DNA from: Pectobacterium araliae
GTDB lineage: Bacteria; Pseudomonadota; Gammaproteobacteria; Enterobacterales; Enterobacteriaceae
Reading direction: 5' to 3'
DNA length: 64,000 bases
Assembly (NCBI RefSeq): GCF_037076465.1
Contig: NZ_AP028908.1
Location: 434,001-498,000, forward strand
In this document: piece after piece, positions 1 to 64,000 of the stretch
Layout of the letters: each line of letters begins with the position of its first letter
Position numbering within the stretch: position 1 is the first letter of the stretch
The notes under the pieces: generated by a model
Told to the model about the DNA's origin: nothing
Seen by the model: the letters and a program-made list of their open reading frames with translations, nothing else
Database searches by the model: none
Position numbers and translations under genes: made by a program

Positions 1-2
1 AT

Positions 3-89
3 GAAGCGGCTCAGTTGATGGAAAAAATTACCACGCAAGATGAGCTAATCGATTTCCTGACCCTACCCGGCTACGCATTGCTCGATTAA
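3..89 (+). CDS. aceB: Malate synthase A, C-terminal end only
   Basis: Partial gene entering from the left edge. The only open frame that leads into the aceA spacer encodes 28 residues ending LTLPGYALLD and a TAA stop, which resembles the C-terminus of malate synthase A. The enzyme condenses glyoxylate with acetyl-CoA in the glyoxylate shunt. The stop lies 31 bp before aceA, as in the aceBAK operon. The identification rests mainly on this position, because the fragment carries no catalytic residues. Confidence 0.85.
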   Translation, partial: EAAQLMEKITTQDELIDFLTLPGYALLD

Positions 90-120
90 TCCTAACTGAT
101 AATAAAAAGGAACCTCTGCT

Positions 121-1428
121 ATGACGACTTCCCGTACCCAACAAGTCCAGCATATCGAAAAAGAGTGGAAAACCGCCCGCTGGGAAGGTATTACGCGCCC
201 CTACAGCGCAGAAGATGTGATTAACCTACGGGGTTCGGTGAACCCGGAATGCACGCTCGCGCAGCTCGGCGCGGCAAAGCTATGGAACCTACTGCATGGT
301 GACGCCCGCAAAGGCTATGTTAATTGTCTGGGCGCGCTGACGGGAGGACAGGCTTTACAGCAGGCGAAAGCGGGTATCGAAGCGATTTATCTTTCCGGCT
401 GGCAGGTGGCGGCGGATGCCAACCTGGCGTCCAGCATGTATCCCGATCAGTCGCTCTACCCAGCAAACTCCGTACCTGCGGTGATTGAACGCATCAACAA
501 CACCTTTCGGCGTGCCGATCAGATTCAGTGGGCGAACCGCATTGAGCCGGGTGATAAGCGTTATACCGATTACTTTCTGCCGATTGTTGCGGATGCGGAG
601 GCGGGATTCGGTGGCGTGCTTAACGCGTTTGAGTTGATGAAGTCGATGATTGAAGCGGGTGCGGCGGCGGTTCACTTTGAAGATCAACTGGCATCGGCGA
701 AGAAATGTGGCCACATGGGCGGCAAAGTGCTGGTGCCGACTCAGGAAGCGGTTCAGAAGCTGGTTGCAGCGCGTCTGGCGGCGGATGTTTTGGGTGTACC
801 CACCTTAGTGGTTGCGCGAACCGATGCGGATGCCGCGGATCTACTGACCTCCGATTGTGATGAGTATGATCGTGATTTCATTACCGGAGAACGCACGGTA
901 GAAGGCTTCTATCGTACCCGTGCGGGGATTGAGCAGGCGATCAGCCGTGGTCTGGCGTATGCGCCTTATGCCGATCTGGTGTGGTGCGAAACCTCAACGC
1001 CAGATTTATCGCTGGCGCGTCGTTTTGCCGAGGCCATCCATGCGAAGTTCCCCGGTAAGCTGCTGGCATACAACTGTTCGCCTTCCTTTAACTGGAAGAA
1101 GAACCTTGATGACAGCACGATTGCACGCTTTCAGGATGAGCTGTCGGCGATGGGCTACAAGTATCAATTCATTACGCTGGCCGGCATCCACAGTATGTGG
1201 TTCAACATGTTTGATCTGGCGCATGCCTATGCGCAGGGCGAGGGGATGAGGCACTACGTAGAAAAAGTGCAGCAGCCTGAATTTGAAGCGATTAAAGATG
1301 GTTACACCTTCTCATCGCATCAGCAGGAGGTGGGGACTGGCTATTTTGATAAGGTGACGAACATCATTCAGGGAGGCGAGTCTTCAGTGACGGCGCTGAC
1401 AGGATCGACGGAAGAACAACAGTTCTGA
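121..1428 (+). CDS. aceA: Isocitrate lyase
   Basis: Cytoplasmic glyoxylate-shunt enzyme that splits isocitrate into succinate and glyoxylate, allowing growth on acetate and fatty acids. The 435-residue product has the family's usual length. The catalytic loop KKCGHMGGK lies near residues 194-202, with the active-site cysteine at 196 (195 in E. coli). The metal-binding aspartates precede it in the [10 protein letters not shown] segment. The ATG follows an AAAAGGAA ribosome site. It is the second gene of aceBAK; the repressor IclR is encoded nearby on the other strand. Confidence 0.98.
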
Positions 1429-1432
1429 TCCT

Positions 1433-1459
1433 ACCCGGTCAGCGTTTGGCTGGCCGGGT
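1433..1459 (+). promoter_or_regulatory. Intercistronic hairpin between aceA and aceK
   Basis: An 11-bp stem (ACCCGGTCAGC / GCTGGCCGGGT, one G-U pair) with a five-base loop fills most of the 45-bp aceA-aceK gap. There is no T run, so it is unlikely to be a full terminator. In E. coli, REP-type hairpins at this place protect the upstream mRNA and help keep AceK far less abundant than AceA. The same role is inferred here. Confidence 0.6.
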
Positions 1460-1473
1460 CTCATCTGGAGATC

Positions 1474-3246
1474 ATGATGACGCGTGACCTTGAAAAGCTG
1501 GTAGCGCAGACGATCCTGCAAGGGTTTGATGCACAATATGGACGTTTTCTCGAAGTGACGGCAGGGGCGCAGCAGCGCTTCGAGCAGGCTGACTGGCCCG
1601 CCGTACAGCAGGCAATGAAACAGCGTATTCACCTATACGATCATCATGTTGGTCTGGTGGTTGAACAGTTGCGCTGTATTACTGGAATCCGCTGCGATGA
1701 TGCGGATTTTTTGGCACGCGTGAAGCATATCTATACCCGCTTACTACCGGATTATCCGCGTTTTGAGATTGCTGAGAGTTTCTTTAATTCCGTCTACTGT
1801 CGGCTGTTTAACCATCGGGAACTGACGCCTGACAAACTGTTTGTTTTCAGTTCTCAGCCTGAACAGCGCTTTCGTGAAATACCCCGGCCTATCGCCAAGA
1901 CGTTTGTGCCCACTGACGGCTGGCAGAACATGCTGGAAAAGCTGCTGGGTGACGTGCCGCTGCGTTTACCGTGGGAAGATTTGCCGCGTGATATTGCCTA
2001 TATCGTTGCGTATTTACAGCGCACTTTCCCGGCGGAGCAGCTTGCTCAGTCTACGTTACAGGTAGCGAATGAGCTGTTCTATCGCAACAAAGCGGCCTGG
2101 CTGGTGGGGAAACTGTCGCTGTCTGAGGGTGTTTTTCCGTTCCTGCTGCCGATTCACCACAACGAATGCGGAGCGCTATTTATTGATACCTGCCTGACGG
2201 CTCAGGCAGACGCCAGCATTGCGTTTGGTTTCGCCCGTTCTTATTTCATGGTGTATGCCCCGCTGCCATCTGCGTTGGTGGCCTGGCTGCGTGACATTTT
2301 GCCGGGGAAGACGACGGCGGAGCTTTATCTGGCCATTGGTTGCCAGAAGCACAGCAAAACCGAGTATTACCGCGAATACCTGCATTATATTGCCGAGTCA
2401 GAAGAGCGGTTCATTATCGCTCCCGGCGTGAAAGGCATGGTGATGCTGGTGTTTACGCTGCCTTCGTTCGATCGGGTATTTAAGGTCATCAAAGATCGTT
2501 TTGCGCCACAGAAAGAGGTGAGCGCGGAGCGGGTCATGGCGTGCTATCAACTGGTAAAAGAGCACGATCGCGTCGGGCGTATGGCGGATACGCAGGAATA
2601 TGAAAACTTTGTCATCGATAAGCATCGTATTAGCCCGGAACTGCTGGATGAACTTTGGCGTGAGGTACCGGGTAAGCTGGAAGATCTGGGCGATCGGCTG
2701 GTGATCCGACATTTGTATATGGAACGCCGGATGACGCCGCTGAACCTTTATTTGGAACAGGCAAACGCACAGCAGTTGCACGATGTGATTGAAGAATACG
2801 GTAATGCTATCAAACAGTTAGCTGCGGCAAATATTTTCCCCGGCGACATGCTATTCAAGAATTTCGGTGTTACGCGTCATGGGCGAGTCGTCTTTTATGA
2901 CTACGATGAAATTTGCTACATGACTGAGGTGAATTTCCGCAAAATACCGCCGCCGCGTCACCCAGAGGACGAACTGGCCGCAGAGCCGTGGTACAGCGTT
3001 GCGCCGAATGATGTCTTTCCCGAAGAGTTTCCGCATTTCCTGTGTAGCGACCGCCATATTCGGGCGCTATTTGAGGAAACACACGGCGATCTGTTTTGTG
3101 CGGATTACTGGCAGGCATTGCAGCAGCGTATCAGGGACGGGCACATTGAAGATGTTTACGCCTATCGGCGGAGGAAACGTTTTAGCCAACGGAGTGGGCA
3201 TCAGCCGTCAGAGTATCCGACGGCTGATGTCGTATTGATTAGGTGA
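1474..3246 (+). CDS. aceK: Isocitrate dehydrogenase kinase/phosphatase
   Basis: Bifunctional enzyme that phosphorylates isocitrate dehydrogenase to inactivate it and dephosphorylates it to reactivate it, setting the split between TCA cycle and glyoxylate shunt. The 590-residue protein has the expected length. It carries the ATP-binding stretch [16 protein letters not shown] (about 314-329) and the catalytic/metal aspartates in [11 protein letters not shown] (about 458) and FYDYDEIC (about 476). Two adjacent ATGs exist at 1474 and 1477; counting from the second gives the E. coli numbering of the aspartates. The 3' end overlaps the convergent CdsA-like gene by 8 bp. Confidence 0.97.
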
Positions 3247-4168
3247 AGAAGTAACGCACGATATGGAAAAACACGGGAGCAGCAAAACAGAGGGAATCAA
3301 TGCGGTCCATCATCCCGCCGTGTCCTTCCAGCATGGTGCCGAAATCTTTTACGCCGCGATCGCGTTTAATGCCAGACATGCAAAGCCCACCGGCAAAGCC
3401 AAGGAGTGCAATCACGAAGGCGATGAGAAAAGCCTGCCAGGGGGAAAAGGGTGTGATCCACCACAACCCCATTCCCACCAGACTGGCGGTCAAAATACCG
3501 CCGATAAACCCTTCCACTGTTTTATTCGGGCTGAGTTTAGGGACGATGGGGCGTTTTCCCCAGAGTTTACCGAAAACGTATTGCAGTACGTCTGATAGCT
3601 GCACCACGATCATGAGAAACAGCAGCAACTTGATATTTTGGTACTCATAACCCGTGATATCCAACATCAGCAGTGCTGGAGCGTGGCTGACACAATAGAC
3701 GGCGATCATCAGGCTCCATTGAATCTTGGCCGCACGCTCAAGAAAATGCACCGTATCCCCCGCTAATGCCAGACGTGCGGGGACGAAGAGAAATGCGTAT
3801 ACCGGTATCAGAATAATAAAAACACCGTACCACTGTATACCAACCAGCAGGTATTGAAGCGGCAGGATAATGAAGAAGCACCAGAACAGCGCCTCATGAT
3901 CGCCCCGTCGGGTTGGCATCAATGTGATGCATTCCCGCAGTGCGTAAAATGACATCAGGGCAAATAGGATCGTCGAACCGATAGGGCCAATCATCATGGC
4001 TAATACAGAAATAATACACATGAGCCACCAGGCTCGAATGCGGGCATTGAGGTTCATTATGGTGGCGTTTTGCTGACGTTTGGCCAATAGGTAACCGACC
4101 AGACTGGCAAAAGTCAGTAATCCGAACAGGCCGCTCAGCAACCATTGCATTTCGTTATCCCAGGCCAT
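3239..4168 (-). CDS. Phosphatidate cytidylyltransferase (CdsA/YnbB family)
   Basis: Integral membrane enzyme family that makes CDP-diacylglycerol from phosphatidate and CTP. The protein is about 309 residues, with several hydrophobic spans and the full CDP-DAG synthase signature near the C-terminus: [13 protein letters not shown] followed by HGGMMDRID. It is the last gene of a three-gene operon. Its ATG overlaps the stop of the acyltransferase gene (TGATG), so translation is probably coupled. It resembles E. coli YnbB rather than the essential CdsA, as judged by this gene context. It is likely a dedicated supplier of CDP-DAG for the phosphatidyltransferase in the same operon. Confidence 0.88.
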
Positions 4169-4827
4169 CACGCTGATAACTCCTCAAGTGCTTGCTTAGC
4201 GCGTTCAAGAAAATCTTGTTTTGACTCCATCTCGGCAACACCCTGTATCGGTTCACCAAATGTGGCATGGCAGATGATAGGAACGACCAGACGCGATCCC
4301 TTTGGCATGACGCGGTTAAGATTCTCTAGCCAGACAGGGATCAGTTCTATGTCTGGATACTGTTTTGATAAGTGGTAAAGCCCGCTTTTAAAGCGATTTA
4401 ATTGGTCGCCATTTCCCCGAGTCCCTTCGGGAAATAGAATCAGTGACTGGTTCTCGCTTAACGTTGTTTTTAGCGGTTGTAGCGGATCTTGTGACAACCG
4501 TACTGTATGCCCTTCTTCCGTTTTTTTATTGCGTCGTTCGACCAGAACTGCCTGAAAAATACGCAGAGCCAGATAGCGGCGTAACGGTTTTTTCAGCCAG
4601 TAATCGGCAGCCGCGACGGGATGGACGATGGCTCGAAGTTGGGGGGGCAGGCTGGCCCAAATCACCAGCCCATCAAGGTGGCTACTATGGTTGGCATAAT
4701 AAATTTTGGCACGAACCAGATCGGGCTCACTTCGCCAATGTGCGCGAACGCCAGTGAGGAGCCGACAAACCGTGACCAGAAGTGAACTGACGATTTTTTT
4801 GTCCAGCCCAGAGAAAACGTTAACCAT
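4168..4827 (-). CDS. 1-acyl-glycerol-3-phosphate acyltransferase-like (PlsC family)
   Basis: Acyltransferase of the PlsC family, which esterifies lysophosphatidic acid to phosphatidic acid at the inner membrane. It has the catalytic HX4D box in NHSSHLDGL (about residues 46-54) and the substrate box FPEGTRGNGD. I start it at the ATG at 4827 because an AGGGA site precedes it by 7 bases; an earlier ATG at 4854 would run into the upstream gene. It lies 4 bp after that gene and overlaps the downstream cytidylyltransferase gene. Its exact acceptor is unknown, since a housekeeping PlsC is expected elsewhere. Confidence 0.85.
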   Translation of the reverse strand: MVNVFSGLDKKIVSSLLVTVCRLLTGVRAHWRSEPDLVRAKIYYANHSSHLDGLVIWASLPPQLRAIVHPVAAADYWLKKPLRRYLALRIFQAVLVERRNKKTEEGHTVRLSQDPLQPLKTTLSENQSLILFPEGTRGNGDQLNRFKSGLYHLSKQYPDIELIPVWLENLNRVMPKGSRLVVPIICHATFGEPIQGVAEMESKQDFLERAKQALEELSA

Positions 4828-4831
4828 AAGA

Positions 4832-5488
4832 TTATCCCTGAATACGCAGTGCACTCATAATCTGTCGAGTGCGATTAATACAGGTGACGGTCGAACCGAG
4901 CAGAATCACCGCGAGAGCGGCGATAAAAAGCCACTGTCCATAAGCTGGTACGATCAGGGCGAGTAAGGAAACCAGGGTGAGAATCGCCATACGATGCTGT
5001 TTTGCCATTGGTCCGCTGAACCGTTGTGGCAAACCACAGCTTCCACCTAACAAACGGATGTAGGCTGTCAGTACCGCCATCACGGTCGCAGCCCAGGCAA
5101 GCGTGGGCGCAAAAGGCCACACGGTAATGCCGTAACCCACCCCCATGATGATCAGAGAATCTGAAATCCGATCGGGCAGATCGTTATAAATAGCACCGAC
5201 CGGACTGCGCAGTTTACCTTCAACTGCCACCATGCCATCAAGCAGGTTGCACAGCAGACGGCCCTGAATGCCGATAGCTCCAACGAGCAGAAGTAGTCGA
5301 GTCGTGGTGTCGTGTTCGGTACGGAAAGCGAAAATAAAGCTGATACTGGCGATGAAAGCAAAGAGAATACTGAAAAGGGAGATGGCGTTAGGGGTAAAGC
5401 CCCGCAATTGCAGTGCGCGGGCGAAATAGCTGGCCCAACGTGTCTGTCGAGCCTTGATGGGACGGCGATCCTTGATATCTTGTTCCAT
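4832..5488 (-). CDS. CDP-alcohol phosphatidyltransferase (YnbA-like)
   Basis: Membrane enzyme that moves a phosphatidyl group from CDP-diacylglycerol to an alcohol. The motif is a variant: DGMVAV-x8-G-x4-D-x2-D, where the family consensus is DG-x2-AR-x8-G-x3-D-x3-D. The usual arginine is valine, and the third aspartate is shifted by one. Four or more hydrophobic segments follow. I chose the ATG at 5488 (MEQDIKDRR) because the longer frame to 5599 adds a tyrosine-rich stretch without membrane character; an ATG at 5497 is also possible. First gene of the operon; the alcohol acceptor is unknown. Confidence 0.85.
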   Translation of the reverse strand: MEQDIKDRRPIKARQTRWASYFARALQLRGFTPNAISLFSILFAFIASISFIFAFRTEHDTTTRLLLLVGAIGIQGRLLCNLLDGMVAVEGKLRSPVGAIYNDLPDRISDSLIIMGVGYGITVWPFAPTLAWAATVMAVLTAYIRLLGGSCGLPQRFSGPMAKQHRMAILTLVSLLALIVPAYGQWLFIAALAVILLGSTVTCINRTRQIMSALRIQG

Positions 5489-5585
5489 GATGTACATTAT
5501 CCATTGGTGAAACGTATAACCATACTGTAAGTGGATGTAAGAATAAGGGTATTGCAGAGAGCTGCACACTCTTTTATATCCCGTA

Positions 5586-6419
5586 TCACGGTATGCCACT
5601 ATATTCTTGCATAATCTGCTTCGCGGCTTTGATCACCAGTGCGCCGAGTTCGGTGATGCGGTCGTCCGTGATACGCGAGACAGGGCCAGAAATGGAAATA
5701 GCGGCGAACGCTTCATGATGTTCGTCCAGAATACAGGCCGCGATGCAGCGTAGCCCCAGAGCGTGTTCTTCATCATCGAACGAGTAGCCCTGTTTGCGAA
5801 TCAGTGACAGATTTTCCTTCAGGGCTTGCGGCGAGCTAAACGTGTGAGGCGTATAGCCGTGCAGCCCCTTCTTGTGCAGCAGTTGAGTGACTTGCGCATC
5901 AGGTAAATGCGCCAGAAACGCTTTCCCGGCACCGGAAGCATGCATCGGTAATTTACCGCCGATGGGGGCAGACATACGCATCAGCGCCGTACATTGCACC
6001 TGATCGATGATGATCGCCTGACTATCGGTCTGATCGAGCACGGCCAAATTGACCGTCTCGCCTGAGTCTTCCATTAATTTGCGTAGTATTGGGTGCACGA
6101 TGGCCAATAGGTTACGACTTTGCAGAAAGCTGCTGCCGACGATAAACGCGTGTGAGGCGATCGTCCAGAGCCCCAGATCGCCAACTTGACGCACAAAGCC
6201 CTGCTGTTGCATGGTGGTGAGCAGGCGGTGGGTCGTAGAATTCGGTAAACCGGCCTGTTGCGCGAGATCGGTTAGCGCCACGCTGCCGTTTGCTTTGGCG
6301 ATATATTCAAGCAGCGTTAGGCCACGGGTCAGCGATTGAACCTGTCCGGTTGGTTGTGCCGCGGTGCTCGTGCTCGCTCTGGTTTTTTTCCCACGTTTGG
6401 CTGGCTCTGGTGGCGTCAT
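5586..6419 (-). CDS. iclR: Transcriptional repressor IclR (glyoxylate operon)
   Basis: IclR-family regulator of 277 residues: a winged-helix domain (about 28-88, with LTDLAQQAGLPNSTTHRLL) followed by the effector domain (about 100-270). In E. coli it represses aceBAK and is tuned by glyoxylate and pyruvate. The basic N-terminal tail (PAKRGKKTRAS) is typical of enterobacterial IclR. The gene lies between aceK and metH, as in E. coli, but here the phospholipid operon separates it from aceK. It is divergent from metH. Confidence 0.95.
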   Translation of the reverse strand: MTPPEPAKRGKKTRASTSTAAQPTGQVQSLTRGLTLLEYIAKANGSVALTDLAQQAGLPNSTTHRLLTTMQQQGFVRQVGDLGLWTIASHAFIVGSSFLQSRNLLAIVHPILRKLMEDSGETVNLAVLDQTDSQAIIIDQVQCTALMRMSAPIGGKLPMHASGAGKAFLAHLPDAQVTQLLHKKGLHGYTPHTFSSPQALKENLSLIRKQGYSFDDEEHALGLRCIAACILDEHHEAFAAISISGPVSRITDDRITELGALVIKAAKQIMQEYSGIP

Positions 6420-6515
6420 AGTGTCGATTCCTTTTTAGAGTAATGGAATTGATTTTCGTTTTTTTACCACAGAATGCAACACTTCTTTCTCTGCGCTTTT
6501 TATCGGCAAATGACC

Positions 6516-6528
6516 TGAAAAAGTCTCA
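6516..6528 (+). promoter_or_regulatory. Candidate MetR-binding site upstream of metH
   Basis: TGAAAAAGTCTCA matches the MetR consensus TGAA-N5-TTCA at seven of eight fixed positions. It lies 85 bp before the metH start, in the iclR-metH divergent gap. MetR activates metH in enterobacteria, so a site here is expected. This is a pattern match only. Confidence 0.4.
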
Positions 6529-6612
6529 TGCTGCATGGCGTTAGTGTGTTCATTACTTATGCTAGGATAGGCACAATATATATCGTATTTATTGGCTGGG
6601 AATGGGGTTCGC

Positions 6613-9600
6613 GTGAGTAATCGGATAGACGAATTGCGGCGTCAGTTGGCGCAACGCATTATGGTGTTGGATGGTGGTATGGGCACCATGATCCAGAGTT
6701 ATCGCCTACAGGAAGCAGATTATCGCGGCGAGCGCTTTGCTGACTGGCCGAGCGATGTGAAGGGAAATAACGATCTGCTGGTGCTGACCAAGCCGCAGGT
6801 GATTAGTGAAATCCATGACGCCTATCTGGAAGCCGGTGCCGACATTCTCGAAACCAACACCTTCAACGCCACCACCATTGCGATGGCGGATTATGATATG
6901 CAAGCGCTGTCGGCGGAAATTAACACCGTCGCCGCACAGCTGGCGCGTGCCAGCGCGGATAAATGGACGGCGTTAACGCCGGATAAGCCGCGCTATGTTG
7001 CCGGTGTGCTTGGCCCGACCAACCGCACTGCGTCGATCTCCCCCGATGTTAACGATCCGGCGTTTCGTAACGTCAGTTTTGATCAATTGGTAGAGGCGTA
7101 TCGCGAATCGACCCGCGCACTGATCGCAGGCGGTGTCGATCTGATCATGATCGAAACCATTTTCGATACCTTGAATGCTAAAGCGGCGAGTTTCGCCGTC
7201 GAAAGTGAATTTGAGGCCTTAGGGATCGTCCTACCTGTGATGATTTCCGGCACGATCACGGATGCGTCAGGACGGACGCTGTCCGGCCAAACGACAGAAG
7301 CTTTTTATAATTCCCTGCGCCATTCCCGCCCGCTTTCCTTTGGTTTGAACTGTGCATTGGGACCGGATGAGCTGCGCCAGTACGTCGCCGAGTTATCCCG
7401 TATTTCAGAATGCTATGTGAGTGCGCACCCGAACGCGGGTCTACCTAACGCCTTCGGAGAGTACGATCTGGGTCCGGCCGATATGGCGAAACACATCGGC
7501 GAATGGGCGCGGTCCGGTTTCCTGAATATCGTCGGCGGCTGCTGTGGATCGACGCCCGCACACATTGCCGCGATGGCAAAAGTGGTGGAGGGGGTGGCGC
7601 CGCGCACGCTGCCGGAGATTCCGGTCGCCTGTCGTTTATCCGGCCTGGAACCGCTGACTATTGATGCCAATACCCTGTTTGTTAACGTGGGAGAACGGAC
7701 GAACGTCACCGGCTCTGCGCGGTTTAAACGTCTGATTAAAGAAGAAAAATACAACGAAGCGCTGGATGTTGCCCGCCAGCAGGTAGAAAGCGGTGCGCAG
7801 ATCATCGATATCAACATGGATGAAGGCATGCTTGATGCGGAAGCGGCGATGACACGCTTCCTGAATCTCATTGCCGGTGAACCTGATATCGCCCGTGTGC
7901 CGATTATGATCGACTCCTCAAAGTGGGAGGTGGTTGAGAAAGGGCTTAAATGCATTCAGGGCAAAGGCATTGTTAACTCGATCTCCATGAAGGAAGGCGT
8001 TGAGACCTTTATTCATCACGCTAAGCTGGTGCGACGCTATGGTGCAGCCGTAGTGGTGATGGCCTTTGATGAAGTCGGTCAGGCAGATACCCGCGCGCGT
8101 AAAATTGAAATTTGTCGCCGCGCGTACCGCATCCTGACGGAAGAAGTCGGCTTCCCGCCGGAAGACATTATTTTCGACCCGAACATTTTCGCCGTGGCAA
8201 CGGGGATCGATGAGCACAACAACTACGCAGTAGATTTCATCGAAGCCTGTGCCGATATCAAGGCGCAATTGCCACATGCGATGATCTCTGGCGGCGTCTC
8301 CAATGTGTCCTTCTCATTCCGTGGTAACGATCTGGTGCGTGAAGCGATCCACGCCGTCTTCCTGTATTACGCGATCCGCAATGGGATGGACATGGGGATC
8401 GTGAACGCCAGCCAGTTGGCGATCTATGACGATCTGCCTGTTGAACTGCGTGATGCGGTAGAAGACGTGATCCTTAACCGTCGCGACGATGCCACTGAGC
8501 GGATGCTCGATCTGGCGGAAAAATATCGCGGCAGCAAAACGGAAGATGAAGGCAGTAAAACGCAGGCGGAATGGCGCGGCTGGGATGTGAATAAACGTCT
8601 GGAGTATTCGCTGGTTAAAGGGATTACCGAGTTTATTGAGCTGGATACCGAAGAAGCGCGTCAGCAGGCAACGCGGCCGATTGAAGTGATCGAAGGCCCG
8701 CTGATGGACGGAATGAACGTGGTCGGCGATCTGTTCGGTGCGGGGAAAATGTTTTTGCCACAGGTAGTGAAATCCGCCCGTGTGATGAAGCAGGCGGTGG
8801 CCTATCTCGAACCCTATATTGAAGCCAGTAAAGATAAAGGTTCGTCTGCTGGGAAAATCCTGCTGGCGACGGTAAAAGGTGACGTCCACGATATCGGCAA
8901 GAATATCGTCGGTGTGGTACTGCAATGTAACAACTACGAAATTATCGATCTTGGCGTAATGGTGCCGACGGATAAAATCCTGAAGACCGCGCGTGAAGAG
9001 AATGTCGATATCATCGGGCTGTCTGGGCTGATTACGCCGTCGCTGGATGAAATGGTCAACGTGGCGAAAGAGATGGAGCGTCAGGGCTTCACGCTGCCGC
9101 TGCTGATTGGCGGCGCGACGACCTCTAAAGCGCATACCGCTGTGAAAATTGAGCAGAACTACAGTGGCCCGACCGTCTACGTGCAGAATGCCTCGCGCTC
9201 TGTTGGTGTGGTGTCGGCCCTGCTGTCCAGTACGCAGTATGACGACTTTGTTGCGCGCACTCGTAAAGAGTATGAAACCGTGCGTATTCAGCACGCGCGT
9301 AAAAAACCGCGCACGCCACCGGTGACGTTGGACGTCGCTCGTGCTAACGCCTCGGATCTGGATTGGGAAAACTACACGCCGCCAGTGGCGCATCGTCTGG
9401 GTGTCCAGGAAGTGACGGCCAGCATCGAAACGCTGCGTAACTACATCGACTGGACGCCGTTCTTCATGACCTGGTCGCTGGCGGGGAAATATCCTCGTAT
9501 TCTGGAAGATGAGGTGGTGGGCGAGGAAGCGAAGCGCCTGTTTGCCGATGCTAACGCGATGCTGGACGATTTGTCCGCGCGCGGCGCGCTGAATCCTCGT

Positions 9601-10296
9601 GGCGTGGTGGGTCTCTTCCCAGCAAATCGCGTGGGTGATGACGTGGTGATTTATACCGATGAACGGCGTGAAACGGTGCTGTCAGTTAGCCATCACCTGC
9701 GTCAACAGACAGAGAAAACCGACTTCCCGAATTACTGCCTCTCTGATTTTGTGGCACCGAAATCCAGTGGTAAGCCGGATTATCTGGGTGCCTTTGCGGT
9801 GACCGGCGGGCTGGAAGAAGATACGTTGGCCGATCTGTGGGAAGCTCAGCACGACGATTACAACAAGATCATGGTGAAAGCGATCTCTGACCGTCTGGCG
9901 GAAGCCTTTGCGGAATACCTGCATGAGCGTGTGCGTAAGGTGTACTGGGGTTATACGCCGAATGAGAACCTCAATAGTGATCTGCTGATTCGTGAGAATT
10001 ATCAGGGTATTCGTCCCGCGCCTGGCTATCCGGCTTGTCCTGACCACACGGAGAAAGTGCAAATCTGGCAGTTGCTGGATGTGGAAAAGCATACCGGTAT
10101 GAAGCTCACTGAATCCTATGCCATGTGGCCGGGTGCCTCGGTATCCGGCTGGTACTTCAGCCATCCCGACAGCAAATACTTTGCCGTCGCGCAAATCCAG
10201 CACGATCAGGTGGAAGATTACGCGGTACGTAAAGGGATGGATGTGAGCGAGGTAGAGCGCTGGCTGGCGCCAAACTTGGGTTATGATGCGGATTAA
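6613..10296 (+). CDS. metH: Cobalamin-dependent methionine synthase
   Basis: Moves a methyl group from 5-methyltetrahydrofolate to homocysteine through methylcobalamin. Domains run in the standard order: homocysteine-binding barrel (1 to ~350, zinc ligands in GGCCGS), pterin-binding domain (~355-650), B12-binding domain (~650-895, with [10 protein letters not shown] carrying the lower-ligand histidine) and the SAM-dependent reactivation domain (~900-1227, RPAPGYPAC). I start it at GTG 6613 ([11 protein letters not shown]) instead of the in-frame TTG at 6592, because this gives 1227 residues, the E. coli length, and leaves a GGGG ribosome site 5 bases upstream. Confidence 0.98.
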
Positions 10297-10309
10297 GTTT
10301 CGACGTAAG

Positions 10310-10620
10310 TCGAGTATGACAATATCAGCCTCGGAGATTTAGCCATTTCAACTATGCCTGTGAGGGGGCGTTTCGTGCGTGATAAGCCACATGATTTCTC
10401 TGTGGCACTAGCACCACGCCCGCTCAGGGCGCTCAGTCGCCGCTGCCCTGAGAACCCAGGCTTTTTGGCGGAAATTATGCCGCTTTGCGGTTCCTTCGGC
10501 ATTCGAGAACGCTAATCGTGCCGCTAGTGACGCGCTCCCAGCGCGGCACTAGCTCTCGCAGCGTCCATGCTGCTCACACGGCGTCCTCGCTCGCCTCAGC
10601 ATAATTTTTAACGCCACTTG
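10310..10620. repeat. GC-rich palindromic intergenic element
   Basis: The 550-bp gap after metH contains a compact GC-rich block of nested inverted repeats: CTCAGGGC (10423-10430) with GCCCTGAG (10445-10452), GTGCCGC (10518-10524) with GCGGCAC (10543-10549), and inside the latter CGCGCT / AGCGCG. No convincing reading frame crosses it. The look is that of a dispersed enterobacterial intergenic repeat, but only one copy lies in this window, so repetition is inferred. The rest of the gap up to 10846 is AT-rich and probably holds the promoter of the AraC gene. Confidence 0.45.
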
Positions 10621-10846
10621 AAAATCAAAACCGGTTAGCACGCAGATGTTTTCTGCTTCTTAGCCTATCGTCATGCAAGATTGATTGTGATGAGAATAGT
10701 TATCAGTCTTATTGATGCGATTTCATGGTAATGGTAAGGTGTGCATCAATTAAGCAGAAAGCGCTGTTCTGTTTTCATTCCACGCATTTCCACTAATCGC
10801 AGGCCTGATTCTGGGCGTTACACAGGATGAGGGTATCTTCCCGCTT

Positions 10847-11803
10847 ATGCTAAAACGACTCTTTTCCATTGAGGATTTCTTGGATATCGGCGAACGCTAC
10901 GGGATTGATTACCACTTCCCGCTGCTGTCGTCTTGCCGCGATCGTATGAAAGAAAAGCGTATTGTGGTGCAGGGCGATGTCGAAGAGATGACGCTGTCCT
11001 CCGGTATTTGCCTAACGAACTCTAACGTGCGCGTGTTGCAGCCCTACGAATCGACGTCTTTGCACTGCTGCCCGTTTTATACGCTGGTGGTGCTGGAAGG
11101 GTGCGTCGCATTGCGCCTGAATGGTAAGGAGTTTGTTGTGCGCTCTGGCATGGCATTCAGTACCCAACTGGGCGATCAGTTAGTCATGAACGCGAGCCAT
11201 CTTGCCGATCACCATCTTCGTACCGTGTCTTTAGGGATTTTTCCCGCGACATCCGTTTTGGAACCGCTGTTGGGCTTGTTGTTGAACGAATGGAAGCAGA
11301 GCGGCAATCCGACATTTTTATGGCAGGTTCCCGGCTATTTGTTGTCTGGTTTGCAACATGCGCTGGAAAATACCCTGCCGGGGTTATCGCGTCAGCTCAT
11401 GCTGGAAGGCGTGATGCTACAACTGTTGGGACATGGCCTGTCATTCGGGCAACGTGGGGGAGAACGACGCCTATTGCCCCCGCCCGACGAACAGGAGCGG
11501 TTGGAGAATGTTCGGCGGCTTCTGGCGCAGCAGCCTGAAAAAGAGTACTCCCTCAATGAACTGGCGCAACTGGCCGCGATGAGCAGCAGCAGTCTGCGCA
11601 CCAAGTTTCGCCAGACATATGGTCATTCGGTTTTTGACTACCTGCGTGATTGCCGGTTGGAGCTATCCCGTCGCTATCTGGCGCAGGGATACAGCGTTCA
11701 GCAGGCTGCCTGGATGTCGGGCTACCAGCACGCGACTAACTTCGCCACGGCTTTCCGGCGACGTTACGGTATCGCGCCGAGCGATGCGCGCATGGTCAGC
11801 TAA
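10847..11803 (+). CDS. AraC-family regulator, PchR-like, next to a siderophore receptor
   Basis: 318 residues, with a C-terminal AraC/XylS DNA-binding domain (about 215-315) holding two helix-turn-helix units: SLNELAQLAAMSSSSLRTKF and the second unit ending ATNFATAFRRRYG. The N-terminal part has the cupin-like sensor fold expected for such regulators. The gene lies 188 bp before a TonB-dependent receptor on the same strand, an arrangement typical of PchR/YbtA-type activators that sense the ferric siderophore. The function is inferred from domain and context; the ligand is not known. Confidence 0.85.
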   Translation: MLKRLFSIEDFLDIGERYGIDYHFPLLSSCRDRMKEKRIVVQGDVEEMTLSSGICLTNSNVRVLQPYESTSLHCCPFYTLVVLEGCVALRLNGKEFVVRSGMAFSTQLGDQLVMNASHLADHHLRTVSLGIFPATSVLEPLLGLLLNEWKQSGNPTFLWQVPGYLLSGLQHALENTLPGLSRQLMLEGVMLQLLGHGLSFGQRGGERRLLPPPDEQERLENVRRLLAQQPEKEYSLNELAQLAAMSSSSLRTKFRQTYGHSVFDYLRDCRLELSRRYLAQGYSVQQAAWMSGYQHATNFATAFRRRYGIAPSDARMVS

Positions 11804-11950
11804 CGGTTCCTTCCTTATCAACCCATTGACCCTTTACGCCTGACTTTTCCACCGTACCGCTTGTCTGGCATTTTCTCGCAGAGTTCCCATTTTGTCATTG
11901 CGCATACGTAACCTGTCACTGCGCATAGCTATCGGCAGACCGAAAACAGT

Positions 11951-11969
11951 AATAATTCTTATTTACAAT
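11951..11969 (+). promoter_or_regulatory. Weak Fur-box-like sequence
   Basis: An AT-rich stretch (AATAATTCTTATTTACAAT) 22 bp before the receptor start matches the 19-bp Fur consensus at about 10 positions. Iron control of the receptor is biologically likely, but the match is poor. Confidence 0.25.
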
Positions 11970-11991
11970 AATAAGGTCTGTGGAGATTCCC

Positions 11992-14088
11992 ATGTTCAGA
12001 AAAACGCGGCTGGCGCTGGTGGTTGGCTGTATTACTAGTGGATTTACGGTATCGGCACTCGCGCAGGATACGCCATCCTCTGGCGATACGTTAGTCGTCA
12101 CGTCTCAAATGCAACGCGGTGCCACCAAGCTGGAAACGCCCGATATTGAGACTCCTCAGGCTGTTTCTATCATTACGCGCGATCAGATTCAGGAACAAGG
12201 CGCGACTAGCGTTCGACAGGCGGTCGGTTATACGCCGGGCGTATTTAACAACCAGATTGGTGCTTCCAACCGTTTTGACTACATGGTGTTACGCGGCTTT
12301 TCCGACGGCAGTCTTGATAATGTCTACCTCGATGGACTGAAGATGATGGGAGATACCAACTCTCATAGCTCGTTGGTTATCGATCCCTGGTTCCTCGACA
12401 GCATTGAAGTGGTCAGAGGCCCGGCGTCGGTACTCTACGGGCGCTCTTCTCCAGGCGGGATTGTGGCGCTGAATTCGCGCCAGCCGTCGTTCGATCGCAG
12501 CGGGCAGATCAAACTGTTTGCCGGTAATAATGCGCAGCGTGGTGCGGCGTTTGACGTGACCGGCCCGCTGGATGATGACGAACGTTTTGCCTTCCGTTTG
12601 GGTGGGATGGTGCGCGAAGCCGATACGCAGTTCAAAAAGACTAAAGAGGAGCGCTATGCGATCGCACCTAGCCTGCTGTGGCGAATTTCCGACAAGACGC
12701 GTTTGGAGTTTATGGCTTACCTGCAACGCGATCCTGAGGGCGGCAGCCACTCGGGGTTACCGTATGACGGCACCGTAGTCGCGCATAACGGGCAGAAAAT
12801 CTCGAACACCTTCTATGAAGGGGAAGAGAATTATGAGAAATACGACCGTAAGCAAAACATGGTGGGGTATAACTTTGAGCACGGTTTCGATAGCGGCTGG
12901 GCGGTGCGTCAAAAGCTGCGTTACCTGCATACCAAGGTGCATTTGGATCAGGTGTACGCCTATGGTTGGGAGCCGTTGGGTGACAATACGCTGACGCGCT
13001 ACTACTCGGGTTCCCGCGAGTCGCTGTCTGCGTTGACGTTAGATAACCAACTTGATGGCAGTGTGGATACAGGTGCGGTCAACCACCGTCTGCTGGTAGG
13101 GCTCGATTATCAGCAGCGCAATAATAATATGGACTGGCCTTCGGGTTCTTTCCCGGCAATCAATGCGTTTAACCCCGTTTATGGTTCTGGGCCAACAGAT
13201 ATGTCCGGCACGCTGGAAAAACACAAACTTCAGCAAACGGGCATTTATGTGCAGGATCAAATGAGCTGGGAACGTTGGCGCTTAACGCTGGGTGGTCGTC
13301 ATGACCAGGTAAAAGTAACCCACGTTAATCATACCAATGGCACACATAGTGAACTTGATAAAAACAACTTTAGCTCGCGTGCCGCTTTACTCTATCTGTT
13401 TGATAATGGCTTGGCACCGTATGTCAGCTATTCCACGGCCTTTACGCCAACCAGCTTCGCCGATGATAACGGCAACGTGCTGGAACCGATGAAAGGCAAG
13501 CAGTGGGAAGCTGGGATGAAATATCAGCCGGAAGGCTCTCAGGATCAGTACAGCCTGTCGGTGTTTCGCATTAATCAGAAGAATGTGGCGACAAAAGTTC
13601 AGCCTAATGACCCTTATCGTTCCGTTGGCGAGATCGAATCGGAAGGGGTGGAACTGGAAGCGGTGAGCCATATTACTGATAATCTGCGTTTGCAAGCGGC
13701 TTATACCTATACGGATATTCGCTATAAGAAAAGCAGTGTGACTGAGCAAGGAAAACGAGCGGTGTATGCACCGCGCAATCAGGCCAGCGCCTGGGCCAGT
13801 TATGATGTGAAACGCGGCCCGCTGGACGGTCTGACCATCGGTTCCGGCGTGCGTTACGTGAACGGTGTGACCTCCGATCGCGCCAATACTCACACGCTGC
13901 CTTCTTATACGCTGGTGGATATGGCGGTAGGATACGATCTCTCGAAGGTTGGTCTGAAAGGACTGAGTGCACAGCTTAACGTCAACAACCTGACCGATAA
14001 ACGCTACGTAGCAGCCTGTAACTCACTGGAGTTCTGTTACTTCGGTGCAGAGCGCAGCGTGGTCGGCAGCGTTTCTTATTCGTTCTGA
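11992..14088 (+). CDS. TonB-dependent ferric siderophore receptor
   Basis: Outer-membrane gated channel that imports a ferric siderophore with energy from TonB. A signal peptide (FRKTRLALVVGC... ending SALA) is followed by a TonB box (DTLVVTS), a plug domain (about 50-160, with the DSIEVVRGPASVLYG motif) and a 22-strand-type barrel ending in aromatic SYSF. The mature length fits the FhuA/FoxA-like class. I use the ATG at 11992, seven bases after TGGAG; the frame can be extended to a GTG at 11980. Its substrate is probably a hydroxamate-type siderophore, by family resemblance only. It is likely activated by the upstream AraC protein. Confidence 0.93.
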   Translation: MFRKTRLALVVGCITSGFTVSALAQDTPSSGDTLVVTSQMQRGATKLETPDIETPQAVSIITRDQIQEQGATSVRQAVGYTPGVFNNQIGASNRFDYMVLRGFSDGSLDNVYLDGLKMMGDTNSHSSLVIDPWFLDSIEVVRGPASVLYGRSSPGGIVALNSRQPSFDRSGQIKLFAGNNAQRGAAFDVTGPLDDDERFAFRLGGMVREADTQFKKTKEERYAIAPSLLWRISDKTRLEFMAYLQRDPEGGSHSGLPYDGTVVAHNGQKISNTFYEGEENYEKYDRKQNMVGYNFEHGFDSGWAVRQKLRYLHTKVHLDQVYAYGWEPLGDNTLTRYYSGSRESLSALTLDNQLDGSVDTGAVNHRLLVGLDYQQRNNNMDWPSGSFPAINAFNPVYGSGPTDMSGTLEKHKLQQTGIYVQDQMSWERWRLTLGGRHDQVKVTHVNHTNGTHSELDKNNFSSRAALLYLFDNGLAPYVSYSTAFTPTSFADDNGNVLEPMKGKQWEAGMKYQPEGSQDQYSLSVFRINQKNVATKVQPNDPYRSVGEIESEGVELEAVSHITDNLRLQAAYTYTDIRYKKSSVTEQGKRAVYAPRNQASAWASYDVKRGPLDGLTIGSGVRYVNGVTSDRANTHTLPSYTLVDMAVGYDLSKVGLKGLSAQLNVNNLTDKRYVAACNSLEFCYFGAERSVVGSVSYSF

Positions 14089-14112
14089 TCGCGCGTGTTG
14101 CGGCAATGAAAT

Positions 14113-14140
14113 GAAAAAGCCGGGACAACCCAGCTTTTTC
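14113..14140. terminator. Bidirectional terminator between receptor and anion transporter
   Basis: GAAAAAGC-c-GGG, loop ACAA, CCC-a-GCTTTTTC: a stem with A and T tracts at its base, so it can stop transcription from both convergent genes. Confidence 0.85.
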
Positions 14141-14161
14141 ACATCATGTATTCGTTAACGA

Positions 14162-15616
14162 TCAGTACAGGCCAATCGCTTTCCACCATAACAGGCCCGC
14201 GCTCATAAAGATCGCCTGATTCACCAGACTGACGACAAAGCCCGTTCGCCACCAGACAGCCGTCGGTACGTAGCCCGCGCCGAACAGGATCGGGCCGCGT
14301 GCGTGGGTATATTGTGTTAGTGAACAGTATAAGCTACTGGTAAACGCTAGCATGAATGCCATCGGCACCGCTGGAATATTCAGGTTGATCCCGACACCGA
14401 GGAATACCGCAAAAAGTGCGGCGATCTGTGCATTCCCGCTGGCGAAGAAATAGTGGGTGTAGAAATAGGCCGCATTCAACAACAGCAGCACCAAGATCCA
14501 GCTTGTTCCCTGCATTAAATGGCCAATATTGCTGCCGATGAGATCGCCAAACCAGTTGGTGAAGCCGAGATTTTTCAACTGATTTGCCATCATCAGTAGG
14601 GCGGCGAACCAAATCAATGTATCCCAGGCACCTTTCTCGCTCTTCACATCTTCCCAGCTTAGTACGCCAGTTAACAGCAGAAAGGACAGTCCGACGAAGG
14701 AAGCGGTCGTGGCATCTACGCCTAAGCGGTCGCCAAAAATCCACAGTACCAGCAGCAGGATAACGGTGAATGCCATCAGCCATTCGCCACGGCTCATGCT
14801 GCCCATCTTTGCCAGTTCGGCGACGGCTAGTTTTGGCGCATCCGGCGTATGGCGAATTTCTGGCTTGGTCAGCCAGTAGACCAGCAGCGGGACAACCGCC
14901 AGAGAGATTAAACAGGGCACGAGTGCAGCCAGAAACCAGCTTCCCCAGGTAATGGTTACGCCTGCGTTGGCCGCCAGTTTCACCGCCAGCAGGTTGCCGG
15001 TGTAGGCGGTCATAAACAGCGCTGCCGTTACGTCATTAACGTTACCGATGCAGGTAATCAGGAAGGTGCCAATTTTACTACGCGACGCGTCTTCTGGTTT
15101 GGAATCGAAGCTGCGTGACAGCGAATCGGCGATCGGATAAATAATCCCACCGCAGCGGGCGGTGTTGCTCGGCATCGCGGGGGACAGCACCAGATCGGCA
15201 AAGGCCAGACCATAAGCCAGCCCCAGGGTACGTTTTCCCAACAGTCGGATCATCTGCAAGGCGATACGCCGACCCAATCCCGTTTTGATAAAGCCGCGTG
15301 CGATCATGAAGGCCACGACAATCAGCCAGATCAGCGAGCTGTTCAAATCGCTGAGTGCGGTTTGTATTGCCCCGCTGGCCGTTTTATCCCCTGCGGCGTA
15401 CGTCAGTGCAAAGAGGGTGATACTGATAATACCGATGGCCCCAATCGGGAGGACGTTAGCGACAATACAAACGATCGTGGCGACAAAAATGACGGCGGAG
15501 TGCCAGGCGGCTGGATTTAAGCCTGCTGGGGGTTCCATTTGCCAAAAAAAGGCGGCGATAGCAAGAATGACGATCAGTGGGAGCCAGTTCAGTCCATATG
15601 ACGTTTTTGTTTTCAT
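14162..15616 (-). CDS. DASS-family anion:sodium or dicarboxylate transporter
   Basis: 484-residue inner-membrane protein with about 12 hydrophobic spans, of the divalent anion:Na+ symporter (SLC13, CitT/TtdT/YbhI) family. The two family hairpin motifs are visible: PSNTARCGG (about 152-160) and FTSSLYCSLTQYTHARGPI near residue 430, where the second motif departs from the usual SNT form. Likely substrates are di- or tricarboxylates such as 2-oxoglutarate, malate, citrate or tartrate; sequence alone does not decide. It stands alone on the minus strand. Confidence 0.9.
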   Translation of the reverse strand: MKTKTSYGLNWLPLIVILAIAAFFWQMEPPAGLNPAAWHSAVIFVATIVCIVANVLPIGAIGIISITLFALTYAAGDKTASGAIQTALSDLNSSLIWLIVVAFMIARGFIKTGLGRRIALQMIRLLGKRTLGLAYGLAFADLVLSPAMPSNTARCGGIIYPIADSLSRSFDSKPEDASRSKIGTFLITCIGNVNDVTAALFMTAYTGNLLAVKLAANAGVTITWGSWFLAALVPCLISLAVVPLLVYWLTKPEIRHTPDAPKLAVAELAKMGSMSRGEWLMAFTVILLLVLWIFGDRLGVDATTASFVGLSFLLLTGVLSWEDVKSEKGAWDTLIWFAALLMMANQLKNLGFTNWFGDLIGSNIGHLMQGTSWILVLLLLNAAYFYTHYFFASGNAQIAALFAVFLGVGINLNIPAVPMAFMLAFTSSLYCSLTQYTHARGPILFGAGYVPTAVWWRTGFVVSLVNQAIFMSAGLLWWKAIGLY

Positions 15617-15939
15617 CCATTTTCCTTACTCAGGGTCAGTAGGATTGTTTGAGGTTATAACCCATAAGAGTTATAGGAATAAAAATAGCATAGCGTTAAC
15701 CGGACAAGACGTGAGGCGAAATGGTCGACTTATTGATTTAGATTCTGTTTTTTAAATATTGTCAGTTAATTAATTTTTATCATTAGTTGATTATCGAGCG
15801 ATTTTTCTTTGGAGTGGTCTGTCTCGCAGTACGGTCAGTTAACATCTGGTAAGATAGTGGTTCATTACGTCATCAACACATCGTATCTATTAACATATCG
15901 TATCTATCAACATATTGATTAACTGGAGGCGCGGACTTT
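15617..15939. other. Divergent intergenic region between transporter gene and yjbB
   Basis: AT-rich region of 323 bp that must hold the promoters of both flanking genes. The only structure I can point to is the tandem 17-bp repeat listed separately. No open frame of note was found. Confidence 0.6.
15880..15913 (+). repeat. Tandem 17-bp repeat upstream of yjbB
   Basis: Two abutting copies of ATCGTATCTATYAACAT (15880-15896 and 15897-15913) that differ at one base. They end 26 bp before the start codon, next to the AACTGGAGG ribosome site. They may be an operator or simple slippage; the sequence does not tell. Confidence 0.75.
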
Positions 15940-17586
15940 TTGTTAACACTGCTGAATCTCCTCTCTGCAATTGCGTTACTGGTTTGGGGCACTCACATTG
16001 TCCGCACCGGTATCATGCGGGTTTATGGCACTCAGTTACGGCGGGTTCTCAGCGATAGCGTTGAGAAAAAACCGTTGGCTTTTATGGCTGGCATTGGCGT
16101 AACCGCGCTAGTGCAAAGCAGTAATGCGACAGCGTTGCTAACGACCTCTTTTGTCTCGCAGGGGCTGGTGGCCTTAGCGCCTGCGTTGGTGATTATTCTC
16201 GGGGCGGATGTCGGTACGGCACTGATGGTGCGAATTCTGACGTTCGATCTGTCCTGGCTTTCTCCGCTGCTGATTTTTCTTGGCGTGGTGTTTTTCCTCA
16301 GCCGTAAACAGACGCGAGTGGGTCAGATTGGCCGTGTAGCGATTGGGCTGGGGCTGATTCTGCTGGCGCTGGAAATGATCGTCTTGGCCGCAGCGCCGAT
16401 CACGCAGGCATCGGGCGTGAAGGTGCTGTTTTCATCATTGACGGGCGACGTCATGCTGGATGCGTTGGCGGGCGCGCTGTTCGCAGTGATTACCTATTCC
16501 AGCCTGGCGGCGGTGTTGTTGACGGCGACGTTAACGGCAAGTGGTGTGATCTCGCTGGAAGTGGCGATGTGTTTGGTCATCGGTGCCAATCTGGGGAGCG
16601 GATTACTGACGATGATGAGCACCTCGACGCAGAATGCGGCGGGGCGACGCGTGGCACTCGGCAGCATGCTGTTCAAGCTGATAGGTTGTTTGGTTGTGCT
16701 GCCGCTGGTCGAGCCGCTTTCTCGCTGGCTGACGCGCATTCCGTTAAGTGCTGAAGAGCTGGTGATCTATTTCCACCTGTTCTACAACCTGATTCGCTGT
16801 CTGCTGCTGATCCCGCTTACTGGCGTGGTGGCACGCCTGTCCTGTGCGATGATTGCTGATTCGCCTCAGGTCGATCTCCAAATGAAGCCTCGTCATCTGG
16901 ACACCAGCTCGCTGGACACGCCAGCGCTGGCGCTGACCAATGCTGCACGAGAAACGCTGCGTATTGGTGATGTGCTGGAGCAAATGCTGCGTCTATACCG
17001 TGAAGTCTTACAGGGCGACCATATGCAGCGGCGGGAGATTCGTCGGCTTGATGATGATGTTGATATACTGTACACCGCGATTAAGCTTTATCTGGCGCAG
17101 ATTCAAAAAGATGGGTTGGATGAGCGGGATTCTCAGCGCTGGGCAGAAGTCATCGAAGTGGCGCTGAATCTGGAACAGGCGGGCGATATTATCGAACGCA
17201 TGGCTGATGACATTGGCAATCATTCATCCGGTGTACGCATGGCGTTTTCCTCACAGGGGCTGGAAGAGTTGAACCACCTGCATGACCAACTGCTGGCGAA
17301 CCTGCGTTTGGGGCTGTCGGTTTTCCTATCGGAAGATGTCACTAGCGCTAAACGCCTGCGCCGCGCCAAGCATCGTTTCCGCATTATGAACCGCCGCTAT
17401 GCGCATGCGCATGTCGATCGTTTGCATCAGCACAACGTACAGAGTCTGGAAACCAGTTCGCTCCATTTGAGCCTGCTTGGAGACATGAACCGACTGAATT
17501 CACTGTTCTGTGCGGTGGCGTATAACGTCTTGATTGTGCAGCAGGATGGGGATGAAGAGCGCGAAGAATCACCGCTGACGTTGTGA
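15940..17586 (+). CDS. yjbB: Sodium/phosphate cotransporter family protein YjbB
   Basis: Inner-membrane protein of 548 residues. It has two Na+/Pi-cotransport repeats in the N-terminal half, each with the QSSNAT- or SYSSLA-type signature (near residues 60-66 and 185-190), and a cytoplasmic PhoU-like helical domain from about 330 to the end. In E. coli YjbB exports phosphate when internal phosphate is high. It starts at TTG (15940), which gives the N-terminus LTLLNLLSAIALLVWGTHIV, essentially that of E. coli YjbB; the ribosome site is CTGGAGG. Position between metH and lysC is conserved. Confidence 0.93.
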   Translation: MLTLLNLLSAIALLVWGTHIVRTGIMRVYGTQLRRVLSDSVEKKPLAFMAGIGVTALVQSSNATALLTTSFVSQGLVALAPALVIILGADVGTALMVRILTFDLSWLSPLLIFLGVVFFLSRKQTRVGQIGRVAIGLGLILLALEMIVLAAAPITQASGVKVLFSSLTGDVMLDALAGALFAVITYSSLAAVLLTATLTASGVISLEVAMCLVIGANLGSGLLTMMSTSTQNAAGRRVALGSMLFKLIGCLVVLPLVEPLSRWLTRIPLSAEELVIYFHLFYNLIRCLLLIPLTGVVARLSCAMIADSPQVDLQMKPRHLDTSSLDTPALALTNAARETLRIGDVLEQMLRLYREVLQGDHMQRREIRRLDDDVDILYTAIKLYLAQIQKDGLDERDSQRWAEVIEVALNLEQAGDIIERMADDIGNHSSGVRMAFSSQGLEELNHLHDQLLANLRLGLSVFLSEDVTSAKRLRRAKHRFRIMNRRYAHAHVDRLHQHNVQSLETSSLHLSLLGDMNRLNSLFCAVAYNVLIVQQDGDEEREESPLTL

Positions 17587-17590
17587 CAGA

Positions 17591-17619
17591 ATCTTGTGGG
17601 GGTGTTTCCCCCACAAGAT
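17591..17619. terminator. Terminator between yjbB and lysC
   Basis: Perfect 12-bp stem (ATCTTGTGGGGG / CCCCCACAAGAT) with a five-base loop lies between the two convergent genes. There is no long T tract. Confidence 0.75.
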
Positions 17620-17628
17620 AGAAGTAGC

Positions 17629-18999
17629 TTACTCGAACAGGCTGCGGTGCAGCGTCTGTACCACTCGCTCAGCGTCGTCGCCGGGGACTAGGAAGCACAA
17701 GTTGTTGCTGCTGGCACCGTAGCAAATCAGGCGAATACGGAACGGTTCCAGCACGCCAAATACTTCTTTCCCCACGCCACAGGCCTGAGACAGCTTATTG
17801 CCGATCAGCGCGACCAGCGATAGATTCTCTTCAACCTCGACCCGACACAGCGATGATAGCTCGGTCAGCAAGGCGCTGGACAGCAGGCTGCCGCCCGTTG
17901 AGGTGGAGCCGGTGGTATCAAGCGTTAAGGCCACGTTGACTTCTGACGTCGTGATCAGGTCAACAGAGATGTTGTGACGCGCCAAAATACTGAACACCTC
18001 TGCCAGAAAGCCGCGAGTGTGCAGCATGTTGAGGCTATGCAGTGTGAGCAACGTTTGCTTACGACGCAGCGCAAGTGCGCGGAACAGCGGCGGATTTTCG
18101 GTTTTATTGCACACCAGCGTTCCGCCTGCTGCTGGATCTTTGCTGGAACCAACGAACACCGGAATATCGCTACGCACCGCAGGCAGCAGCGTGGCTGGGT
18201 GCAGGACTTTCGCGCCAAATGTCGCCATTTCAGCGGCTTCTTCAAACATGATTTGGTCGATGCGTTTTGCGGTCGGCACCACGCGTGGATCGGTGGTGTA
18301 GATGCCGGGAACATCGGTCCAGATATCAATCTGACTGACGTTGAGTGCTTCGCCCAGCAGCGCCGCCGTATAATCGCTACCGCCGCGACCCAATGTGGTT
18401 GTGCGGCCTTTTGCTTCACTGCCGATGAAACCCTGAGTAATCACCAAACCTTGCTCAAGACGCGGCTGCAACAGGCTGCGAGTTAACTCGCCCAGTACGT
18501 CGCAATCCGGCTGTGCGCGGCCAAAGTGATCGTCGGTACGCATAATTTTGCGTACATCGAACCACTCTGCTATCACATCGCGCTGGCGCAGGATCTCAAC
18601 AAACAACAGGGTAGACATCAGTTCGCCATGGCTGACCAGTTCATCGGTCAGTGCGTTGGATGTCGCGAGCGCTGCGGCCTCAGACAGCGTGGTCACGCTG
18701 TCCAACATACGATCAATCTCATCGCGAATCACGCTCTGGTTGGTCAGCTTGTCGATGATGGCGTATTGGATCTGGCGGATCTTCGCCAGATGTTCAGCGC
18801 GCGTTTCCGGCGTTTGGCCTTCCGCAAGCGCGACCAATAAATTAGTGATACCCGCTGATGCCGATAGCACGACAACGCGCACATTCGGGTTGGATAACAC
18901 CACATCGGCGCTGCGATTCATGGCGTCAAAGTCCGCCACGCTGGTGCCGCCAAATTTGGCAATAACGGTAGAGTTTGCGGATACTTCAGTTGCAGACAT
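17629..18999 (-). CDS. lysC: Lysine-sensitive aspartokinase III
   Basis: Catalyses the first step from aspartate to lysine, threonine and methionine: phosphorylation of L-aspartate. The 456-residue protein begins with the kinase domain (KFGGTSVADFDAMNRSA, about 14-30; GRGGSDYTA further on) and ends with two ACT regulatory domains (about 310-450) that bind lysine. The length fits E. coli LysC (449) with a slightly longer N-terminus. A lysine riboswitch precedes it, so both synthesis and activity are controlled by lysine. Confidence 0.97.
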   Translation of the reverse strand: MSATEVSANSTVIAKFGGTSVADFDAMNRSADVVLSNPNVRVVVLSASAGITNLLVALAEGQTPETRAEHLAKIRQIQYAIIDKLTNQSVIRDEIDRMLDSVTTLSEAAALATSNALTDELVSHGELMSTLLFVEILRQRDVIAEWFDVRKIMRTDDHFGRAQPDCDVLGELTRSLLQPRLEQGLVITQGFIGSEAKGRTTTLGRGGSDYTAALLGEALNVSQIDIWTDVPGIYTTDPRVVPTAKRIDQIMFEEAAEMATFGAKVLHPATLLPAVRSDIPVFVGSSKDPAAGGTLVCNKTENPPLFRALALRRKQTLLTLHSLNMLHTRGFLAEVFSILARHNISVDLITTSEVNVALTLDTTGSTSTGGSLLSSALLTELSSLCRVEVEENLSLVALIGNKLSQACGVGKEVFGVLEPFRIRLICYGASSNNLCFLVPGDDAERVVQTLHRSLFE

Positions 19000-19114
19000 G
19001 TCAAAAAACCTCGTGTCAGGGGTAGGCTGTTTTCAGTAAACAGCATTCCATTAATCAGCCTTGGCACAGGGGGAGAGCAGAAGTAGGGGGCAGGCGTAGA
19101 AAATCGCTACGATA

Positions 19115-19305
19115 CACCCAGAAGCGCTCCACCTTGCTAAACGTCCATCAGGACGAATCTGGTGACAACCCAGAGGATTCAGCCTCTGTAGTCGATAGGG
19201 TGAAAGCCGTATTTCACCGCATCTCGGCGTCGCTCCCCCTCGGATATCATCAGTGGATTACGGTTCCTCCGATACCTTACCTGGGCGACGCGCCTCTTCT
19301 GGCTT
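19115..19305 (-). ncRNA. Lysine riboswitch (L box) upstream of lysC
   Basis: Read on the minus strand, the leader shows the elements of the enterobacterial lysC riboswitch in order: AGAAGAGGCGCGT, a CAGGTAA segment, GGAGGA, a GAGGGGG segment, GGCTGAATCCTCTGGG and CACCAGA, ending in a CGCTTCTGGGTG closing arm that pairs with the start. About 115 bp of expression platform separate the aptamer from lysC; lysine binding is expected to reduce expression. The boundaries are estimated from the closing helix. Confidence 0.93.
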
Positions 19306-19507
19306 GCACACCAAGTGCGCAAGTACGGTGCTACAAATAACGGGTTATGCGGTTTCTGTCAATAAACAATCTGTCGGTAAACGACAAGCTGTCAGTAAAC
19401 GACAGGGCATAAACCGCTTTTAGCAAGAAAAGGGATCTCAATCGGGATTTTAAGGGATACAATCGATTCAGTCACTTTGAACTCATGCTTAGAGAGAAAG
19501 TCGCATT

Positions 19508-21157
19508 ATGAAAAATATCAATCCAAGCCAAACTGCCGCCTGGCAGGCATTACAAACCCATTTTGACGCGATGAAAAACGTGCAAATTAGCGATCTGTTT
19601 GCACAGGATCGCGATCGTTTCGCGCATTTTTCCGCAACGTTCGACGATCAGATGCTGGTGGATTACTCCAAAAACCGCATCACAGCCGAAACAATGGAAA
19701 AACTGCATGCGTTAGCGCGGGAAACTGACCTGTCTGCGGCGATTAACTCCATGTTTTCCGGCGAAAAAATTAACCGTACGGAAGATCGCGCTGTTCTGCA
19801 CGTTGCCCTACGTAACCGCAGTAATACACCGATTCTGGTGGATGGCAAAGATGTGATGCCGGAAGTTAACGCGGTGCTGGCAAAGATGAAAGATTTCAGC
19901 GAACGCGTGATTGGCGGTGAGTGGAAAGGCTATACCGGCAAAACAATTACCGATGTGGTTAACATTGGTATCGGCGGCTCCGATCTGGGACCGTTCATGG
20001 TCACGGAAGCGCTGAAGCCTTATAAAAATCACCTCAGCATGCATTTCGTCTCCAACGTTGACGGCACACATATTGCTGAAACGTTGAAGCCACTGAACCC
20101 GGAAACCACGCTGTTCCTCGTTGCCTCTAAAACCTTCACCACGCAGGAAACCATGACCAACGCACACAGCGCGCGCGACTGGTTCCTGAAAACGGCACAG
20201 GACGGGAAACACGTCGCCAAGCACTTTGCCGCGTTGTCCACCAACGCGAAAGCCGTCGGCGAATTTGGTATCGATACCGACAACATGTTCGAATTCTGGG
20301 ACTGGGTCGGTGGACGCTATTCCCTGTGGTCGGCGATTGGACTGTCGATCATTCTCTCTCTGGGCTTTGAGAATTTTGAAAAACTGCTCAGCGGCGCGCA
20401 CGCAATGGATAAGCACTTTGCCTCCACACCTGCGGAGAAGAACCTGCCCGTGCTGCTGGCGCTGATCGGCATTTGGTACAACAATTTCTTCGGTGCAGAA
20501 ACCGAGGCGATTCTGCCGTATGACCAATATATGCACCGTTTCGCGGCCTATTTCCAACAGGGGAATATGGAATCCAATGGGAAATCAGCCGATCGCAATG
20601 GCAACCCAGTGGATTACCAGACTGGGCCGATTATCTGGGGTGAGCCGGGTACAAACGGCCAGCATGCGTTCTACCAGTTAATTCATCAGGGCACCAAACT
20701 GGTTCCGTGTGATTTTATTGCACCGGCGGTTAGCCATAATCCATTGAGCGATCACCACAGCAAGCTACTGTCGAATTTCTTTGCACAGACGGAAGCGCTG
20801 GCGTTCGGTAAGAGCCGTGACGTAGTGGAAGCGGAATTTGCGGCAGCAGGCAAAAGTGCAGAAGACGTGGAACACGTCGCACCATTCAAGGTCTTTGAGG
20901 GCAACCGTCCGACCAACTCGATCCTGCTGCGTGAAATCACCCCGTACAGCCTGGGCGCGCTGATCGCACTGTATGAGCACAAGATCTTTACGCAAGGCGC
21001 GATCCTGAACATCTTCACATTCGATCAGTGGGGCGTGGAGCTAGGTAAGCAACTGGCGAACCGTATTCTGCCAGAGCTGGAAAATGACAGTACGATCGAC
21101 AGCCATGACAGCTCTACCAACGGGCTGATCAACCGCTTCAAGGCGTGGCGTAACTAA
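19508..21157 (+). CDS. pgi: Glucose-6-phosphate isomerase
   Basis: Interconverts glucose-6-phosphate and fructose-6-phosphate in glycolysis and gluconeogenesis. The 549 residues match E. coli Pgi in length and in active-site numbering: substrate loop IGIGGSDLG (about 152-160), Glu355 in GNMESNGKS and His386 in [10 protein letters not shown]; the C-terminal lysine lies in [10 protein letters not shown]. It starts at ATG 19508. The 5' gap of about 200 bp beyond the lysC riboswitch should hold its promoter. Position next to lysC is conserved. Confidence 0.98.
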
Positions 21158-21200
21158 TCGGGCCTGTGCCCTTTGGTTTTTTAATCGCAAGGAGGAAGAG

Positions 21201-21548
21201 ATGCAGGTTCGTATTTTGTTGGGGCTATCAGCAGCGGCAGTCTTGCTGGCAGGGTGCAGCAGCACTAGCCAACTCAGCGCCGCTGGGCAGGCCGTGACGT
21301 TCACGGATACCAAGCCAGGAAGCGAATGCCAACTATTGGGGCAAGTTAGCGGTAGCCAGTCGAATTGGCTGGCGGGCAACCATGGCGACGGTAGTGCTAT
21401 GCGCGGTGCAGCAAACGATCTGCGTAATAAAGCGGCGGCGCTGGGAGGCAATACCATCTATGGTGCCACCAGCCCAAGCGAGACCTTCTGGTCAAGCTTT
21501 GCGCCGCTAGACAGCAAAATGAACGGCAGCGTTTACAAGTGTCCTTAA
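21201..21548 (+). CDS. yjeI: DUF4156 lipoprotein YjeI
   Basis: 115-residue lipoprotein of unknown function. It has a type II signal peptide with lipobox LLAGC (cysteine at 19), then a short domain with the conserved SNWLAGNHGDG and MRGAANDLRNKAAALGGN stretches that mark the DUF4156 family (E. coli YjeI). Two cysteines (about 43 and 114) could form a disulfide in the periplasm. It follows pgi by 43 bp behind an AGGAGGAAG ribosome site. Confidence 0.9.
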   Translation: MQVRILLGLSAAAVLLAGCSSTSQLSAAGQAVTFTDTKPGSECQLLGQVSGSQSNWLAGNHGDGSAMRGAANDLRNKAAALGGNTIYGATSPSETFWSSFAPLDSKMNGSVYKCP

Positions 21549-21562
21549 GCTAAAAAGAAACC

Positions 21563-21585
21563 CGGTGAGAGCATGGCTCTCACCG
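21563..21585. terminator. Terminator between yjeI and epmB
   Basis: CGGTGAGAGC, loop ATG, GCTCTCACCG stem between convergent genes. An A-rich stretch upstream can serve as the T tract for epmB on the minus strand. Confidence 0.8.
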
Positions 21586-21597
21586 TATTCACCACGG

Positions 21598-22644
21598 TCA
21601 TTTCTCGGCGTCGTCCTGATGCTGTTGCATGCCTAAATCCAGCGGTGTTTTGCTGGCTTCCCCACCGATTTCCCGCGCCAGACGCGGCACCAGATAGCCA
21701 GACACCTTTTTCATTAGCGCTTTGACTAAGACTCGCGCCTCGTTGTCATCCACCAGAAAATGGGCGGCACCCTGTACCTTATCCAACACGTGTAGGTAAT
21801 AAGGCAGAATACCTGCGTCAAATAATGCATTACTGAGCCGAGCCAGCGTCTCAGCGCTATCATTTACCCCGCGCAGCAGCACACTTTGGTTGAGCAACGT
21901 CACACCTGCACGGCGTAAACGCGCCATACTTTGTGTTAAATCAGGATCGATTTCCTGTGGATGGTTAATATGCGTCACCAGCAGCACCTGAAGCGAACTG
22001 CGGGACAGACGATCGCACAGCGCATCGGTAATACGGGCGGGGAGCACCACAGGCAAACGGCTGTGAATACGTAGGCGTTTCAGATGCGGGATGAGTTCCA
22101 ATTCGGTGATAAGCCAATCCAACTCGTGGTCTTTGGCCATCAGCGGGTCGCCGCCGGAAAAAATGATTTCATCCAATTCAGGGTGTTGATGGATATAATC
22201 CAGCGCTTGGCGCCAGTTTGCCTTATTGCCCTGATTATCCTGATACGGAAAATGGCGGCGAAAGCAGTAGCGGCAGTTTACCGCACAGCCGCCTTTAACC
22301 AGCAGCAGAGCACGATTGTGATATTTGTGTAGTAGCCCGGGAACGACGCTGTGTTGCTCATCAAGTGGGTCATGAGTGAAGCCTGGCGTGACAACAAATT
22401 CCTCGCGTGCGGTCAATACCTGAAGCAGCAACGGATCGTCAGGATTCCCTTTTTGCATCCGTGCGGCGAATGCGCGCGGTACACGCAGAGCAAAAAGCCG
22501 GCGTGCATCATTGCCTTGTCGCAGTTTAGCGTGATCGTTCAGTGCCAAAAGTTGCAGTAATTCATCAGGATCGGTAATTACGTCCGCAAGTTGCTGCAAC
22601 CAATCTTCTCTGGAAGGTATATTTAGGGTTACAATGTGTGCCAT
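21598..22644 (-). CDS. epmB: EF-P beta-lysylation enzyme: lysine 2,3-aminomutase EpmB
   Basis: Radical SAM, PLP-dependent aminomutase that makes (R)-beta-lysine from L-lysine for attachment to elongation factor P. The radical SAM cysteines are C120, C124 and C127 in GGCAVNCRYCFRRHF, the same numbering as E. coli. The SGGDPL motif follows. 348 residues, slightly longer than E. coli (342). It is divergent from efp, with 40 bp between the starts. EpmA, which uses the product, is encoded at 28550. Confidence 0.96.
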   Translation of the reverse strand: MAHIVTLNIPSREDWLQQLADVITDPDELLQLLALNDHAKLRQGNDARRLFALRVPRAFAARMQKGNPDDPLLLQVLTAREEFVVTPGFTHDPLDEQHSVVPGLLHKYHNRALLLVKGGCAVNCRYCFRRHFPYQDNQGNKANWRQALDYIHQHPELDEIIFSGGDPLMAKDHELDWLITELELIPHLKRLRIHSRLPVVLPARITDALCDRLSRSSLQVLLVTHINHPQEIDPDLTQSMARLRRAGVTLLNQSVLLRGVNDSAETLARLSNALFDAGILPYYLHVLDKVQGAAHFLVDDNEARVLVKALMKKVSGYLVPRLAREIGGEASKTPLDLGMQQHQDDAEK

Positions 22645-22684
22645 TTTTTGGCTTCGTACCAGTGTTAAATTGTAGAGGGCCTTT

Positions 22685-23251
22685 ATGGCGACTTATTCTA
22701 GCAACGATTTTCGTTCCGGTCTTAAAATCATATTCGAAGGTGAACCGTATGCCGTCGAATCCAGTGAATTTGTGAAGCCGGGTAAAGGCCAGGCTTTTGC
22801 TCGTGTAAAAATGCGTCGCCTATTGACGGGCTCTCGCGTTGAAAAAACCTTCAAGTCTACCGACTCAGCAGAAGGTGCAGACGTAGTCGATACCAACATG
22901 AACTACCTGTATAACGACGGTGAGTTCTACCACTTCATGCACCCTGAGACGTTTGAGCAGCATCAGGTTGAAGAGAAGACCGTTGGTGATGCGGCGAAAT
23001 GGCTGCAAGATAACGCAGAATGTATCATTACGCTGTGGAACGGTAGCCCGATTACCGTTCAGCCACCGAATTTCATCGAAGCTGAAATCACCGATACCGA
23101 TCCGGGTCTGAAAGGCGATACCGCAGGAACTGGTGGTAAGCCAGCAACCCTGAGCACCGGCGCAGTGGTTAAAGTGCCATTATTCGTGCAGATCGGCGAA
23201 GTTGTTAGAGTTGACACCCGCTCTGGCGAGTACGTTTCACGCGTTAAGTAA
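22685..23251 (+). CDS. efp: Elongation factor P
   Basis: Ribosome-bound factor that relieves stalling at polyproline. 188 residues, with three beta-barrel domains as usual: KOW-like N-terminal (to about 65), OB domain (about 68-125) and C-terminal OB domain (about 130-188). Lys34, at the tip of the loop PGKGQAF, is the residue that is beta-lysylated in enterobacteria; EpmA and EpmB, also encoded here, carry this out. The start lies divergently 40 bp from epmB. Confidence 0.98.
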
Positions 23252-23260
23252 TTAATGCGA

Positions 23261-23292
23261 AAAAGGCCGCCTTCTGTGAGAGCGGCCTTTTG
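23261..23292 (+). terminator. Rho-independent terminator of efp
   Basis: AAAAGGCCGC, a ten-base loop, then GCGGCCTTTT. A clear GC stem followed by T's, nine bases after the efp stop. Confidence 0.9.
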
Positions 23293-23429
23293 ACTTACTC
23301 CTCATTTCAGTCTTCCTTTTTTATTCCCCAGCCTTATAAAGTCTTCCACAAGCATCAAAATTGGCTACGCTTAAAAAGCAGTCACTTTCGTACCGTTGAA
23401 ATCCTACTCTCATAAAGAAGGAATCGAGT

Positions 23430-23561
23430 ATGTTGAAGAAAGCATGTGTTGCCATTTTCTCTCTGGTTATTCTCTCCGCAGTGGTGGGCTGTAATACCAC
23501 CCGAGGTGTTGGGCAAGATGTGGAAGCGGGTGGGAAGGCTATTCAGCGCAGCACCCAATGA
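23430..23561 (+). CDS. ecnB: Entericidin-type small lipoprotein
   Basis: 43-residue lipoprotein. Signal peptide [20 protein letters not shown] has a lipobox ending at Cys21, then [18 protein letters not shown], the entericidin core shared with E. coli EcnA and EcnB. In E. coli EcnB is a bacteriolytic, stationary-phase lipoprotein opposed by EcnA. Here only one such gene is present, so no antidote partner is visible. Ribosome site AGAAGGA. The location between efp and blc is as in E. coli. Confidence 0.9.
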
Positions 23562-23592
23562 TAACGTAAGAAATAAGTCGTAATAACTTTTC

Positions 23593-23633
23593 CGAGTGGA
23601 AGAAAATGCCGTGATGGTGTTTTCTTCCACTCG
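23593..23633 (+). terminator. Terminator after the entericidin gene
   Basis: 14-bp perfect stem CGAGTGGAAGAAAA / TTTTCTTCCACTCG with a 13-base loop, 31 bp after the stop codon. Confidence 0.85.
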
Positions 23634-23672
23634 ACGAGGTAATGTGAAAGTGGATCACTCGGAGAAGTAACA

Positions 23673-24025
23673 ATGTCGCCTCTTTTCATTGCTGTCGGCA
23701 TGCGGACGCTGAGCAATATATTTATGACGTTCGCCTGGTACGGGTGTTTACGCTATTTCAGCAGCCGAACCTGGATAATTGCTGCGTTGATCAGCTGAGG
23801 TATCGCATTATCCGAATATCTCTTACAGGTGTCTGCAAATAGGATTGATTATCAGGTTGCCTCTGTGGGTCAATTGAAAATATTGCAGTAAGTGATCAGC
23901 CTTTCCGTATTTATCCCTTTCTCTATGTTCATTTTAAAAGAACCGTTCCGCACCGACTATATTTGGGCGGGATTATGTCTGTGGGCGCCGTTTTCTTTAT
24001 GTTTCGCGATAAGATTATGGGATAG
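23673..24025 (+). pseudogene. DUF486 (DMT-like) membrane protein, inactivated
   Basis: Reading from ATG 23673 gives a recognisable DUF486 membrane protein: NIFMTFAWYGCLRYF, then EYLLQVSANRIDYQ, VGQLKILQ and SVFIPFSMFILKEPF. The frame is broken by TGA after LIS (where the family has SWG), by TAA after KILQ (where it has a glutamate), and by a one-base shift after GLC, past which GAVFFMFRDKIMG resumes in another frame. The three lesions are independent, so this is a decayed gene, not a sequencing slip. A GGAGAAG ribosome site is still present. Confidence 0.85.
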
Positions 24026-24061
24026 ATAGTTTATCTTCGTATTACGACCAATAGGCTCAGC

Positions 24062-24646
24062 TTACTGATTGACCCAGATCAGCGCCTCTGTCGGGAAGCC
24101 GTAGCGTTTGGCCGTGGCAACCAATTTATCCCGCGTCGCAGTATCCAATGTTGGCGTGCGTGAGAGAATCCATAGGTAGTCACGGTTCGGCCCGCAAATC
24201 AGAGCGTAGCGGTAGTCATCGCCCAGCTCAATGATGTTGTAACCGCCATAGAACGGCCCGAAGAACGACACTTTTAGCGCACCGCGCTGGGGTGACTCAG
24301 TGAAATACGCCTTCCCAATACTTTCTTTCCATTCCTGCGTTTCGACGTTATAGCCGCGATTAATCACTTTGACGCCGCCGTCATCCCGTAGGCTGTAGGT
24401 TGCCGTCACGCGTTCCAGATGGCGTTCAAAGCGGTGGTCGAGGCGGGCAATTTCATGCCATGTACCGAGGTAACGACTAACGTCAAAATTTTCTACGACG
24501 CTGACGTTATCGGGCGGCGTCACGCTACAAGCAACAGAAAAGAGTGCCACCAGTGTGGCAATGCACGTTTTCCCACATTGTCTGATTTTGAAGAGAAGAC
24601 TTTTGAATAACGTGGTGTTAAAGCGAATAGCGTTAAAGGGCATCAT
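24062..24646 (-). CDS. blc: Outer-membrane lipocalin Blc
   Basis: Bacterial lipocalin: a lipoprotein beta-barrel that binds lysophospholipids or fatty acids, tied to membrane stress and stationary phase in E. coli. The lipobox SVAC (cysteine near 40) is followed by YLGTWHEIARLDHRFER, the lipocalin GxW motif, then CGPNRDYLWILSRTP. 194 residues, with an N-terminal extension before the signal peptide; one of the downstream in-frame starts may be the real one. Confidence 0.93.
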   Translation of the reverse strand: MMPFNAIRFNTTLFKSLLFKIRQCGKTCIATLVALFSVACSVTPPDNVSVVENFDVSRYLGTWHEIARLDHRFERHLERVTATYSLRDDGGVKVINRGYNVETQEWKESIGKAYFTESPQRGALKVSFFGPFYGGYNIIELGDDYRYALICGPNRDYLWILSRTPTLDTATRDKLVATAKRYGFPTEALIWVNQ

Positions 24647-24713
24647 ATTGACGTCTCACCATTTCCATCTTTGTTCCAGTGTAGACGATGGGCGTAGTCT
24701 AGCGGGGAAATAA

Positions 24714-24738
24714 AACGGCCTGCGTTACACAGGCCGTT
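24714..24738 (-). terminator. Terminator of the frd operon
   Basis: On the minus strand AACGGCCTG / CAGGCCGTT with a seven-base loop is followed by TTTTATTT, 31 bp after frdD. Confidence 0.88.
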
Positions 24739-24768
24739 AAGTACGGTGTTACATTTGCAGCGCTACAC

Positions 24769-25535
<767 letters not shown>

Positions 25536-25548
25536 CATAGTCCCTCCC

Positions 25549-26286
25549 TTATTGTGGTTTCAGCATCGCGATCATGAAGTCTTTCGCGCTTTCGACTTTG
25601 CCTTGCTGGATAGCCGCGGCAGGATCGACGTGCTTCGGACACACTTCTGAGCAGTAGCCCACAAACGTACAGGACCAGACGCCGTTATTCCCGTTCAACT
25701 GCGCCATACGCTCTTTTTTGCCGTGATCGCGGTTGTCCAGGTTATAGCGGTGCGCCAGCGTAATGGCAGCCGGACCGATGAACTCAGGGTTCAGACCGAA
25801 CTGCGGACACGCCGCATAGCACAGACCACAGTTAATACAGCCGGAGAACTGGTGATACTTCGCCATCTGCGCTGGAGTCTGTTTGTTCGGACCGTCAGCA
25901 GGTTTACGAGCGTTGCCGATGATATACGGTTTGATGGCTTCCAGACTCTCAATGAAGTGGGTCATATCGACCACCAGATCGCGCTCGATAGGGAAGTTGC
26001 CCAGCGCTTCAACCTTCAGACCATTTGTGTATTCACGCAGGAAGGTTTTACAGGCTAATTTAGGGACATTATTCACCATCATGCCGCAGGAACCACAGAT
26101 TGCCATACGGCAGGACCAGCGGTAAGAGAGGTCCGGTGCCAGGTTATCCTTGATATAACCCAGCGCATCCAGCAGGGAAGTTTGTGTGTTGTACGGGACA
26201 TCGAACGTCTCAAAATACGGTTCGCGATCTCGTTCTGGATTATAGCGCATGACTTCCATTTTCAGGGTTTTGATCGTCTCAGCCAT
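25549..26286 (-). CDS. frdB: Fumarate reductase iron-sulfur subunit
   Basis: Electron-transfer subunit with three clusters: the 2Fe-2S ligands in [12 protein letters not shown] with a later cysteine, the 4Fe-4S set in [12 protein letters not shown] and the 3Fe-4S set in [17 protein letters not shown]. 245 residues. The ATG at 26286 ([11 protein letters not shown]) gives the family N-terminus and overlaps the frdA stop by a few bases; the longer frame to 26331 would enter frdA. Passes electrons from menaquinol to FrdA in anaerobic respiration. Confidence 0.97.
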
Positions 26287-28075
26287 TCGCCTGCTCCTTC
26301 TTGCTGCCTTCCTGTGCATCACCTTCTGCACCGTATACGCGTTTAGCCGGTGGCAGTTTGGTAATCTTCACATCGCTGTACTCCAAACGAGGTGTACCTT
26401 CTGGGTTATAGAATGCCAGCGTATGCTTCAGGAAATTGACGTCATCACGTTCGGTACACCCGTCATCCAGACGTTGGTGTGCACCGCGGGATTCTTTACG
26501 GTTGATTGCCGAGTGTGCCATACATTCCGCAACATCCAGGCTGTGGCCCAGTTCAACGGTGTACAGCAGATCGGTGTTGAACACGCTGGAATGGTCAGTG
26601 ATTTTCACGCGTTTAAAGCGTTCTTTCAGCTCCGCCATCTTATCGACAGTTTTTTGCATCAGGTCGGTGGTGCGGTAAATACCACAGCCTTCTTCCATCG
26701 ACATGCCCATTTCGTCGCGAATTTTCGCCCAGCTTTCGGTGCCTTCCTGATTCATCAGGTCATGCAGACGCTGTTCGATGTCGCGCGTTTGTGCATCCAG
26801 CGCCGTACCGTTGGCTGGTGCTGCTGCCTGCGCACGTTGTACGGCATGTTCACCCGCAACGCGACCAAAGACCACCAGTTCGGCCAGTGAGTTGGAGCCC
26901 AGACGGTTCGCCCCGTGCAGACCAACAGAAGAGCATTCGCCGACGGCAAACAGCCCTTTGATGCGGGTCTCGCAGTTCTGATCGGTTTCAATACCGCCCA
27001 TCGTATAGTGCGCAGTAGGACGGATAGGAATGGGCTCTTTTACCGGATCGACGCCGACATAGGCTTTTGCCAGTTCGCAGATGAACGGCAGACGTTCCTT
27101 GAGCTTCTTCTCGCCCAAGTGGCGTAGATCGAGGTAAACCACATCACCCAGCGGGGTTGAAACGGTGCGGCCTGCGCGCCATTCGTGCCAGAATGCCTGC
27201 GATACTTTATCGCGCGGCCCCAGCTCCATGTATTTGTTTTTCGGTTCGCCGAGCGGCGTTTCCGGGCCCATGCCGTAGTCTTGCAAGTAACGGTAGCCGT
27301 CTTTGTTGACCATGATGCCGCCTTCGCCGCGACAGCCTTCGGTCATCAAAATACCGGAGCCAGGCAAGCCCGTTGGGTGATATTGAACGAATTCCATATC
27401 ACGCAGCGGAACGCCATGGCGGAACGCCATACCCATGCCATCACCGGTGACGATGCCACCATTGGTGTTATAGCGGTACACGCGACCTGCGCCGCCTGTC
27501 GCCAGTACTACAGCGTTGGCGCGGATCTGAATCAGCGAACCTTCCATCATGTTGATGGCAACGAGGCCACGCGCCTGGCCATCATCGACCAAAACGTCGA
27601 GGACAAAGTGCTCATCAAAACGTTGGATTTGTGGATATTTAAGGGACGTTTGGAACAGCGTATGCAACATGTGGAAGCCGGTTTTATCGGCGGCAAACCA
27701 GGTGCGTTCAATCTTCATTCCGCCAAAGCGGCGAACGTTGACAGAACCATCCGGTTTACGGCTCCAGGGGCAGCCCCATTGTTCCAGTTGAATCATCTCT
27801 TCCGGGCAGTGTTTGACGAAGTGCTCAACCACGTCTTGTTCACACAGCCAGTCGCCACCGGATACGGTGTCGTTAAAGTGATAATCGAAACTATCGTGTT
27901 CCTGAGTCACCGCAGCTGACCCACCTTCTGCTGCCACGGTATGGCTACGCATTGGGTAGACTTTTGATATCAGCGCTATTTTCAGTTGAGGGTTGGCTTC
28001 TGCGGCAGCAATTGCTGCTCGTAGGCCAGCACCCCCGGCCCCGATAATGGCCAAATCAGCGTTAAAGGTTTGCAA
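26279..28075 (-). CDS. frdA: Fumarate reductase flavoprotein subunit
   Basis: Catalytic subunit that reduces fumarate to succinate under anaerobic conditions. 598 residues: Rossmann FAD motif [13 protein letters not shown] (about 9-21), the histidine that carries covalent FAD at H45 in [10 protein letters not shown], and the active-site region with [10 protein letters not shown]. First gene of frdABCD. The upstream gap is AT-rich, as expected for an anaerobically regulated promoter, but I did not find a confident FNR site. Confidence 0.98.
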
Positions 28076-28549
28076 TGCATTCCTCCAGTTACTTAAGTTA
28101 ATTAAGTTAAAATAAAAAAATAATATCTATTCATTTCTGTCTTTATATCCGAGCTTAATATCAAACCCGCTTAAAATTGTGCGATAGACCTATAAAGAAT
28201 AGATAAACCTATAATTTTTGTGTGGGAATAATTATACCGAATTATAGGTAGACGAAATTTGATGTGATCCTGCATTTTGTGGTTTTTTCAGCGTGTTCCG
28301 TATTTATTGATAAAAACGTGATCGAAAGGCTTATTTACGGGGAAATAATGCTTTTATTTCTTTAATAACCCTTTTTAGAGGGATATAAGAAAATGATTCA
28401 CTAGATATAATTTACGGCTGCTACCTCATCGTCTCCTCCCGAAGGGAAGAATATGGATTGCTAAAAACCCGCTGTGGCGCTTTTTCTGCTGGAAATTTGG
28501 GCTGAGGCGGGTAGACTGCACCCCCTATTTTGACTTTGGAGTAAGAACC
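28076..28549. other. Divergent frdA-epmA intergenic region
   Basis: 474 bp, very AT-rich near frdA. It must hold both promoters. I looked for an FNR palindrome (TTGAT-N4-ATCAA) and found only half sites, for example ATCAA near 28150. No open frame of interest. Confidence 0.5.
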
Positions 28550-29527
28550 ATGAGCGAGACGACAAGTTGGCAACCTAGTGCTTCTGTCGCTAATTTGTTG
28601 AAAAGAGCGTCGATAGTTGCAACTGTCCGACGTTTCTTCACCGATCGTGGAGTACTCGAAGTTGAAACACCAGCGATGAGTCAGGCCACGGTAACGGATG
28701 TTTTCTTGTGCCCGTTCCAAACGCGTTTCGTTGGCCCCGGTGCTGCGGATGGCATGACGCTGTATTTGATGACCAGCCCGGAATATCACATGAAACGTCT
28801 GCTGGCTGCCGGTAGCGGGCCGATCTTTCAACTGTGTCGCAGTTTCCGCAATGAAGAGTCAGGACGACACCACAATCCCGAATTCACCATGCTGGAATGG
28901 TATCGCCCTCATTATGATATGTATCGCCTGATGAATGAGGTCGATGATTTGTTGCAGCAGGTGCTGGACTGTGAAAGTGCAGAAATGCTCTCTTATCAAC
29001 AGGCATTTTTACGCCATTTGGAGATCGACCCCCTGTCTGTTGATAAAGCGCAACTGCGTGAAGCGGCAGAAAAACTTGGGTTGGGCGATATTGCCTGCCG
29101 CGAAGACGATCGCGATTCGCTGGTGCAGATGCTGTTTACCTTTGGCGTAGAGCCAAATATCGGCCGGGACAAACCGGCATTTGTCTACCATTTCCCCGCC
29201 ACGCAAGCCTCGTTGGCAGAGATCAGTTCGGAGGATCATCGCGTCGCCGAGCGTTTTGAAGTCTATTTCAAAGGGATTGAGCTGGCGAACGGTTTCCGCG
29301 AATTGACCGATGCGGATGAGCAACGTCAGCGTTTCGAACAGGATAACCGCAAGCGTGCCGCGCGTGGTTTGTCGCAACAGCCGATTGATGAAAACCTGCT
29401 GGCAGCGCTGAAACATGGTCTGCCAGAGTGCTCCGGTGTGGCGCTGGGCGTGGATCGTTTGATTATGCTGGCGCTGAATGCCGAGAGATTGAGTGACGTG
29501 ATTGCGTTCTCCGTAGAGCGCGCGTAG
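28550..29527 (+). CDS. epmA: EF-P lysine-34 ligase EpmA (LysRS paralogue)
   Basis: Class II aminoacyl-tRNA-synthetase paralogue that attaches (R)-beta-lysine to Lys34 of elongation factor P. 325 residues, lacking the N-terminal anticodon-binding domain of true lysyl-tRNA synthetases. Class II motif 2 is [20 protein letters not shown] (about 101-120) and motif 3 is GVALGVDRL near the end. Divergent from frdA, as in E. coli. Together with epmB and efp in this window, it forms most of the EF-P modification pathway. Confidence 0.97.
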
Positions 29528-29540
29528 CAGACTTGCAGCA

Positions 29541-29567
29541 GGGCGGTGCCAAATCTGGCTGCCGCCC
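29541..29567. terminator. Terminator between epmA and mscM
   Basis: GGGCGG-t-GCC ... GGC-tg-CCGCCC hairpin with a bulge, followed by T-rich sequence, between the convergent genes. Confidence 0.65.
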
Positions 29568-29578
29568 GATTTCCTTTC

Positions 29579-32500
29579 TTATAAACTGCCCGGTGTCCGC
29601 TGCCGTGGCGTCAGCGTTTTCCCACTGCGCGACAGATTATCCATTCTTACCTGGAACGGTGGGAAAGGGAGTTCCAGATTGTGCTTACGATAGTTCTCCA
29701 GAATCAACTGATGCAGCTCATGGCGCAGTGGCATACGATGCCCCATTTCGGCGGCGAAGACGCGCAGTTCAAAAATCTGAATCCCCTGTTGTAGATCGAC
29801 GAGGAAGGCTTCAGGCTCTGGTGTATCCAGAATCAGCGAACAACGCTTCACCGCATCCATGAGTAATTCCGTTACTTCCTGACTGTTCGCGTTCGCCGGA
29901 GCAGGCACCGTCAGCACGACACGCGTGACGGAATCCGACAGCGACCAGTTGATAAACTGCTCGGTGATAAACGCCTTGTTCGGTACGATGATCTCTTTGC
30001 GATCCCAGTCAGAAATGGTGGTGGCACGGGTATTAATCCGCATGACGCTACCCGTGAGATCACGGATCGTGACCGTATCGCCGATACGGATCGGTTTCTC
30101 AAACAGGATGATCAGGCCGGAGATAAAGTTAGCGAAGATCTCCTGCAAGCCGAACCCGAGTCCTACCCCTAGTGCGGCAACCAGCCATTGTAGTTTCGAC
30201 CATTCGATCCCGATCAGTGAGAACCCCATCAGGCAGCCGATCAGCATCAGAATATATTTGCTGATAGTGGTAATCGCGTAACCGCTGCCTGGCGACAGAT
30301 CCAAGTGTTGCAAGATCGCCAGCTCCAGCAGGGCAGGCAGGTTGCGCACTAACTGCGCGGTAATAATGAAGATCAGAATAGCGATGAGCACCGATCCCAA
30401 TGTAATCGCCTGCACGCTCTCCACGCCTTTAACCGTGCTGGAGACATCCCACAGGCTGATGTTCTCCAGAAACGCGAAGGCCGAATGAATCTCTGACCAC
30501 AGGGCGATCACGGAAACCAGTGCGATCAGCGTCAGAATGGATCGCACCAGCTGCAAGGATTTAGCGCTGATGGCGTCCAGATCGACGACAGGCTCTTCGA
30601 CGGCTTCCGAGCTGCTTTCATGGGACTGAACGTCTTCTTCGCCTTTGGCACGCTGAGCCAGAATCTCCGAGCGCCGCTGTTTGGCACGATCGAAGGCAAT
30701 GCGACGCCGCTGAATCAGCATCCAACGGCGAATAATGTGGTAAACCACCAGCAGGAAGAACCAGATCGAGACAGAGGTTTCCAGACGGGCTAACAGCGCC
30801 TGTGCGGTTGCCAGATAGCCGATGCAGGAGGCCAGCGCGGCAACGAGCGGCATGGCGATCAGAATGTTCCACATCGCCCGGTTAACGGAGTTTTCCCCCG
30901 AGCCCTCTTTATCCAGATAGAGCGGAATACCCGCACGTTTTAACCCCGTGGTGACCAAACTCAACGCCATACAGAGCAGGATGAAACAGAGCCGCCCCAG
31001 CGTGCTAGAGAACTCGCGATCGTTGAGCTTATCGAAAGTAATCAGCGCCATAATCAGTGGCACGATAAAGGCGATGGAGAGACGATAGTAGCGCATCGCT
31101 CTGGCTACGCGCTCCGGCGACCAGCGGAAGTGGACAATGAACAGCCCCTGCGGATGAGAGAATGAGGCACTGATCATCACCAGCCACATCAACGGCACGG
31201 TGGCGGTTACGCTATCGCCGATGGCGACGGCAATCGGGTAAGGCCAGGCGTTTTGCAGCCCGTATCCCAACGCAGCCCAGAGCACCGGCAGCGGTAGAGC
31301 GGTCAGGATGGACCAGAACACGGTGCGCAGCGTCAGCATAAAGTGATCGAGCGTAACTTTGCCGACACGGCTGCTGGCACGCTCCATAAACGCATGATAG
31401 TGACGACGGGAGCTGATACTGAAGCCCACCAGCAGCAGTGCACCCAGCAGCGGCAGCACGGTTTCCTGACTGGTCACCATCATCACTAACGCACTACCCA
31501 ACTGCGTCAGTGTATCCAACGACAGCAGCCGCGTCAGATCCTGCACCAGCTTGAGCGGATAGGCGAACGTCATAGGCTCAACATCAGCGACCCAGAACAG
31601 GTCGCGATGGGCTGCTTCCCGTGTTTCGGTTAGCGCATCCGCCAGTTGGTTATTGGCGACTTTGAGTTTGGTGAGTTCCAATATCTGTGAATCACAGCCG
31701 GAGATCAGCGACGTCAGCAGGTCGCGCTGGGTACGCATCTGATCGGTCAGAATACGCAATTGTGCGCTGGTCAGCGGGTCGCCGTTATCTTGCTTGGTAT
31801 TATCAAGATCTTGCGGTTTGTTGATCAGATCTTCAAAGTGCAGCCGCTGTACACGTAGCTGCGCCATGTCGCTATCCAGCAACTGAGGTTTGGGCATTTC
31901 TGGCAGGCGGGCGATCTGTGCGCGTAACGTTTCTCCCAATATCGGTGAAACGCCGAGCCACTGAGCCTGTTCGCGGATGGTACTCAGCGCCTGACGAACC
32001 TGAAGCGTGTGTGTCGCAGCCTGACGCTGCTGAGAAGCGATAAGATCCATCCGTTGTGCTTGTTGATTCAGCGCGACGGAGAGTTCGCGGTTAACCTGTA
32101 GCTGTTTGCTGATGACGGCGGGTAAATCGCCACTTTGTTCCGCGAGAAGCTCGGTACGTTCTAATGCCTGCTCGGCTTCACGCTGGCGCAGATTGTTGAG
32201 TCGGCTGCGTAAATCCTGTTGCAGCAGATCCAGCCTGTCGTGGCGCTTTTTATACAGTTCGACGCGTAACCGTGATAGTTCCTGACGATTGCTGGCTGAA
32301 AGTTGCGCCAGTTCCAGTTCGTCTACTCGACTTTTGCGCAGGGCGGATTCGGCCTGAAGCGCGACAAGCTGCGCTTGCCCCAGTGGTGTGGCGGGCGTAC
32401 CGAGAGACTGAATACGGCGTTCCGCCTCGCTTTGCATGCGGCTGGCTTCAGTTTGCTGTTGCGGAAGCTGACTTAGCGAATCGCCGATTTCACGCAATCG

Positions 32501-32893
32501 ATCCTGTTCCTGCTGGAGCTGACGGGCTTGTTCCAACAGTTGGCTGCTGGTTTGCAGTAGCTGCTGTTCGAGATCGTTGCTAGAGAGACTTTCTGATATC
32601 GACGAGGGTTTGCCGTCTTCGGCATTGAGCTGGCGACGCAGTTCTTGAACCAGTTTGGGGAAATCATCAATGACGCGCTGATACTGTGTAGCGCGTTCCT
32701 GCGCTTCTTTGCGATCCTGCAAGGTATTCAGTGCAGCCTGGTATTCCTCAACGACTTTCGCCTGATCGGCTGTGCCTTTGTTGGCTTCCGCCTGCTGTAG
32801 CTGCTGGCGTAATTGTGCCTCATTGGGCGCAGTGGCAGCCAACGCGGGGGTTGATAATAAACATCCCAGAAGAAAAGTCAGAATCAAACGCAC
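29579..32893 (-). CDS. mscM: Miniconductance mechanosensitive channel MscM (YjeP)
   Basis: Large MscK/MscM-type mechanosensitive channel of the inner membrane. 1104 residues: signal peptide RLILTFLLGCLLSTPALA, a long periplasmic alpha-helical, glutamine-rich coiled-coil region (about 25-470), a group of membrane helices (about 475-850), and the C-terminal MscS core with pore helix and beta domain (GLGFGLQEIFANFISGL near 915, KPIRIGDTVTI). It protects cells from osmotic down-shock. It lies 54 bp after psd on the same strand, as in E. coli, so both are probably one transcript. Confidence 0.96.
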   Translation of the reverse strand: MRLILTFLLGCLLSTPALAATAPNEAQLRQQLQQAEANKGTADQAKVVEEYQAALNTLQDRKEAQERATQYQRVIDDFPKLVQELRRQLNAEDGKPSSISESLSSNDLEQQLLQTSSQLLEQARQLQQEQDRLREIGDSLSQLPQQQTEASRMQSEAERRIQSLGTPATPLGQAQLVALQAESALRKSRVDELELAQLSASNRQELSRLRVELYKKRHDRLDLLQQDLRSRLNNLRQREAEQALERTELLAEQSGDLPAVISKQLQVNRELSVALNQQAQRMDLIASQQRQAATHTLQVRQALSTIREQAQWLGVSPILGETLRAQIARLPEMPKPQLLDSDMAQLRVQRLHFEDLINKPQDLDNTKQDNGDPLTSAQLRILTDQMRTQRDLLTSLISGCDSQILELTKLKVANNQLADALTETREAAHRDLFWVADVEPMTFAYPLKLVQDLTRLLSLDTLTQLGSALVMMVTSQETVLPLLGALLLVGFSISSRRHYHAFMERASSRVGKVTLDHFMLTLRTVFWSILTALPLPVLWAALGYGLQNAWPYPIAVAIGDSVTATVPLMWLVMISASFSHPQGLFIVHFRWSPERVARAMRYYRLSIAFIVPLIMALITFDKLNDREFSSTLGRLCFILLCMALSLVTTGLKRAGIPLYLDKEGSGENSVNRAMWNILIAMPLVAALASCIGYLATAQALLARLETSVSIWFFLLVVYHIIRRWMLIQRRRIAFDRAKQRRSEILAQRAKGEEDVQSHESSSEAVEEPVVDLDAISAKSLQLVRSILTLIALVSVIALWSEIHSAFAFLENISLWDVSSTVKGVESVQAITLGSVLIAILIFIITAQLVRNLPALLELAILQHLDLSPGSGYAITTISKYILMLIGCLMGFSLIGIEWSKLQWLVAALGVGLGFGLQEIFANFISGLIILFEKPIRIGDTVTIRDLTGSVMRINTRATTISDWDRKEIIVPNKAFITEQFINWSLSDSVTRVVLTVPAPANANSQEVTELLMDAVKRCSLILDTPEPEAFLVDLQQGIQIFELRVFAAEMGHRMPLRHELHQLILENYRKHNLELPFPPFQVRMDNLSRSGKTLTPRQRTPGSL

Positions 32894-32947
32894 GTTAGCT
32901 ACCTTTTACAAACAACACTCTTACAAGCGACGAAAGTCGGACGTTAT

Positions 32948-33904
32948 TTACGGTGCATCGGGCTTGTGGCCTGTCTGCACGGTGCCATTTTCTTCCAGTT
33001 CGGTGCTTTCAGGGAAGACAACTGGCGCGGGTTCATCCTGACGGGCTTCGGCAAATGGCTCACCCACACGGGTCACACTTAGGGTATTCAGGTGTGCGGC
33101 AAACTGGAGATTATTGCCTGCGGCAAACAGGTTAATCACGGTTGAACCGAGCTTGAAGCGACCCATTTCCTCGCCTTTCGCCAACACCACGGCACCTTCT
33201 TCACCCGCCTGCGGGTAGGTCCAACGCTTGATGATGCCTTCACGCGGTGGCGTCACCACGCCTGACCACACGGTTTCGATGCTGCCAACAATGGTCGCGC
33301 CCACCAGAATTTGTGCTAATGGGCCGAATTCAGTATCAAACAGGCAAATGACGCGTTCGTTACGCGCAAACAGATTCGGCACGTTATCTGCCGTCAGCAG
33401 GTTGACGGAGAACAGGTCGCCCGGCACGTAAATCATCTCGCGCAATACGCCGTCGCACGGCATGTGAAGGCGGTGATAATCACGCGGTGAAAGATAAATG
33501 GTGGCAAAAAGGCCGTCGCGGAACAGATCGGCCATCATGTAGTTGCCTGCCAGCAGCGTTTCCAGCGTGTAGTTGTGCTTCTTCGCCTGAATCAGCTTGC
33601 CGTCGGTAATCGGACCAAACTGTGATAGCACGCCGTCTGCCGGTTGCACCAGGCGGTGCGCATGGGGATCGACGGGACGAATGCCAGAACGCAGCGGGCG
33701 AACGAAAAATTCGTTAAACGTGCGATAAGATGCGGTATCCGGTTGCAACGCTTCCTGCATGTTGACGTTGTATTGACGGACAAACAGATCGATCACCAGC
33801 TTGGTGAGTTTCCCCGCACGTTTATTTGCTCCCCAGCCCGCTAAGCGGGTCAGCCAGATCTTGGGAAGCCAATACTGTAGTTTGATTTTGATATTATCCA
33901 GCAC
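32948..33904 (-). CDS. psd: Phosphatidylserine decarboxylase proenzyme
   Basis: Makes phosphatidylethanolamine from phosphatidylserine at the inner membrane. The 318-residue proenzyme cleaves itself at the LGST motif ([10 protein letters not shown], serine about 253), which gives the pyruvoyl cofactor. Other conserved parts include [14 protein letters not shown] with the catalytic histidines. The C-terminal tail after the alpha chain is rich in E and P. Upstream of mscM in one operon. In E. coli this operon responds to envelope stress; nothing in the leader here proves that. Confidence 0.97.
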
Positions 33905-34048
33905 AGTGAGCCTCTTGGGTTAATAGTGCGCCATAAAACAAGCTTTCTGGGGGACACGCTTAGCATTGCCGATGGTAACCCAGAAAGAGAGTAAGCAGAT
34001 TCACTTACCCTCAAAGGGAGCGCATTGTAACGACGGTCATGATAAATG

Positions 34049-35098
34049 TCAGTTATCTGTGTCCGAAAAGCCTTTACGCGTTTTTACTTGCGCCATGCTT
34101 TCGAGAATCCGGTGATAGTTATCAAAGCGTTCTGCGGCAATATCTCCGCGCTCACGTGCGGCGTTAATGGCGCAGCCCGGATCGTTTTCATGTTTGCAAT
34201 CGCGGAACTTGCACGAGCCGATGTATTCACGTAATTCAATGAAACCACGCGTAACCTGTTCGGGCTCCAGGTGCCACAAACCAAATTCACGCACGCCCGG
34301 TGAGTCGATTACGTCGCCGCCATGTGGGAAGTGGTAAAGTCGGGAGGCCGTGGTGGTGTGTTGTCCCAATCCTGAGTTATCAGACACCTCGTTCACCAGA
34401 ATACGCGCTTCACCCAACGCAAGTAGCGCGTTAAGCAGGCTGGATTTCCCGACGCCTGATTGCCCCGCGAAAATGCTGATGCGGTCGGTTAACGCCTGCT
34501 CTAGTTCGGGAATACCCTGTTGAGTATGGCTGGAAACCATCAACACGCGATATTTGAGCGCACGGTAGATGTCCATCTGTTCATCAACAAACCGGCGGGA
34601 TTCATCATCCAGCAGGTCAATTTTGTTCAGCACGATGAGCGGTTCGATCTCCAGCGTTTCGCAGGCGACCAGATAGCGATCGATAATATTCAGCGACAGT
34701 TCGGGCAAGATCGCTGAAACGATCACGATCTGATCGATATTGGCGGCGATCGGTTTAATGCCATCGTAATAGTCAGGGCGTGTAAGGACTGAATGACGGG
34801 GGTGAACGGCTTCCACGATCCCGCTGATGCCAGCGAGTGATTCATGGCCAGGTCGCCAGACGACCCGGTCGCCCGTAACCAGCGATGAAATTGTCCGGCG
34901 AATATTGCAGCGGTGCACGACGCCATCGGTGGCTTCTACATCGGCGTGCATGCCAAATCGGCTGATGATAATGCCTTCTTGCGCATCGCCTAGTTGGCTA
35001 TCTTCCCATTCGACTTTGCTTTCCGTTTTTTTCAGGCGACGCTGGTGGTTTGCGCTAACCCGACGCTGCTGACCTTTCGACAGTTTCTTTTTGCTCAC
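34049..35098 (-). CDS. rsgA: Small ribosomal subunit biogenesis GTPase RsgA
   Basis: Circularly permuted GTPase that checks late 30S assembly. 349 residues: basic N-terminus and OB fold (to about 110), then the G motifs in permuted order, G4 NKIDLL (about 158), G1 [11 protein letters not shown] (about 212) and G3 DSPG (about 265), then the C-terminal zinc domain with [14 protein letters not shown] and its histidine. Divergent from orn. Neighbours psd/mscM and orn are the usual ones. Confidence 0.97.
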
Positions 35099-35282
35099 TG
35101 AGCCTCACTTAAGACGATTTATCGTTCACTACCGCGGGTTTGTCGCTCGCCGCGTTTGAACGGACTATAATACACCCTATTTGATTTTAATTAACTGATA
35201 CCACCTTGTCGGTATCCGTGTTGAGGTTGACACTGGTATCCTTGTATCGACGACAGGGCACAATGCAACAGGAACTCCCACG

Positions 35283-35825
35283 ATGGTAGATGAAAATAAC
35301 CTGATCTGGATCGATCTTGAGATGACCGGCCTGAACCCGGATCACGATCGCATTATTGAGATCGCAACGCTGGTGACGGATGCAAATCTGAATGTGTTGG
35401 CCGAAGGGCCGGTACTGGCGGTGCATCAGTCGGATAGCCAACTGGCTCTGATGGATGACTGGAATGTGCGCACGCACGGTGCCAGCGGCCTGACCGAACG
35501 CGTTAAAGCCAGCACCACGGACGAACGCGCTGCCGAGCTGGAAACGCTGGCATTTTTACAAAAATGGGTGCCAGCGGGTAAATCGCCGATCTGTGGCAAC
35601 AGCATCGGTCAGGATCGTCGCTTCCTGTTCCGCTATATGCCAGAGCTGGAAGTCTACTTCCACTACCGCTATCTGGATGTCAGCACGCTCAAAGAGCTGG
35701 CACGACGCTGGAAGCCAGAAATTCTGACCGGTTTTAAGAAACAAGGTACGCATCAGGCGATGGATGATATTCGCGAATCACTGGCAGAGCTGGTCTACTA
35801 CCGTGAAAATTTTCTGCAACTGTAG
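35283..35825 (+). CDS. orn: Oligoribonuclease
   Basis: Essential 3'-5' exonuclease that removes the last di- to oligoribonucleotides of mRNA decay, including pGpG. 180 residues. DEDDh residues are visible: D11 and E13 in WIDLEMTGL, the middle aspartate in [12 protein letters not shown], and histidine plus aspartate in [12 protein letters not shown]. The tRNA-Gly gene follows by about 190 bp, as in enterobacteria. Confidence 0.97.
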
Positions 35826-35926
35826 GTGAAGCGAGAAGGTAGGGTATAGCAGTGCCCCGAACTGCTGATATTTACACCATGATGTCGTTTTTATCAGCAG
35901 TCAGATGATTTTTCATTTTCGGGGGC

Positions 35927-35954
35927 TTGCGGTTAAACGCATTTCTCGTATAAT
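35927..35954 (+). promoter_or_regulatory. Promoter of the first tRNA-Gly
   Basis: TTGCGG (35927-35932), a 16-bp spacer, and a perfect TATAAT (35949-35954), followed by a GC-rich discriminator GCGCACCCC of the type seen at stringently controlled stable-RNA promoters. It lies 65 bp before the tRNA. Confidence 0.8.
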
Positions 35955-36018
35955 GCGCACCCCATACCGATGAAGAATTTTAATTAAAGAACTTCTACAT
36001 CGTATGAAGATTTCCCGA

Positions 36019-36094
<76 letters not shown>

Positions 36095-36245
36095 ATTTCT
36101 TTTCTATAGATGTACATCAAAGTCTGTAGCTCTTTGATTTAACAGGGTAATCGCTCTGTTGAGCATCCAGCGAAATCCGCTGAAAACCACCGTCAACCAC
36201 GCCGAAGTAATACATAAATTAGTACACGAAAATCGGGTGCGTTAC
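36095..36245 (+). repeat. tRNA-adjacent scar, left copy (related to 54147-54297)
   Basis: The bases after the first tRNA-Gly align loosely but in the same order with those after the second: AGTCTG, a small hairpin (AACAGGG / CTCTGTT at 36141-36160), TCCAGCGAA, an ACCACGC-like block, TTAGT-CA, and an A-run before CGGGTGCG. In the right copy this stretch leads to an integrase start. I read both as remnants of the junction left by related tRNA-targeting elements. The left copy has no integrase. Confidence 0.65.
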
Positions 36246-36490
36246 GGATGCAACGCCTGTGCCGCTCGGTACACCTCATCCCGTCACCTCAGTATTTCCC
36301 TGTCGTCCCCAGCGTGACGTTGCGATGGCGTCCCATACCCGATACCGCTGTGATAGTGCTTTTCGTTATATCAACGCGTAAATACTCCCACCCAGTCCCG
36401 CGCCTCTTCCCGCGTTGAACCCTGACGACGGCTATTCCGGCACGTATTTCACCGTCCGGAACAGTGACTCCACATACGCGTTATCATTAA
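36240..36490 (-). pseudogene. IS3-family transposase (OrfB), C-terminal remnant
   Basis: On the minus strand, 36435-36488 encodes NDNAYVESLFRTVKYVPE, a hallmark of the IS3-family integrase core with its last catalytic glutamate. Further on, GYGTPSQRH and DEVYRAAQALHP follow, in the order found in intact OrfB proteins, but stop codons and shifts separate them. No intact OrfA or inverted repeats are visible nearby, so the element is dead. Confidence 0.75.
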
Positions 36491-36835
36491 CTCACCCGCG
36501 GGCGACTGGCGATGAGTCGTTTTATTATCGAGTTCGGTGACCGCCTGAGCGACCACTTTTAATAGGATGGAAATTACACAAAATTATTTACAGGGTCCTA
36601 TTTGGATCTATCATAAAAGGCCGGATAACATGGAAGAGATTAGAGGGATATAACAATTTGTCAGAAAAAATATGATTTTCTCTTCTCAGGATAAGCGCTT
36701 ATTCAAGTTTGAATATGTTATTAAAAAAGCCTGCTGTTAAGCAGGCTATCAAGGGATTTTACTCATTATTTTCATCTGATGATTAGGTAAACCAGAGTAC
36801 ATGATTACATGTGAAGGAGAGAACCAAAATAAATG

Positions 36836-37174
36836 CTAAAAATATTTCTTAGCTGCATCAAGTATCCCCTGTGAAGTCAATTCCCTGTCAGAAGCCACGT
36901 AAATAATGGCATGATCTCCAGTCAATGAAGGAAAACCTGCAGACATTATCTGAAGATGTGTTTCTTCACCATTTGGGTATCCCTGCCTGATAGAGGAAAT
37001 ACCTTTTAGAACGGTCATGACCTTACAGGGTTCGGCATTAAAAAAAACAAGGACTTCTATCATATGCCACCATGGTTCTGTTAGTCTTTTCCATAACGCC
37101 ACCTCTTCGATACAGGGAATAATTTTTTGCAATAAACCTGCCAAGACTATGTGATATGTGCAAAAGTCTTGCAA
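36836..37174 (-). CDS. Hypothetical protein, unrecognised
   Basis: I do not recognise this family. The longest frame (112 residues) would start at TTG, with no ATG until the methionine in WWHMIEVLVFF, so the true start may be internal or the gene 5'-truncated. The C-terminal 75 residues look like a folded domain: IEVLVFFNAEPCKV, GYPNGEETHLQIMSAGFPSL, then GDHAIIYVASDRELTSQGI. No membrane span or signal peptide. The gene is AT-rich and alone on its strand, next to the cold-shock cluster; 36491-36835 before it holds no further gene. Confidence 0.5.
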   Translation of the reverse strand: MQDFCTYHIVLAGLLQKIIPCIEEVALWKRLTEPWWHMIEVLVFFNAEPCKVMTVLKGISSIRQGYPNGEETHLQIMSAGFPSLTGDHAIIYVASDRELTSQGILDAAKKYF

Positions 37175-37271
37175 TTTTCTTTTTTTACATTTTTAAAGCT
37201 AAATAAAATTAAAACAAGCACCCACTTGATCAACGGTGTATGGTGACTGTCCATTAAATCAGGAAATGCCC

Positions 37272-37433
37272 ATGTCTGGACGTAAAAACACACAAGCCAA
37301 TCGTAATCACTTAGTCAAATGCCCATGCCCAAACTGTGCAAGGGAGTCTGAGCATAGTTTTAGTCGTGTCCTGAAAGGATCCCAACTTGCCTGTCCCTAC
37401 TGCAGTACACTGTTCAAATCGACGCAACGATAG
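37272..37433 (+). CDS. ynfU: YnfU-family zinc-ribbon small protein
   Basis: 53-residue protein with two CxxC knuckles (CPCPNC and CPYC) separated by the conserved ESEHSFSRVLKGSQL, closely like E. coli YnfU, a small zinc-binding protein of unknown role. The start is ATG 37272, preceded by AGGAAAT; a longer frame from 37236 lacks a ribosome site. It stands in front of a cold-shock cluster. The downstream YmcF-like protein has the same two-knuckle plan. Confidence 0.8.
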   Translation: MSGRKNTQANRNHLVKCPCPNCARESEHSFSRVLKGSQLACPYCSTLFKSTQR

Positions 37434-37768
37434 AACAGATGCATATCCAGGTGATAAAGGTTATTTATTTCAAAACCCTGCTCACTTAGTGATGTTAACT
37501 GGCAGATGCCATTAAGGTAATATCAAGGGCGTGATGCTTTCGGAGGCTGCCTGGCCTCTTACGCACTTTATTATTTAACAAGCAGTTAGCTTCTGCTTTT
37601 AGACTTTTCATGCAGCAGGCCTGCATTTCATCACATCGGTCAGCACACTCATACATGTGCAAAAATATGCTGACCTGATATTAAGAATAAACTGCCTTTC
37701 TCTAAATTAATTTATGGATCTGTCTACTCAGGAATAATCCTTCATCGTTGTTGTAGATCCACAAAAAT
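37434..37768. other. Intergenic, nothing recognised
   Basis: 335 bp of AT-rich sequence between ynfU and the convergent csp gene. I see no frame, tRNA, clear terminator or repeat in it. Confidence 0.5.
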
Positions 37769-37987
37769 TTATTTATCGCAAAGTATTACGTTTGCAGCCG
37801 CTGGGCCTTTGTCACCACTGTGTATTGCGAATTCAACTTTCTGTCCTTCAAATAAGGTTTTAAAGTTGTCGCCGTTAAGCGAAGAAAAATGAACAAAGAT
37901 ATCTTTGCTCCCATCAAGAGGAGAGATGAAACCAAAACCTTTGTCTTCGTTAAACCATTTTACCAGGCCTTTAATTCTTGAGGTCAC
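37769..37987 (-). CDS. CspA-family cold-shock protein
   Basis: Small RNA-binding beta-barrel of the cold-shock domain type, acting as an RNA chaperone. 72 residues, with intact RNP1 (KGFGFI) and RNP2 (IFVHF) and the conserved [11 protein letters not shown] start, so it should bind single-stranded nucleic acid. I start it at GTG 37987, where GGGAG lies just upstream (only three bases, unusually close); a GTG at 38002 adds five residues. Divergent from a CspH-like gene, with shared promoter-type repeats between. Confidence 0.9.
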
Positions 37988-38006
37988 ACTGACTCCCGTC
38001 ACACAT

Positions 38007-38244
38007 TATAGTATTGATAGTAAACGTATAGTATTAAACGTATAGACTCAAAAGAAGGGGGATGTCAGCGATAACGCCTGATAATGAGGACTGCCCGAAA
38101 AATATTTAACGTTCGTTTGTACATCGAACTGATGGAATCCATTAAGGCACGGGAAATTATAATAAGCAAATTATATTTTAGCCGTCCAGCGATCCTGCAA
38201 GGAAAATTAAAAGTGACAATATAATTTTTTCAACGTATAGTATT
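38007..38244 (+). repeat. Three exact copies of TATAGTATT in the csp/cspH intergenic region
   Basis: TATAGTATT occurs at 38007-38015, 38027-38035 and 38236-38244, the last two within a longer shared AACGTATAGTATT. AACGTATAG also recurs at 38037-38045. The first two copies lie just upstream of the minus-strand csp gene, the third 26 bp upstream of the plus-strand cspH-like gene. On the minus strand, TATAAT at about 38004-38009 could be a -10. A shared regulatory site is inferred. Confidence 0.55.
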
Positions 38245-38269
38245 TACGTGTTTTTAATAAGGAATTAAC

Positions 38270-38482
38270 TTGTCCCATAAAATGACAGGAATTGTCAAAA
38301 ATTTTGACATTCTCAGTGGTAAAGGTCTCATCACCCCTTCAGATGGCCGAAAAGATGTTCTGCTTCACATTTCAGCCGTTAACTCCCGCGAATCAGAATT
38401 ACTCATCCCAGGAAGCCGTATTGAATTTTGTCGGATCAACGGTCTCAGGGGGCCTGTGGCTGCGAATATTTATCTTTCTTGA
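38270..38482 (+). CDS. cspH: CspH/CspF-like divergent cold-shock protein
   Basis: 70-residue cold-shock-domain protein of the divergent CspF/CspH type. It keeps the overall fold pattern ([37 protein letters not shown]) but has lost the nucleic-acid-binding aromatics: RNP1 is KGLITP instead of KGFGFI, RNP2 is VLLHIS instead of VFVHFS, and the KWF tryptophan is asparagine. It begins at TTG 38270 after AAGGAA. RNA binding is probably weak; the role of this class is not known. Confidence 0.85.
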
Positions 38483-38563
38483 ATTTCAGTGCATCAAATT
38501 AAATAGATTAAAATTTAACCAAATGTGATACGGTGAAGTTCATTCATTGAAAGGTTAATGATT

Positions 38564-38728
38564 ATGTCCATTATCGATTACGCAATGAAACTCTTCAGCG
38601 GTGCGTCTACCGCCACTGCCGCCTGCCCTGTTTGTGGACTAAAATCAGCTCAATCGGTGTCAAAAATCCGTCGCAATCAGGCCATGCTTTGCCCCGGGTG
38701 TAAGGCTCTGTTTATCTCCCGACGCTAG
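38564..38728 (+). CDS. ymcF: YmcF-like cold-shock-associated zinc-ribbon protein
   Basis: 54-residue protein starting SIIDYAMKLFSGAS, then two zinc knuckles, CPVC (about 21) and CPGC (about 43), ending FISRR. It resembles the small protein YmcF found downstream of cold-shock genes in E. coli. The start ATG 38564 follows AAAGGTTA. It lies 81 bp after the CspH-like gene and is probably co-transcribed and cold-induced; function unknown. Confidence 0.75.
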   Translation: MSIIDYAMKLFSGASTATAACPVCGLKSAQSVSKIRRNQAMLCPGCKALFISRR

Positions 38729-38762
38729 TTCCGACCGAAAAACCGCAGACAGAGCCCATGTT

Positions 38763-38773
38763 CTATACTTAAG
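38763..38773 (+). promoter_or_regulatory. Sigma-S-type -10 element upstream of the glucan synthase
   Basis: CTATACTTAAG matches the extended -10 preferred by RpoS (CTATACTTAA), with a C before the hexamer. It lies about 113 bp before the glucan synthase start. No strong -35 is seen, which is normal for RpoS. It suggests stationary-phase or osmotic-stress expression. Confidence 0.5.
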
Positions 38774-38885
38774 TTAAACTCCAGCAGCTGTTAAATCCCT
38801 GATGCTTTATGCCCATCCTGAGAGAACGTTTCTGAACTGATTTCGCAACTGCTCCTGCGCGCTAACGTCGCATCAGAGCAATGCT

Positions 38886-41800
38886 ATGAAAATGAACCCC
38901 AGAGAGTGGTTTAACCGCTCCCGTATTCCGACGAATGCCTCCGAAAACGTTGCGTTTTTGGCGAACGATCCTGCCGGTGAAAGTAATTCGCGGTCAGAAC
39001 TCTTTTCGACCACCCAGATGGAACGCTACGGTCAGAAGCTGGCGCAGACCCATAAATTATCGCCAGATAAACTTCCTTATTACCTTCTGAAAAGGCTCGG
39101 CGACAATGAGGTTGTCATCACGCAAAACTGCTATGAGCTTAACGCGGGTAAAAAGACGAGTATCATGCCCGCCGGGGAGTGGTTGCTGGACAATTATTAT
39201 CTGATTGAGGAACAAATCCGCACTGTCCGCCAGCACTTGCCGAAAAGCTTTGGTAAGGGTCTTCCATCGCTAATGTCGCCGCTGAATTGTCCACGAATTT
39301 ACAATATTGCATCAGAGGCCATTGCTCACGGTGATGGCCGCTGGGATACCGCCAGCCTGACCAGCTTTCTCACCGCCTATCAACAGGTGACACCGCTGAC
39401 ATTAGGTGAAGTCTGGGCCTTACCGGGGATGCTGCGTCTGGCGCTGATTGAAAATCTTCGTCGTATCAGCATGGAGGTGATAAAAGCTCAGCAGGACAGA
39501 AATCTGGCAGATACGTGGATAACAAGGATTTTCGAATGTGCAGAGAGTGTGCCTGCTGATTTAATCATGGTGGTTGCCGATATGGCGCGCTCCCGTCCTC
39601 AGTTAACCAGTGCGTTTGTCGCAGAACTGGTGCGGCGCCTGCAGGGACATGGAAACGCACTGTCGTTACCTCTGACCTGGGTTGAGCAGTGCCTCCGGGA
39701 ACAGGGGATAACCACCGACGTTCTCATTCATCGCTTCAATCAACAGCTTGCCGCCAGCCAGCTATCCGTCAGTAACAGCATCGCGGGTCTGCGATTACTG
39801 AGCGAAACGGACTGGGCTGATTTCGCCGAAGTGATCAGTGTCGTCGAACAGACATTACGCAATGATCCTGCCAGTATCTATCCTCGGATGCATTTCAATA
39901 CCCGGGATCATTACCGCCACGTTATTGAGATTCTGGCCAGAGACAGTGGTCTCAATGAGCCAGCGGTTGCTAACAGGGTGCTGGCGCTTTCAGGGGAAGC
40001 GGCTCCCGACACACTGGAACATCACGTTGGCTATTATCTCGCGGGCGAAGGTCGACAGCAGCTGGAAATTCAACTGTTGGCAGACACCTCTAAGCTCATA
40101 CGTTTGCGGCACAGTTTCAACAGAATAACCCTGCTGTCATGGCTTGGAAGCCTGGCGTTGTTGACTACCGCAACGACAGCGGCAATATTGGACGAAACTG
40201 CCCTGCAGGGCGCAGATTGGCTGCTGATCGCGGTGGCATTGCCTCTTATTATCGCTCTCACTCAGTTAATGAGTGATTTGCTCAGTGACGCAACAGCTCG
40301 TTTTCGCGTTCCTCGTCCATTGCCCAGGATGGATTTTTCAAACGGCATTCCCGCTGATAGTGCAACTATGGTCGTCATCCCCTGCATGCTGACTAGCCAC
40401 GACAGTTTCAGCAAACTTCTCACCAGTCTTGAAGTCTGCTGGCTAGGGAATCAAAACGAAAATCTCAGATTCGCTCTGCTCACCGATTTCGCTGATTCTG
40501 AGAATGAACCCTCGCCGGAAAGTAATGCTCTGCTCAGACAGGCGATCGCCGATATGCAGGCGCTTAATCGCCGCTATCCCTCCAGCCGCCCGCGTTTTTA
40601 TCTGCTACACCGCCAGCCGGAATGGAACCACGCAGACGGAACGTGGATGGGCTATGAACGCAAGCGGGGGAAACTGGCGTTGCTTAACAGCTGGTTGCGT
40701 CATCCGGGGATACAATTCGTCAGCGTTGCAGATATGCCTGCTCACCTTTTACCGGATCACATTAAATACGTCATTACCTTGGACAGTGATACGGTGCTAC
40801 CGCGCGATACGGCGCACAAACTGGTCGCCACGATGGCGCATCCGCTGAATAAGCCAGAGTATGATCCGGTACGCCAGAGGGTTGTCAAAGGATTCGGCAT
40901 TCTGCAACCCGGTCTTGCGGAGGAGATACCGCGTAATGGTCAGGGACGTTACGCCACCATCCGCAGCAGCGTACCGGGCAATAACCCCTATTCGATGATG
41001 TCTTCGGATATCTATCAGGATCTCTTTGGGGAGGGATCGTTCGTGGGCAAAGGGATTTATGATGTCGATATCTTTGTGCTGGCGACCGCCAACACCTGCC
41101 CGGAAAATCTGGTTCTCAGCCATGATTTACTCGAAGGATGCTATGCGCGATCGGGTCTGCTGAGTGAAGTGTTACTCTACGAACAGTACCCTAATAATTA
41201 TCTTGCGGATGTCGCGCGTCGTTCACGCTGGATCCGGGGCGACTGGCAGCTGCTTAACTGGCTGAAGCCACACGTCAGAAAAGCCGATGGAACGCGGGAT
41301 AAGAATCCGCTGACCGCGCTTTCTTACTGGAAATTACTTGATAATCTGCGTCGCAGTCTGGTCGCCCCCTCTTTACTGGTATTGCTGTTCTTCACCCTGC
41401 TTTGGGTACCCAATCCATTTTACTGGCTTGGCGTACTGACGCTGATATGGCTGTTGCCTGCGATCCTCAGCATCGCCCACAACCTTCTGCATAAACCCCC
41501 GCGTCGCCGCCTGACGCCGCATCTGTCAATGGTGGGAACTGGCGCGCTGAAGCGTCTGTCAGGTATCGGCCTTAATTTTGCGATACTGCCGCACGAAGCC
41601 GGATATTCGCTGAAGGCGATAGCCGTGACGCTATGGCGACTGGGGGTTAGCAAGCGTAACCTCAGCCAGTGGGTGAGCCACAATCCGGCCAGCAATCAGT
41701 CCAGCCCCTCTGTTGCTCGTTTTTATCAGGCTATGTGGCTGAATGTTGCAGGTGGCGTGACACTGACAATACTGACTGGACAATGCGCACCGCAACTTCT

Positions 41801-44800
41801 GGCGATTGCTTTGCCGATCGGTTTGTTATGGTGTCTGGCGCCGCTGCTGATGAGCAGGCTGAGTCGCCAGCCCGTGCGTAAGGTGTTTTCGCCAAATCAG
41901 GAACAAAAACAGCTGTTACGCCAGACAAGTCGTGAAATCTGGGCATTTTTTGAGACCTTTGCTACAGAAAAAGAGAACTGGCTTCCACCTGATAACTACC
42001 AGGAAATACCGCAACCGACGGTGGCCCATCGTACTTCTCCTACCAATATTGGCCTTTCCCTTATGGCTAATCTGACAGCCTGGGACTTTGGCTACTTGCC
42101 CGGTGGAGAGGTGCTCCGGCGCGTGTCGCTCACGCTCGACACGCTGGATAAAATGGAGCACTACCGGGGCCATCTCTACAACTGGTATGACACCCGTACG
42201 CTGGCCCCCCTCAGTCCACGCTATGTCTCGAGCGTCGACAGCGGCAACATGGCGGGGCATTTGTTGACACTGCGTGAAGGGTTGTCCGCCATGCGTCATC
42301 AGCCTGTTTTAAACACTCAACAGATACTGGCAGGGCTGAACGATACGCTGGATATTCTGGAAAAACAGTGGGGCCAGAACCCGCCTGACAGCCTGCTGCT
42401 GCTGCGCAAACACTGCCTGAGCGCGGTGTCGCTACCTCCGCAGGCATTTTTCAGCGAGCTGAAAAAAATGCGCACCCAGTGCAACCATCTGACAGCGCAA
42501 TGTCATCAGGGGTCTCCCCTCCAGATGCGCTGGGCAGGGCGTCTGGAGTCTCAACTGGTACAGCTTTGCCACGAATGGTCGCTGCTGCTCGGCTGGTTAC
42601 CCACATCCTGGAACGAACAGACGCTGCCGACTCTGAGCGGGCTTGCCCGTGCGGTATTTACTGGCAAAGGAACACCTCCGGCGTCAGCGACGGAGCAGGC
42701 CAAGATGCGACTCAATATTATCAACGAGCTTGAACAGCGACTGTATGAGCATTCCCGGATGGATTTCGCCTTTCTGTACAGCGAAGCAACCTGTCTGCTC
42801 AGTGTTGGTTATAACTGTGACACGAATACGCCTGATAAGAGCCATTATGATCTCCTGCCATCTGAAATCCGCCTGACCAGTTTTCTCGCTATAGCGACTA
42901 ATCAACTGCCTCTTAAAAGCTGGTACGCTCTGGGGCGGCTGTTTACCACGATTGATAATGAAACTGCCCTGATGTCATGGAGCGGTTCTATGTTTGAATA
43001 CCTGATGCCGAATCTGGTGATGCCCACCTGGCCTGGCAGCCTGCTCGATGAGATGAGTCAGTCGGCGGTTATGCGCCAGATTCACTGGGGGAAAGAACGC
43101 GGGGTACCATGGGGCGTTTCAGAGTCTGGTTATCATGCTTTTGATGTTCAGCATAATTATCAGTACCAGGCATTTGGCGTGCCGGGTCTCGGTCTGCGCA
43201 GGGGACTCGCCGATGACATGGTTATAGCCCCTTACGCCACATTGCTGGCGCTGATGGTCTCCCCACAGAGAGCCTGTGAGAATCTGTTCAGACTGCAAAA
43301 AAATGGCGCACATGGCGAATACGGTTTTTATGAAGCGCTGGATTATACACCCTCACGCCTCGCAACTGGTCAGCTCTATGCGGTGGTTCAGTCCTGGATG
43401 GCGCATCACCAGGGCATGGCATTTCAGGCGCTGGCCCATGTGCTGCTTGACGCCCCCATGATTGAGCGATTCATGTCCAGTACGGCCTTCCGGTCAGCGA
43501 GTCTGCTGTTACAGGAGCGCGTGCCGGATGCGCTCGATCTCTACAGCCCGCGCCGTCATTTTGAATCTCATGAGGGCCGGGTCAAACCTGTTCGCTATGA
43601 ACCCCGTATTTTCTATGCCGTGGACACACCAGCCCCGGATATTCAGCTGCTGTCCAACAGCCATTATCATCTGATGTTAACTGCGACCGGAGGGGGTTAC
43701 AGTCGCTGGAGAAATATTGCTCTTACGCGTTGGCGCAGTGATACCACCCGCGATAACTGGGGTGCATTCTGCTATATCCGCGATACGCAGACGGGCGATG
43801 TATGGAGCAATACCTGGCAACCGATAGGCAATGCCAGCGAACACGACGAGGAAGTAATATTTACCGATGCGAGTGCTGAATTCAGACGCACCGTCGGGGG
43901 GCTCAGCGTCAAAACTCAGATTGTGATCTCCCCAGAGGATGATATAGAGCTGCGACGGCTTACACTGATTCATCGTGGCCGCCAGCCCCGCGCTCTGGAA
44001 CTGACAACCTATGCCGAAGTGATACTGGCGCCTGATGCCAGCGATCTGGCACACCCTGCATTCAGCAATCTCTTCATTCAGACAGAGTTAAATCCTGAGC
44101 GTGACGCAATTCTTTGCCACCGACGCCCGCGCTCACCGGATGAACTGAGCCCCTGTCTGTTTCACATGATGGTGGTGCATGGCGATAACCGTCATAACGT
44201 CTCGTTTGAAACGGACAGGGCAAAATTTCTTGGTCGTGGCAGAAGCCCTGCTGATGCCTTGGCAATAGCGGGCGGAGGGGCGCTCAGCAACACTTCGGGG
44301 TCAGTGCTGGACCCTATACTGGCGATACGCCATACCATTATTCTGCCGCCGGGGCAGCCAGTTACGATTGATATCATTTATGGCATCAGCGATACCCGCC
44401 AGCAGAGCCTGACATTGCTGGAAAAATATCGCGATTACCCTATCGCCGATCGCGTCTTTGAACTGGCTTGGTCTCACAGTCTGGTGGTATTACGTCAGAT
44501 GAACGCCAGTGAAGATGATGCCACTTTGTTTAATCGTCTCGCCAGCGCAGTGCTTTACCCTGTCCAGGAATTGCGCGCCGAAGGCCTGGTGATCAGCCGT
44601 AACCGACGTGGTCAGTCCGATCTGTGGGGCTGGGCAATTTCAGGTGATCTGCCGATAGTGCTGCTCAGCATTACCAGCGAGGAAAGTATCGCTTCCGTTA
44701 CCATACTGATTCAGGCACACCGGTACTGGAGACAGAAAGGACTGGAGGTGGATTTGGTTATCCTGAATAACAGCCCCGGGGGCTACCAGCAGGGATTACA

Positions 44801-47468
44801 AAATCAGATCATGGATTTAATTTATGCCGGGTCTGAAGTAAGTTTGCTGGATAAAACGGGCGGGCTTTTTGTTCGTAATGGCGAGCACCTCTCCGCTGAG
44901 GATAAGTTGCTTTTGATGAGCGTGGCCTGCCTGTATCTTGATGACCGTGCGGGTGGAATTTATGAGCAGCTTAACCAGCGTATTCACTCCCTGAAACCTC
45001 CGGCCAGAGCATTCATTCCGCATGCTGTGCGCGAACGTAATCAACATACGGACTGGACACCCGATACCCGTCAGTTACGCCATTTCAACGGATACGGTGG
45101 ATTTTCTCAGGACGGTAGAGAGTATCAGATTGTCCTGCGGGAAAATGCGCTGACACCTGCCCCTTGGTCAAACGTATTGGCAAATTCTCATTTTGGTAGT
45201 GTGATTTCAGATGCGGGACAGGCCTATACCTGGTATGAGAATGCGCATGAATACCGGTTGACACCGTGGGAGAACGATCCGGTTAGCGATCGCAGTGGTG
45301 AGGCGCTTTACCTGCGCGATGAAGAGAGCGGTGAGTGCTGGTCACCGACGACATTGCCTGTTCGCGGACACGGTGATTACCTGACCCGCCATGGTTTTGG
45401 TTATAGCGTCTTTGCCCATCGTGAGAGCGGTATAGACAGCGAGCTGACGGTTCTGGTTGCCGAAGAGGCACCGGTTAAACTGGTGCTCCTGACGCTCAGT
45501 AACACTTCTGGACGGACACGCAAACTCTCCGTCACTGGCTATGTGGAATGGACACTCGGAGGATCCCGAACCCGCTCAGCCCCTCACATTGTGACACAGG
45601 CGGTCAGTATCTCTGGCGGCTGCGGGGTGCTGGCGAACAACTTTTACGGTGATAACGGTGGCGGGCGTACTGCATTTTTTGCTGTCAGCGGTAATGACTG
45701 TTCGCTGACGGGTGACCGCAGGGAGTTTATCGGCCGTAATGGTTCCTTGCACGATCCGTCTGCTATGAAACTGCGCAGGCTTTCAGGTAAGACGGGAGCC
45801 GGTCTGGATCCCTGCGGCGCGGTACAATCGTCTGTCACATTAATTGACGGGGATCAGAGGACATTTATTTTGGTCCTCGGCGCAGATGAGAATCATGTCC
45901 GCGCTCAGGAGACGCTTGCCCGTTATCTGAATGAAGATACGGTCCGCCAGGAGCTGAACCGGGTTCATAAACGCTGGCACAATGTGCTCGATAAAATCGT
46001 GGTTAACACCCCCGACACTTCCGTAAATTTGCTGGTCAATGGCTGGCTACTGTATCAGACAGTAGCCTGTCGCCTTATGGCTCGCAGTGGTTACTATCAG
46101 TCTGGTGGTGCTTTTGGTTTTCGCGATCAACTGCAGGATACGCTGGCACTGAGTCATGCTGATCCGAGCCGGATGCGCGAACAGATAATACTGTGCGCAT
46201 CACGGCAATTTATCGAGGGAGATGTGCAACACTGGTGGCACCCTCCACACGGCAACGGTGTTCGTACCCGCTGTTCTGATGACTACCTGTGGCTTCCGCT
46301 GGCCGTTTGCCACTATGTGGAAACGACAGGCGATAAGGATGCCCTGGAAATACGCATCCCTTATCTAGAGGGGCGTCCGCTCCAGCCTGGCGAAGAGTCC
46401 GTCTATGACACGCCAGTCATTAGCGGCACTGAAGAGACACTCTGGTTACACTGCGTCAAAGCTATTCAGCATGGGCTGAGGTTCGGAGAGCATGGCCTGC
46501 CGCTTATGGGGGCAGGCGACTGGAATGATGGGATGAATCGGGTCGGCATTGAAGGCAAAGGGGAAAGTGTCTGGCTTGGCTTCTTCCTGTACGAGGTTTT
46601 GCAGCGTTTCGCCCTCCTGGCCGAGTGCAGGCAGGACGACAGCATCGCCTCGATGTGTCGTTCGCAGGCCTTGCGACTGCAAAAAAATCTCGACGTCCAC
46701 GCCTGGGATGGCGAATGGTTCCGGCGCGGGTATTTTGACGATGGCACTCCCTTGGGGGCAAAAGCCTCGCAAGACTGCCGGATTGATGCTATTGCGCAAA
46801 GTTGGTCTGTATTGTCTGGGGCAGCAAGCCCGAGTCGCTGCGCACAGGCCATGCAGGCGCTGGATAAGCACCTTGTGGATAACGAGGGTGGATTGATTAA
46901 ACTTTTAACTCCCCCTTTCGATGGACATGGCCCGAATCCGGGTTACATTCAGGGGTATCTTCCCGGCGTGCGGGAAAACGGAGGGCAGTACACCCACGGT
47001 GCCATCTGGACAGTTATGGCATTCGCCCGGATGGGGAATACAGAACGCGCCTGGCAACTCTGGTCAATGATCAACCCGATAAACCATACGCTGAATGCAA
47101 ACTCGGTCGAGATTTATAAAGCCGAGCCTTATGTCATGAGCGCTGATGTCTACAGTGTCGCTCCCCATACCGGGCGTGCAGGATGGAGCTGGTATACTGG
47201 TTCCGCAGGCTGGGCCTACCGTCTTCTTACCGAGGAATTACTGGGGATAAAACGTTCTGGCACCGCCTTTACTGTTCATGCCCGGCTGCCGGATGCGTGG
47301 CCGTCTTGTGCTATGACATATCAATATGGCGAAAGCCATTATCAGATTAGTGTTTCACGCGGCGACGGAGAATATAGGGTTACACTGGATGGCGCTCTCC
47401 TGCCCAGTGACAGAATCCCGCTGCTGGATGATGGACAAAACCATACGGTTGAAATCATTCAAAACTGA
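38886..47468 (+). CDS. Cyclic beta-1,2-glucan synthase (NdvB/ChvB/Cgs type)
   Basis: Giant 2860-residue inner-membrane enzyme that makes osmoregulated periplasmic cyclic beta-1,2-glucan from UDP-glucose; the length fits ChvB and Cgs. Order: N-terminal region with HEXXH-free helical part (to ~400), two membrane spans (~415-465), GT84 glycosyltransferase (~490-800) with DSD at 633-635 and RRSRWIRGDW near 780, further spans (~825-1000), a carbohydrate-binding region, and a C-terminal GH94 phosphorylase domain with GDWNDGMNR near 2544-2552 that sets ring size. ATG 38886 has a weak ribosome site. These enzymes are best known from Agrobacterium, Rhizobium and Brucella, where they aid host interaction. 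It has no operon partner on its strand. Confidence 0.93.
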   Translation: MKMNPREWFNRSRIPTNASENVAFLANDPAGESNSRSELFSTTQMERYGQKLAQTHKLSPDKLPYYLLKRLGDNEVVITQNCYELNAGKKTSIMPAGEWLLDNYYLIEEQIRTVRQHLPKSFGKGLPSLMSPLNCPRIYNIASEAIAHGDGRWDTASLTSFLTAYQQVTPLTLGEVWALPGMLRLALIENLRRISMEVIKAQQDRNLADTWITRIFECAESVPADLIMVVADMARSRPQLTSAFVAELVRRLQGHGNALSLPLTWVEQCLREQGITTDVLIHRFNQQLAASQLSVSNSIAGLRLLSETDWADFAEVISVVEQTLRNDPASIYPRMHFNTRDHYRHVIEILARDSGLNEPAVANRVLALSGEAAPDTLEHHVGYYLAGEGRQQLEIQLLADTSKLIRLRHSFNRITLLSWLGSLALLTTATTAAILDETALQGADWLLIAVALPLIIALTQLMSDLLSDATARFRVPRPLPRMDFSNGIPADSATMVVIPCMLTSHDSFSKLLTSLEVCWLGNQNENLRFALLTDFADSENEPSPESNALLRQAIADMQALNRRYPSSRPRFYLLHRQPEWNHADGTWMGYERKRGKLALLNSWLRHPGIQFVSVADMPAHLLPDHIKYVITLDSDTVLPRDTAHKLVATMAHPLNKPEYDPVRQRVVKGFGILQPGLAEEIPRNGQGRYATIRSSVPGNNPYSMMSSDIYQDLFGEGSFVGKGIYDVDIFVLATANTCPENLVLSHDLLEGCYARSGLLSEVLLYEQYPNNYLADVARRSRWIRGDWQLLNWLKPHVRKADGTRDKNPLTALSYWKLLDNLRRSLVAPSLLVLLFFTLLWVPNPFYWLGVLTLIWLLPAILSIAHNLLHKPPRRRLTPHLSMVGTGALKRLSGIGLNFAILPHEAGYSLKAIAVTLWRLGVSKRNLSQWVSHNPASNQSSPSVARFYQAMWLNVAGGVTLTILTGQCAPQLLAIALPIGLLWCLAPLLMSRLSRQPVRKVFSPNQEQKQLLRQTSREIWAFFETFATEKENWLPPDNYQEIPQPTVAHRTSPTNIGLSLMANLTAWDFGYLPGGEVLRRVSLTLDTLDKMEHYRGHLYNWYDTRTLAPLSPRYVSSVDSGNMAGHLLTLREGLSAMRHQPVLNTQQILAGLNDTLDILEKQWGQNPPDSLLLLRKHCLSAVSLPPQAFFSELKKMRTQCNHLTAQCHQGSPLQMRWAGRLESQLVQLCHEWSLLLGWLPTSWNEQTLPTLSGLARAVFTGKGTPPASATEQAKMRLNIINELEQRLYEHSRMDFAFLYSEATCLLSVGYNCDTNTPDKSHYDLLPSEIRLTSFLAIATNQLPLKSWYALGRLFTTIDNETALMSWSGSMFEYLMPNLVMPTWPGSLLDEMSQSAVMRQIHWGKERGVPWGVSESGYHAFDVQHNYQYQAFGVPGLGLRRGLADDMVIAPYATLLALMVSPQRACENLFRLQKNGAHGEYGFYEALDYTPSRLATGQLYAVVQSWMAHHQGMAFQALAHVLLDAPMIERFMSSTAFRSASLLLQERVPDALDLYSPRRHFESHEGRVKPVRYEPRIFYAVDTPAPDIQLLSNSHYHLMLTATGGGYSRWRNIALTRWRSDTTRDNWGAFCYIRDTQTGDVWSNTWQPIGNASEHDEEVIFTDASAEFRRTVGGLSVKTQIVISPEDDIELRRLTLIHRGRQPRALELTTYAEVILAPDASDLAHPAFSNLFIQTELNPERDAILCHRRPRSPDELSPCLFHMMVVHGDNRHNVSFETDRAKFLGRGRSPADALAIAGGGALSNTSGSVLDPILAIRHTIILPPGQPVTIDIIYGISDTRQQSLTLLEKYRDYPIADRVFELAWSHSLVVLRQMNASEDDATLFNRLASAVLYPVQELRAEGLVISRNRRGQSDLWGWAISGDLPIVLLSITSEESIASVTILIQAHRYWRQKGLEVDLVILNNSPGGYQQGLQNQIMDLIYAGSEVSLLDKTGGLFVRNGEHLSAEDKLLLMSVACLYLDDRAGGIYEQLNQRIHSLKPPARAFIPHAVRERNQHTDWTPDTRQLRHFNGYGGFSQDGREYQIVLRENALTPAPWSNVLANSHFGSVISDAGQAYTWYENAHEYRLTPWENDPVSDRSGEALYLRDEESGECWSPTTLPVRGHGDYLTRHGFGYSVFAHRESGIDSELTVLVAEEAPVKLVLLTLSNTSGRTRKLSVTGYVEWTLGGSRTRSAPHIVTQAVSISGGCGVLANNFYGDNGGGRTAFFAVSGNDCSLTGDRREFIGRNGSLHDPSAMKLRRLSGKTGAGLDPCGAVQSSVTLIDGDQRTFILVLGADENHVRAQETLARYLNEDTVRQELNRVHKRWHNVLDKIVVNTPDTSVNLLVNGWLLYQTVACRLMARSGYYQSGGAFGFRDQLQDTLALSHADPSRMREQIILCASRQFIEGDVQHWWHPPHGNGVRTRCSDDYLWLPLAVCHYVETTGDKDALEIRIPYLEGRPLQPGEESVYDTPVISGTEETLWLHCVKAIQHGLRFGEHGLPLMGAGDWNDGMNRVGIEGKGESVWLGFFLYEVLQRFALLAECRQDDSIASMCRSQALRLQKNLDVHAWDGEWFRRGYFDDGTPLGAKASQDCRIDAIAQSWSVLSGAASPSRCAQAMQALDKHLVDNEGGLIKLLTPPFDGHGPNPGYIQGYLPGVRENGGQYTHGAIWTVMAFARMGNTERAWQLWSMINPINHTLNANSVEIYKAEPYVMSADVYSVAPHTGRAGWSWYTGSAGWAYRLLTEELLGIKRSGTAFTVHARLPDAWPSCAMTYQYGESHYQISVSRGDGEYRVTLDGALLPSDRIPLLDDGQNHTVEIIQN

Positions 47469-47487
47469 CACTGACTCAAAACGCGCA

Positions 47488-47724
47488 TTAACATCTGCCG
47501 TTAATGCGCTGATTGTCTCTGAGAACATCAATCGCGGTCTGCATGGCGACTTTGTCATCCCGCCTTTTTTGCCTATCCTGCATCACCTGAAGGTACTCAA
47601 GCAAGGTTCGGGTATTAATCGGTCGGCCCTGTTTACCCACAGCCAGCACGGCTTTGCCAAGGATAATTTTCACTGGCGGCAACTGTGCAGGGTACCAGTC
47701 AAGAGTGTCTTCTGATTTCATCAT
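47488..47724 (-). CDS. AriR/YmgB-YcgZ-like small regulator
   Basis: Small all-helical protein resembling the C-terminal part of AriR/YmgB family connector proteins: IILGKAVLAVGKQGRPINTR then LLEYLQVMQD and a final AIDVLRD helix. In E. coli these proteins (YcgZ, YmgA, AriR) act on the Rcs phosphorelay and biofilm matrix genes and respond to cold and acid. I start it at the ATG pair near 47724 (78 residues, close to AriR's 88); the frame extends to 47841. It is convergent with the glucan synthase, 19 bp apart. The family call is from recalled pattern, not a search. Confidence 0.55.
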   Translation of the reverse strand: MMKSEDTLDWYPAQLPPVKIILGKAVLAVGKQGRPINTRTLLEYLQVMQDRQKRRDDKVAMQTAIDVLRDNQRINGRC

Positions 47725-47844
47725 AAATTTCTCATGGAAGGGTAGTGTATCATAAATCAGACATTCATTTTTCTTTTCAACGGTAGTGATGTGATGGATA
47801 CCCTTTCCTAAGGTAGTCAGTGCCATGGTCTTACCCAGCAATAA

Positions 47845-47989
47845 TGGACACGCGACTAAGTGAGTAAACTCTCAATCAGAGGTGACTCACATGACAAAGT
47901 CCATACCAACCAGCAAGAAGCCCCGTAAGCCACACACGCCTGAATTTCGTGAGGAAGTCCTGAAGCTTGCCGAACGCATCGGCGTGGTG
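47845..47989 (+). mobile_element. 5' end of an IS3-family element
   Basis: Starts with an IS-end-like TGGACACGCGACTAAGTGAG, then ATG 47891 opens an OrfA of 33 residues (TKSIPTSKKPRKPHTPEFRE, then EVLKLAERIGVV) before the homology ends abruptly at 47989 in unrelated sequence. The helix-turn-helix of OrfA is cut off. It is probably a deletion scar at the border between the glucan locus and the efflux genes. Confidence 0.75.
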
Positions 47990-48022
47990 GGGTGCCTATT
48001 TTTTGAATAATTAGGAAATGAA

Positions 48023-48440
48023 ATGATCCAAAATATGAAAGTGACAGAACCAAGTCTGCCTCATACCCCTAACAAGCGAGGGATTTCCACTGGGTCACCG
48101 TGCTGCTGGCTTGTGCATGTGGTTTGATCGCCGCCAACATCTACTATGCACAGCCACTGATCGGCCCGATCAGTGCAGGGTTGAACCTCTCAGAAGAGGC
48201 CACCGCCCTGATCATTACCTTGACCCAAGTTGGTTACGGGATCGGTTTACTGTTCGTCGTTCCGCTCGGTGATCTTTTTGAGAACCGTCGCCTTGCACTG
48301 ACAATTCTTGCTATTGGCGCAGTTGGACTTCTTATTTCAGGTTTTGTTACTTGATTGGAGGCTTTGCTTGCTGGTGCCTTGCTCATAGGGCTCGGTTCGG
48401 TGACGGTGCAGATCCTGGTTCCCTATGTTGGTTGCCACTA
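48023..48440 (+). pseudogene. MFS transporter (YgaY-like), 5' fragment
   Basis: From ATG 48023 the N-terminal tail runs to about 48085, then a frame change is needed for VTVLLACACGLIAANIYYAQ and PLIGPISAGLNLSEEAT. The longest clean piece (48100-48354) covers two or three membrane spans (ITLTQVGYGIGLLFVVPLGD), ends in a TGA-containing stretch, and is continued in yet another frame by ALLAGALLIGLGSVTVQILV. Nothing after the third or fourth helix remains. Not functional. Confidence 0.8.
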
Positions 48441-48453
48441 ACATCCGGGCGTG

Positions 48454-49875
48454 TCAGTCGGCAGGTCTGAGCATTAGCCGGAACAAGGCAAGGCTGGTGG
48501 CTGTCGCCGTCAGGTTGTAAAGCGTGGCCCAGGCCAGGGCTACGCCGTGCTGCGAGGCTGTGTCGCCCGCTTGATGTGCCAATTGTCCGAACAGGATCGT
48601 GCCGACAATCGTCACGCCCAGCGCATTGCCCAGGGTCTGCAACGTGCTCACCAGGCCCGATGCAACGCCTGCCTGAGCATCCTCGACTCGAGCCAGGATG
48701 CTGCCGAGTGCCGCAGGAATCGCTACGCCCTGACCGAATCCGTTGAGCACCAGTGCCAGTACCAGCCAGGGTAGCGCATGTGGAGCAGCCGCACCGACCG
48801 TAGCAGCCAGCGCCAGCCCGGCAATGAAAACCAACAAACCGATGATCAGCACCTTCTCACCCAGCGCGCCACGCAGGCGTGGTCCGAGCAGCGAGCCGGC
48901 GAAGAACGCCACGGCGGACGGAGTGAACACCATACCTGCCGCCAGCGGTGAGAGATGCAAGCCAGCCTGCAGCAGCAAGGTCAACGAGAAGAAGAACGAG
49001 CTGATGGCCGAGTAGAAGAGGAAGAAGCCAAATGTACCAGCCAGGAAGGGCCTGTTGCGAAGCAAGGTGACATCGAACATGGGCATACCGCCTGCACGCT
49101 GCAAGCGGCGCTCATGACAAAGAAACCATGCCCACAGGCCGAACGATCCAAGTGGCAGACTCCACGACCACCACGGCCAGCTGTACTCACGGCCCAGCAT
49201 GAGGGGAACCAGCAGTAGCGCGACGCCGGCCAGCGCGGCGAGCGTACCGGCCGAGTCCAGGCGTACACGGATGCGCGGGGTCGCCGGCAGGACGCGCAGA
49301 CCGACTATGATGGCGAGCAATCCTATGGGAACATTTATCAAGAACACCACGCGCCAGCCGATTACGCTGGAGGTCAGTTCAATCAGCCAGCCTCCGAGCA
49401 ACTGGGACACCGTGGCGGCTATACCCTGGACGGCACCAAGAATGGCGAAGGCTCGTGCGCGCTCAGCGCCGTCGAACAGCAGGCGAATTGATGCGAGCAC
49501 CTGCGGCATTAATAACGCGGCACCCGCCCCCTGGGCGATGCGCGCCAGGATCAGGCCATTGGCGTTCGGACTCAGTCCGCAGCCGAGCGAAGCGATGGTG
49601 AAGACGGCCATGCCCCACAGGAACATGCGCCGCCGACCCAGCATGTCCCCTAGGCGGGCACCTGTCATCAGGCCGATGCCATAGGCTGCGGCGTATCCCA
49701 CGAGCACCAGTTGCAGTTGCACTTCGGTTGGTGTCAGCCGCAGGCGAATGTCCGGGATCGCTACATGGACGATGAACAGATCAAGAATGACGACAAAGTT
49801 GCCGCTCAGCAGAATGGCCAATGCCCACCAGCGCCGGTGCCGGGGCAACGCAGAAATGGAATTAGAACTGGACAT
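48454..49875 (-). CDS. DHA2-family (14-TMS) MFS drug exporter
   Basis: Proton-driven multidrug efflux protein of the EmrB/QacA type. About 473 residues with 14 hydrophobic spans, antiporter motif LGDMLGRRRMFLWG after helix 2, and GGWLIELTSSVIGWRVVFLINVPIG typical of DHA2 (motif C region). I start it at ATG 49875 (SSSNSISALPRHRRWW); a longer frame reaches 49938 into the operator region. Divergent from a TetR gene. The base composition is clearly richer in GC than the neighbours and codon use is Pseudomonas-like, a sign of transfer. Substrate unknown. Confidence 0.9.
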   Translation of the reverse strand: MSSSNSISALPRHRRWWALAILLSGNFVVILDLFIVHVAIPDIRLRLTPTEVQLQLVLVGYAAAYGIGLMTGARLGDMLGRRRMFLWGMAVFTIASLGCGLSPNANGLILARIAQGAGAALLMPQVLASIRLLFDGAERARAFAILGAVQGIAATVSQLLGGWLIELTSSVIGWRVVFLINVPIGLLAIIVGLRVLPATPRIRVRLDSAGTLAALAGVALLLVPLMLGREYSWPWWSWSLPLGSFGLWAWFLCHERRLQRAGGMPMFDVTLLRNRPFLAGTFGFFLFYSAISSFFFSLTLLLQAGLHLSPLAAGMVFTPSAVAFFAGSLLGPRLRGALGEKVLIIGLLVFIAGLALAATVGAAAPHALPWLVLALVLNGFGQGVAIPAALGSILARVEDAQAGVASGLVSTLQTLGNALGVTIVGTILFGQLAHQAGDTASQHGVALAWATLYNLTATATSLALFRLMLRPAD

Positions 49876-49893
49876 CGGGATCATCCGATATAA

Positions 49894-49913
49894 ATATATA
49901 TGATCGTATATAT
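49894..49913. promoter_or_regulatory. Palindromic operator for the TetR regulator
   Basis: An AT-rich near-palindrome centred on GATC at 49902-49905 (ATATATGATCGTATAT), between the divergent transporter and regulator genes. It overlaps the likely -10 of the transporter, so the regulator could repress both genes from here. Confidence 0.5.
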
Positions 49914-49949
49914 ACACTAGCTGGCAGCAGCACGCCAAGGAAAACCATC

Positions 49950-50609
49950 ATGAATGAACGCACCCCAACCGTTTCCCGGCAGGATGGCCGCCGTCTGCGC
50001 GGCGATCGCTCGCGCAGCCTGATCCTTGCGGCGTCGATCCGTATGGCCTCGAAGGAGGGGCTGGAGAGCCTGACCTTCGGGCGTGTGGGCAGTGCTGCCG
50101 GCATGAGCAAAAGCAATATCCAGGTGCTGTTTGGCAGCCGGGAACAGCTTCAGATGGCCACGCTGGACGAGGCGATGGCGCACTATCGTGCATGCGTTGT
50201 CGAACCAGCAATGGCCGAGTCTTCACCGTTGGCTCAACTGACGGCACTGATCGATAACTGGTACCGATTTGTGAGCCGACTCGAACTGCCGGGAGGTTGC
50301 TTTCTCAACGCCGTCAGCAGCGAGTTCCGTTGTCGGCCGGGGTCGATCCGCGAGTGCATCGAGCGCTACCGCCAGGCAAAGCGGTTACGTTTTCGCGACT
50401 TGGTCGCACGCGCACAGGCCGCCGGTGAACTGGGAGCCGATCTGGATGTGGACGATCTCGTCTTCCGGTGGATAGCCTGCGAAGCTGCCGCTAACGTGGC
50501 TATTTTTATGCAGGACGAGGACGAGTTCACTCGTGCGCATGCGGCCGCTCTGGCACCGCTGTGCGGGAAACGCAGTGTGGCAATGCCGAACGCTGCAGAT
50601 ACTGCGTAA
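49950..50609 (+). CDS. TetR-family repressor of the adjacent exporter
   Basis: 219 residues. N-terminal TetR helix-turn-helix (about 20-68: ILAASIRMASKEGLESLTF, then GRVGSAAGMSKSNIQVLFG) and a C-terminal ligand-binding domain of the TetR_C_6-like type (GGCFLNAVSSEF). Divergent, 74 bp from the exporter start, with a palindrome between. GC-rich like the exporter. Its inducer is probably an exporter substrate. Confidence 0.9.
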   Translation: MNERTPTVSRQDGRRLRGDRSRSLILAASIRMASKEGLESLTFGRVGSAAGMSKSNIQVLFGSREQLQMATLDEAMAHYRACVVEPAMAESSPLAQLTALIDNWYRFVSRLELPGGCFLNAVSSEFRCRPGSIRECIERYRQAKRLRFRDLVARAQAAGELGADLDVDDLVFRWIACEAAANVAIFMQDEDEFTRAHAAALAPLCGKRSVAMPNAADTA

Positions 50610-50654
50610 AAAAGCGCCCTGCACGGGGGCACCTGGGCTCTGGGGAGTCAGGGA

Positions 50655-50900
50655 TCAGGCGAACTGCAGCCGTACGATAGGTAGGTGTTCGCGGTGTTCT
50701 GCCTGCCACAGATCGTAGGCTGCCTGCTCGGCAAGGTATTGTCGCGCGCTACCGAGACCGGCCAGTGCGCCCAGCAGGCAGCCAAAGGCGTTGGAACGGT
50801 CGCTGAGCACGACGAGGGACGTTTTCCCAGACGAGCGTGGCAGGGGGCTGACGGTTTTCGATGCGGGTTTGGTCGATGACATTGGCAAGCTCCACGTAGC
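50655..50900 (-). pseudogene. Fragment joined to topB remnant, probably from an integrative conjugative element
   Basis: The minus-strand frame ends LVVLSDRSNAFGCLLGALAG, then SARQYLAEQAAYDLWQAEHR and EHLPIVRLQFA, an orderly C-terminus with a stop at 50655. Upstream, other frames give LSYVELANVIDQTRIENR. No start codon with a ribosome site belongs to it. I do not recognise the family; it looks like the tail of a gene that normally lies near topB in such elements. Confidence 0.4.
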
Positions 50901-50907
50901 TGAGGGT

Positions 50908-51268
50908 TTAGGCGCCGGGAACGGCATCGATGATCTCGCTGGCGATCAGTTCGCCCTCCCAGTCAGCGTCAGTGGCGATGACCAGTTCGGTCGCTTTGCT
51001 CAGCAGGGCTTTGACGGCTTTGAATTGCGATGCTGTCTTTGATTTGACTTCGACACGACAGTGTTCGGGAATGATAGGTAACTGCTCGATGGACCAGCGC
51101 TTGTACTGCTCGCCATAGGCTTCAGGCGGAGCGGCTTCAACGAGGTGTCCGATGCACCAGGTTACGGTGATGCCTGAACCGATGAGGCACCCATACCTCT
51201 TTGGGTTGCCTCAGTACACGCCCGATATCTTTGCCTTGGGAGGGCTTTTCACATAGAAATAGCTTCAT
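50908..51268 (-). pseudogene. topB: DNA topoisomerase III (topB), N-terminal fragment
   Basis: Starts KLFLCEKPSQGKDIGRVL, the Toprim-domain N-terminus of element-borne topoisomerase III. After a one-base frame change near residue 20 it continues GSGITVTWCIGHLVEAAPPE, YGEQYKRW and VIATDADWEGELIASEIIDA, then stops. The usual TDADREGE has tryptophan for arginine here. Only about 120 of more than 600 residues remain. TopB genes of this type are common in integrative conjugative elements. Confidence 0.85.
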
Positions 51269-51602
51269 TGAATTCTCTCGGCACGTGAATCATGCCGTCG
51301 AGTATTCCCAACTGAAGACGTTAACGTTATAAAAAATACGGATTGCGAACCAACGCATTGGCACTGTCATATGGGGATTGTGGTTGTGTGTCGTGTGCCG
51401 GTTTATGGCAAGTCGATGCTGGCAGAGGATGCGACTATTGAGCCCCATTTGCGCAGAGCATCCCTAAGCATGTTTCGCTACAGCCTTCAACGATAGCAAT
51501 CGTTGGGCAGTAGATGTGTTTTCTGCCGATGTCGATGGTGTTGCATTGCCGCTGAAACAGGCTTTGTGAATCGGCCGAATCGCTATGTCGGCTTTCCCTC
51601 AG
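51269..51602. other. Intergenic, nothing recognised
   Basis: 334 bp between the topB remnant and the LysR gene. I see no protein or RNA feature; probably debris from the same mobile element. Confidence 0.5.
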
Positions 51603-52490
51603 TCAAAACGGAAACAAGTTCTCGGCGATAAAATCTACAAATGCCCTGATTTTCGGCGATAGGTGACGGCTCGACGGCCACAGTACATGGAAGACCATAC
51701 ATTCGCGGTTGTACTCGTCCAACACGGTGACCAGCTTACCTTCCTGCAACTGCTGACGTACCGCAATCTCTGGAAGGCAGGCGATCCCCAAACCTTGCTC
51801 GGCAAAGCACACTTGCGGATCGAGGGTGTTGGTCACCATGCTGATCGGCAATTCAATAGCCGACGTATTAGCAGCGCGTGTCAAAGGCCAGGCGTCCAGT
51901 TTTCCCGTACTTGGGAAGCGATATAGCAAGCATGCGTGATTGGTTAGATCTGCAGGTTCGTTCGGGAAGCCCACCTGACTGAAATAGCTCGGTGCGCCGA
52001 CGATCACTTTGCGACAGGAGCCAAGACGGCGCGACATTAAGCGGGAATCACGAGGCTCACCGGTGCGAATCACCGCGTCGAAGCCTTCTTCAATGACGTC
52101 TACCAGGCGATCTGAATAGTCGAAGTCCAGCTCAATGTCCGGGTAGAGCCGCTTGAACGTAGCGAGCTTCGGCATGAACCGTGTACCGACTGAGGGCAGG
52201 CTAATGCGTAGCTTGCCTCTCGGAGCACTCTGGGTCTGTAGAAGTTCAGCTTCTGCCGACTCCACTTCGCAGAGGATGCGGCGGCAGCGCTCCAGGAATA
52301 GCGCACCTTCTGGGGTCAGGTTGATGGTGCGGGTGGAACGATGGAACAACCGCACACCCAGACGTTCTTCTAGTCTAACGATCGCCTTGCTGACGGCCGA
52401 TGCCGAAATTCCGAGTTGCCGGCCTGCGGCAGTGAAGCTGAGGGTTTCCCCTGCGTGAACAAACACATTCAGCGCCCCCAAGTTATCCAT
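51603..52490 (-). CDS. LysR-family regulator of the adjacent MFS gene
   Basis: 295 residues: winged helix-turn-helix (about 1-60, SFTAAGRQLGISASAVSKAI) and periplasmic-binding-type effector domain (about 87-290). I start it at ATG 52490, seven bases after AGGAGT; the longer frame to 52550 has no ribosome site. Divergent from the MFS gene at 52632, so it probably controls it in response to a substrate. Confidence 0.92.
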   Translation of the reverse strand: MDNLGALNVFVHAGETLSFTAAGRQLGISASAVSKAIVRLEERLGVRLFHRSTRTINLTPEGALFLERCRRILCEVESAEAELLQTQSAPRGKLRISLPSVGTRFMPKLATFKRLYPDIELDFDYSDRLVDVIEEGFDAVIRTGEPRDSRLMSRRLGSCRKVIVGAPSYFSQVGFPNEPADLTNHACLLYRFPSTGKLDAWPLTRAANTSAIELPISMVTNTLDPQVCFAEQGLGIACLPEIAVRQQLQEGKLVTVLDEYNRECMVFHVLWPSSRHLSPKIRAFVDFIAENLFPF

Positions 52491-52631
52491 GCACACTCCT
52501 ATTGATGACGTTAAAGTCATAAGTATTATGAAATTTAGCCTATTTTTCATTTATTTGCGATAAGCGATACTGCCAGGGAGCATTCAGGCGTGCCAATCGG
52601 TTGCGCGAAAATAGAGAAGAAAGGGCCTTAA

Positions 52632-53813
52632 ATGACAACGAATACCGTGATCGGAAGTGCAGAAAAAGTACCGTTAGGCGCATTGCTGGGTTTGGCGATG
52701 GCAGCCTTCATCACCTTGCTTACTGAGATCATGCCGGCGGGATTACTGTCCTCCATCGCTCAGGGGCTGAACGTCTCAGAAAGCCTTGCGGGACAGTTCA
52801 TCACTGCCTACGCCGTGGGCGCATTGGTCGCCGCGATCCCCATCACGACACTGACGCAAGGCGTGCGTAGGCGTCCACTGCTTCTGATTGCGATCCTCGG
52901 GTTCGCGGTTGTCAATCTTGTCACTGCGCTCTCCGACAGCTATGGCGTTTCTCTCACGGCGCGTTTTTTCGCTGGTGTCTTTGGCGGTATCGTCTGGTCT
53001 TTGTTGGCCGGCTATGCTGTGCGCATGTCACCGGCTCATCTCAGTGGTCGAGCAATCGCAATTTCCGGTGCTGGTGGGACCATCGCATTGGTGCTCGGCG
53101 TTCCACTTGGCACGTGGTTAGGCCGGTTCATCGGCTGGCAAGGTGCCTTTGGGTTGATGACAGCTCTGGCGCTACTGCTCATGGTCTGGATCGTTGTAAT
53201 CGTTCCAGATTTTCCTGGCCAAGTGAAGGAAAAGCGCCAGGCACTTTCCAGTGTCTTCCTGAAAACCGGCATACGCTCTGTTTTGTTGGTGGTCTTCACC
53301 TTTGTCGTTGCCCACAACATTCTCTACATCTACATCGAGCCTTTCCTAGTGCCTTCGGACTTGTCCGCCAAGGTAGATATGGTGCTGTTTGTCTTTGGGA
53401 CTGGGTCGATTGTTGGTCTCTGGTGTGTCGGTGCGTGGGTCGATCGTCAGTTGCAATGGCTTGCCGTGGGAAGCATTACTGTCTTCGCCTTCGCTTCTCT
53501 GTTGCTCGGCCTTTGGGGCGATAGCCCACAGATTGTTTACCTATCCATCATGGCTTGGGGGTTAGCCTTCGGCGGATTTGCCACGATCACCCAGACGGCA
53601 TTGTCCCGTTTCGCGGGTGACTCAGTGGATGTTGCGCAGTCCGTGTACACGACGGCTTGGAATACTGCTGTTGCTGGCGGCGGCGTAGTTGGAGGGCTTT
53701 TGCTTGAGCGGATTGGCGTCGCATCGTTTGCTTGGATCGTCATCGGCATTCTTGCCATTTCGCTGTTGGGTACGGTCTTTGCCATGAACAGAGCGTTGGT
53801 GAGTAATAATTGA
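52632..53813 (+). CDS. MFS exporter, DHA1 family
   Basis: 393-residue inner-membrane protein with 12 hydrophobic spans, of the DHA1 group (AraJ/YdhP-like). The N-terminal TEIMPAGLLSSIAQGL and GAGGTIALVLGVPLGTWLGR segments are the family marks. Likely exports small drugs or sugars; substrate unknown. Divergent from the LysR regulator, 141 bp between starts. Base composition is closer to the chromosome than that of the 48.4-50.6 kb exporter. Confidence 0.9.
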   Translation: MTTNTVIGSAEKVPLGALLGLAMAAFITLLTEIMPAGLLSSIAQGLNVSESLAGQFITAYAVGALVAAIPITTLTQGVRRRPLLLIAILGFAVVNLVTALSDSYGVSLTARFFAGVFGGIVWSLLAGYAVRMSPAHLSGRAIAISGAGGTIALVLGVPLGTWLGRFIGWQGAFGLMTALALLLMVWIVVIVPDFPGQVKEKRQALSSVFLKTGIRSVLLVVFTFVVAHNILYIYIEPFLVPSDLSAKVDMVLFVFGTGSIVGLWCVGAWVDRQLQWLAVGSITVFAFASLLLGLWGDSPQIVYLSIMAWGLAFGGFATITQTALSRFAGDSVDVAQSVYTTAWNTAVAGGGVVGGLLLERIGVASFAWIVIGILAISLLGTVFAMNRALVSNN

Positions 53814-53978
53814 CACTGGAGTTTGAGGTGCTTGAGCCTAGGTTGATAGACGGGCATTGGAAAAAATTTAGGGTTGAGCTTGCCATAAGAAGAATTCTGG
53901 TCCATAATGCTGTCCATCCTATGTAGGGATGAAGGGAAAAACCTTTAGTAATCAAAAGGTTAGAGTCTAATTTCTGGG

Positions 53979-53995
53979 CTCGTCTCCCGCTACAA
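53979..53995 (+). repeat. Degenerate copy of the tRNA-Gly 3' end (att-like)
   Basis: CTCGTCTCCCGCTACAA matches the tRNA-Gly 3' end CTCGTTTCCCGCTCCAA at 15 of 17 bases. It lies 76 bp before the second, intact tRNA-Gly. Tyrosine integrases recombine at tRNA 3' ends, so it may be a worn attachment site. Confidence 0.55.
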
Positions 53996-54070
53996 GTTTT
54001 ATCATTGCTTGTCACCATACAAGCTGTGTGTAGTAATCAGACGTAACGCCTGTTGTCGTCTGTCCGATAT

Positions 54071-54146
<76 letters not shown>

Positions 54147-54297
54147 ATTTGTGATCTGTAGACTGCTATTGAAGTCTGCAAGTCGTTGAAAATAGGACCT
54201 TCGGGTCCTTTTTTCGTTCCAGCGAAGTCTACTGGAATCCGTCTACATCCACGCTTTTTTAGTCCATTTTTTAGTCCATAAAAAACGGGTGCGTGGG
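54147..54297 (+). repeat. tRNA-adjacent scar, right copy, with terminator and integrase leader
   Basis: Related to 36095-36245: AGTCTG, a terminator, CCAGCGAAGTCT, ATCCACGC, TTTAGTCCAT twice, an A-run and CGGGTGCG. The pair of TTTAGTCCAT boxes before an A-run is the usual leader of P4-type integrase genes beside tRNAs. The terminator at 54194-54215 (AGGACC-TTCG-GGTCCT and six T's) ends the tRNA transcript. Confidence 0.7.
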
Positions 54298-54374
54298 GTT
54301 CCGTATTCTTGCTGGGTCGGAGCGAGCCATGGGTCGAGGATCTAGCCTAACTCTTCAGGTTAGGAGCTGGAACT

Positions 54375-54488
54375 ATGGCACTATCAGACATGGCGGTTCG
54401 CCAAGCCAGGGCAACAGGCAAGGCCTATACACTTGGCGACATCGATGGTCTCTCCTTGGCTGTGACCGACGGTAATGCCTTCAACTAA
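54375..54488 (+). pseudogene. P4-type tyrosine integrase, N-terminal stub
   Basis: ATG 54375 opens 37 codons: ALSDMAVRQARATGKAYTLG, then DIDGLSLAVTDGNAFN and a stop. This is the N-terminal arm-binding start typical of P4/CP4-type integrases, normally about 400 residues. The catalytic domain is absent. It lies 228 bp after the tRNA in the orientation such integrases take. The element that carried it can no longer move by itself. 54489-54682 shows no gene. Confidence 0.85.
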
Positions 54489-54682
54489 TTGAAGGCATTA
54501 CCGAGAGAAGTATGCCGCATACCTGTAATATGTATTGCGAGTATTACTCTCATATTACAGCGCAGTTATTATCTGATGATGATGTCACGCCGATAGCTCC
54601 TGATGTTGAATGACAAGAAGTATTCGACAGATTAAATAGCATTAGCTTAAGTCATTATGAGTATTTAACTTCCACCCTTCGC

Positions 54683-55636
54683 TCATTGCCGCCGCAAAGC
54701 TCCTGGCGGATATCCGTTGATACGCTTAAACGCTCTGCTAAATGCTGCATGCGAGGCATAGCCCAGCCGTTGGGCTACAGTGTCAATGGATAGCTTGTCG
54801 CGAATAATCCAGTGACCTGCCAGGCGTATTCGCACCTCTGTTGCATAGCGCAGGGGGGGGATGCCAATGGTTGCCTTAAATCGTTCTGCAAAAACAGAAC
54901 GTGACACATGCGACTGGGCAGCAAGTTCAGCAACAGACCATTCCCGACCTGGATCGCGGTGAATTGCCAGAATAGCTCGTGCTAGTCGTGGGTCACGTAG
55001 TGCCGCAACCAGCCCGGCCGCGTTTTCACAACCACTTTCAATCCATCCGCGTACGATCATTGCGGCTGCAACCTCGGCGAGTCTCGCCAGAATGCCAGCG
55101 AAACCAATGCGTCCGGAGCAGATTTCAAACTTCATAGCGCCCAGGATTGGAACCAATCCAGGATAGCGCTGTTCATCTGCTTGAACCACTATGGCTTCTG
55201 GCATCAGTTTTCCCAGACCCTGCATTCCACCGAGATCGAACTCCATACAGCCATAAAACAAAACCGTACTTGGTGTCGGATGCGTACTCGGGCAGGTATT
55301 AATCCCGCTGACGGCTTCACCTAAGGGTGCAGAGCCTAATGTGTCGATGTTCTGAAATGAGCTCCTGACATCTGACAAAAGTTGATGTTCCTCACCCCGT
55401 GGGATGAATACCACGCTCCCTGCTTTTAGCTCATATAACGCACCGTCGTTTGTGCGTAGCAGGGCAGTGCCAACCGCGATGTAATGGAAATAGGCATGTC
55501 CCGGTTTGTCATTAAAGCCAACTCCAAATTCGGGACCAGTCTGCACACGGCGATACTGAACGCCGCGCAGGCGCATTCCGAGCAGCAGTTCACTGATGAG
55601 ATCGGATGACAGGGCAAAATGTTCTTTCGCATTCAT
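54683..55636 (-). CDS. AraC-family regulator with cupin sensor
   Basis: About 317 residues: N-terminal cupin domain (about 10-190, with LKAGSVVFIPRGEEHQL) and C-terminal AraC helix-turn-helix pair (about 215-315: SVAELAAQSHVSRSVFAERF, then AQRLGYASHAAFSRAFKR, ending GYPPGALRR). I prefer ATG 55636 (NAKEHFALSSDL) by domain extent, but an ATG pair at 55675/55672 with a weak GGA site is equally possible. Divergent from the NepI-like exporter at 55738 and likely its regulator. Confidence 0.88.
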   Translation of the reverse strand: MNAKEHFALSSDLISELLLGMRLRGVQYRRVQTGPEFGVGFNDKPGHAYFHYIAVGTALLRTNDGALYELKAGSVVFIPRGEEHQLLSDVRSSFQNIDTLGSAPLGEAVSGINTCPSTHPTPSTVLFYGCMEFDLGGMQGLGKLMPEAIVVQADEQRYPGLVPILGAMKFEICSGRIGFAGILARLAEVAAAMIVRGWIESGCENAAGLVAALRDPRLARAILAIHRDPGREWSVAELAAQSHVSRSVFAERFKATIGIPPLRYATEVRIRLAGHWIIRDKLSIDTVAQRLGYASHAAFSRAFKRINGYPPGALRRQ

Positions 55637-55737
55637 AATCGGAGTTTCAGGTAAAAAAACAAGACGTAGCATCATAGATCGTCCAGACCTTCAACTCTAG
55701 ACTTTGGACTACAATTTTTTACCTAGAAGACTGTGTA

Positions 55738-56967
55738 ATGAAAAATGAAGTAACTGATGCTGCTGCACCCGCGGGTGCACATAATGTGGAGTCGAAAGAA
55801 CCCGCGTGGATGGCCGTGATCTCACTAGCGATGGGCGTGTTCGGCTTGCTGACAGCGGAATACCTCCCTGCCAGCCTGTTGACACCCATGGCTACCGATC
55901 TCGGTGTAACGGAAGCACTGGCTGGTCAGGCTGTGACGGTAACGGCTGTTGTGGCCCTGTTTGCTGGGCTGCTGATTCCCCGTCTGACGCGCCGTTTTGA
56001 CCGGCGAAAAGTTCTGCTTTGTTTTACCTTGCTGATGATTGCCTCGAACCTGCTAGTTGCGCTTTCATCCAGTCTGGCCGTTCTGCTCGTTATGCGTATT
56101 CTGCTTGGAATTGCGTTGGGTGGGTTCTGGAGTATGGCGGCGGCCGTAGCCATGCGGCTAGTCCCAGCAAAACTCGTCCCACGAGCCCTCTCAATTATTT
56201 TCAGCGGTATTGCCATCGGTACCGTGGTTTCGATCCCGCTGGGGAGCTATTTGGGTGGGCTTTATGGCTGGCGTAGCGCCTTCTTTGCAGCAACGGTACT
56301 AGGAGGGCTGACATTGCTCTTCCAGATTTTTACTCTTCCCAGTATGGCACCGCGCAAAGTGATGACAACGGCATCTGTGATGGATTTACTCCGCCGCCCC
56401 GGTATTGCGATGGGAATGACGGGATGTGTGATTGCTCATACGGGCCAGTATGCGCTGTTTACCTACATTCGTCCGGCTCTTGAAAACGTTGCTCACCTTG
56501 ATGTGGATCGCTTGTCTTTGATGCTGCTTGGATTTGGTATCGCTAATTTTATCGGTACGCTGCTGGCTGGGTGGTTAATGGAGAGAAGCCTTCGTCTAAC
56601 CCTGATACTAATGCCAGCAATTGTGGGTTTAGCGGCCTTAAGCATGATCTTACTTCCTCTTCAGGAGACAGGGCTGATGTTGTTCGTCGCGTTGTGGGGG
56701 CTGGCGTTTGGTGGCGTACCCGTGGCATGGTCAAACTGGGTAGCCCGAGCTGTCCCCGATCAGGCTGAAACCGCCGGAGGCATGGTTGTCGCAGCAGTTC
56801 AATCTTCAATCGCTGCTGGCGCGGCGTTGGGAGGCTTACTCTTTGGATTCAGTGGCGTAACAGGCGTTTTCATTACCGCGGGTTGTATAATGCTCTTCGC
56901 TACTCTTGTTATTGGGCTGAAGGTGCGGGTTGAAATATCAAGGCATGGACAGGTTATTGAAGTCTAA
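55738..56967 (+). CDS. MFS exporter resembling NepI
   Basis: 409 residues with 12 membrane spans, of the DHA1 family. The stretch TAEYLPASLLTPMATDLGV, AGQAVTVTAVVALFAGL and DRRKVLL follows E. coli NepI (purine ribonucleoside efflux) closely in order; the second half keeps GQYALFTYIRP and GIANFIGT. The N-terminal 25 residues are cytoplasmic. Substrate in this organism is unproved. Divergent from the AraC gene and followed by a terminator. Confidence 0.87.
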   Translation: MKNEVTDAAAPAGAHNVESKEPAWMAVISLAMGVFGLLTAEYLPASLLTPMATDLGVTEALAGQAVTVTAVVALFAGLLIPRLTRRFDRRKVLLCFTLLMIASNLLVALSSSLAVLLVMRILLGIALGGFWSMAAAVAMRLVPAKLVPRALSIIFSGIAIGTVVSIPLGSYLGGLYGWRSAFFAATVLGGLTLLFQIFTLPSMAPRKVMTTASVMDLLRRPGIAMGMTGCVIAHTGQYALFTYIRPALENVAHLDVDRLSLMLLGFGIANFIGTLLAGWLMERSLRLTLILMPAIVGLAALSMILLPLQETGLMLFVALWGLAFGGVPVAWSNWVARAVPDQAETAGGMVVAAVQSSIAAGAALGGLLFGFSGVTGVFITAGCIMLFATLVIGLKVRVEISRHGQVIEV

Positions 56968-56973
56968 GATTGT

Positions 56974-56995
56974 CAGGGCTGCTACAGCAGCCCTG
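56974..56995 (+). terminator. Hairpin terminator after the NepI-like gene
   Basis: CAGGGCTGCT / AGCAGCCCTG with a very short loop, 7 bp after the stop codon. No T run follows. Confidence 0.7.
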
Positions 56996-57103
56996 TGCCG
57001 AAGCAGACATTGCCTCTTTGCTGAAATTTAGCTTGATTGCATCCCTCAATCTACAGTATTTAACTCCGTCTAGCTTTCTGACCCCAACCGTTAGGCCCGA
57101 AAC

Positions 57104-57412
57104 GTGTACCCTCGCTGTTCAGTAGAGATTACCGATCTGGCGATTAGCGGAGTCGTGCTGACGGCCCAACGGTATAGTTACTTCTACGTTGGAGTCACCA
57201 AACGCAGTTGGCAGAAGCGGTGGGCTGAACATAAACGTGCCATTACAAATGATAGTCCGTTGCTTTTTCACAGGAAATATCGCGAAGAAATGCAGAATGG
57301 GTGTGTCACCTATTTACATCATAAGGTCATGGAGATCACTAATGACCTTGAGCAATTATATGAGGCCGCAACACTACAAGATGTCTTCACACAGCTCAGT
57401 GCTAAATCCTGA
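57104..57412 (+). pseudogene. GIY-YIG-like nuclease domain protein, probably truncated
   Basis: 102-codon frame starting at GTG, with YSYFYVGVTKRSWQKRWAEH resembling the GIY-YIG start (YVGVTxRxWxxRWAEH), then PLLFHRKYREEM and VMEITNDLEQLYEAA. The first 22 residues are not family-like and there is no ribosome site, so the start is probably lost. The C-terminus is also shorter than in intact proteins. 57413-57632 after it holds nothing I recognise. Confidence 0.55.
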
Positions 57413-57632
57413 GCCTGTATCACGCAGCATCGACGACAGTCACCATTATTAACAATCAGTTGGTCATTGTCGTTGCACTCATTTGATGAATAAAACATCC
57501 CAGCCTTGCGTAAGTGGGGCTGACTTGATTGGGAATGAGTTATCAAAAGTATTTTGACGTATTGGTCGCTCTCTGGTTGTCAGTTTCCTGAATAAGAAGA
57601 CTGTTCAAGATAAAAGGAGCGGCTGAGGTTGG

Positions 57633-57931
57633 TTATTTAATAAGTTTTAAGTCAGTTTTTTTGTGGCGTTTTTGGTCATCATAGGAATTTCATGTGAACC
57701 GAGGCTCAATAAATATATTTCAATTTTAGCGTCAACCCAGCGGTAACTCAGAAGATATTGCTGGTTACTTATATGAAATTTATGTACCCAAAGATAATTT
57801 AGGTTACCTTTTTTGCGCTCGCCAATTTTAGCCTGGTACTCTACTTGCTTTGGCACACTTCGGCTCATTGCTTCTGCATGCACTTTCACTTCTTCCACAA
57901 AATCATCATCTAGGCGGATGCTTGTTGCAAT
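57633..57931 (-). pseudogene. Toxin-antitoxin pair collapsed into one frame (ParD-like antitoxin + RelE-like toxin)
   Basis: One minus-strand frame joins an antitoxin start (ATSIRLDDDFVEEVKVHAEA, then MSRSVPKQVEYQAKIG) to a toxin end (ERKKGNLNYLWVHKFHISNQ, then YLLSYRWVDAKIEIYLLSLG, SHE). Intact pairs have about 35 more antitoxin residues and 40 more toxin residues between. The join falls at an IG dipeptide found in both proteins. The expected ATG of the antitoxin is ATT here (57929-57931). After SHE the true frame is lost and NSYDDQKRHKKTDLKLIK continues in another, to 57633. Both parts are surely inactive. Confidence 0.75.
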
Positions 57932-58007
57932 GTGCAATCTTTTTATTTGGCAATCCGCAAGATGGTTATACCTTGCCTCTGCGAGCGTTTTTACGAAATG
58001 CACGTCC

Positions 58008-59657
58008 TCAATAATCGCAGACCATGAATATTCGGTCGAAGCGTTGCGCCGCAAGGTCAGTGCGATGGATGATGAAGTTCAGTATGCCGTCATCCCACTG
58101 GAATTGCCCATCCAGACAGACCTGAAACAGCACCAGCCAGTCTTGTGCGTCGCCACCCAATTTCTGTGCTGCCTGCAACTCTGGTAATTCATGCTGGCTG
58201 AAACCACAGCCGTTGACTCGGGCAATGCCCTGATATTCAGGCAGCGGGGTCTCAGATGGAAAACCCGACGGTAGCATGTCGTTCTCGGTCATCCAGGCCA
58301 GTTGCTCTTCAGTGGTTTTGCTACCAGGCAACAGATTGAGTTCCCCCAACTGCCGTAGTTGCCAGGCGTAATACTGTGCAAAGCCAAGGCGGGATAGCGC
58401 ATCGTCGTATGCATCATCATCCAGCGCTGCCTGCTGTTCCAGATTCAGGCGTGAGCAGAGTATGGAACCAATATGAGGATTTTGGCGTAATGCGTAAAAA
58501 CTGGGTACGGTAACGCTGGCTCTGGGATGCAGCTTGAATGCGGGTTTCTGTCCAAGCGTCTTCTCGTCATTGAAAGCCAGTTCGGCAAAGCGTGTTCCAC
58601 TGCTCAGGCTTGCCGTGTTCTGTACATAGATCACTTTTCCTCTGGTCGTCAAAGGGCTGCTTCCGCATTCCAGAAAGAAGAATAACGTGCCTTCGTGCGG
58701 CAGGTAGTCCTGTAAGAGAGCTAACGCACCGCAATCTACCTGTGCAATGAATTCCAGTGGTACACGATAGGTCTGTGTGGTTTCGTCCCAGGGGAAAATG
58801 CAAACGTCTTTCTCGTCATCACCTGCTTGCCAGCACGCTTCATATTCGAGCAGCGTGTCTTTGGCAACACCCACACAAGGATAAGGCACATCATCTGGCA
58901 AATCCGGCAGGCCGCCGAGTCGGTGGTTACCCAATTCGGTATGGTCATCTTCTGCACCATGATAGAAATCGACGCTGCTGCGTAAGGTGCCAGCTACGGC
59001 ATGGGCGATGGGGGCGATGGCTTTAGCCGAGAGCAGTGCATCCACAAGGTGCTGTCTTGTTGGGGAGTTTTCCGCCAGCAGCGGGAGCAGGGCAGGATCT
59101 AGCGTTATAGGAGGGTAGGCTGGTGTCTCTGCGATGCTTTTCTGCTTTGCTTTCACATCGTTGCCCTGTGTTGTTGCCGCTTCTGCTCCCTTCGCTTGCA
59201 GGTGGCTGTGATATGCCGTTTCTGGTGTGGCAGTGACAATTCGCAGGCTGCGCAGCGCGGTTTCTATTGTGATGAAGTGCTCTTGTTGCTGTTCCAGCGG
59301 GCAATATCCCCCAGCGAAAAGGCAAACGGTGTCAGTTAAGCGGATAAACGCGAACAGGTAAGCGAAGCCGTAAACCCCTTCGGCCGTCATTAACAATGCG
59401 CTGTCGTTTCCAAGGGCTAACGTTTTCTCTTCAAGCCAGGTGAGCGTCCCATAGATTTTTCCGCAGAAGGTGCGATATCGCTCGGTCTGTCCCGTTTCTG
59501 TTTTGTGCAGTAATTCCCTATCGACCGGATAAATATCCAGCACGACGAGACTGTCGTCAGTGGGGTACTGCCCGAGCGTCCCCTGCCCGATTTGCTCAAC
59601 GGAAGTGAAACGCGGGGGGAAATCGATGGATAAAACATCCGTGTGTATGGTTGGCAT
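58008..59657 (-). CDS. DUF1963 protein with an extra N-terminal domain
   Basis: 549 residues. The C-terminal half (about 245-545) is a DUF1963/YwqG-type domain (LGGLPDLPDDVPYP, LEFIAQVDCGALALLQDYLP, GTLFFFLECG, then the final QWDDGILNFIIHR). The N-terminal part (to about 150) is a separate domain I do not recognise (PTIHTDVLSIDFPPRF), joined by a low-complexity linker of A, T and Q. Starts at ATG 59657 behind AGGGA; the longer frame to 59768 lacks a site. Cytoplasmic; function unknown. It overlaps no neighbour on its strand. Confidence 0.8.
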   Translation of the reverse strand: MPTIHTDVLSIDFPPRFTSVEQIGQGTLGQYPTDDSLVVLDIYPVDRELLHKTETGQTERYRTFCGKIYGTLTWLEEKTLALGNDSALLMTAEGVYGFAYLFAFIRLTDTVCLFAGGYCPLEQQQEHFITIETALRSLRIVTATPETAYHSHLQAKGAEAATTQGNDVKAKQKSIAETPAYPPITLDPALLPLLAENSPTRQHLVDALLSAKAIAPIAHAVAGTLRSSVDFYHGAEDDHTELGNHRLGGLPDLPDDVPYPCVGVAKDTLLEYEACWQAGDDEKDVCIFPWDETTQTYRVPLEFIAQVDCGALALLQDYLPHEGTLFFFLECGSSPLTTRGKVIYVQNTASLSSGTRFAELAFNDEKTLGQKPAFKLHPRASVTVPSFYALRQNPHIGSILCSRLNLEQQAALDDDAYDDALSRLGFAQYYAWQLRQLGELNLLPGSKTTEEQLAWMTENDMLPSGFPSETPLPEYQGIARVNGCGFSQHELPELQAAQKLGGDAQDWLVLFQVCLDGQFQWDDGILNFIIHRTDLAAQRFDRIFMVCDY

Positions 59658-59862
59658 GACAATCCCTAACGCAGAAAAAATATCGCTTTTGATGTGGTTT
59701 TTTATGATGCCACATTTGTCTGCCCCCACAAGAGTGCGATGTCCTGACTGCTGATGACGTTGCATCACTCATAATGCATTTTTGTAACGTTCTGCCTTTT
59801 TTTGGTGCGCGCACGCCGGTCAGAACGGCGTATTTACTGCATTTTCACGGTATCAGGAATCA

Positions 59863-59878
59863 TGGCACGACCTGTGCT
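59863..59878 (+). promoter_or_regulatory. Sigma-54 (RpoN) promoter of the ABC importer operon
   Basis: TGGCACGACCTGTGCT matches the -24/-12 consensus TGGCACG-N4-TTGCT in all but one base, with exactly ten bases between GG and GC. It lies 114 bp before the substrate-binding protein gene in a 335-bp gap. Upstream are a GTGCGCGCAC palindrome (59805-59814) and a TGCAT...ATGCA dyad that could bind an activator such as NtrC, though neither fits the NtrC consensus well. Confidence 0.8.
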
Positions 59879-59992
59879 TAGTCTTATATACCGTCTTGTG
59901 TACAAGATGGGGCGGCTCAGGCAATCGACCTGATCGGTTTTTTAGGCTGGTGATGATCAGCTGTTGTTAGCTCACCGTTGAAGGGGAACACC

Positions 59993-61012
59993 ATGAAAAA
60001 TAACAATGACAAGATCGATCGTAAACGCAGGCAGTTAATGAAGTGGTCAGCGGTTAGTGCGAGTGCGTTGACGTTAAGCAGCTTGCTGCCGGGAATCGCT
60101 TTCGCCGCAGAAGGTGAGGAGATTCGTATTGGTTACTGGCCGATTGTGGGCGGCTTGCCTTTATATGTGGGCGTTGAACGCGGCTTTTTCAAAGAGGCTG
60201 GATTGAATGTTCGCGCGGTGAAATTCGCCAGCCCACAGCAGGTTGTTGAGGGGATGATCACGGGACGTATACACGGCTGCGCCAACGGTACGGCGACTGG
60301 CGCGTTGGGATTAGGAGAGATTACTTCCCCCGGTCTGTTCAAGATCATTTGCTCGAACCCTTCTAACCACAAGATGGTATTGGATGAGTTTCTGGTGCCG
60401 CTAAACAGCGACGTAAAAAGCATTTCGGAACTGAAGGGCAAACGTATCGCTTGTGGGCCGGGTATTCAGAATGTGGTTATGACCAAAATCATTCTGGAAA
60501 AAAATGGCTTTACGGCGGACGAACTGCGCGTGACGGAGTTGCCCGTCGGGCAACATGTGGCGGCGCTAGCCGCGGGGCAGATTGACGGGGTTTATACGCT
60601 GGAACCTACGGGAACGGTGGGTCGGATGAAAGGACTGTCGCGTACCTTGGAAACGGGAGTGATCTCACGCTATGTGCTCGGTAACCCCGATGCACCGTGG
60701 TTTGGCGGTGCGGCGGCGTTAAATAGCGGTTTTATCGAAAGTCGAGCGGCAGAGGCGAAGACCTTCACACAGGCCTATGCCAAATCGGTGCAGTTTATTC
60801 AGCAGAACCCAGAAGCGGCTCGCGAACATATTACCGGATACACCAGTATTGAAGCCGAACTGAGTAAAGAGGTGCCGTTGCCGGGGTTTGTCATGTACGA
60901 CGAGCTAAAAGGCGACAATCTGGCGTGGTTCCAGAAGTTTTATGACGTGTTCACCGAGAGAAAAATCTTTCGGCAGCCGGTGGATGTTAGCCGTCTGATT
61001 TATCAGCCTTAA
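59993..61012 (+). CDS. ABC importer substrate-binding protein (NMT1/SsuA/NrtA-like)
   Basis: Periplasmic binding protein of 339 residues for a nitrate-, sulfonate-, taurine- or pyrimidine-type uptake system. The N-terminus has a twin-arginine signal (KRRQLMKWSAVSASALTLSS, cleaved after AFA), so it is probably exported folded. The mature part has two lobes: IRIGYWPIVGGLPLYVGVER and LKGKRIACGPG, typical of the NMT1/THI5-like fold. ATG 59993 follows AAGGGGA; the frame runs back to a TTG at 59978. First gene of the operon behind a sigma-54 promoter, which suggests nitrogen-limited expression. Confidence 0.9.
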   Translation: MKNNNDKIDRKRRQLMKWSAVSASALTLSSLLPGIAFAAEGEEIRIGYWPIVGGLPLYVGVERGFFKEAGLNVRAVKFASPQQVVEGMITGRIHGCANGTATGALGLGEITSPGLFKIICSNPSNHKMVLDEFLVPLNSDVKSISELKGKRIACGPGIQNVVMTKIILEKNGFTADELRVTELPVGQHVAALAAGQIDGVYTLEPTGTVGRMKGLSRTLETGVISRYVLGNPDAPWFGGAAALNSGFIESRAAEAKTFTQAYAKSVQFIQQNPEAAREHITGYTSIEAELSKEVPLPGFVMYDELKGDNLAWFQKFYDVFTERKIFRQPVDVSRLIYQP

Positions 61013-61027
61013 GGGAGGTGCGTGATT

Positions 61028-61792
61028 ATGCGTGAGCATTGGACGTCTAAATTACTACCCGCTGTCGGCCCGATTCTGCTGTTTCTCTTTTGGCAATTGG
61101 CGGTCAGCGCGAAATGGTTGAACCCCATTTTATTGCCATCACCGATCGATACGTTGAGCTATATGTTCCAGTCCTTCGCGGATGTCAGCATGCGGACGGA
61201 TATCGGTGCGACGCTATACCGTACACTCGCCGCATTTGGCTTTGCGGCACTGATTGGCGTACCGCTGGGCGTTATTCTGGGCAGCAATGAAAAGATTTAT
61301 CGCAGCCTGGAGTTTCTGATCGACTTTTTCCGCTCGACGCCATCGTCAGCGCTGATCCCGCTATTTTTGCTGATTTTCGGGATAACCGATGCGAATAAAA
61401 TTGCGATTTCAGCTTTTGCAGCCGTGCTGGTGATTCTGTTCAACAGCGCCTATGGCGTGATGAATGCTAAGAAAACCCGCTTGATGGCGGCGCAGGTTAT
61501 GGGGATCTCCCGCTGGCATATTTTTAAGGACATCATGCTGCTGGAAAGTTTGGCGCAAACCTTTGTTGGCCTGCGTACCGGCGTGTCGATGGCGCTGGTG
61601 ATCGTGATTGTTGCTGAGATGTTTATTGGATCGGAAACGGGGTTAGGGCACCGCATCATTGATGCGCAGCAGGTGTTCAATATTCGGGATATGTACGCCT
61701 CTATCCTGATTACTGGCGCGCTGGGGTATCTGCTTAACGTGCTGTTTTTAATCGCAGAAAAACGAATTGTTCACTGGAGTGGCAAAGCATGA
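61028..61792 (+). CDS. ABC importer permease (SsuC/TauC-like)
   Basis: 254 residues with six hydrophobic spans and the EAA loop AAQVMGISRWHIFKDIML that contacts the ATPase. I start it at ATG 61028, eight bases after GGGAGG. It is 15 bp after the binding-protein gene and overlaps the ATPase gene by four bases. Forms the membrane channel of the importer. Confidence 0.92.
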   Translation: MREHWTSKLLPAVGPILLFLFWQLAVSAKWLNPILLPSPIDTLSYMFQSFADVSMRTDIGATLYRTLAAFGFAALIGVPLGVILGSNEKIYRSLEFLIDFFRSTPSSALIPLFLLIFGITDANKIAISAFAAVLVILFNSAYGVMNAKKTRLMAAQVMGISRWHIFKDIMLLESLAQTFVGLRTGVSMALVIVIVAEMFIGSETGLGHRIIDAQQVFNIRDMYASILITGALGYLLNVLFLIAEKRIVHWSGKA

Positions 61793-62607
61793 TGACACCT
61801 CGTACCGCGCAAGTGGAAAAACCGGATACCGCGTTGCCGCCTTATCCGGCACCGAACACGCACGTCACCATTCGCGGCTTGAACAAGTCGTTTGCGGGTC
61901 AGCCGCTTTATACCGATCTGAATCTGGATTTACCGCGCGGCAAGATCGTATCGATTTTCGGGCCGAACGGCTGTGGCAAATCGACACTGATGAATATGAT
62001 TGCCGGACTGATTCCCGTCGATAGCGGCGATATCCTGTTTGACGGCAAAACGCTGTCAGAAACCCGAATTGGGTATGTGTTTCAAAACTACCGTGATGCG
62101 CTTTTTCCCTGGATGAGCGCCTGGAAGAATATTGCCTATCCGCTGGTGCGCAGTGGGATGAGCAAACACGATGTGCAGACGCGGATGGATGAACTGATTG
62201 CGATGTTTGATATTCGTTTTGATCTTCAACGTTACCCGTATGAACTTTCGGGCGGGCAGCAGCAGACGGTGTGTATTATGCGGGCGCTAGCGACGGGGCC
62301 GGAGGTGATGTTTCTGGACGAGCCGTTCTCGGCGCTGGATTTTGAAATGACACTGTTCATCCGCGACAAGCTGCAAGAGGTTCAATTGGCGACGGGGGTG
62401 ACGATGGTGATTGTGTCACACGATTTGGAAGATGCGGTGTTTCTGGCGGACGAAATTCTGCTGCTGACGCGTCGGCCAACGACGGTGTCGGAGATTGTTC
62501 CTTTCGATTTAGTGCGTCCACGTGGTGCCGAGGCGATGAGCGATCCAGAGTTTATTCGCGTCAAGGCGCATACGCTGGAAGTATTCAAACGCGAAATGGC
62601 GGCATAG
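61789..62607 (+). CDS. ABC importer ATPase (SsuB/TauB/NrtD-like)
   Basis: 272 residues: Walker A GPNGCGKST (about 62-70), Q loop with VFQNYRDALFPW, signature LSGGQQQT, Walker B VMFLDEP, and H-loop VSHDLEDAVF. Its start overlaps the permease stop by four bases (ATGA), so translation is coupled. A 24-residue N-terminal extension rich in P and T precedes the fold. The set of binding protein, permease and ATPase is complete. Confidence 0.95.
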   Translation: MMTPRTAQVEKPDTALPPYPAPNTHVTIRGLNKSFAGQPLYTDLNLDLPRGKIVSIFGPNGCGKSTLMNMIAGLIPVDSGDILFDGKTLSETRIGYVFQNYRDALFPWMSAWKNIAYPLVRSGMSKHDVQTRMDELIAMFDIRFDLQRYPYELSGGQQQTVCIMRALATGPEVMFLDEPFSALDFEMTLFIRDKLQEVQLATGVTMVIVSHDLEDAVFLADEILLLTRRPTTVSEIVPFDLVRPRGAEAMSDPEFIRVKAHTLEVFKREMAA

Positions 62608-62622
62608 GGAACACCGATCGGT

Positions 62623-62660
62623 GTCAGTCTCCCAACTGGCAATATGTTTGGGAGACTGAC
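62623..62660 (+). terminator. Hairpin after the ABC importer operon
   Basis: GTCAGTCTCCCA / TGGGAGACTGAC, a perfect 12-bp stem with a 14-base loop, 15 bp after the ATPase stop. No T tract follows. 62661-62815 shows no gene. Confidence 0.6.
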
Positions 62661-62815
62661 AGCGAAAATCTACTCTTCACTCAGCGAACGCGGTTCGTGT
62701 TCTTTTCTTAATATGCCCTGTCACCAGCCCCACGAGGGACGCTGCGATAATCATGTTGAGTGTCGTGAAATTGGCTTCACGGGAATGTACTGTCATTGTG
62801 CTTCCAATAGGGGGG

Positions 62816-63070
62816 TTAACAAGGCTCTTCAATCCCGGAAAGGCAGAGAGAAACTTCCTTCATGAGCCAGGTATGAAATCGTGCGTATTTTTCATTTTGC
62901 TCAAGGGGGACGGGCGATAACAAGTAATAAGCAGAACCATCTCGCGCAAATCCATACGGTGCATGCAATTGTCCGCTACCTATTTCATCCTGCACCATCA
63001 GAAAAGACGCCATTGCCATCCCTAACCCTGAAACTGCCGCCTGAATGCACAGGTAAAAGTGCTCATAGTC
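62816..63070 (-). pseudogene. LysR-family regulator, C-terminal fragment
   Basis: The minus strand encodes HFYLCIQAAVSGLGMAMASF, then LMVQDEIGSGQLHAPYGFAR, YYLLSPVPLEQNEKYARFHT and WLMKEVSL, the standard end of a GcvA-like LysR effector domain. About 200 N-terminal residues, including the whole helix-turn-helix, are missing: homology ends near 63070, where the LysE-family gene begins on the other strand. Confidence 0.8.
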
Positions 63071-63697
63071 CGCTCTGGTACTGCCTTTGAGATTTCCGTC
63101 GCCACTATCACCATTTTGGCGGTGATCAGCCCGGAGCCTGATTTTGCGATGGTGACCCGCAACAGCTATGCGTTTGGCTCGCGCGCCGGACTACTCAGCG
63201 CATTTGGCATTGCCTGCGGCGTCCAGATTCATGTGATGTATGCCGTTTTTGGCATTGCAATATTCATTGTTAACTCCCCGATGGTGTTTATGGCGATGAA
63301 GATTTTTGGAGCGTCATATCTGATTTACCTAGGGTATAACTCATTAACCAACACGAGAAAAATAACGTTTGAGCAGGCTGCTGGTCATGTGCCGTCGTCG
63401 CTTGCTGCATTTCGTATGGGGTTTCTCACCAATGCCCTTAACCCGAAAACGATGCTGTTTGTGGTCGCTACCTATACTCAGATCGTACAGCCCGGCAGCC
63501 CAATGAGCCATAATTTTGGCTACGGGTTATTTATGTCGGTAGCGCACTGGGTCTGGTTCAGTCTTGTTGCGCTGTTTTTTGCCGCACCGGCTATGCGTCG
63601 TCGGTTACTCGATCGTCAACATCTGATCGATAAAGGGATCGGCATTGCCCTGATCGTATTAGGTGCTTCTCTGGCGTTTACCAAAATTACCCTCTAG
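63059..63697 (+). CDS. LysE/RhtB-family amino acid exporter, 5' end damaged
   Basis: Six-span inner-membrane protein of the LysE/RhtB family, exporting amino acids or homoserine lactone-like compounds. From TAFEISVATITILAVISP on, it is a normal family member with LNPKTMLFVVATY. The family has SPGPD near residue 25 where this has SPEPD. The expected ATG before TAFE is absent; the frame runs back to a GTG at 63059 in what is LysR sequence on the other strand. No ribosome site. Expression is doubtful. Confidence 0.7.
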   Translation: MLIVRSGTAFEISVATITILAVISPEPDFAMVTRNSYAFGSRAGLLSAFGIACGVQIHVMYAVFGIAIFIVNSPMVFMAMKIFGASYLIYLGYNSLTNTRKITFEQAAGHVPSSLAAFRMGFLTNALNPKTMLFVVATYTQIVQPGSPMSHNFGYGLFMSVAHWVWFSLVALFFAAPAMRRRLLDRQHLIDKGIGIALIVLGASLAFTKITL

Positions 63698-63814
63698 AGG
63701 CCATGATGGCGAAATGATGAATTCGATAAACTGTACATAAAGAAATGGAGAATCAGGCAAGAAAACAGTTGGAATGCTATACCTGTTTGCTGGGGGAATT
63801 GAGGAAAATAGTCT

Positions 63815-63858
63815 GTTTCTCAACGTCATCAGTTTCTCAACATAATCGGTTTCTCAAC
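63815..63858 (+). repeat. GTTTCTCAAC three times at 17-bp spacing
   Basis: Exact copies at 63815-63824, 63832-63841 and 63849-63858, so one copy per 17 bp, ending 16 bp before the alcohol dehydrogenase start. Bases between copies vary. It may be a regulator-binding array or slippage. Confidence 0.7.
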
Positions 63859-63874
63859 AGAAAAGGAAATAGCC

Positions 63875-64000
63875 ATGCTTGTACACGCGTATGGAGCCCA
63901 TGCGGGCGACAAAGCTCTTGAGCCGTTGAAGATTGTGCGACGTGCACCAGGAGCTCACGATGTTCAGATTGAGATTGCGTACTGCGGTATCTGCCATTCG
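63875..64000 (+). CDS. Zinc-dependent alcohol dehydrogenase (YahK/AdhA-like), N-terminal part
   Basis: 42 codons before the window ends: MLVHAYGAHAGDKALEPLKI, then CGICHS, the first zinc-site cysteine motif of medium-chain alcohol dehydrogenases of the YahK (NADPH aldehyde reductase) group. Ribosome site AAAAGGA. Continues beyond 64000. Confidence 0.85.
   Translation, partial: MLVHAYGAHAGDKALEPLKIVRRAPGAHDVQIEIAYCGICHS

Follow-up and report, generated by a model that had tools for sequence, protein, structure and literature searches.

The window analyzed here, a stretch of 64,000 nucleotides from Pectobacterium araliae (contig NZ_AP028908.1, positions 434,001 to 498,000), contains a gene for a cyclic beta-1,2-glucan synthase of the NdvB/ChvB type. 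This gene lies between two tandem tRNA-Gly(gcc) genes. It follows, in order, a csp gene with its cspA thermoregulator RNA, a cspF-like gene and ynfU, and it is followed by a gene for a protein of 78 amino acids; the csp gene and the last gene are on the reverse strand, the others on the forward strand (Table 1). An earlier reading made from the sequence alone (the sequence-only reading) had placed the synthase gene in a tRNA island of a plant-associated bacterium. Pectobacterium is indeed a genus of plant pathogens, here a soft-rot bacterium, and MscM encoded in the window has 97% identity to a protein cluster named Pectobacterium brasiliense. The island is treated below.

Table 1. Positions of the features at the synthase locus, numbered within the window
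Feature	Position	Strand	Remarks
tRNA-Gly(gcc) no. 1	36019-36094	+	3' end is the insertion site and left attachment site
Island of 17.9 kb between the tandem tRNA-Gly genes	36095-53994		Empty site in relatives
Conserved small ORF	36836-37174	-	Relative of a 75-aa hypothetical protein that adjoins the cassette on plasmids (E 1e-39)
YnfU-like zinc-ribbon gene, second copy	37272-37433	+	PF23499, 87 bits
cspA thermoregulator RNA (RF01766)	37732-38133	-	With CspA-family gene 37769-38002
CspF-like cold shock gene	38270-38482	+	NF012007, 132 against a cut-off of 111
ynfU, small zinc-ribbon protein	38564-38728	+	Directly upstream of the synthase gene; PF23499, 27.7 against a cut-off of 27
Sigma-S-like extended -10, TCTATACTTAA	38762-38772	+	Sequence match
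Conserved 5' leader RNA	38784-38885	+	Roughly 100 nt, directly before the synthase start codon
Cyclic beta-1,2-glucan synthase gene (NdvB/ChvB type)	38886-47468	+	Uninterrupted ORF, 2860 aa
YdfK/YnaE-like cold shock protein, 78 aa	47488-47724	-	Convergent with the synthase gene; YdfK similarity, PF27475 in relatives
tRNA-Gly(gcc) no. 2	54071-54146	+	Identical to tRNA-Gly no. 1

The synthase gene and its tRNA-Gly island

The exact repeat across both tRNA-Gly genes comprises 80 bases. At the right end of the island the tRNA 3' end recurs in a degenerate form that resembles an attachment site (53956-53994; 28 of 40 alignment columns match), after which come the normal spacer of 76 bp and the second tRNA gene. 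The arrangement of the two tRNA genes with only these 76 bp between them was found in 20 of 24 Pectobacterium relatives; two others have one exact tRNA copy in the stretch compared, and the last two have none. With a flanking repeat at the tRNA 3' end and an empty site in relatives, this is a tRNA-borne genomic island that arose by classical integration. Inspection by eye identified no intact integrase in the island. Broken genes were seen, also by eye, to the right.

The A. tumefaciens NdvB/ChvB protein (PDB 8rf0) aligned to residues 70-2834 of the window synthase, nearly its full length, with a score of 1913 bits, and 392 of the 880 mapped residues were identical. Pfam detected a Glycoamylase domain, two GH94 supersandwich stretches and the GH94 catalytic domain (402 bits), while the GT84 part matched only a GT2-type model, with a score under the cut-off. 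The synthase was the sole match to PF17167 (GH94) in the genome. The open reading frame, the 8rf0 match and these domains bear out the earlier assignment of an NdvB/ChvB-type gene of 2860 codons. Functional positions named in passages of PMC10901819 and PMC10834661 were transferred by alignment, and 16 of 18 mapped A. tumefaciens positions proved identical: D527, R586, D624, D626, Y694, D739, R770, R773, W774, R776, E1300, E1386, H1480, H1481, D2393 and D2528, which correspond to D534, R592, D633, D635, Y702, D747, R778, R781, W782, R784, E1327, E1413, H1507, H1508, D2414 and D2548 in the window synthase. The two changed positions adjoin the RW motif (A. tumefaciens Q771 to R and H772 to S). 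The group D534, D633, D635, D747, R781 and W782 is kept, as are the priming tyrosine (Y702), E1327, E1413, H1507 and H1508, the GH94 residues D2414 and D2548, and the VDSGN context of D1104. To judge from the alignment and an equal spacing of 86 and 94 residues, E1413 and the two histidines probably represent the Thermoanaerobacter residues. Loss of key GT84 or GH94 residues had been named beforehand as an observation that would speak against the gene; as these residues are kept, that objection falls away. The gene is real and looks functional. It is quite improbable that it is an unexpressed, passive remnant of a plasmid or integrative element that has decayed. The lack of an identifiable intact integrase and the broken genes to the right, both judged by eye, would suit such a relic; an open frame of 2860 codons, the kept catalytic residues and the preservation of a promoter-like site and a leader upstream all argue against it.

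The phylogenetic comparison with ChvB-type and enterobacterial homologues that the sequence-only reading had proposed was carried out with FastTree on the window protein, 33 of 120 listed proteins (7990 matched) and 18 loci; the program noted long branches. The window protein grouped with proteins of Klebsiella, E. coli, Phytobacter and a second Pectobacterium genome (G023) in an enterobacterial clade of 39 members with a support of 100. Recent import of the window synthase from alphaproteobacteria is therefore contradicted by its place in this clade. Among 25 Pectobacterium genomes, the window's own included, four carry a synthase: two of the window type (the window genome and G023, 93% identity) and two of a type with 42% identity. 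The latter type branched within a clade that also comprises alphaproteobacterial synthases and a single Pseudomonas protein. At six loci the synthase is about 40% identical, and at three of these an LpxL/LpxP-family gene lies directly upstream, an association separate from the one described below; the gene beside the alphaproteobacterial-type Pectobacterium synthases belongs to the same acyltransferase family, and its identification as LpxP was rejected (482.5 bits, below the LpxP-model cut-off of 517).

A cold-gene cassette shared by plasmids and islands

The synthase gene is part of a mobile cassette that is common to plasmids, islands and genera. Between about 37.56 and 47.77 kb, 10 kb of the window are matched at 88% identity by plasmids of E. 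coli and Klebsiella and by one E. coli chromosome. In PLSDB, 52 plasmids have DNA similarity to the cassette, 27 of them typed as conjugative, and the cassette is found on plasmids of several enterobacterial genera; human or animal samples have yielded such plasmids of Klebsiella, Salmonella and E. coli. E. coli carries it only rarely, with at least 11 records among the matches listed. When all types of synthase are counted, 77 of 392 genomes drawn from the family carry one. The gene that often comes next after the cassette is lpxP, which the window's own copy lacks. In nine annotated plasmid stretches lpxP was intact in five, broken in one and absent from three, and it also lies 3' of the cassette in the E. 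coli chromosome.

The neighbors were surveyed at 61 loci, 31 of which have a synthase of at least 77% identity. Within these 31, a ynfU relative precedes the synthase gene in 28 (two of them at E values of 3e-5 to 5e-5 only), and downstream of it the 78-aa gene was present in 23 and lpxP in 13. The csp cluster was present in 16 loci. These counts are not independent because many of the loci are close relatives. The cspA thermoregulator RNA was found in five of six related loci scanned. The 78-aa gene (at least 80%) was present in 39 plasmid records, of which 38 recur in the 60 synthase records listed out of 170.

The 78-aa protein shares 59-60% identity over 77-78 aa with E. coli proteins annotated as 'cold shock protein YdfK', and PF27475 was found in listed relatives. 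Full-length similarity to annotated YdfK places it in the YdfK/YnaE cold shock family, the members of which are cold-induced. The sequence-only reading was right that this small gene is convergent with the synthase gene and wrong in calling it AriR/YmgB-like, as the protein has no PF10798 match and resembles YdfK instead; the genome's sole PF10798 match lies elsewhere, at C1:1702301. Likewise, the statement that the synthase gene stands outside any operon overlooks ynfU, on the same strand immediately upstream. The cold-shock setting itself is stronger than had been claimed, with a cspA thermoregulator RNA, a CspF-like and a YdfK-like protein and, elsewhere, LpxP, for which 'response to cold' is an annotation term. 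A table in PMC7406224 gives ydfK, ynaE and cspI among the genes that are up in long-term stationary phase.

The leader RNA upstream of the synthase gene

In 30 loci, conservation between TCTATACTTAA and the start codon is far higher than in the adjoining DNA. The heptamer CTATACT, which is the sigma-S extended -10 consensus, stands at this position in 26 of 35 distinct upstream regions; the RpoS-like -10 noted earlier does have a counterpart in the sequence, and a stress-type element like that of sigma-S appears to precede the synthase gene. For pairwise comparison with the window, 20 loci were chosen among 36 others of at least 67% identity. Identities ranged from 0.70 to 0.97 in the leader, from 0.68 to 0.93 in coding DNA, from 0.34 to 0.81 at fourfold sites and from 0.30 to 0.85 in the region on the ynfU side, and the leader exceeded the fourfold sites in all 20 comparisons. 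For synthases of 77-93% identity, the leader values were 0.88-0.97 as compared to 0.42-0.81 at fourfold-degenerate sites. Measured against these sites, the noncoding leader is under strong purifying selection. The locus sets differ slightly between analyses: L002, with a synthase annotated as frameshifted, was used for the neighbor counts and left out of the leader analyses; L009, under the identity limit, was excluded from the conservation comparison and L162 from the 35 upstream regions; L176 gave no start, and L010 and L181 gave no Shine-Dalgarno site when site hiding was compared with shuffles.

We also considered that the leader might encode a conserved regulatory peptide (MPYAHPERTFLN or similar), as a frame of 12 codons is kept in 30 of the 35 upstream regions, with some residues changed. 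This frame is broken in the other five (L008 and L158-L161) though the leader persists, the conservation runs on beyond the stop, codon periodicity is absent, and every frame has stops in at least some sequences. The peptide was rejected on the grounds of the broken frame and the missing periodicity, and we regard it as very improbable.

The leader is closely tied to the synthase gene. A 21-letter leader core, searched with up to two mismatches, matched 35 of 392 genomes, in 29 of which it was directly upstream of a synthase gene; these include all 26 with at most one mismatch. The six matches away from a synthase all had two mismatches and were taken as chance, and a reversed control pattern matched one genome. 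No second copy was found in the window's genome. In E. coli, the leader occurs at seven places in 7 of 5426 genomes, always at the synthase. A covariance model run on 394 genomes of the order gave six strong matches, all at the synthase, and seven weak ones (E values of 8e-4 to 0.09 among 13 matched genomes), the best of which lies, by eye, between comM- and ilvG-like genes; this best one was likewise taken as chance. The same model found no convincing leader at synthases of 53-66% identity. Rfam gave no match for the leader at gathering scores, and with E values up to 5 a single weak match appeared outside of it.

RNAalifold on 37 leaders predicted a three-way junction (38784-38852) with the helices GCAG/CUGC, AAUC/GAUU, GAUG/CAUC and AGAGA/UUUCU. 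Its partners pair in 98.9% of the cells. Covariation is thin (two pairs show double changes, in three cells altogether). Since the columns hardly vary, shuffled letters pair too (98.4%), and the pairing frequency argues only weakly for the junction. A predicted alternative hairpin (38850-38880), which is exclusive of the junction, pairs TGCTC with GAGCA and would hide the likely Shine-Dalgarno sequence GAG (38876-38878). It is paired in 95.3% of cells as compared to 95.2% in shuffles, its covariation is nil, and its main helix is paired in 98.9%. For 30 related loci from the clade with at least 67% identity, the Shine-Dalgarno site is computed to be more hidden than in shuffles (unpaired mean of 0.04 versus 0.20; mean rank 0.20). 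At 13 loci with synthases of the Serratia/Rahnella type (53-66% identity), comparison with shuffles did not support homologous site-hiding hairpins (mean rank 0.54).

Between 5 and 42 C, the computed probability of the junction falls from 0.80 to 0.11 in the window leader, while the mean over the 37 leaders falls only from 0.42 to 0.27; several other leaders favor the junction in the cold. Over the same 37 leaders, neither the site-hiding hairpin (0.40-0.43) nor the unpaired state of the ribosome site (0.13-0.15) changes much with temperature. A general opening of the leader in the cold was therefore rejected, since it is seen in some leaders only. Taken together, the folding computations make a switch between junction and hairpin plausible. 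It is a serious, if somewhat doubtful, possibility that the leader is instead conserved as a linear sequence for a small RNA or an RNA-binding protein and that the drawn structures are incidental. Near-invariance, which leaves little covariation, and the ordinary fold energy of the window leader (z of -0.68) would both fit this. Conversely, the paired columns of the junction vary less than the unpaired ones (0.38 versus 1.03 minor letters per column, in the 25 of 37 leaders that remain when the 12 with indels are left out, as was also done for codon periodicity), and partners slid out of register pair in only 32-48% of the cells (best slid control 47.5%).

A proposed role and relation to known systems

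The explanation toward which we lean, with some reserve, is that of a synthase on a mobile cassette that is gated by its leader toward cold or stress, with a product acting in part as a bulky cytoplasmic solute or cryoprotectant. Transcription would start at a stationary-phase or stress (sigma-S) promoter and give an mRNA whose leader measures about 110 nt. This leader would toggle between the three-way junction, with the ribosome site open, and the hairpin, with the ribosome site covered, and translation would thereby be gated, probably toward cold or stress. The enzyme would prime itself on Tyr702, elongate beta-1,2-glucan from UDP-glucose and close the ring, with the GH94 part trimming the length, as passages of PMC10901819 describe for the known enzyme. 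Much of the product may then serve as a bulky compatible solute or cryoprotectant within the cytoplasm, together with Csp proteins of the cold response and, in relatives, lipid A remodeling by LpxP.

The cytoplasmic part of this proposal concerns export. The best match to TIGR01192, the model for a ChvA/NdvA/Cgt exporter, scored 294 bits in the window's genome (cut-off 585), and none of 20 chosen enterobacterial genomes with a synthase (the window genome and 19 others) had a match over the cut-off; in four non-enterobacterial synthase genomes only that of Phyllobacterium did, which indicates that the model is narrow and misses three of four. As no ChvA-type exporter passed the cut-off, the glucan may remain cytoplasmic, and a precedent is found in a passage of PMC11071196, according to which E. 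coli that lacks its own glucans and has Brucella Cgs without Cgt keeps the glucan inside the cell. The genome still encodes OpgG, so that the ordinary periplasmic glucans should remain, and the earlier suggestion that the cyclic glucan replaces those of OpgGH is unlikely.

Cyclic beta-1,2-glucans are best known as virulence and symbiosis factors of alphaproteobacteria. The glucan might accordingly be exported as a host-contact factor that serves plant immune suppression or colonization, with the cold genes being unrelated hitchhikers. This would suit a plant pathogen genus such as Pectobacterium, and such a role was proposed for Pantoea NdvB, after Xanthomonas work cited there, in passages of PMC3505739 and PMC4070556. 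Nevertheless, we consider it unlikely: the genome has no ChvA-type exporter over the cut-off, the neighbors are repeatedly cold genes, and the cassette also occurs, although rarely in E. coli, on Klebsiella, Salmonella and E. coli plasmids of human or animal origin. Because cold genes surround the synthase gene, we consider, with modest confidence, a cytoplasmic or envelope stress role to be likelier than host contact. A bolder version of the cold-cassette proposal would see in the leader a bistable cis-regulatory RNA of a new class, which exposes the ribosome site in cold or stress, and in the cassette a portable enterobacterial cold-tolerance module in which unexported cytoplasmic cyclic glucan is a cryo- or osmoprotectant beside Csp and LpxP, not a host-contact factor; that all of this holds jointly strikes us as doubtful. 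The spread of the synthase among enterobacteria, human-associated ones included, within a set of cold-response genes suggests a use other than alphaproteobacterial virulence or symbiosis, and the conserved leader provides a small, testable handle on when and why the polymer is made.

The enzyme itself is of a known kind. As far as our searches of the open-access literature show, in which no description of the cassette or the leader was found, both the mobile cold cassette and the conserved leader RNA are undescribed. NdvB homologues of Pantoea LPP-1, P. ananatis and Serratia grimesii are in print (PMC3505739, PMC4070556, PMC6113876), and the relevant passages of these papers mention no cold cassette or leader RNA. 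The NdvB proteins of P. ananatis and P. vagans are plasmid-borne Enterobacterales synthases with 77% and 76% identity to the window synthase, respectively, that of P. ananatis being in the same clade; the Serratia proteamaculans synthase is 62% identical, and S. grimesii is represented by its published description only. The cspA thermoregulator (RF01766), one of which adjoins the synthase locus, would share with the leader the logic of a cold-responsive 5' leader RNA, whereas the synthase leader matches neither RF01766 nor any other Rfam family. The divergent csp pair and the YdfK-like protein recall the cold genes of E. coli prophages, ydfK and ynaE belonging to Qin and Rac and Qin having a divergent cspB-cspF pair according to passages of PMC5493296, but the counterparts in the window travel with a glucan synthase. 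Finally, A. tumefaciens ChvB/NdvB (Cgs) has the domain order, length, GT84, cyclization and GH94 catalytic residues and priming tyrosine in common with the window synthase, which in contrast belongs to another clade, lacks a detected ChvA partner, and comes with a cold cassette and a conserved leader.

Synthase copies and leaders in relatives

Copies of the synthase gene with stop codons or a frameshift were found in several of the compared genomes and loci (G214, G363, G419 and L002), and because such copies occur the gene seems to be dispensable in some hosts. Synthases of 58-63% identity (loci L165, L166, L169 and L175; L011, L171 and L172), have separate leader motifs that are common within subgroups and differ from the leader of the window's synthase; one example, CTTTGGGTCAGAT, is present in four of them.

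Remnants and other features of the window

Downstream of the synthase, a short remnant, MTKSIPTSKKPRKPHTPEFREEVLKLAERIGV, resembles by eye the N-terminus of an IS3-type transposase OrfA, and is followed by a broken gene that appears MFS-like on inspection. The efflux/regulator pair has a high GC content and a foreign composition. Directly past tRNA-Gly no. 2 lies a piece that, by eye, looks like the N-terminus of a P4-type integrase, which suggests a second, decayed insertion to the right.

Coordinates of the additional features in the window
Feature	Position	Strand	Remark
Lysine riboswitch (RF00168)	19114-19306	minus	away from the synthase feature
OrfA-like remnant	47891-48010		
Broken MFS-like gene	~48020-48440		
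EmrB-type MFS efflux gene and divergent TetR-type regulator	48454-50609		GC ~60%
Integrase-like piece	54375-54488		37 codons

Alphaproteobacterial-type synthases

A second synthase type, alphaproteobacterial and with ~40% identity to the window's enzyme, is represented by loci L144 and L145 (Pectobacterium genomes G005 and G012) and L177. Immediately upstream of all three lies an LpxL/LpxP-family gene, which may connect cyclic glucan with the acylation of lipid A for a second time.
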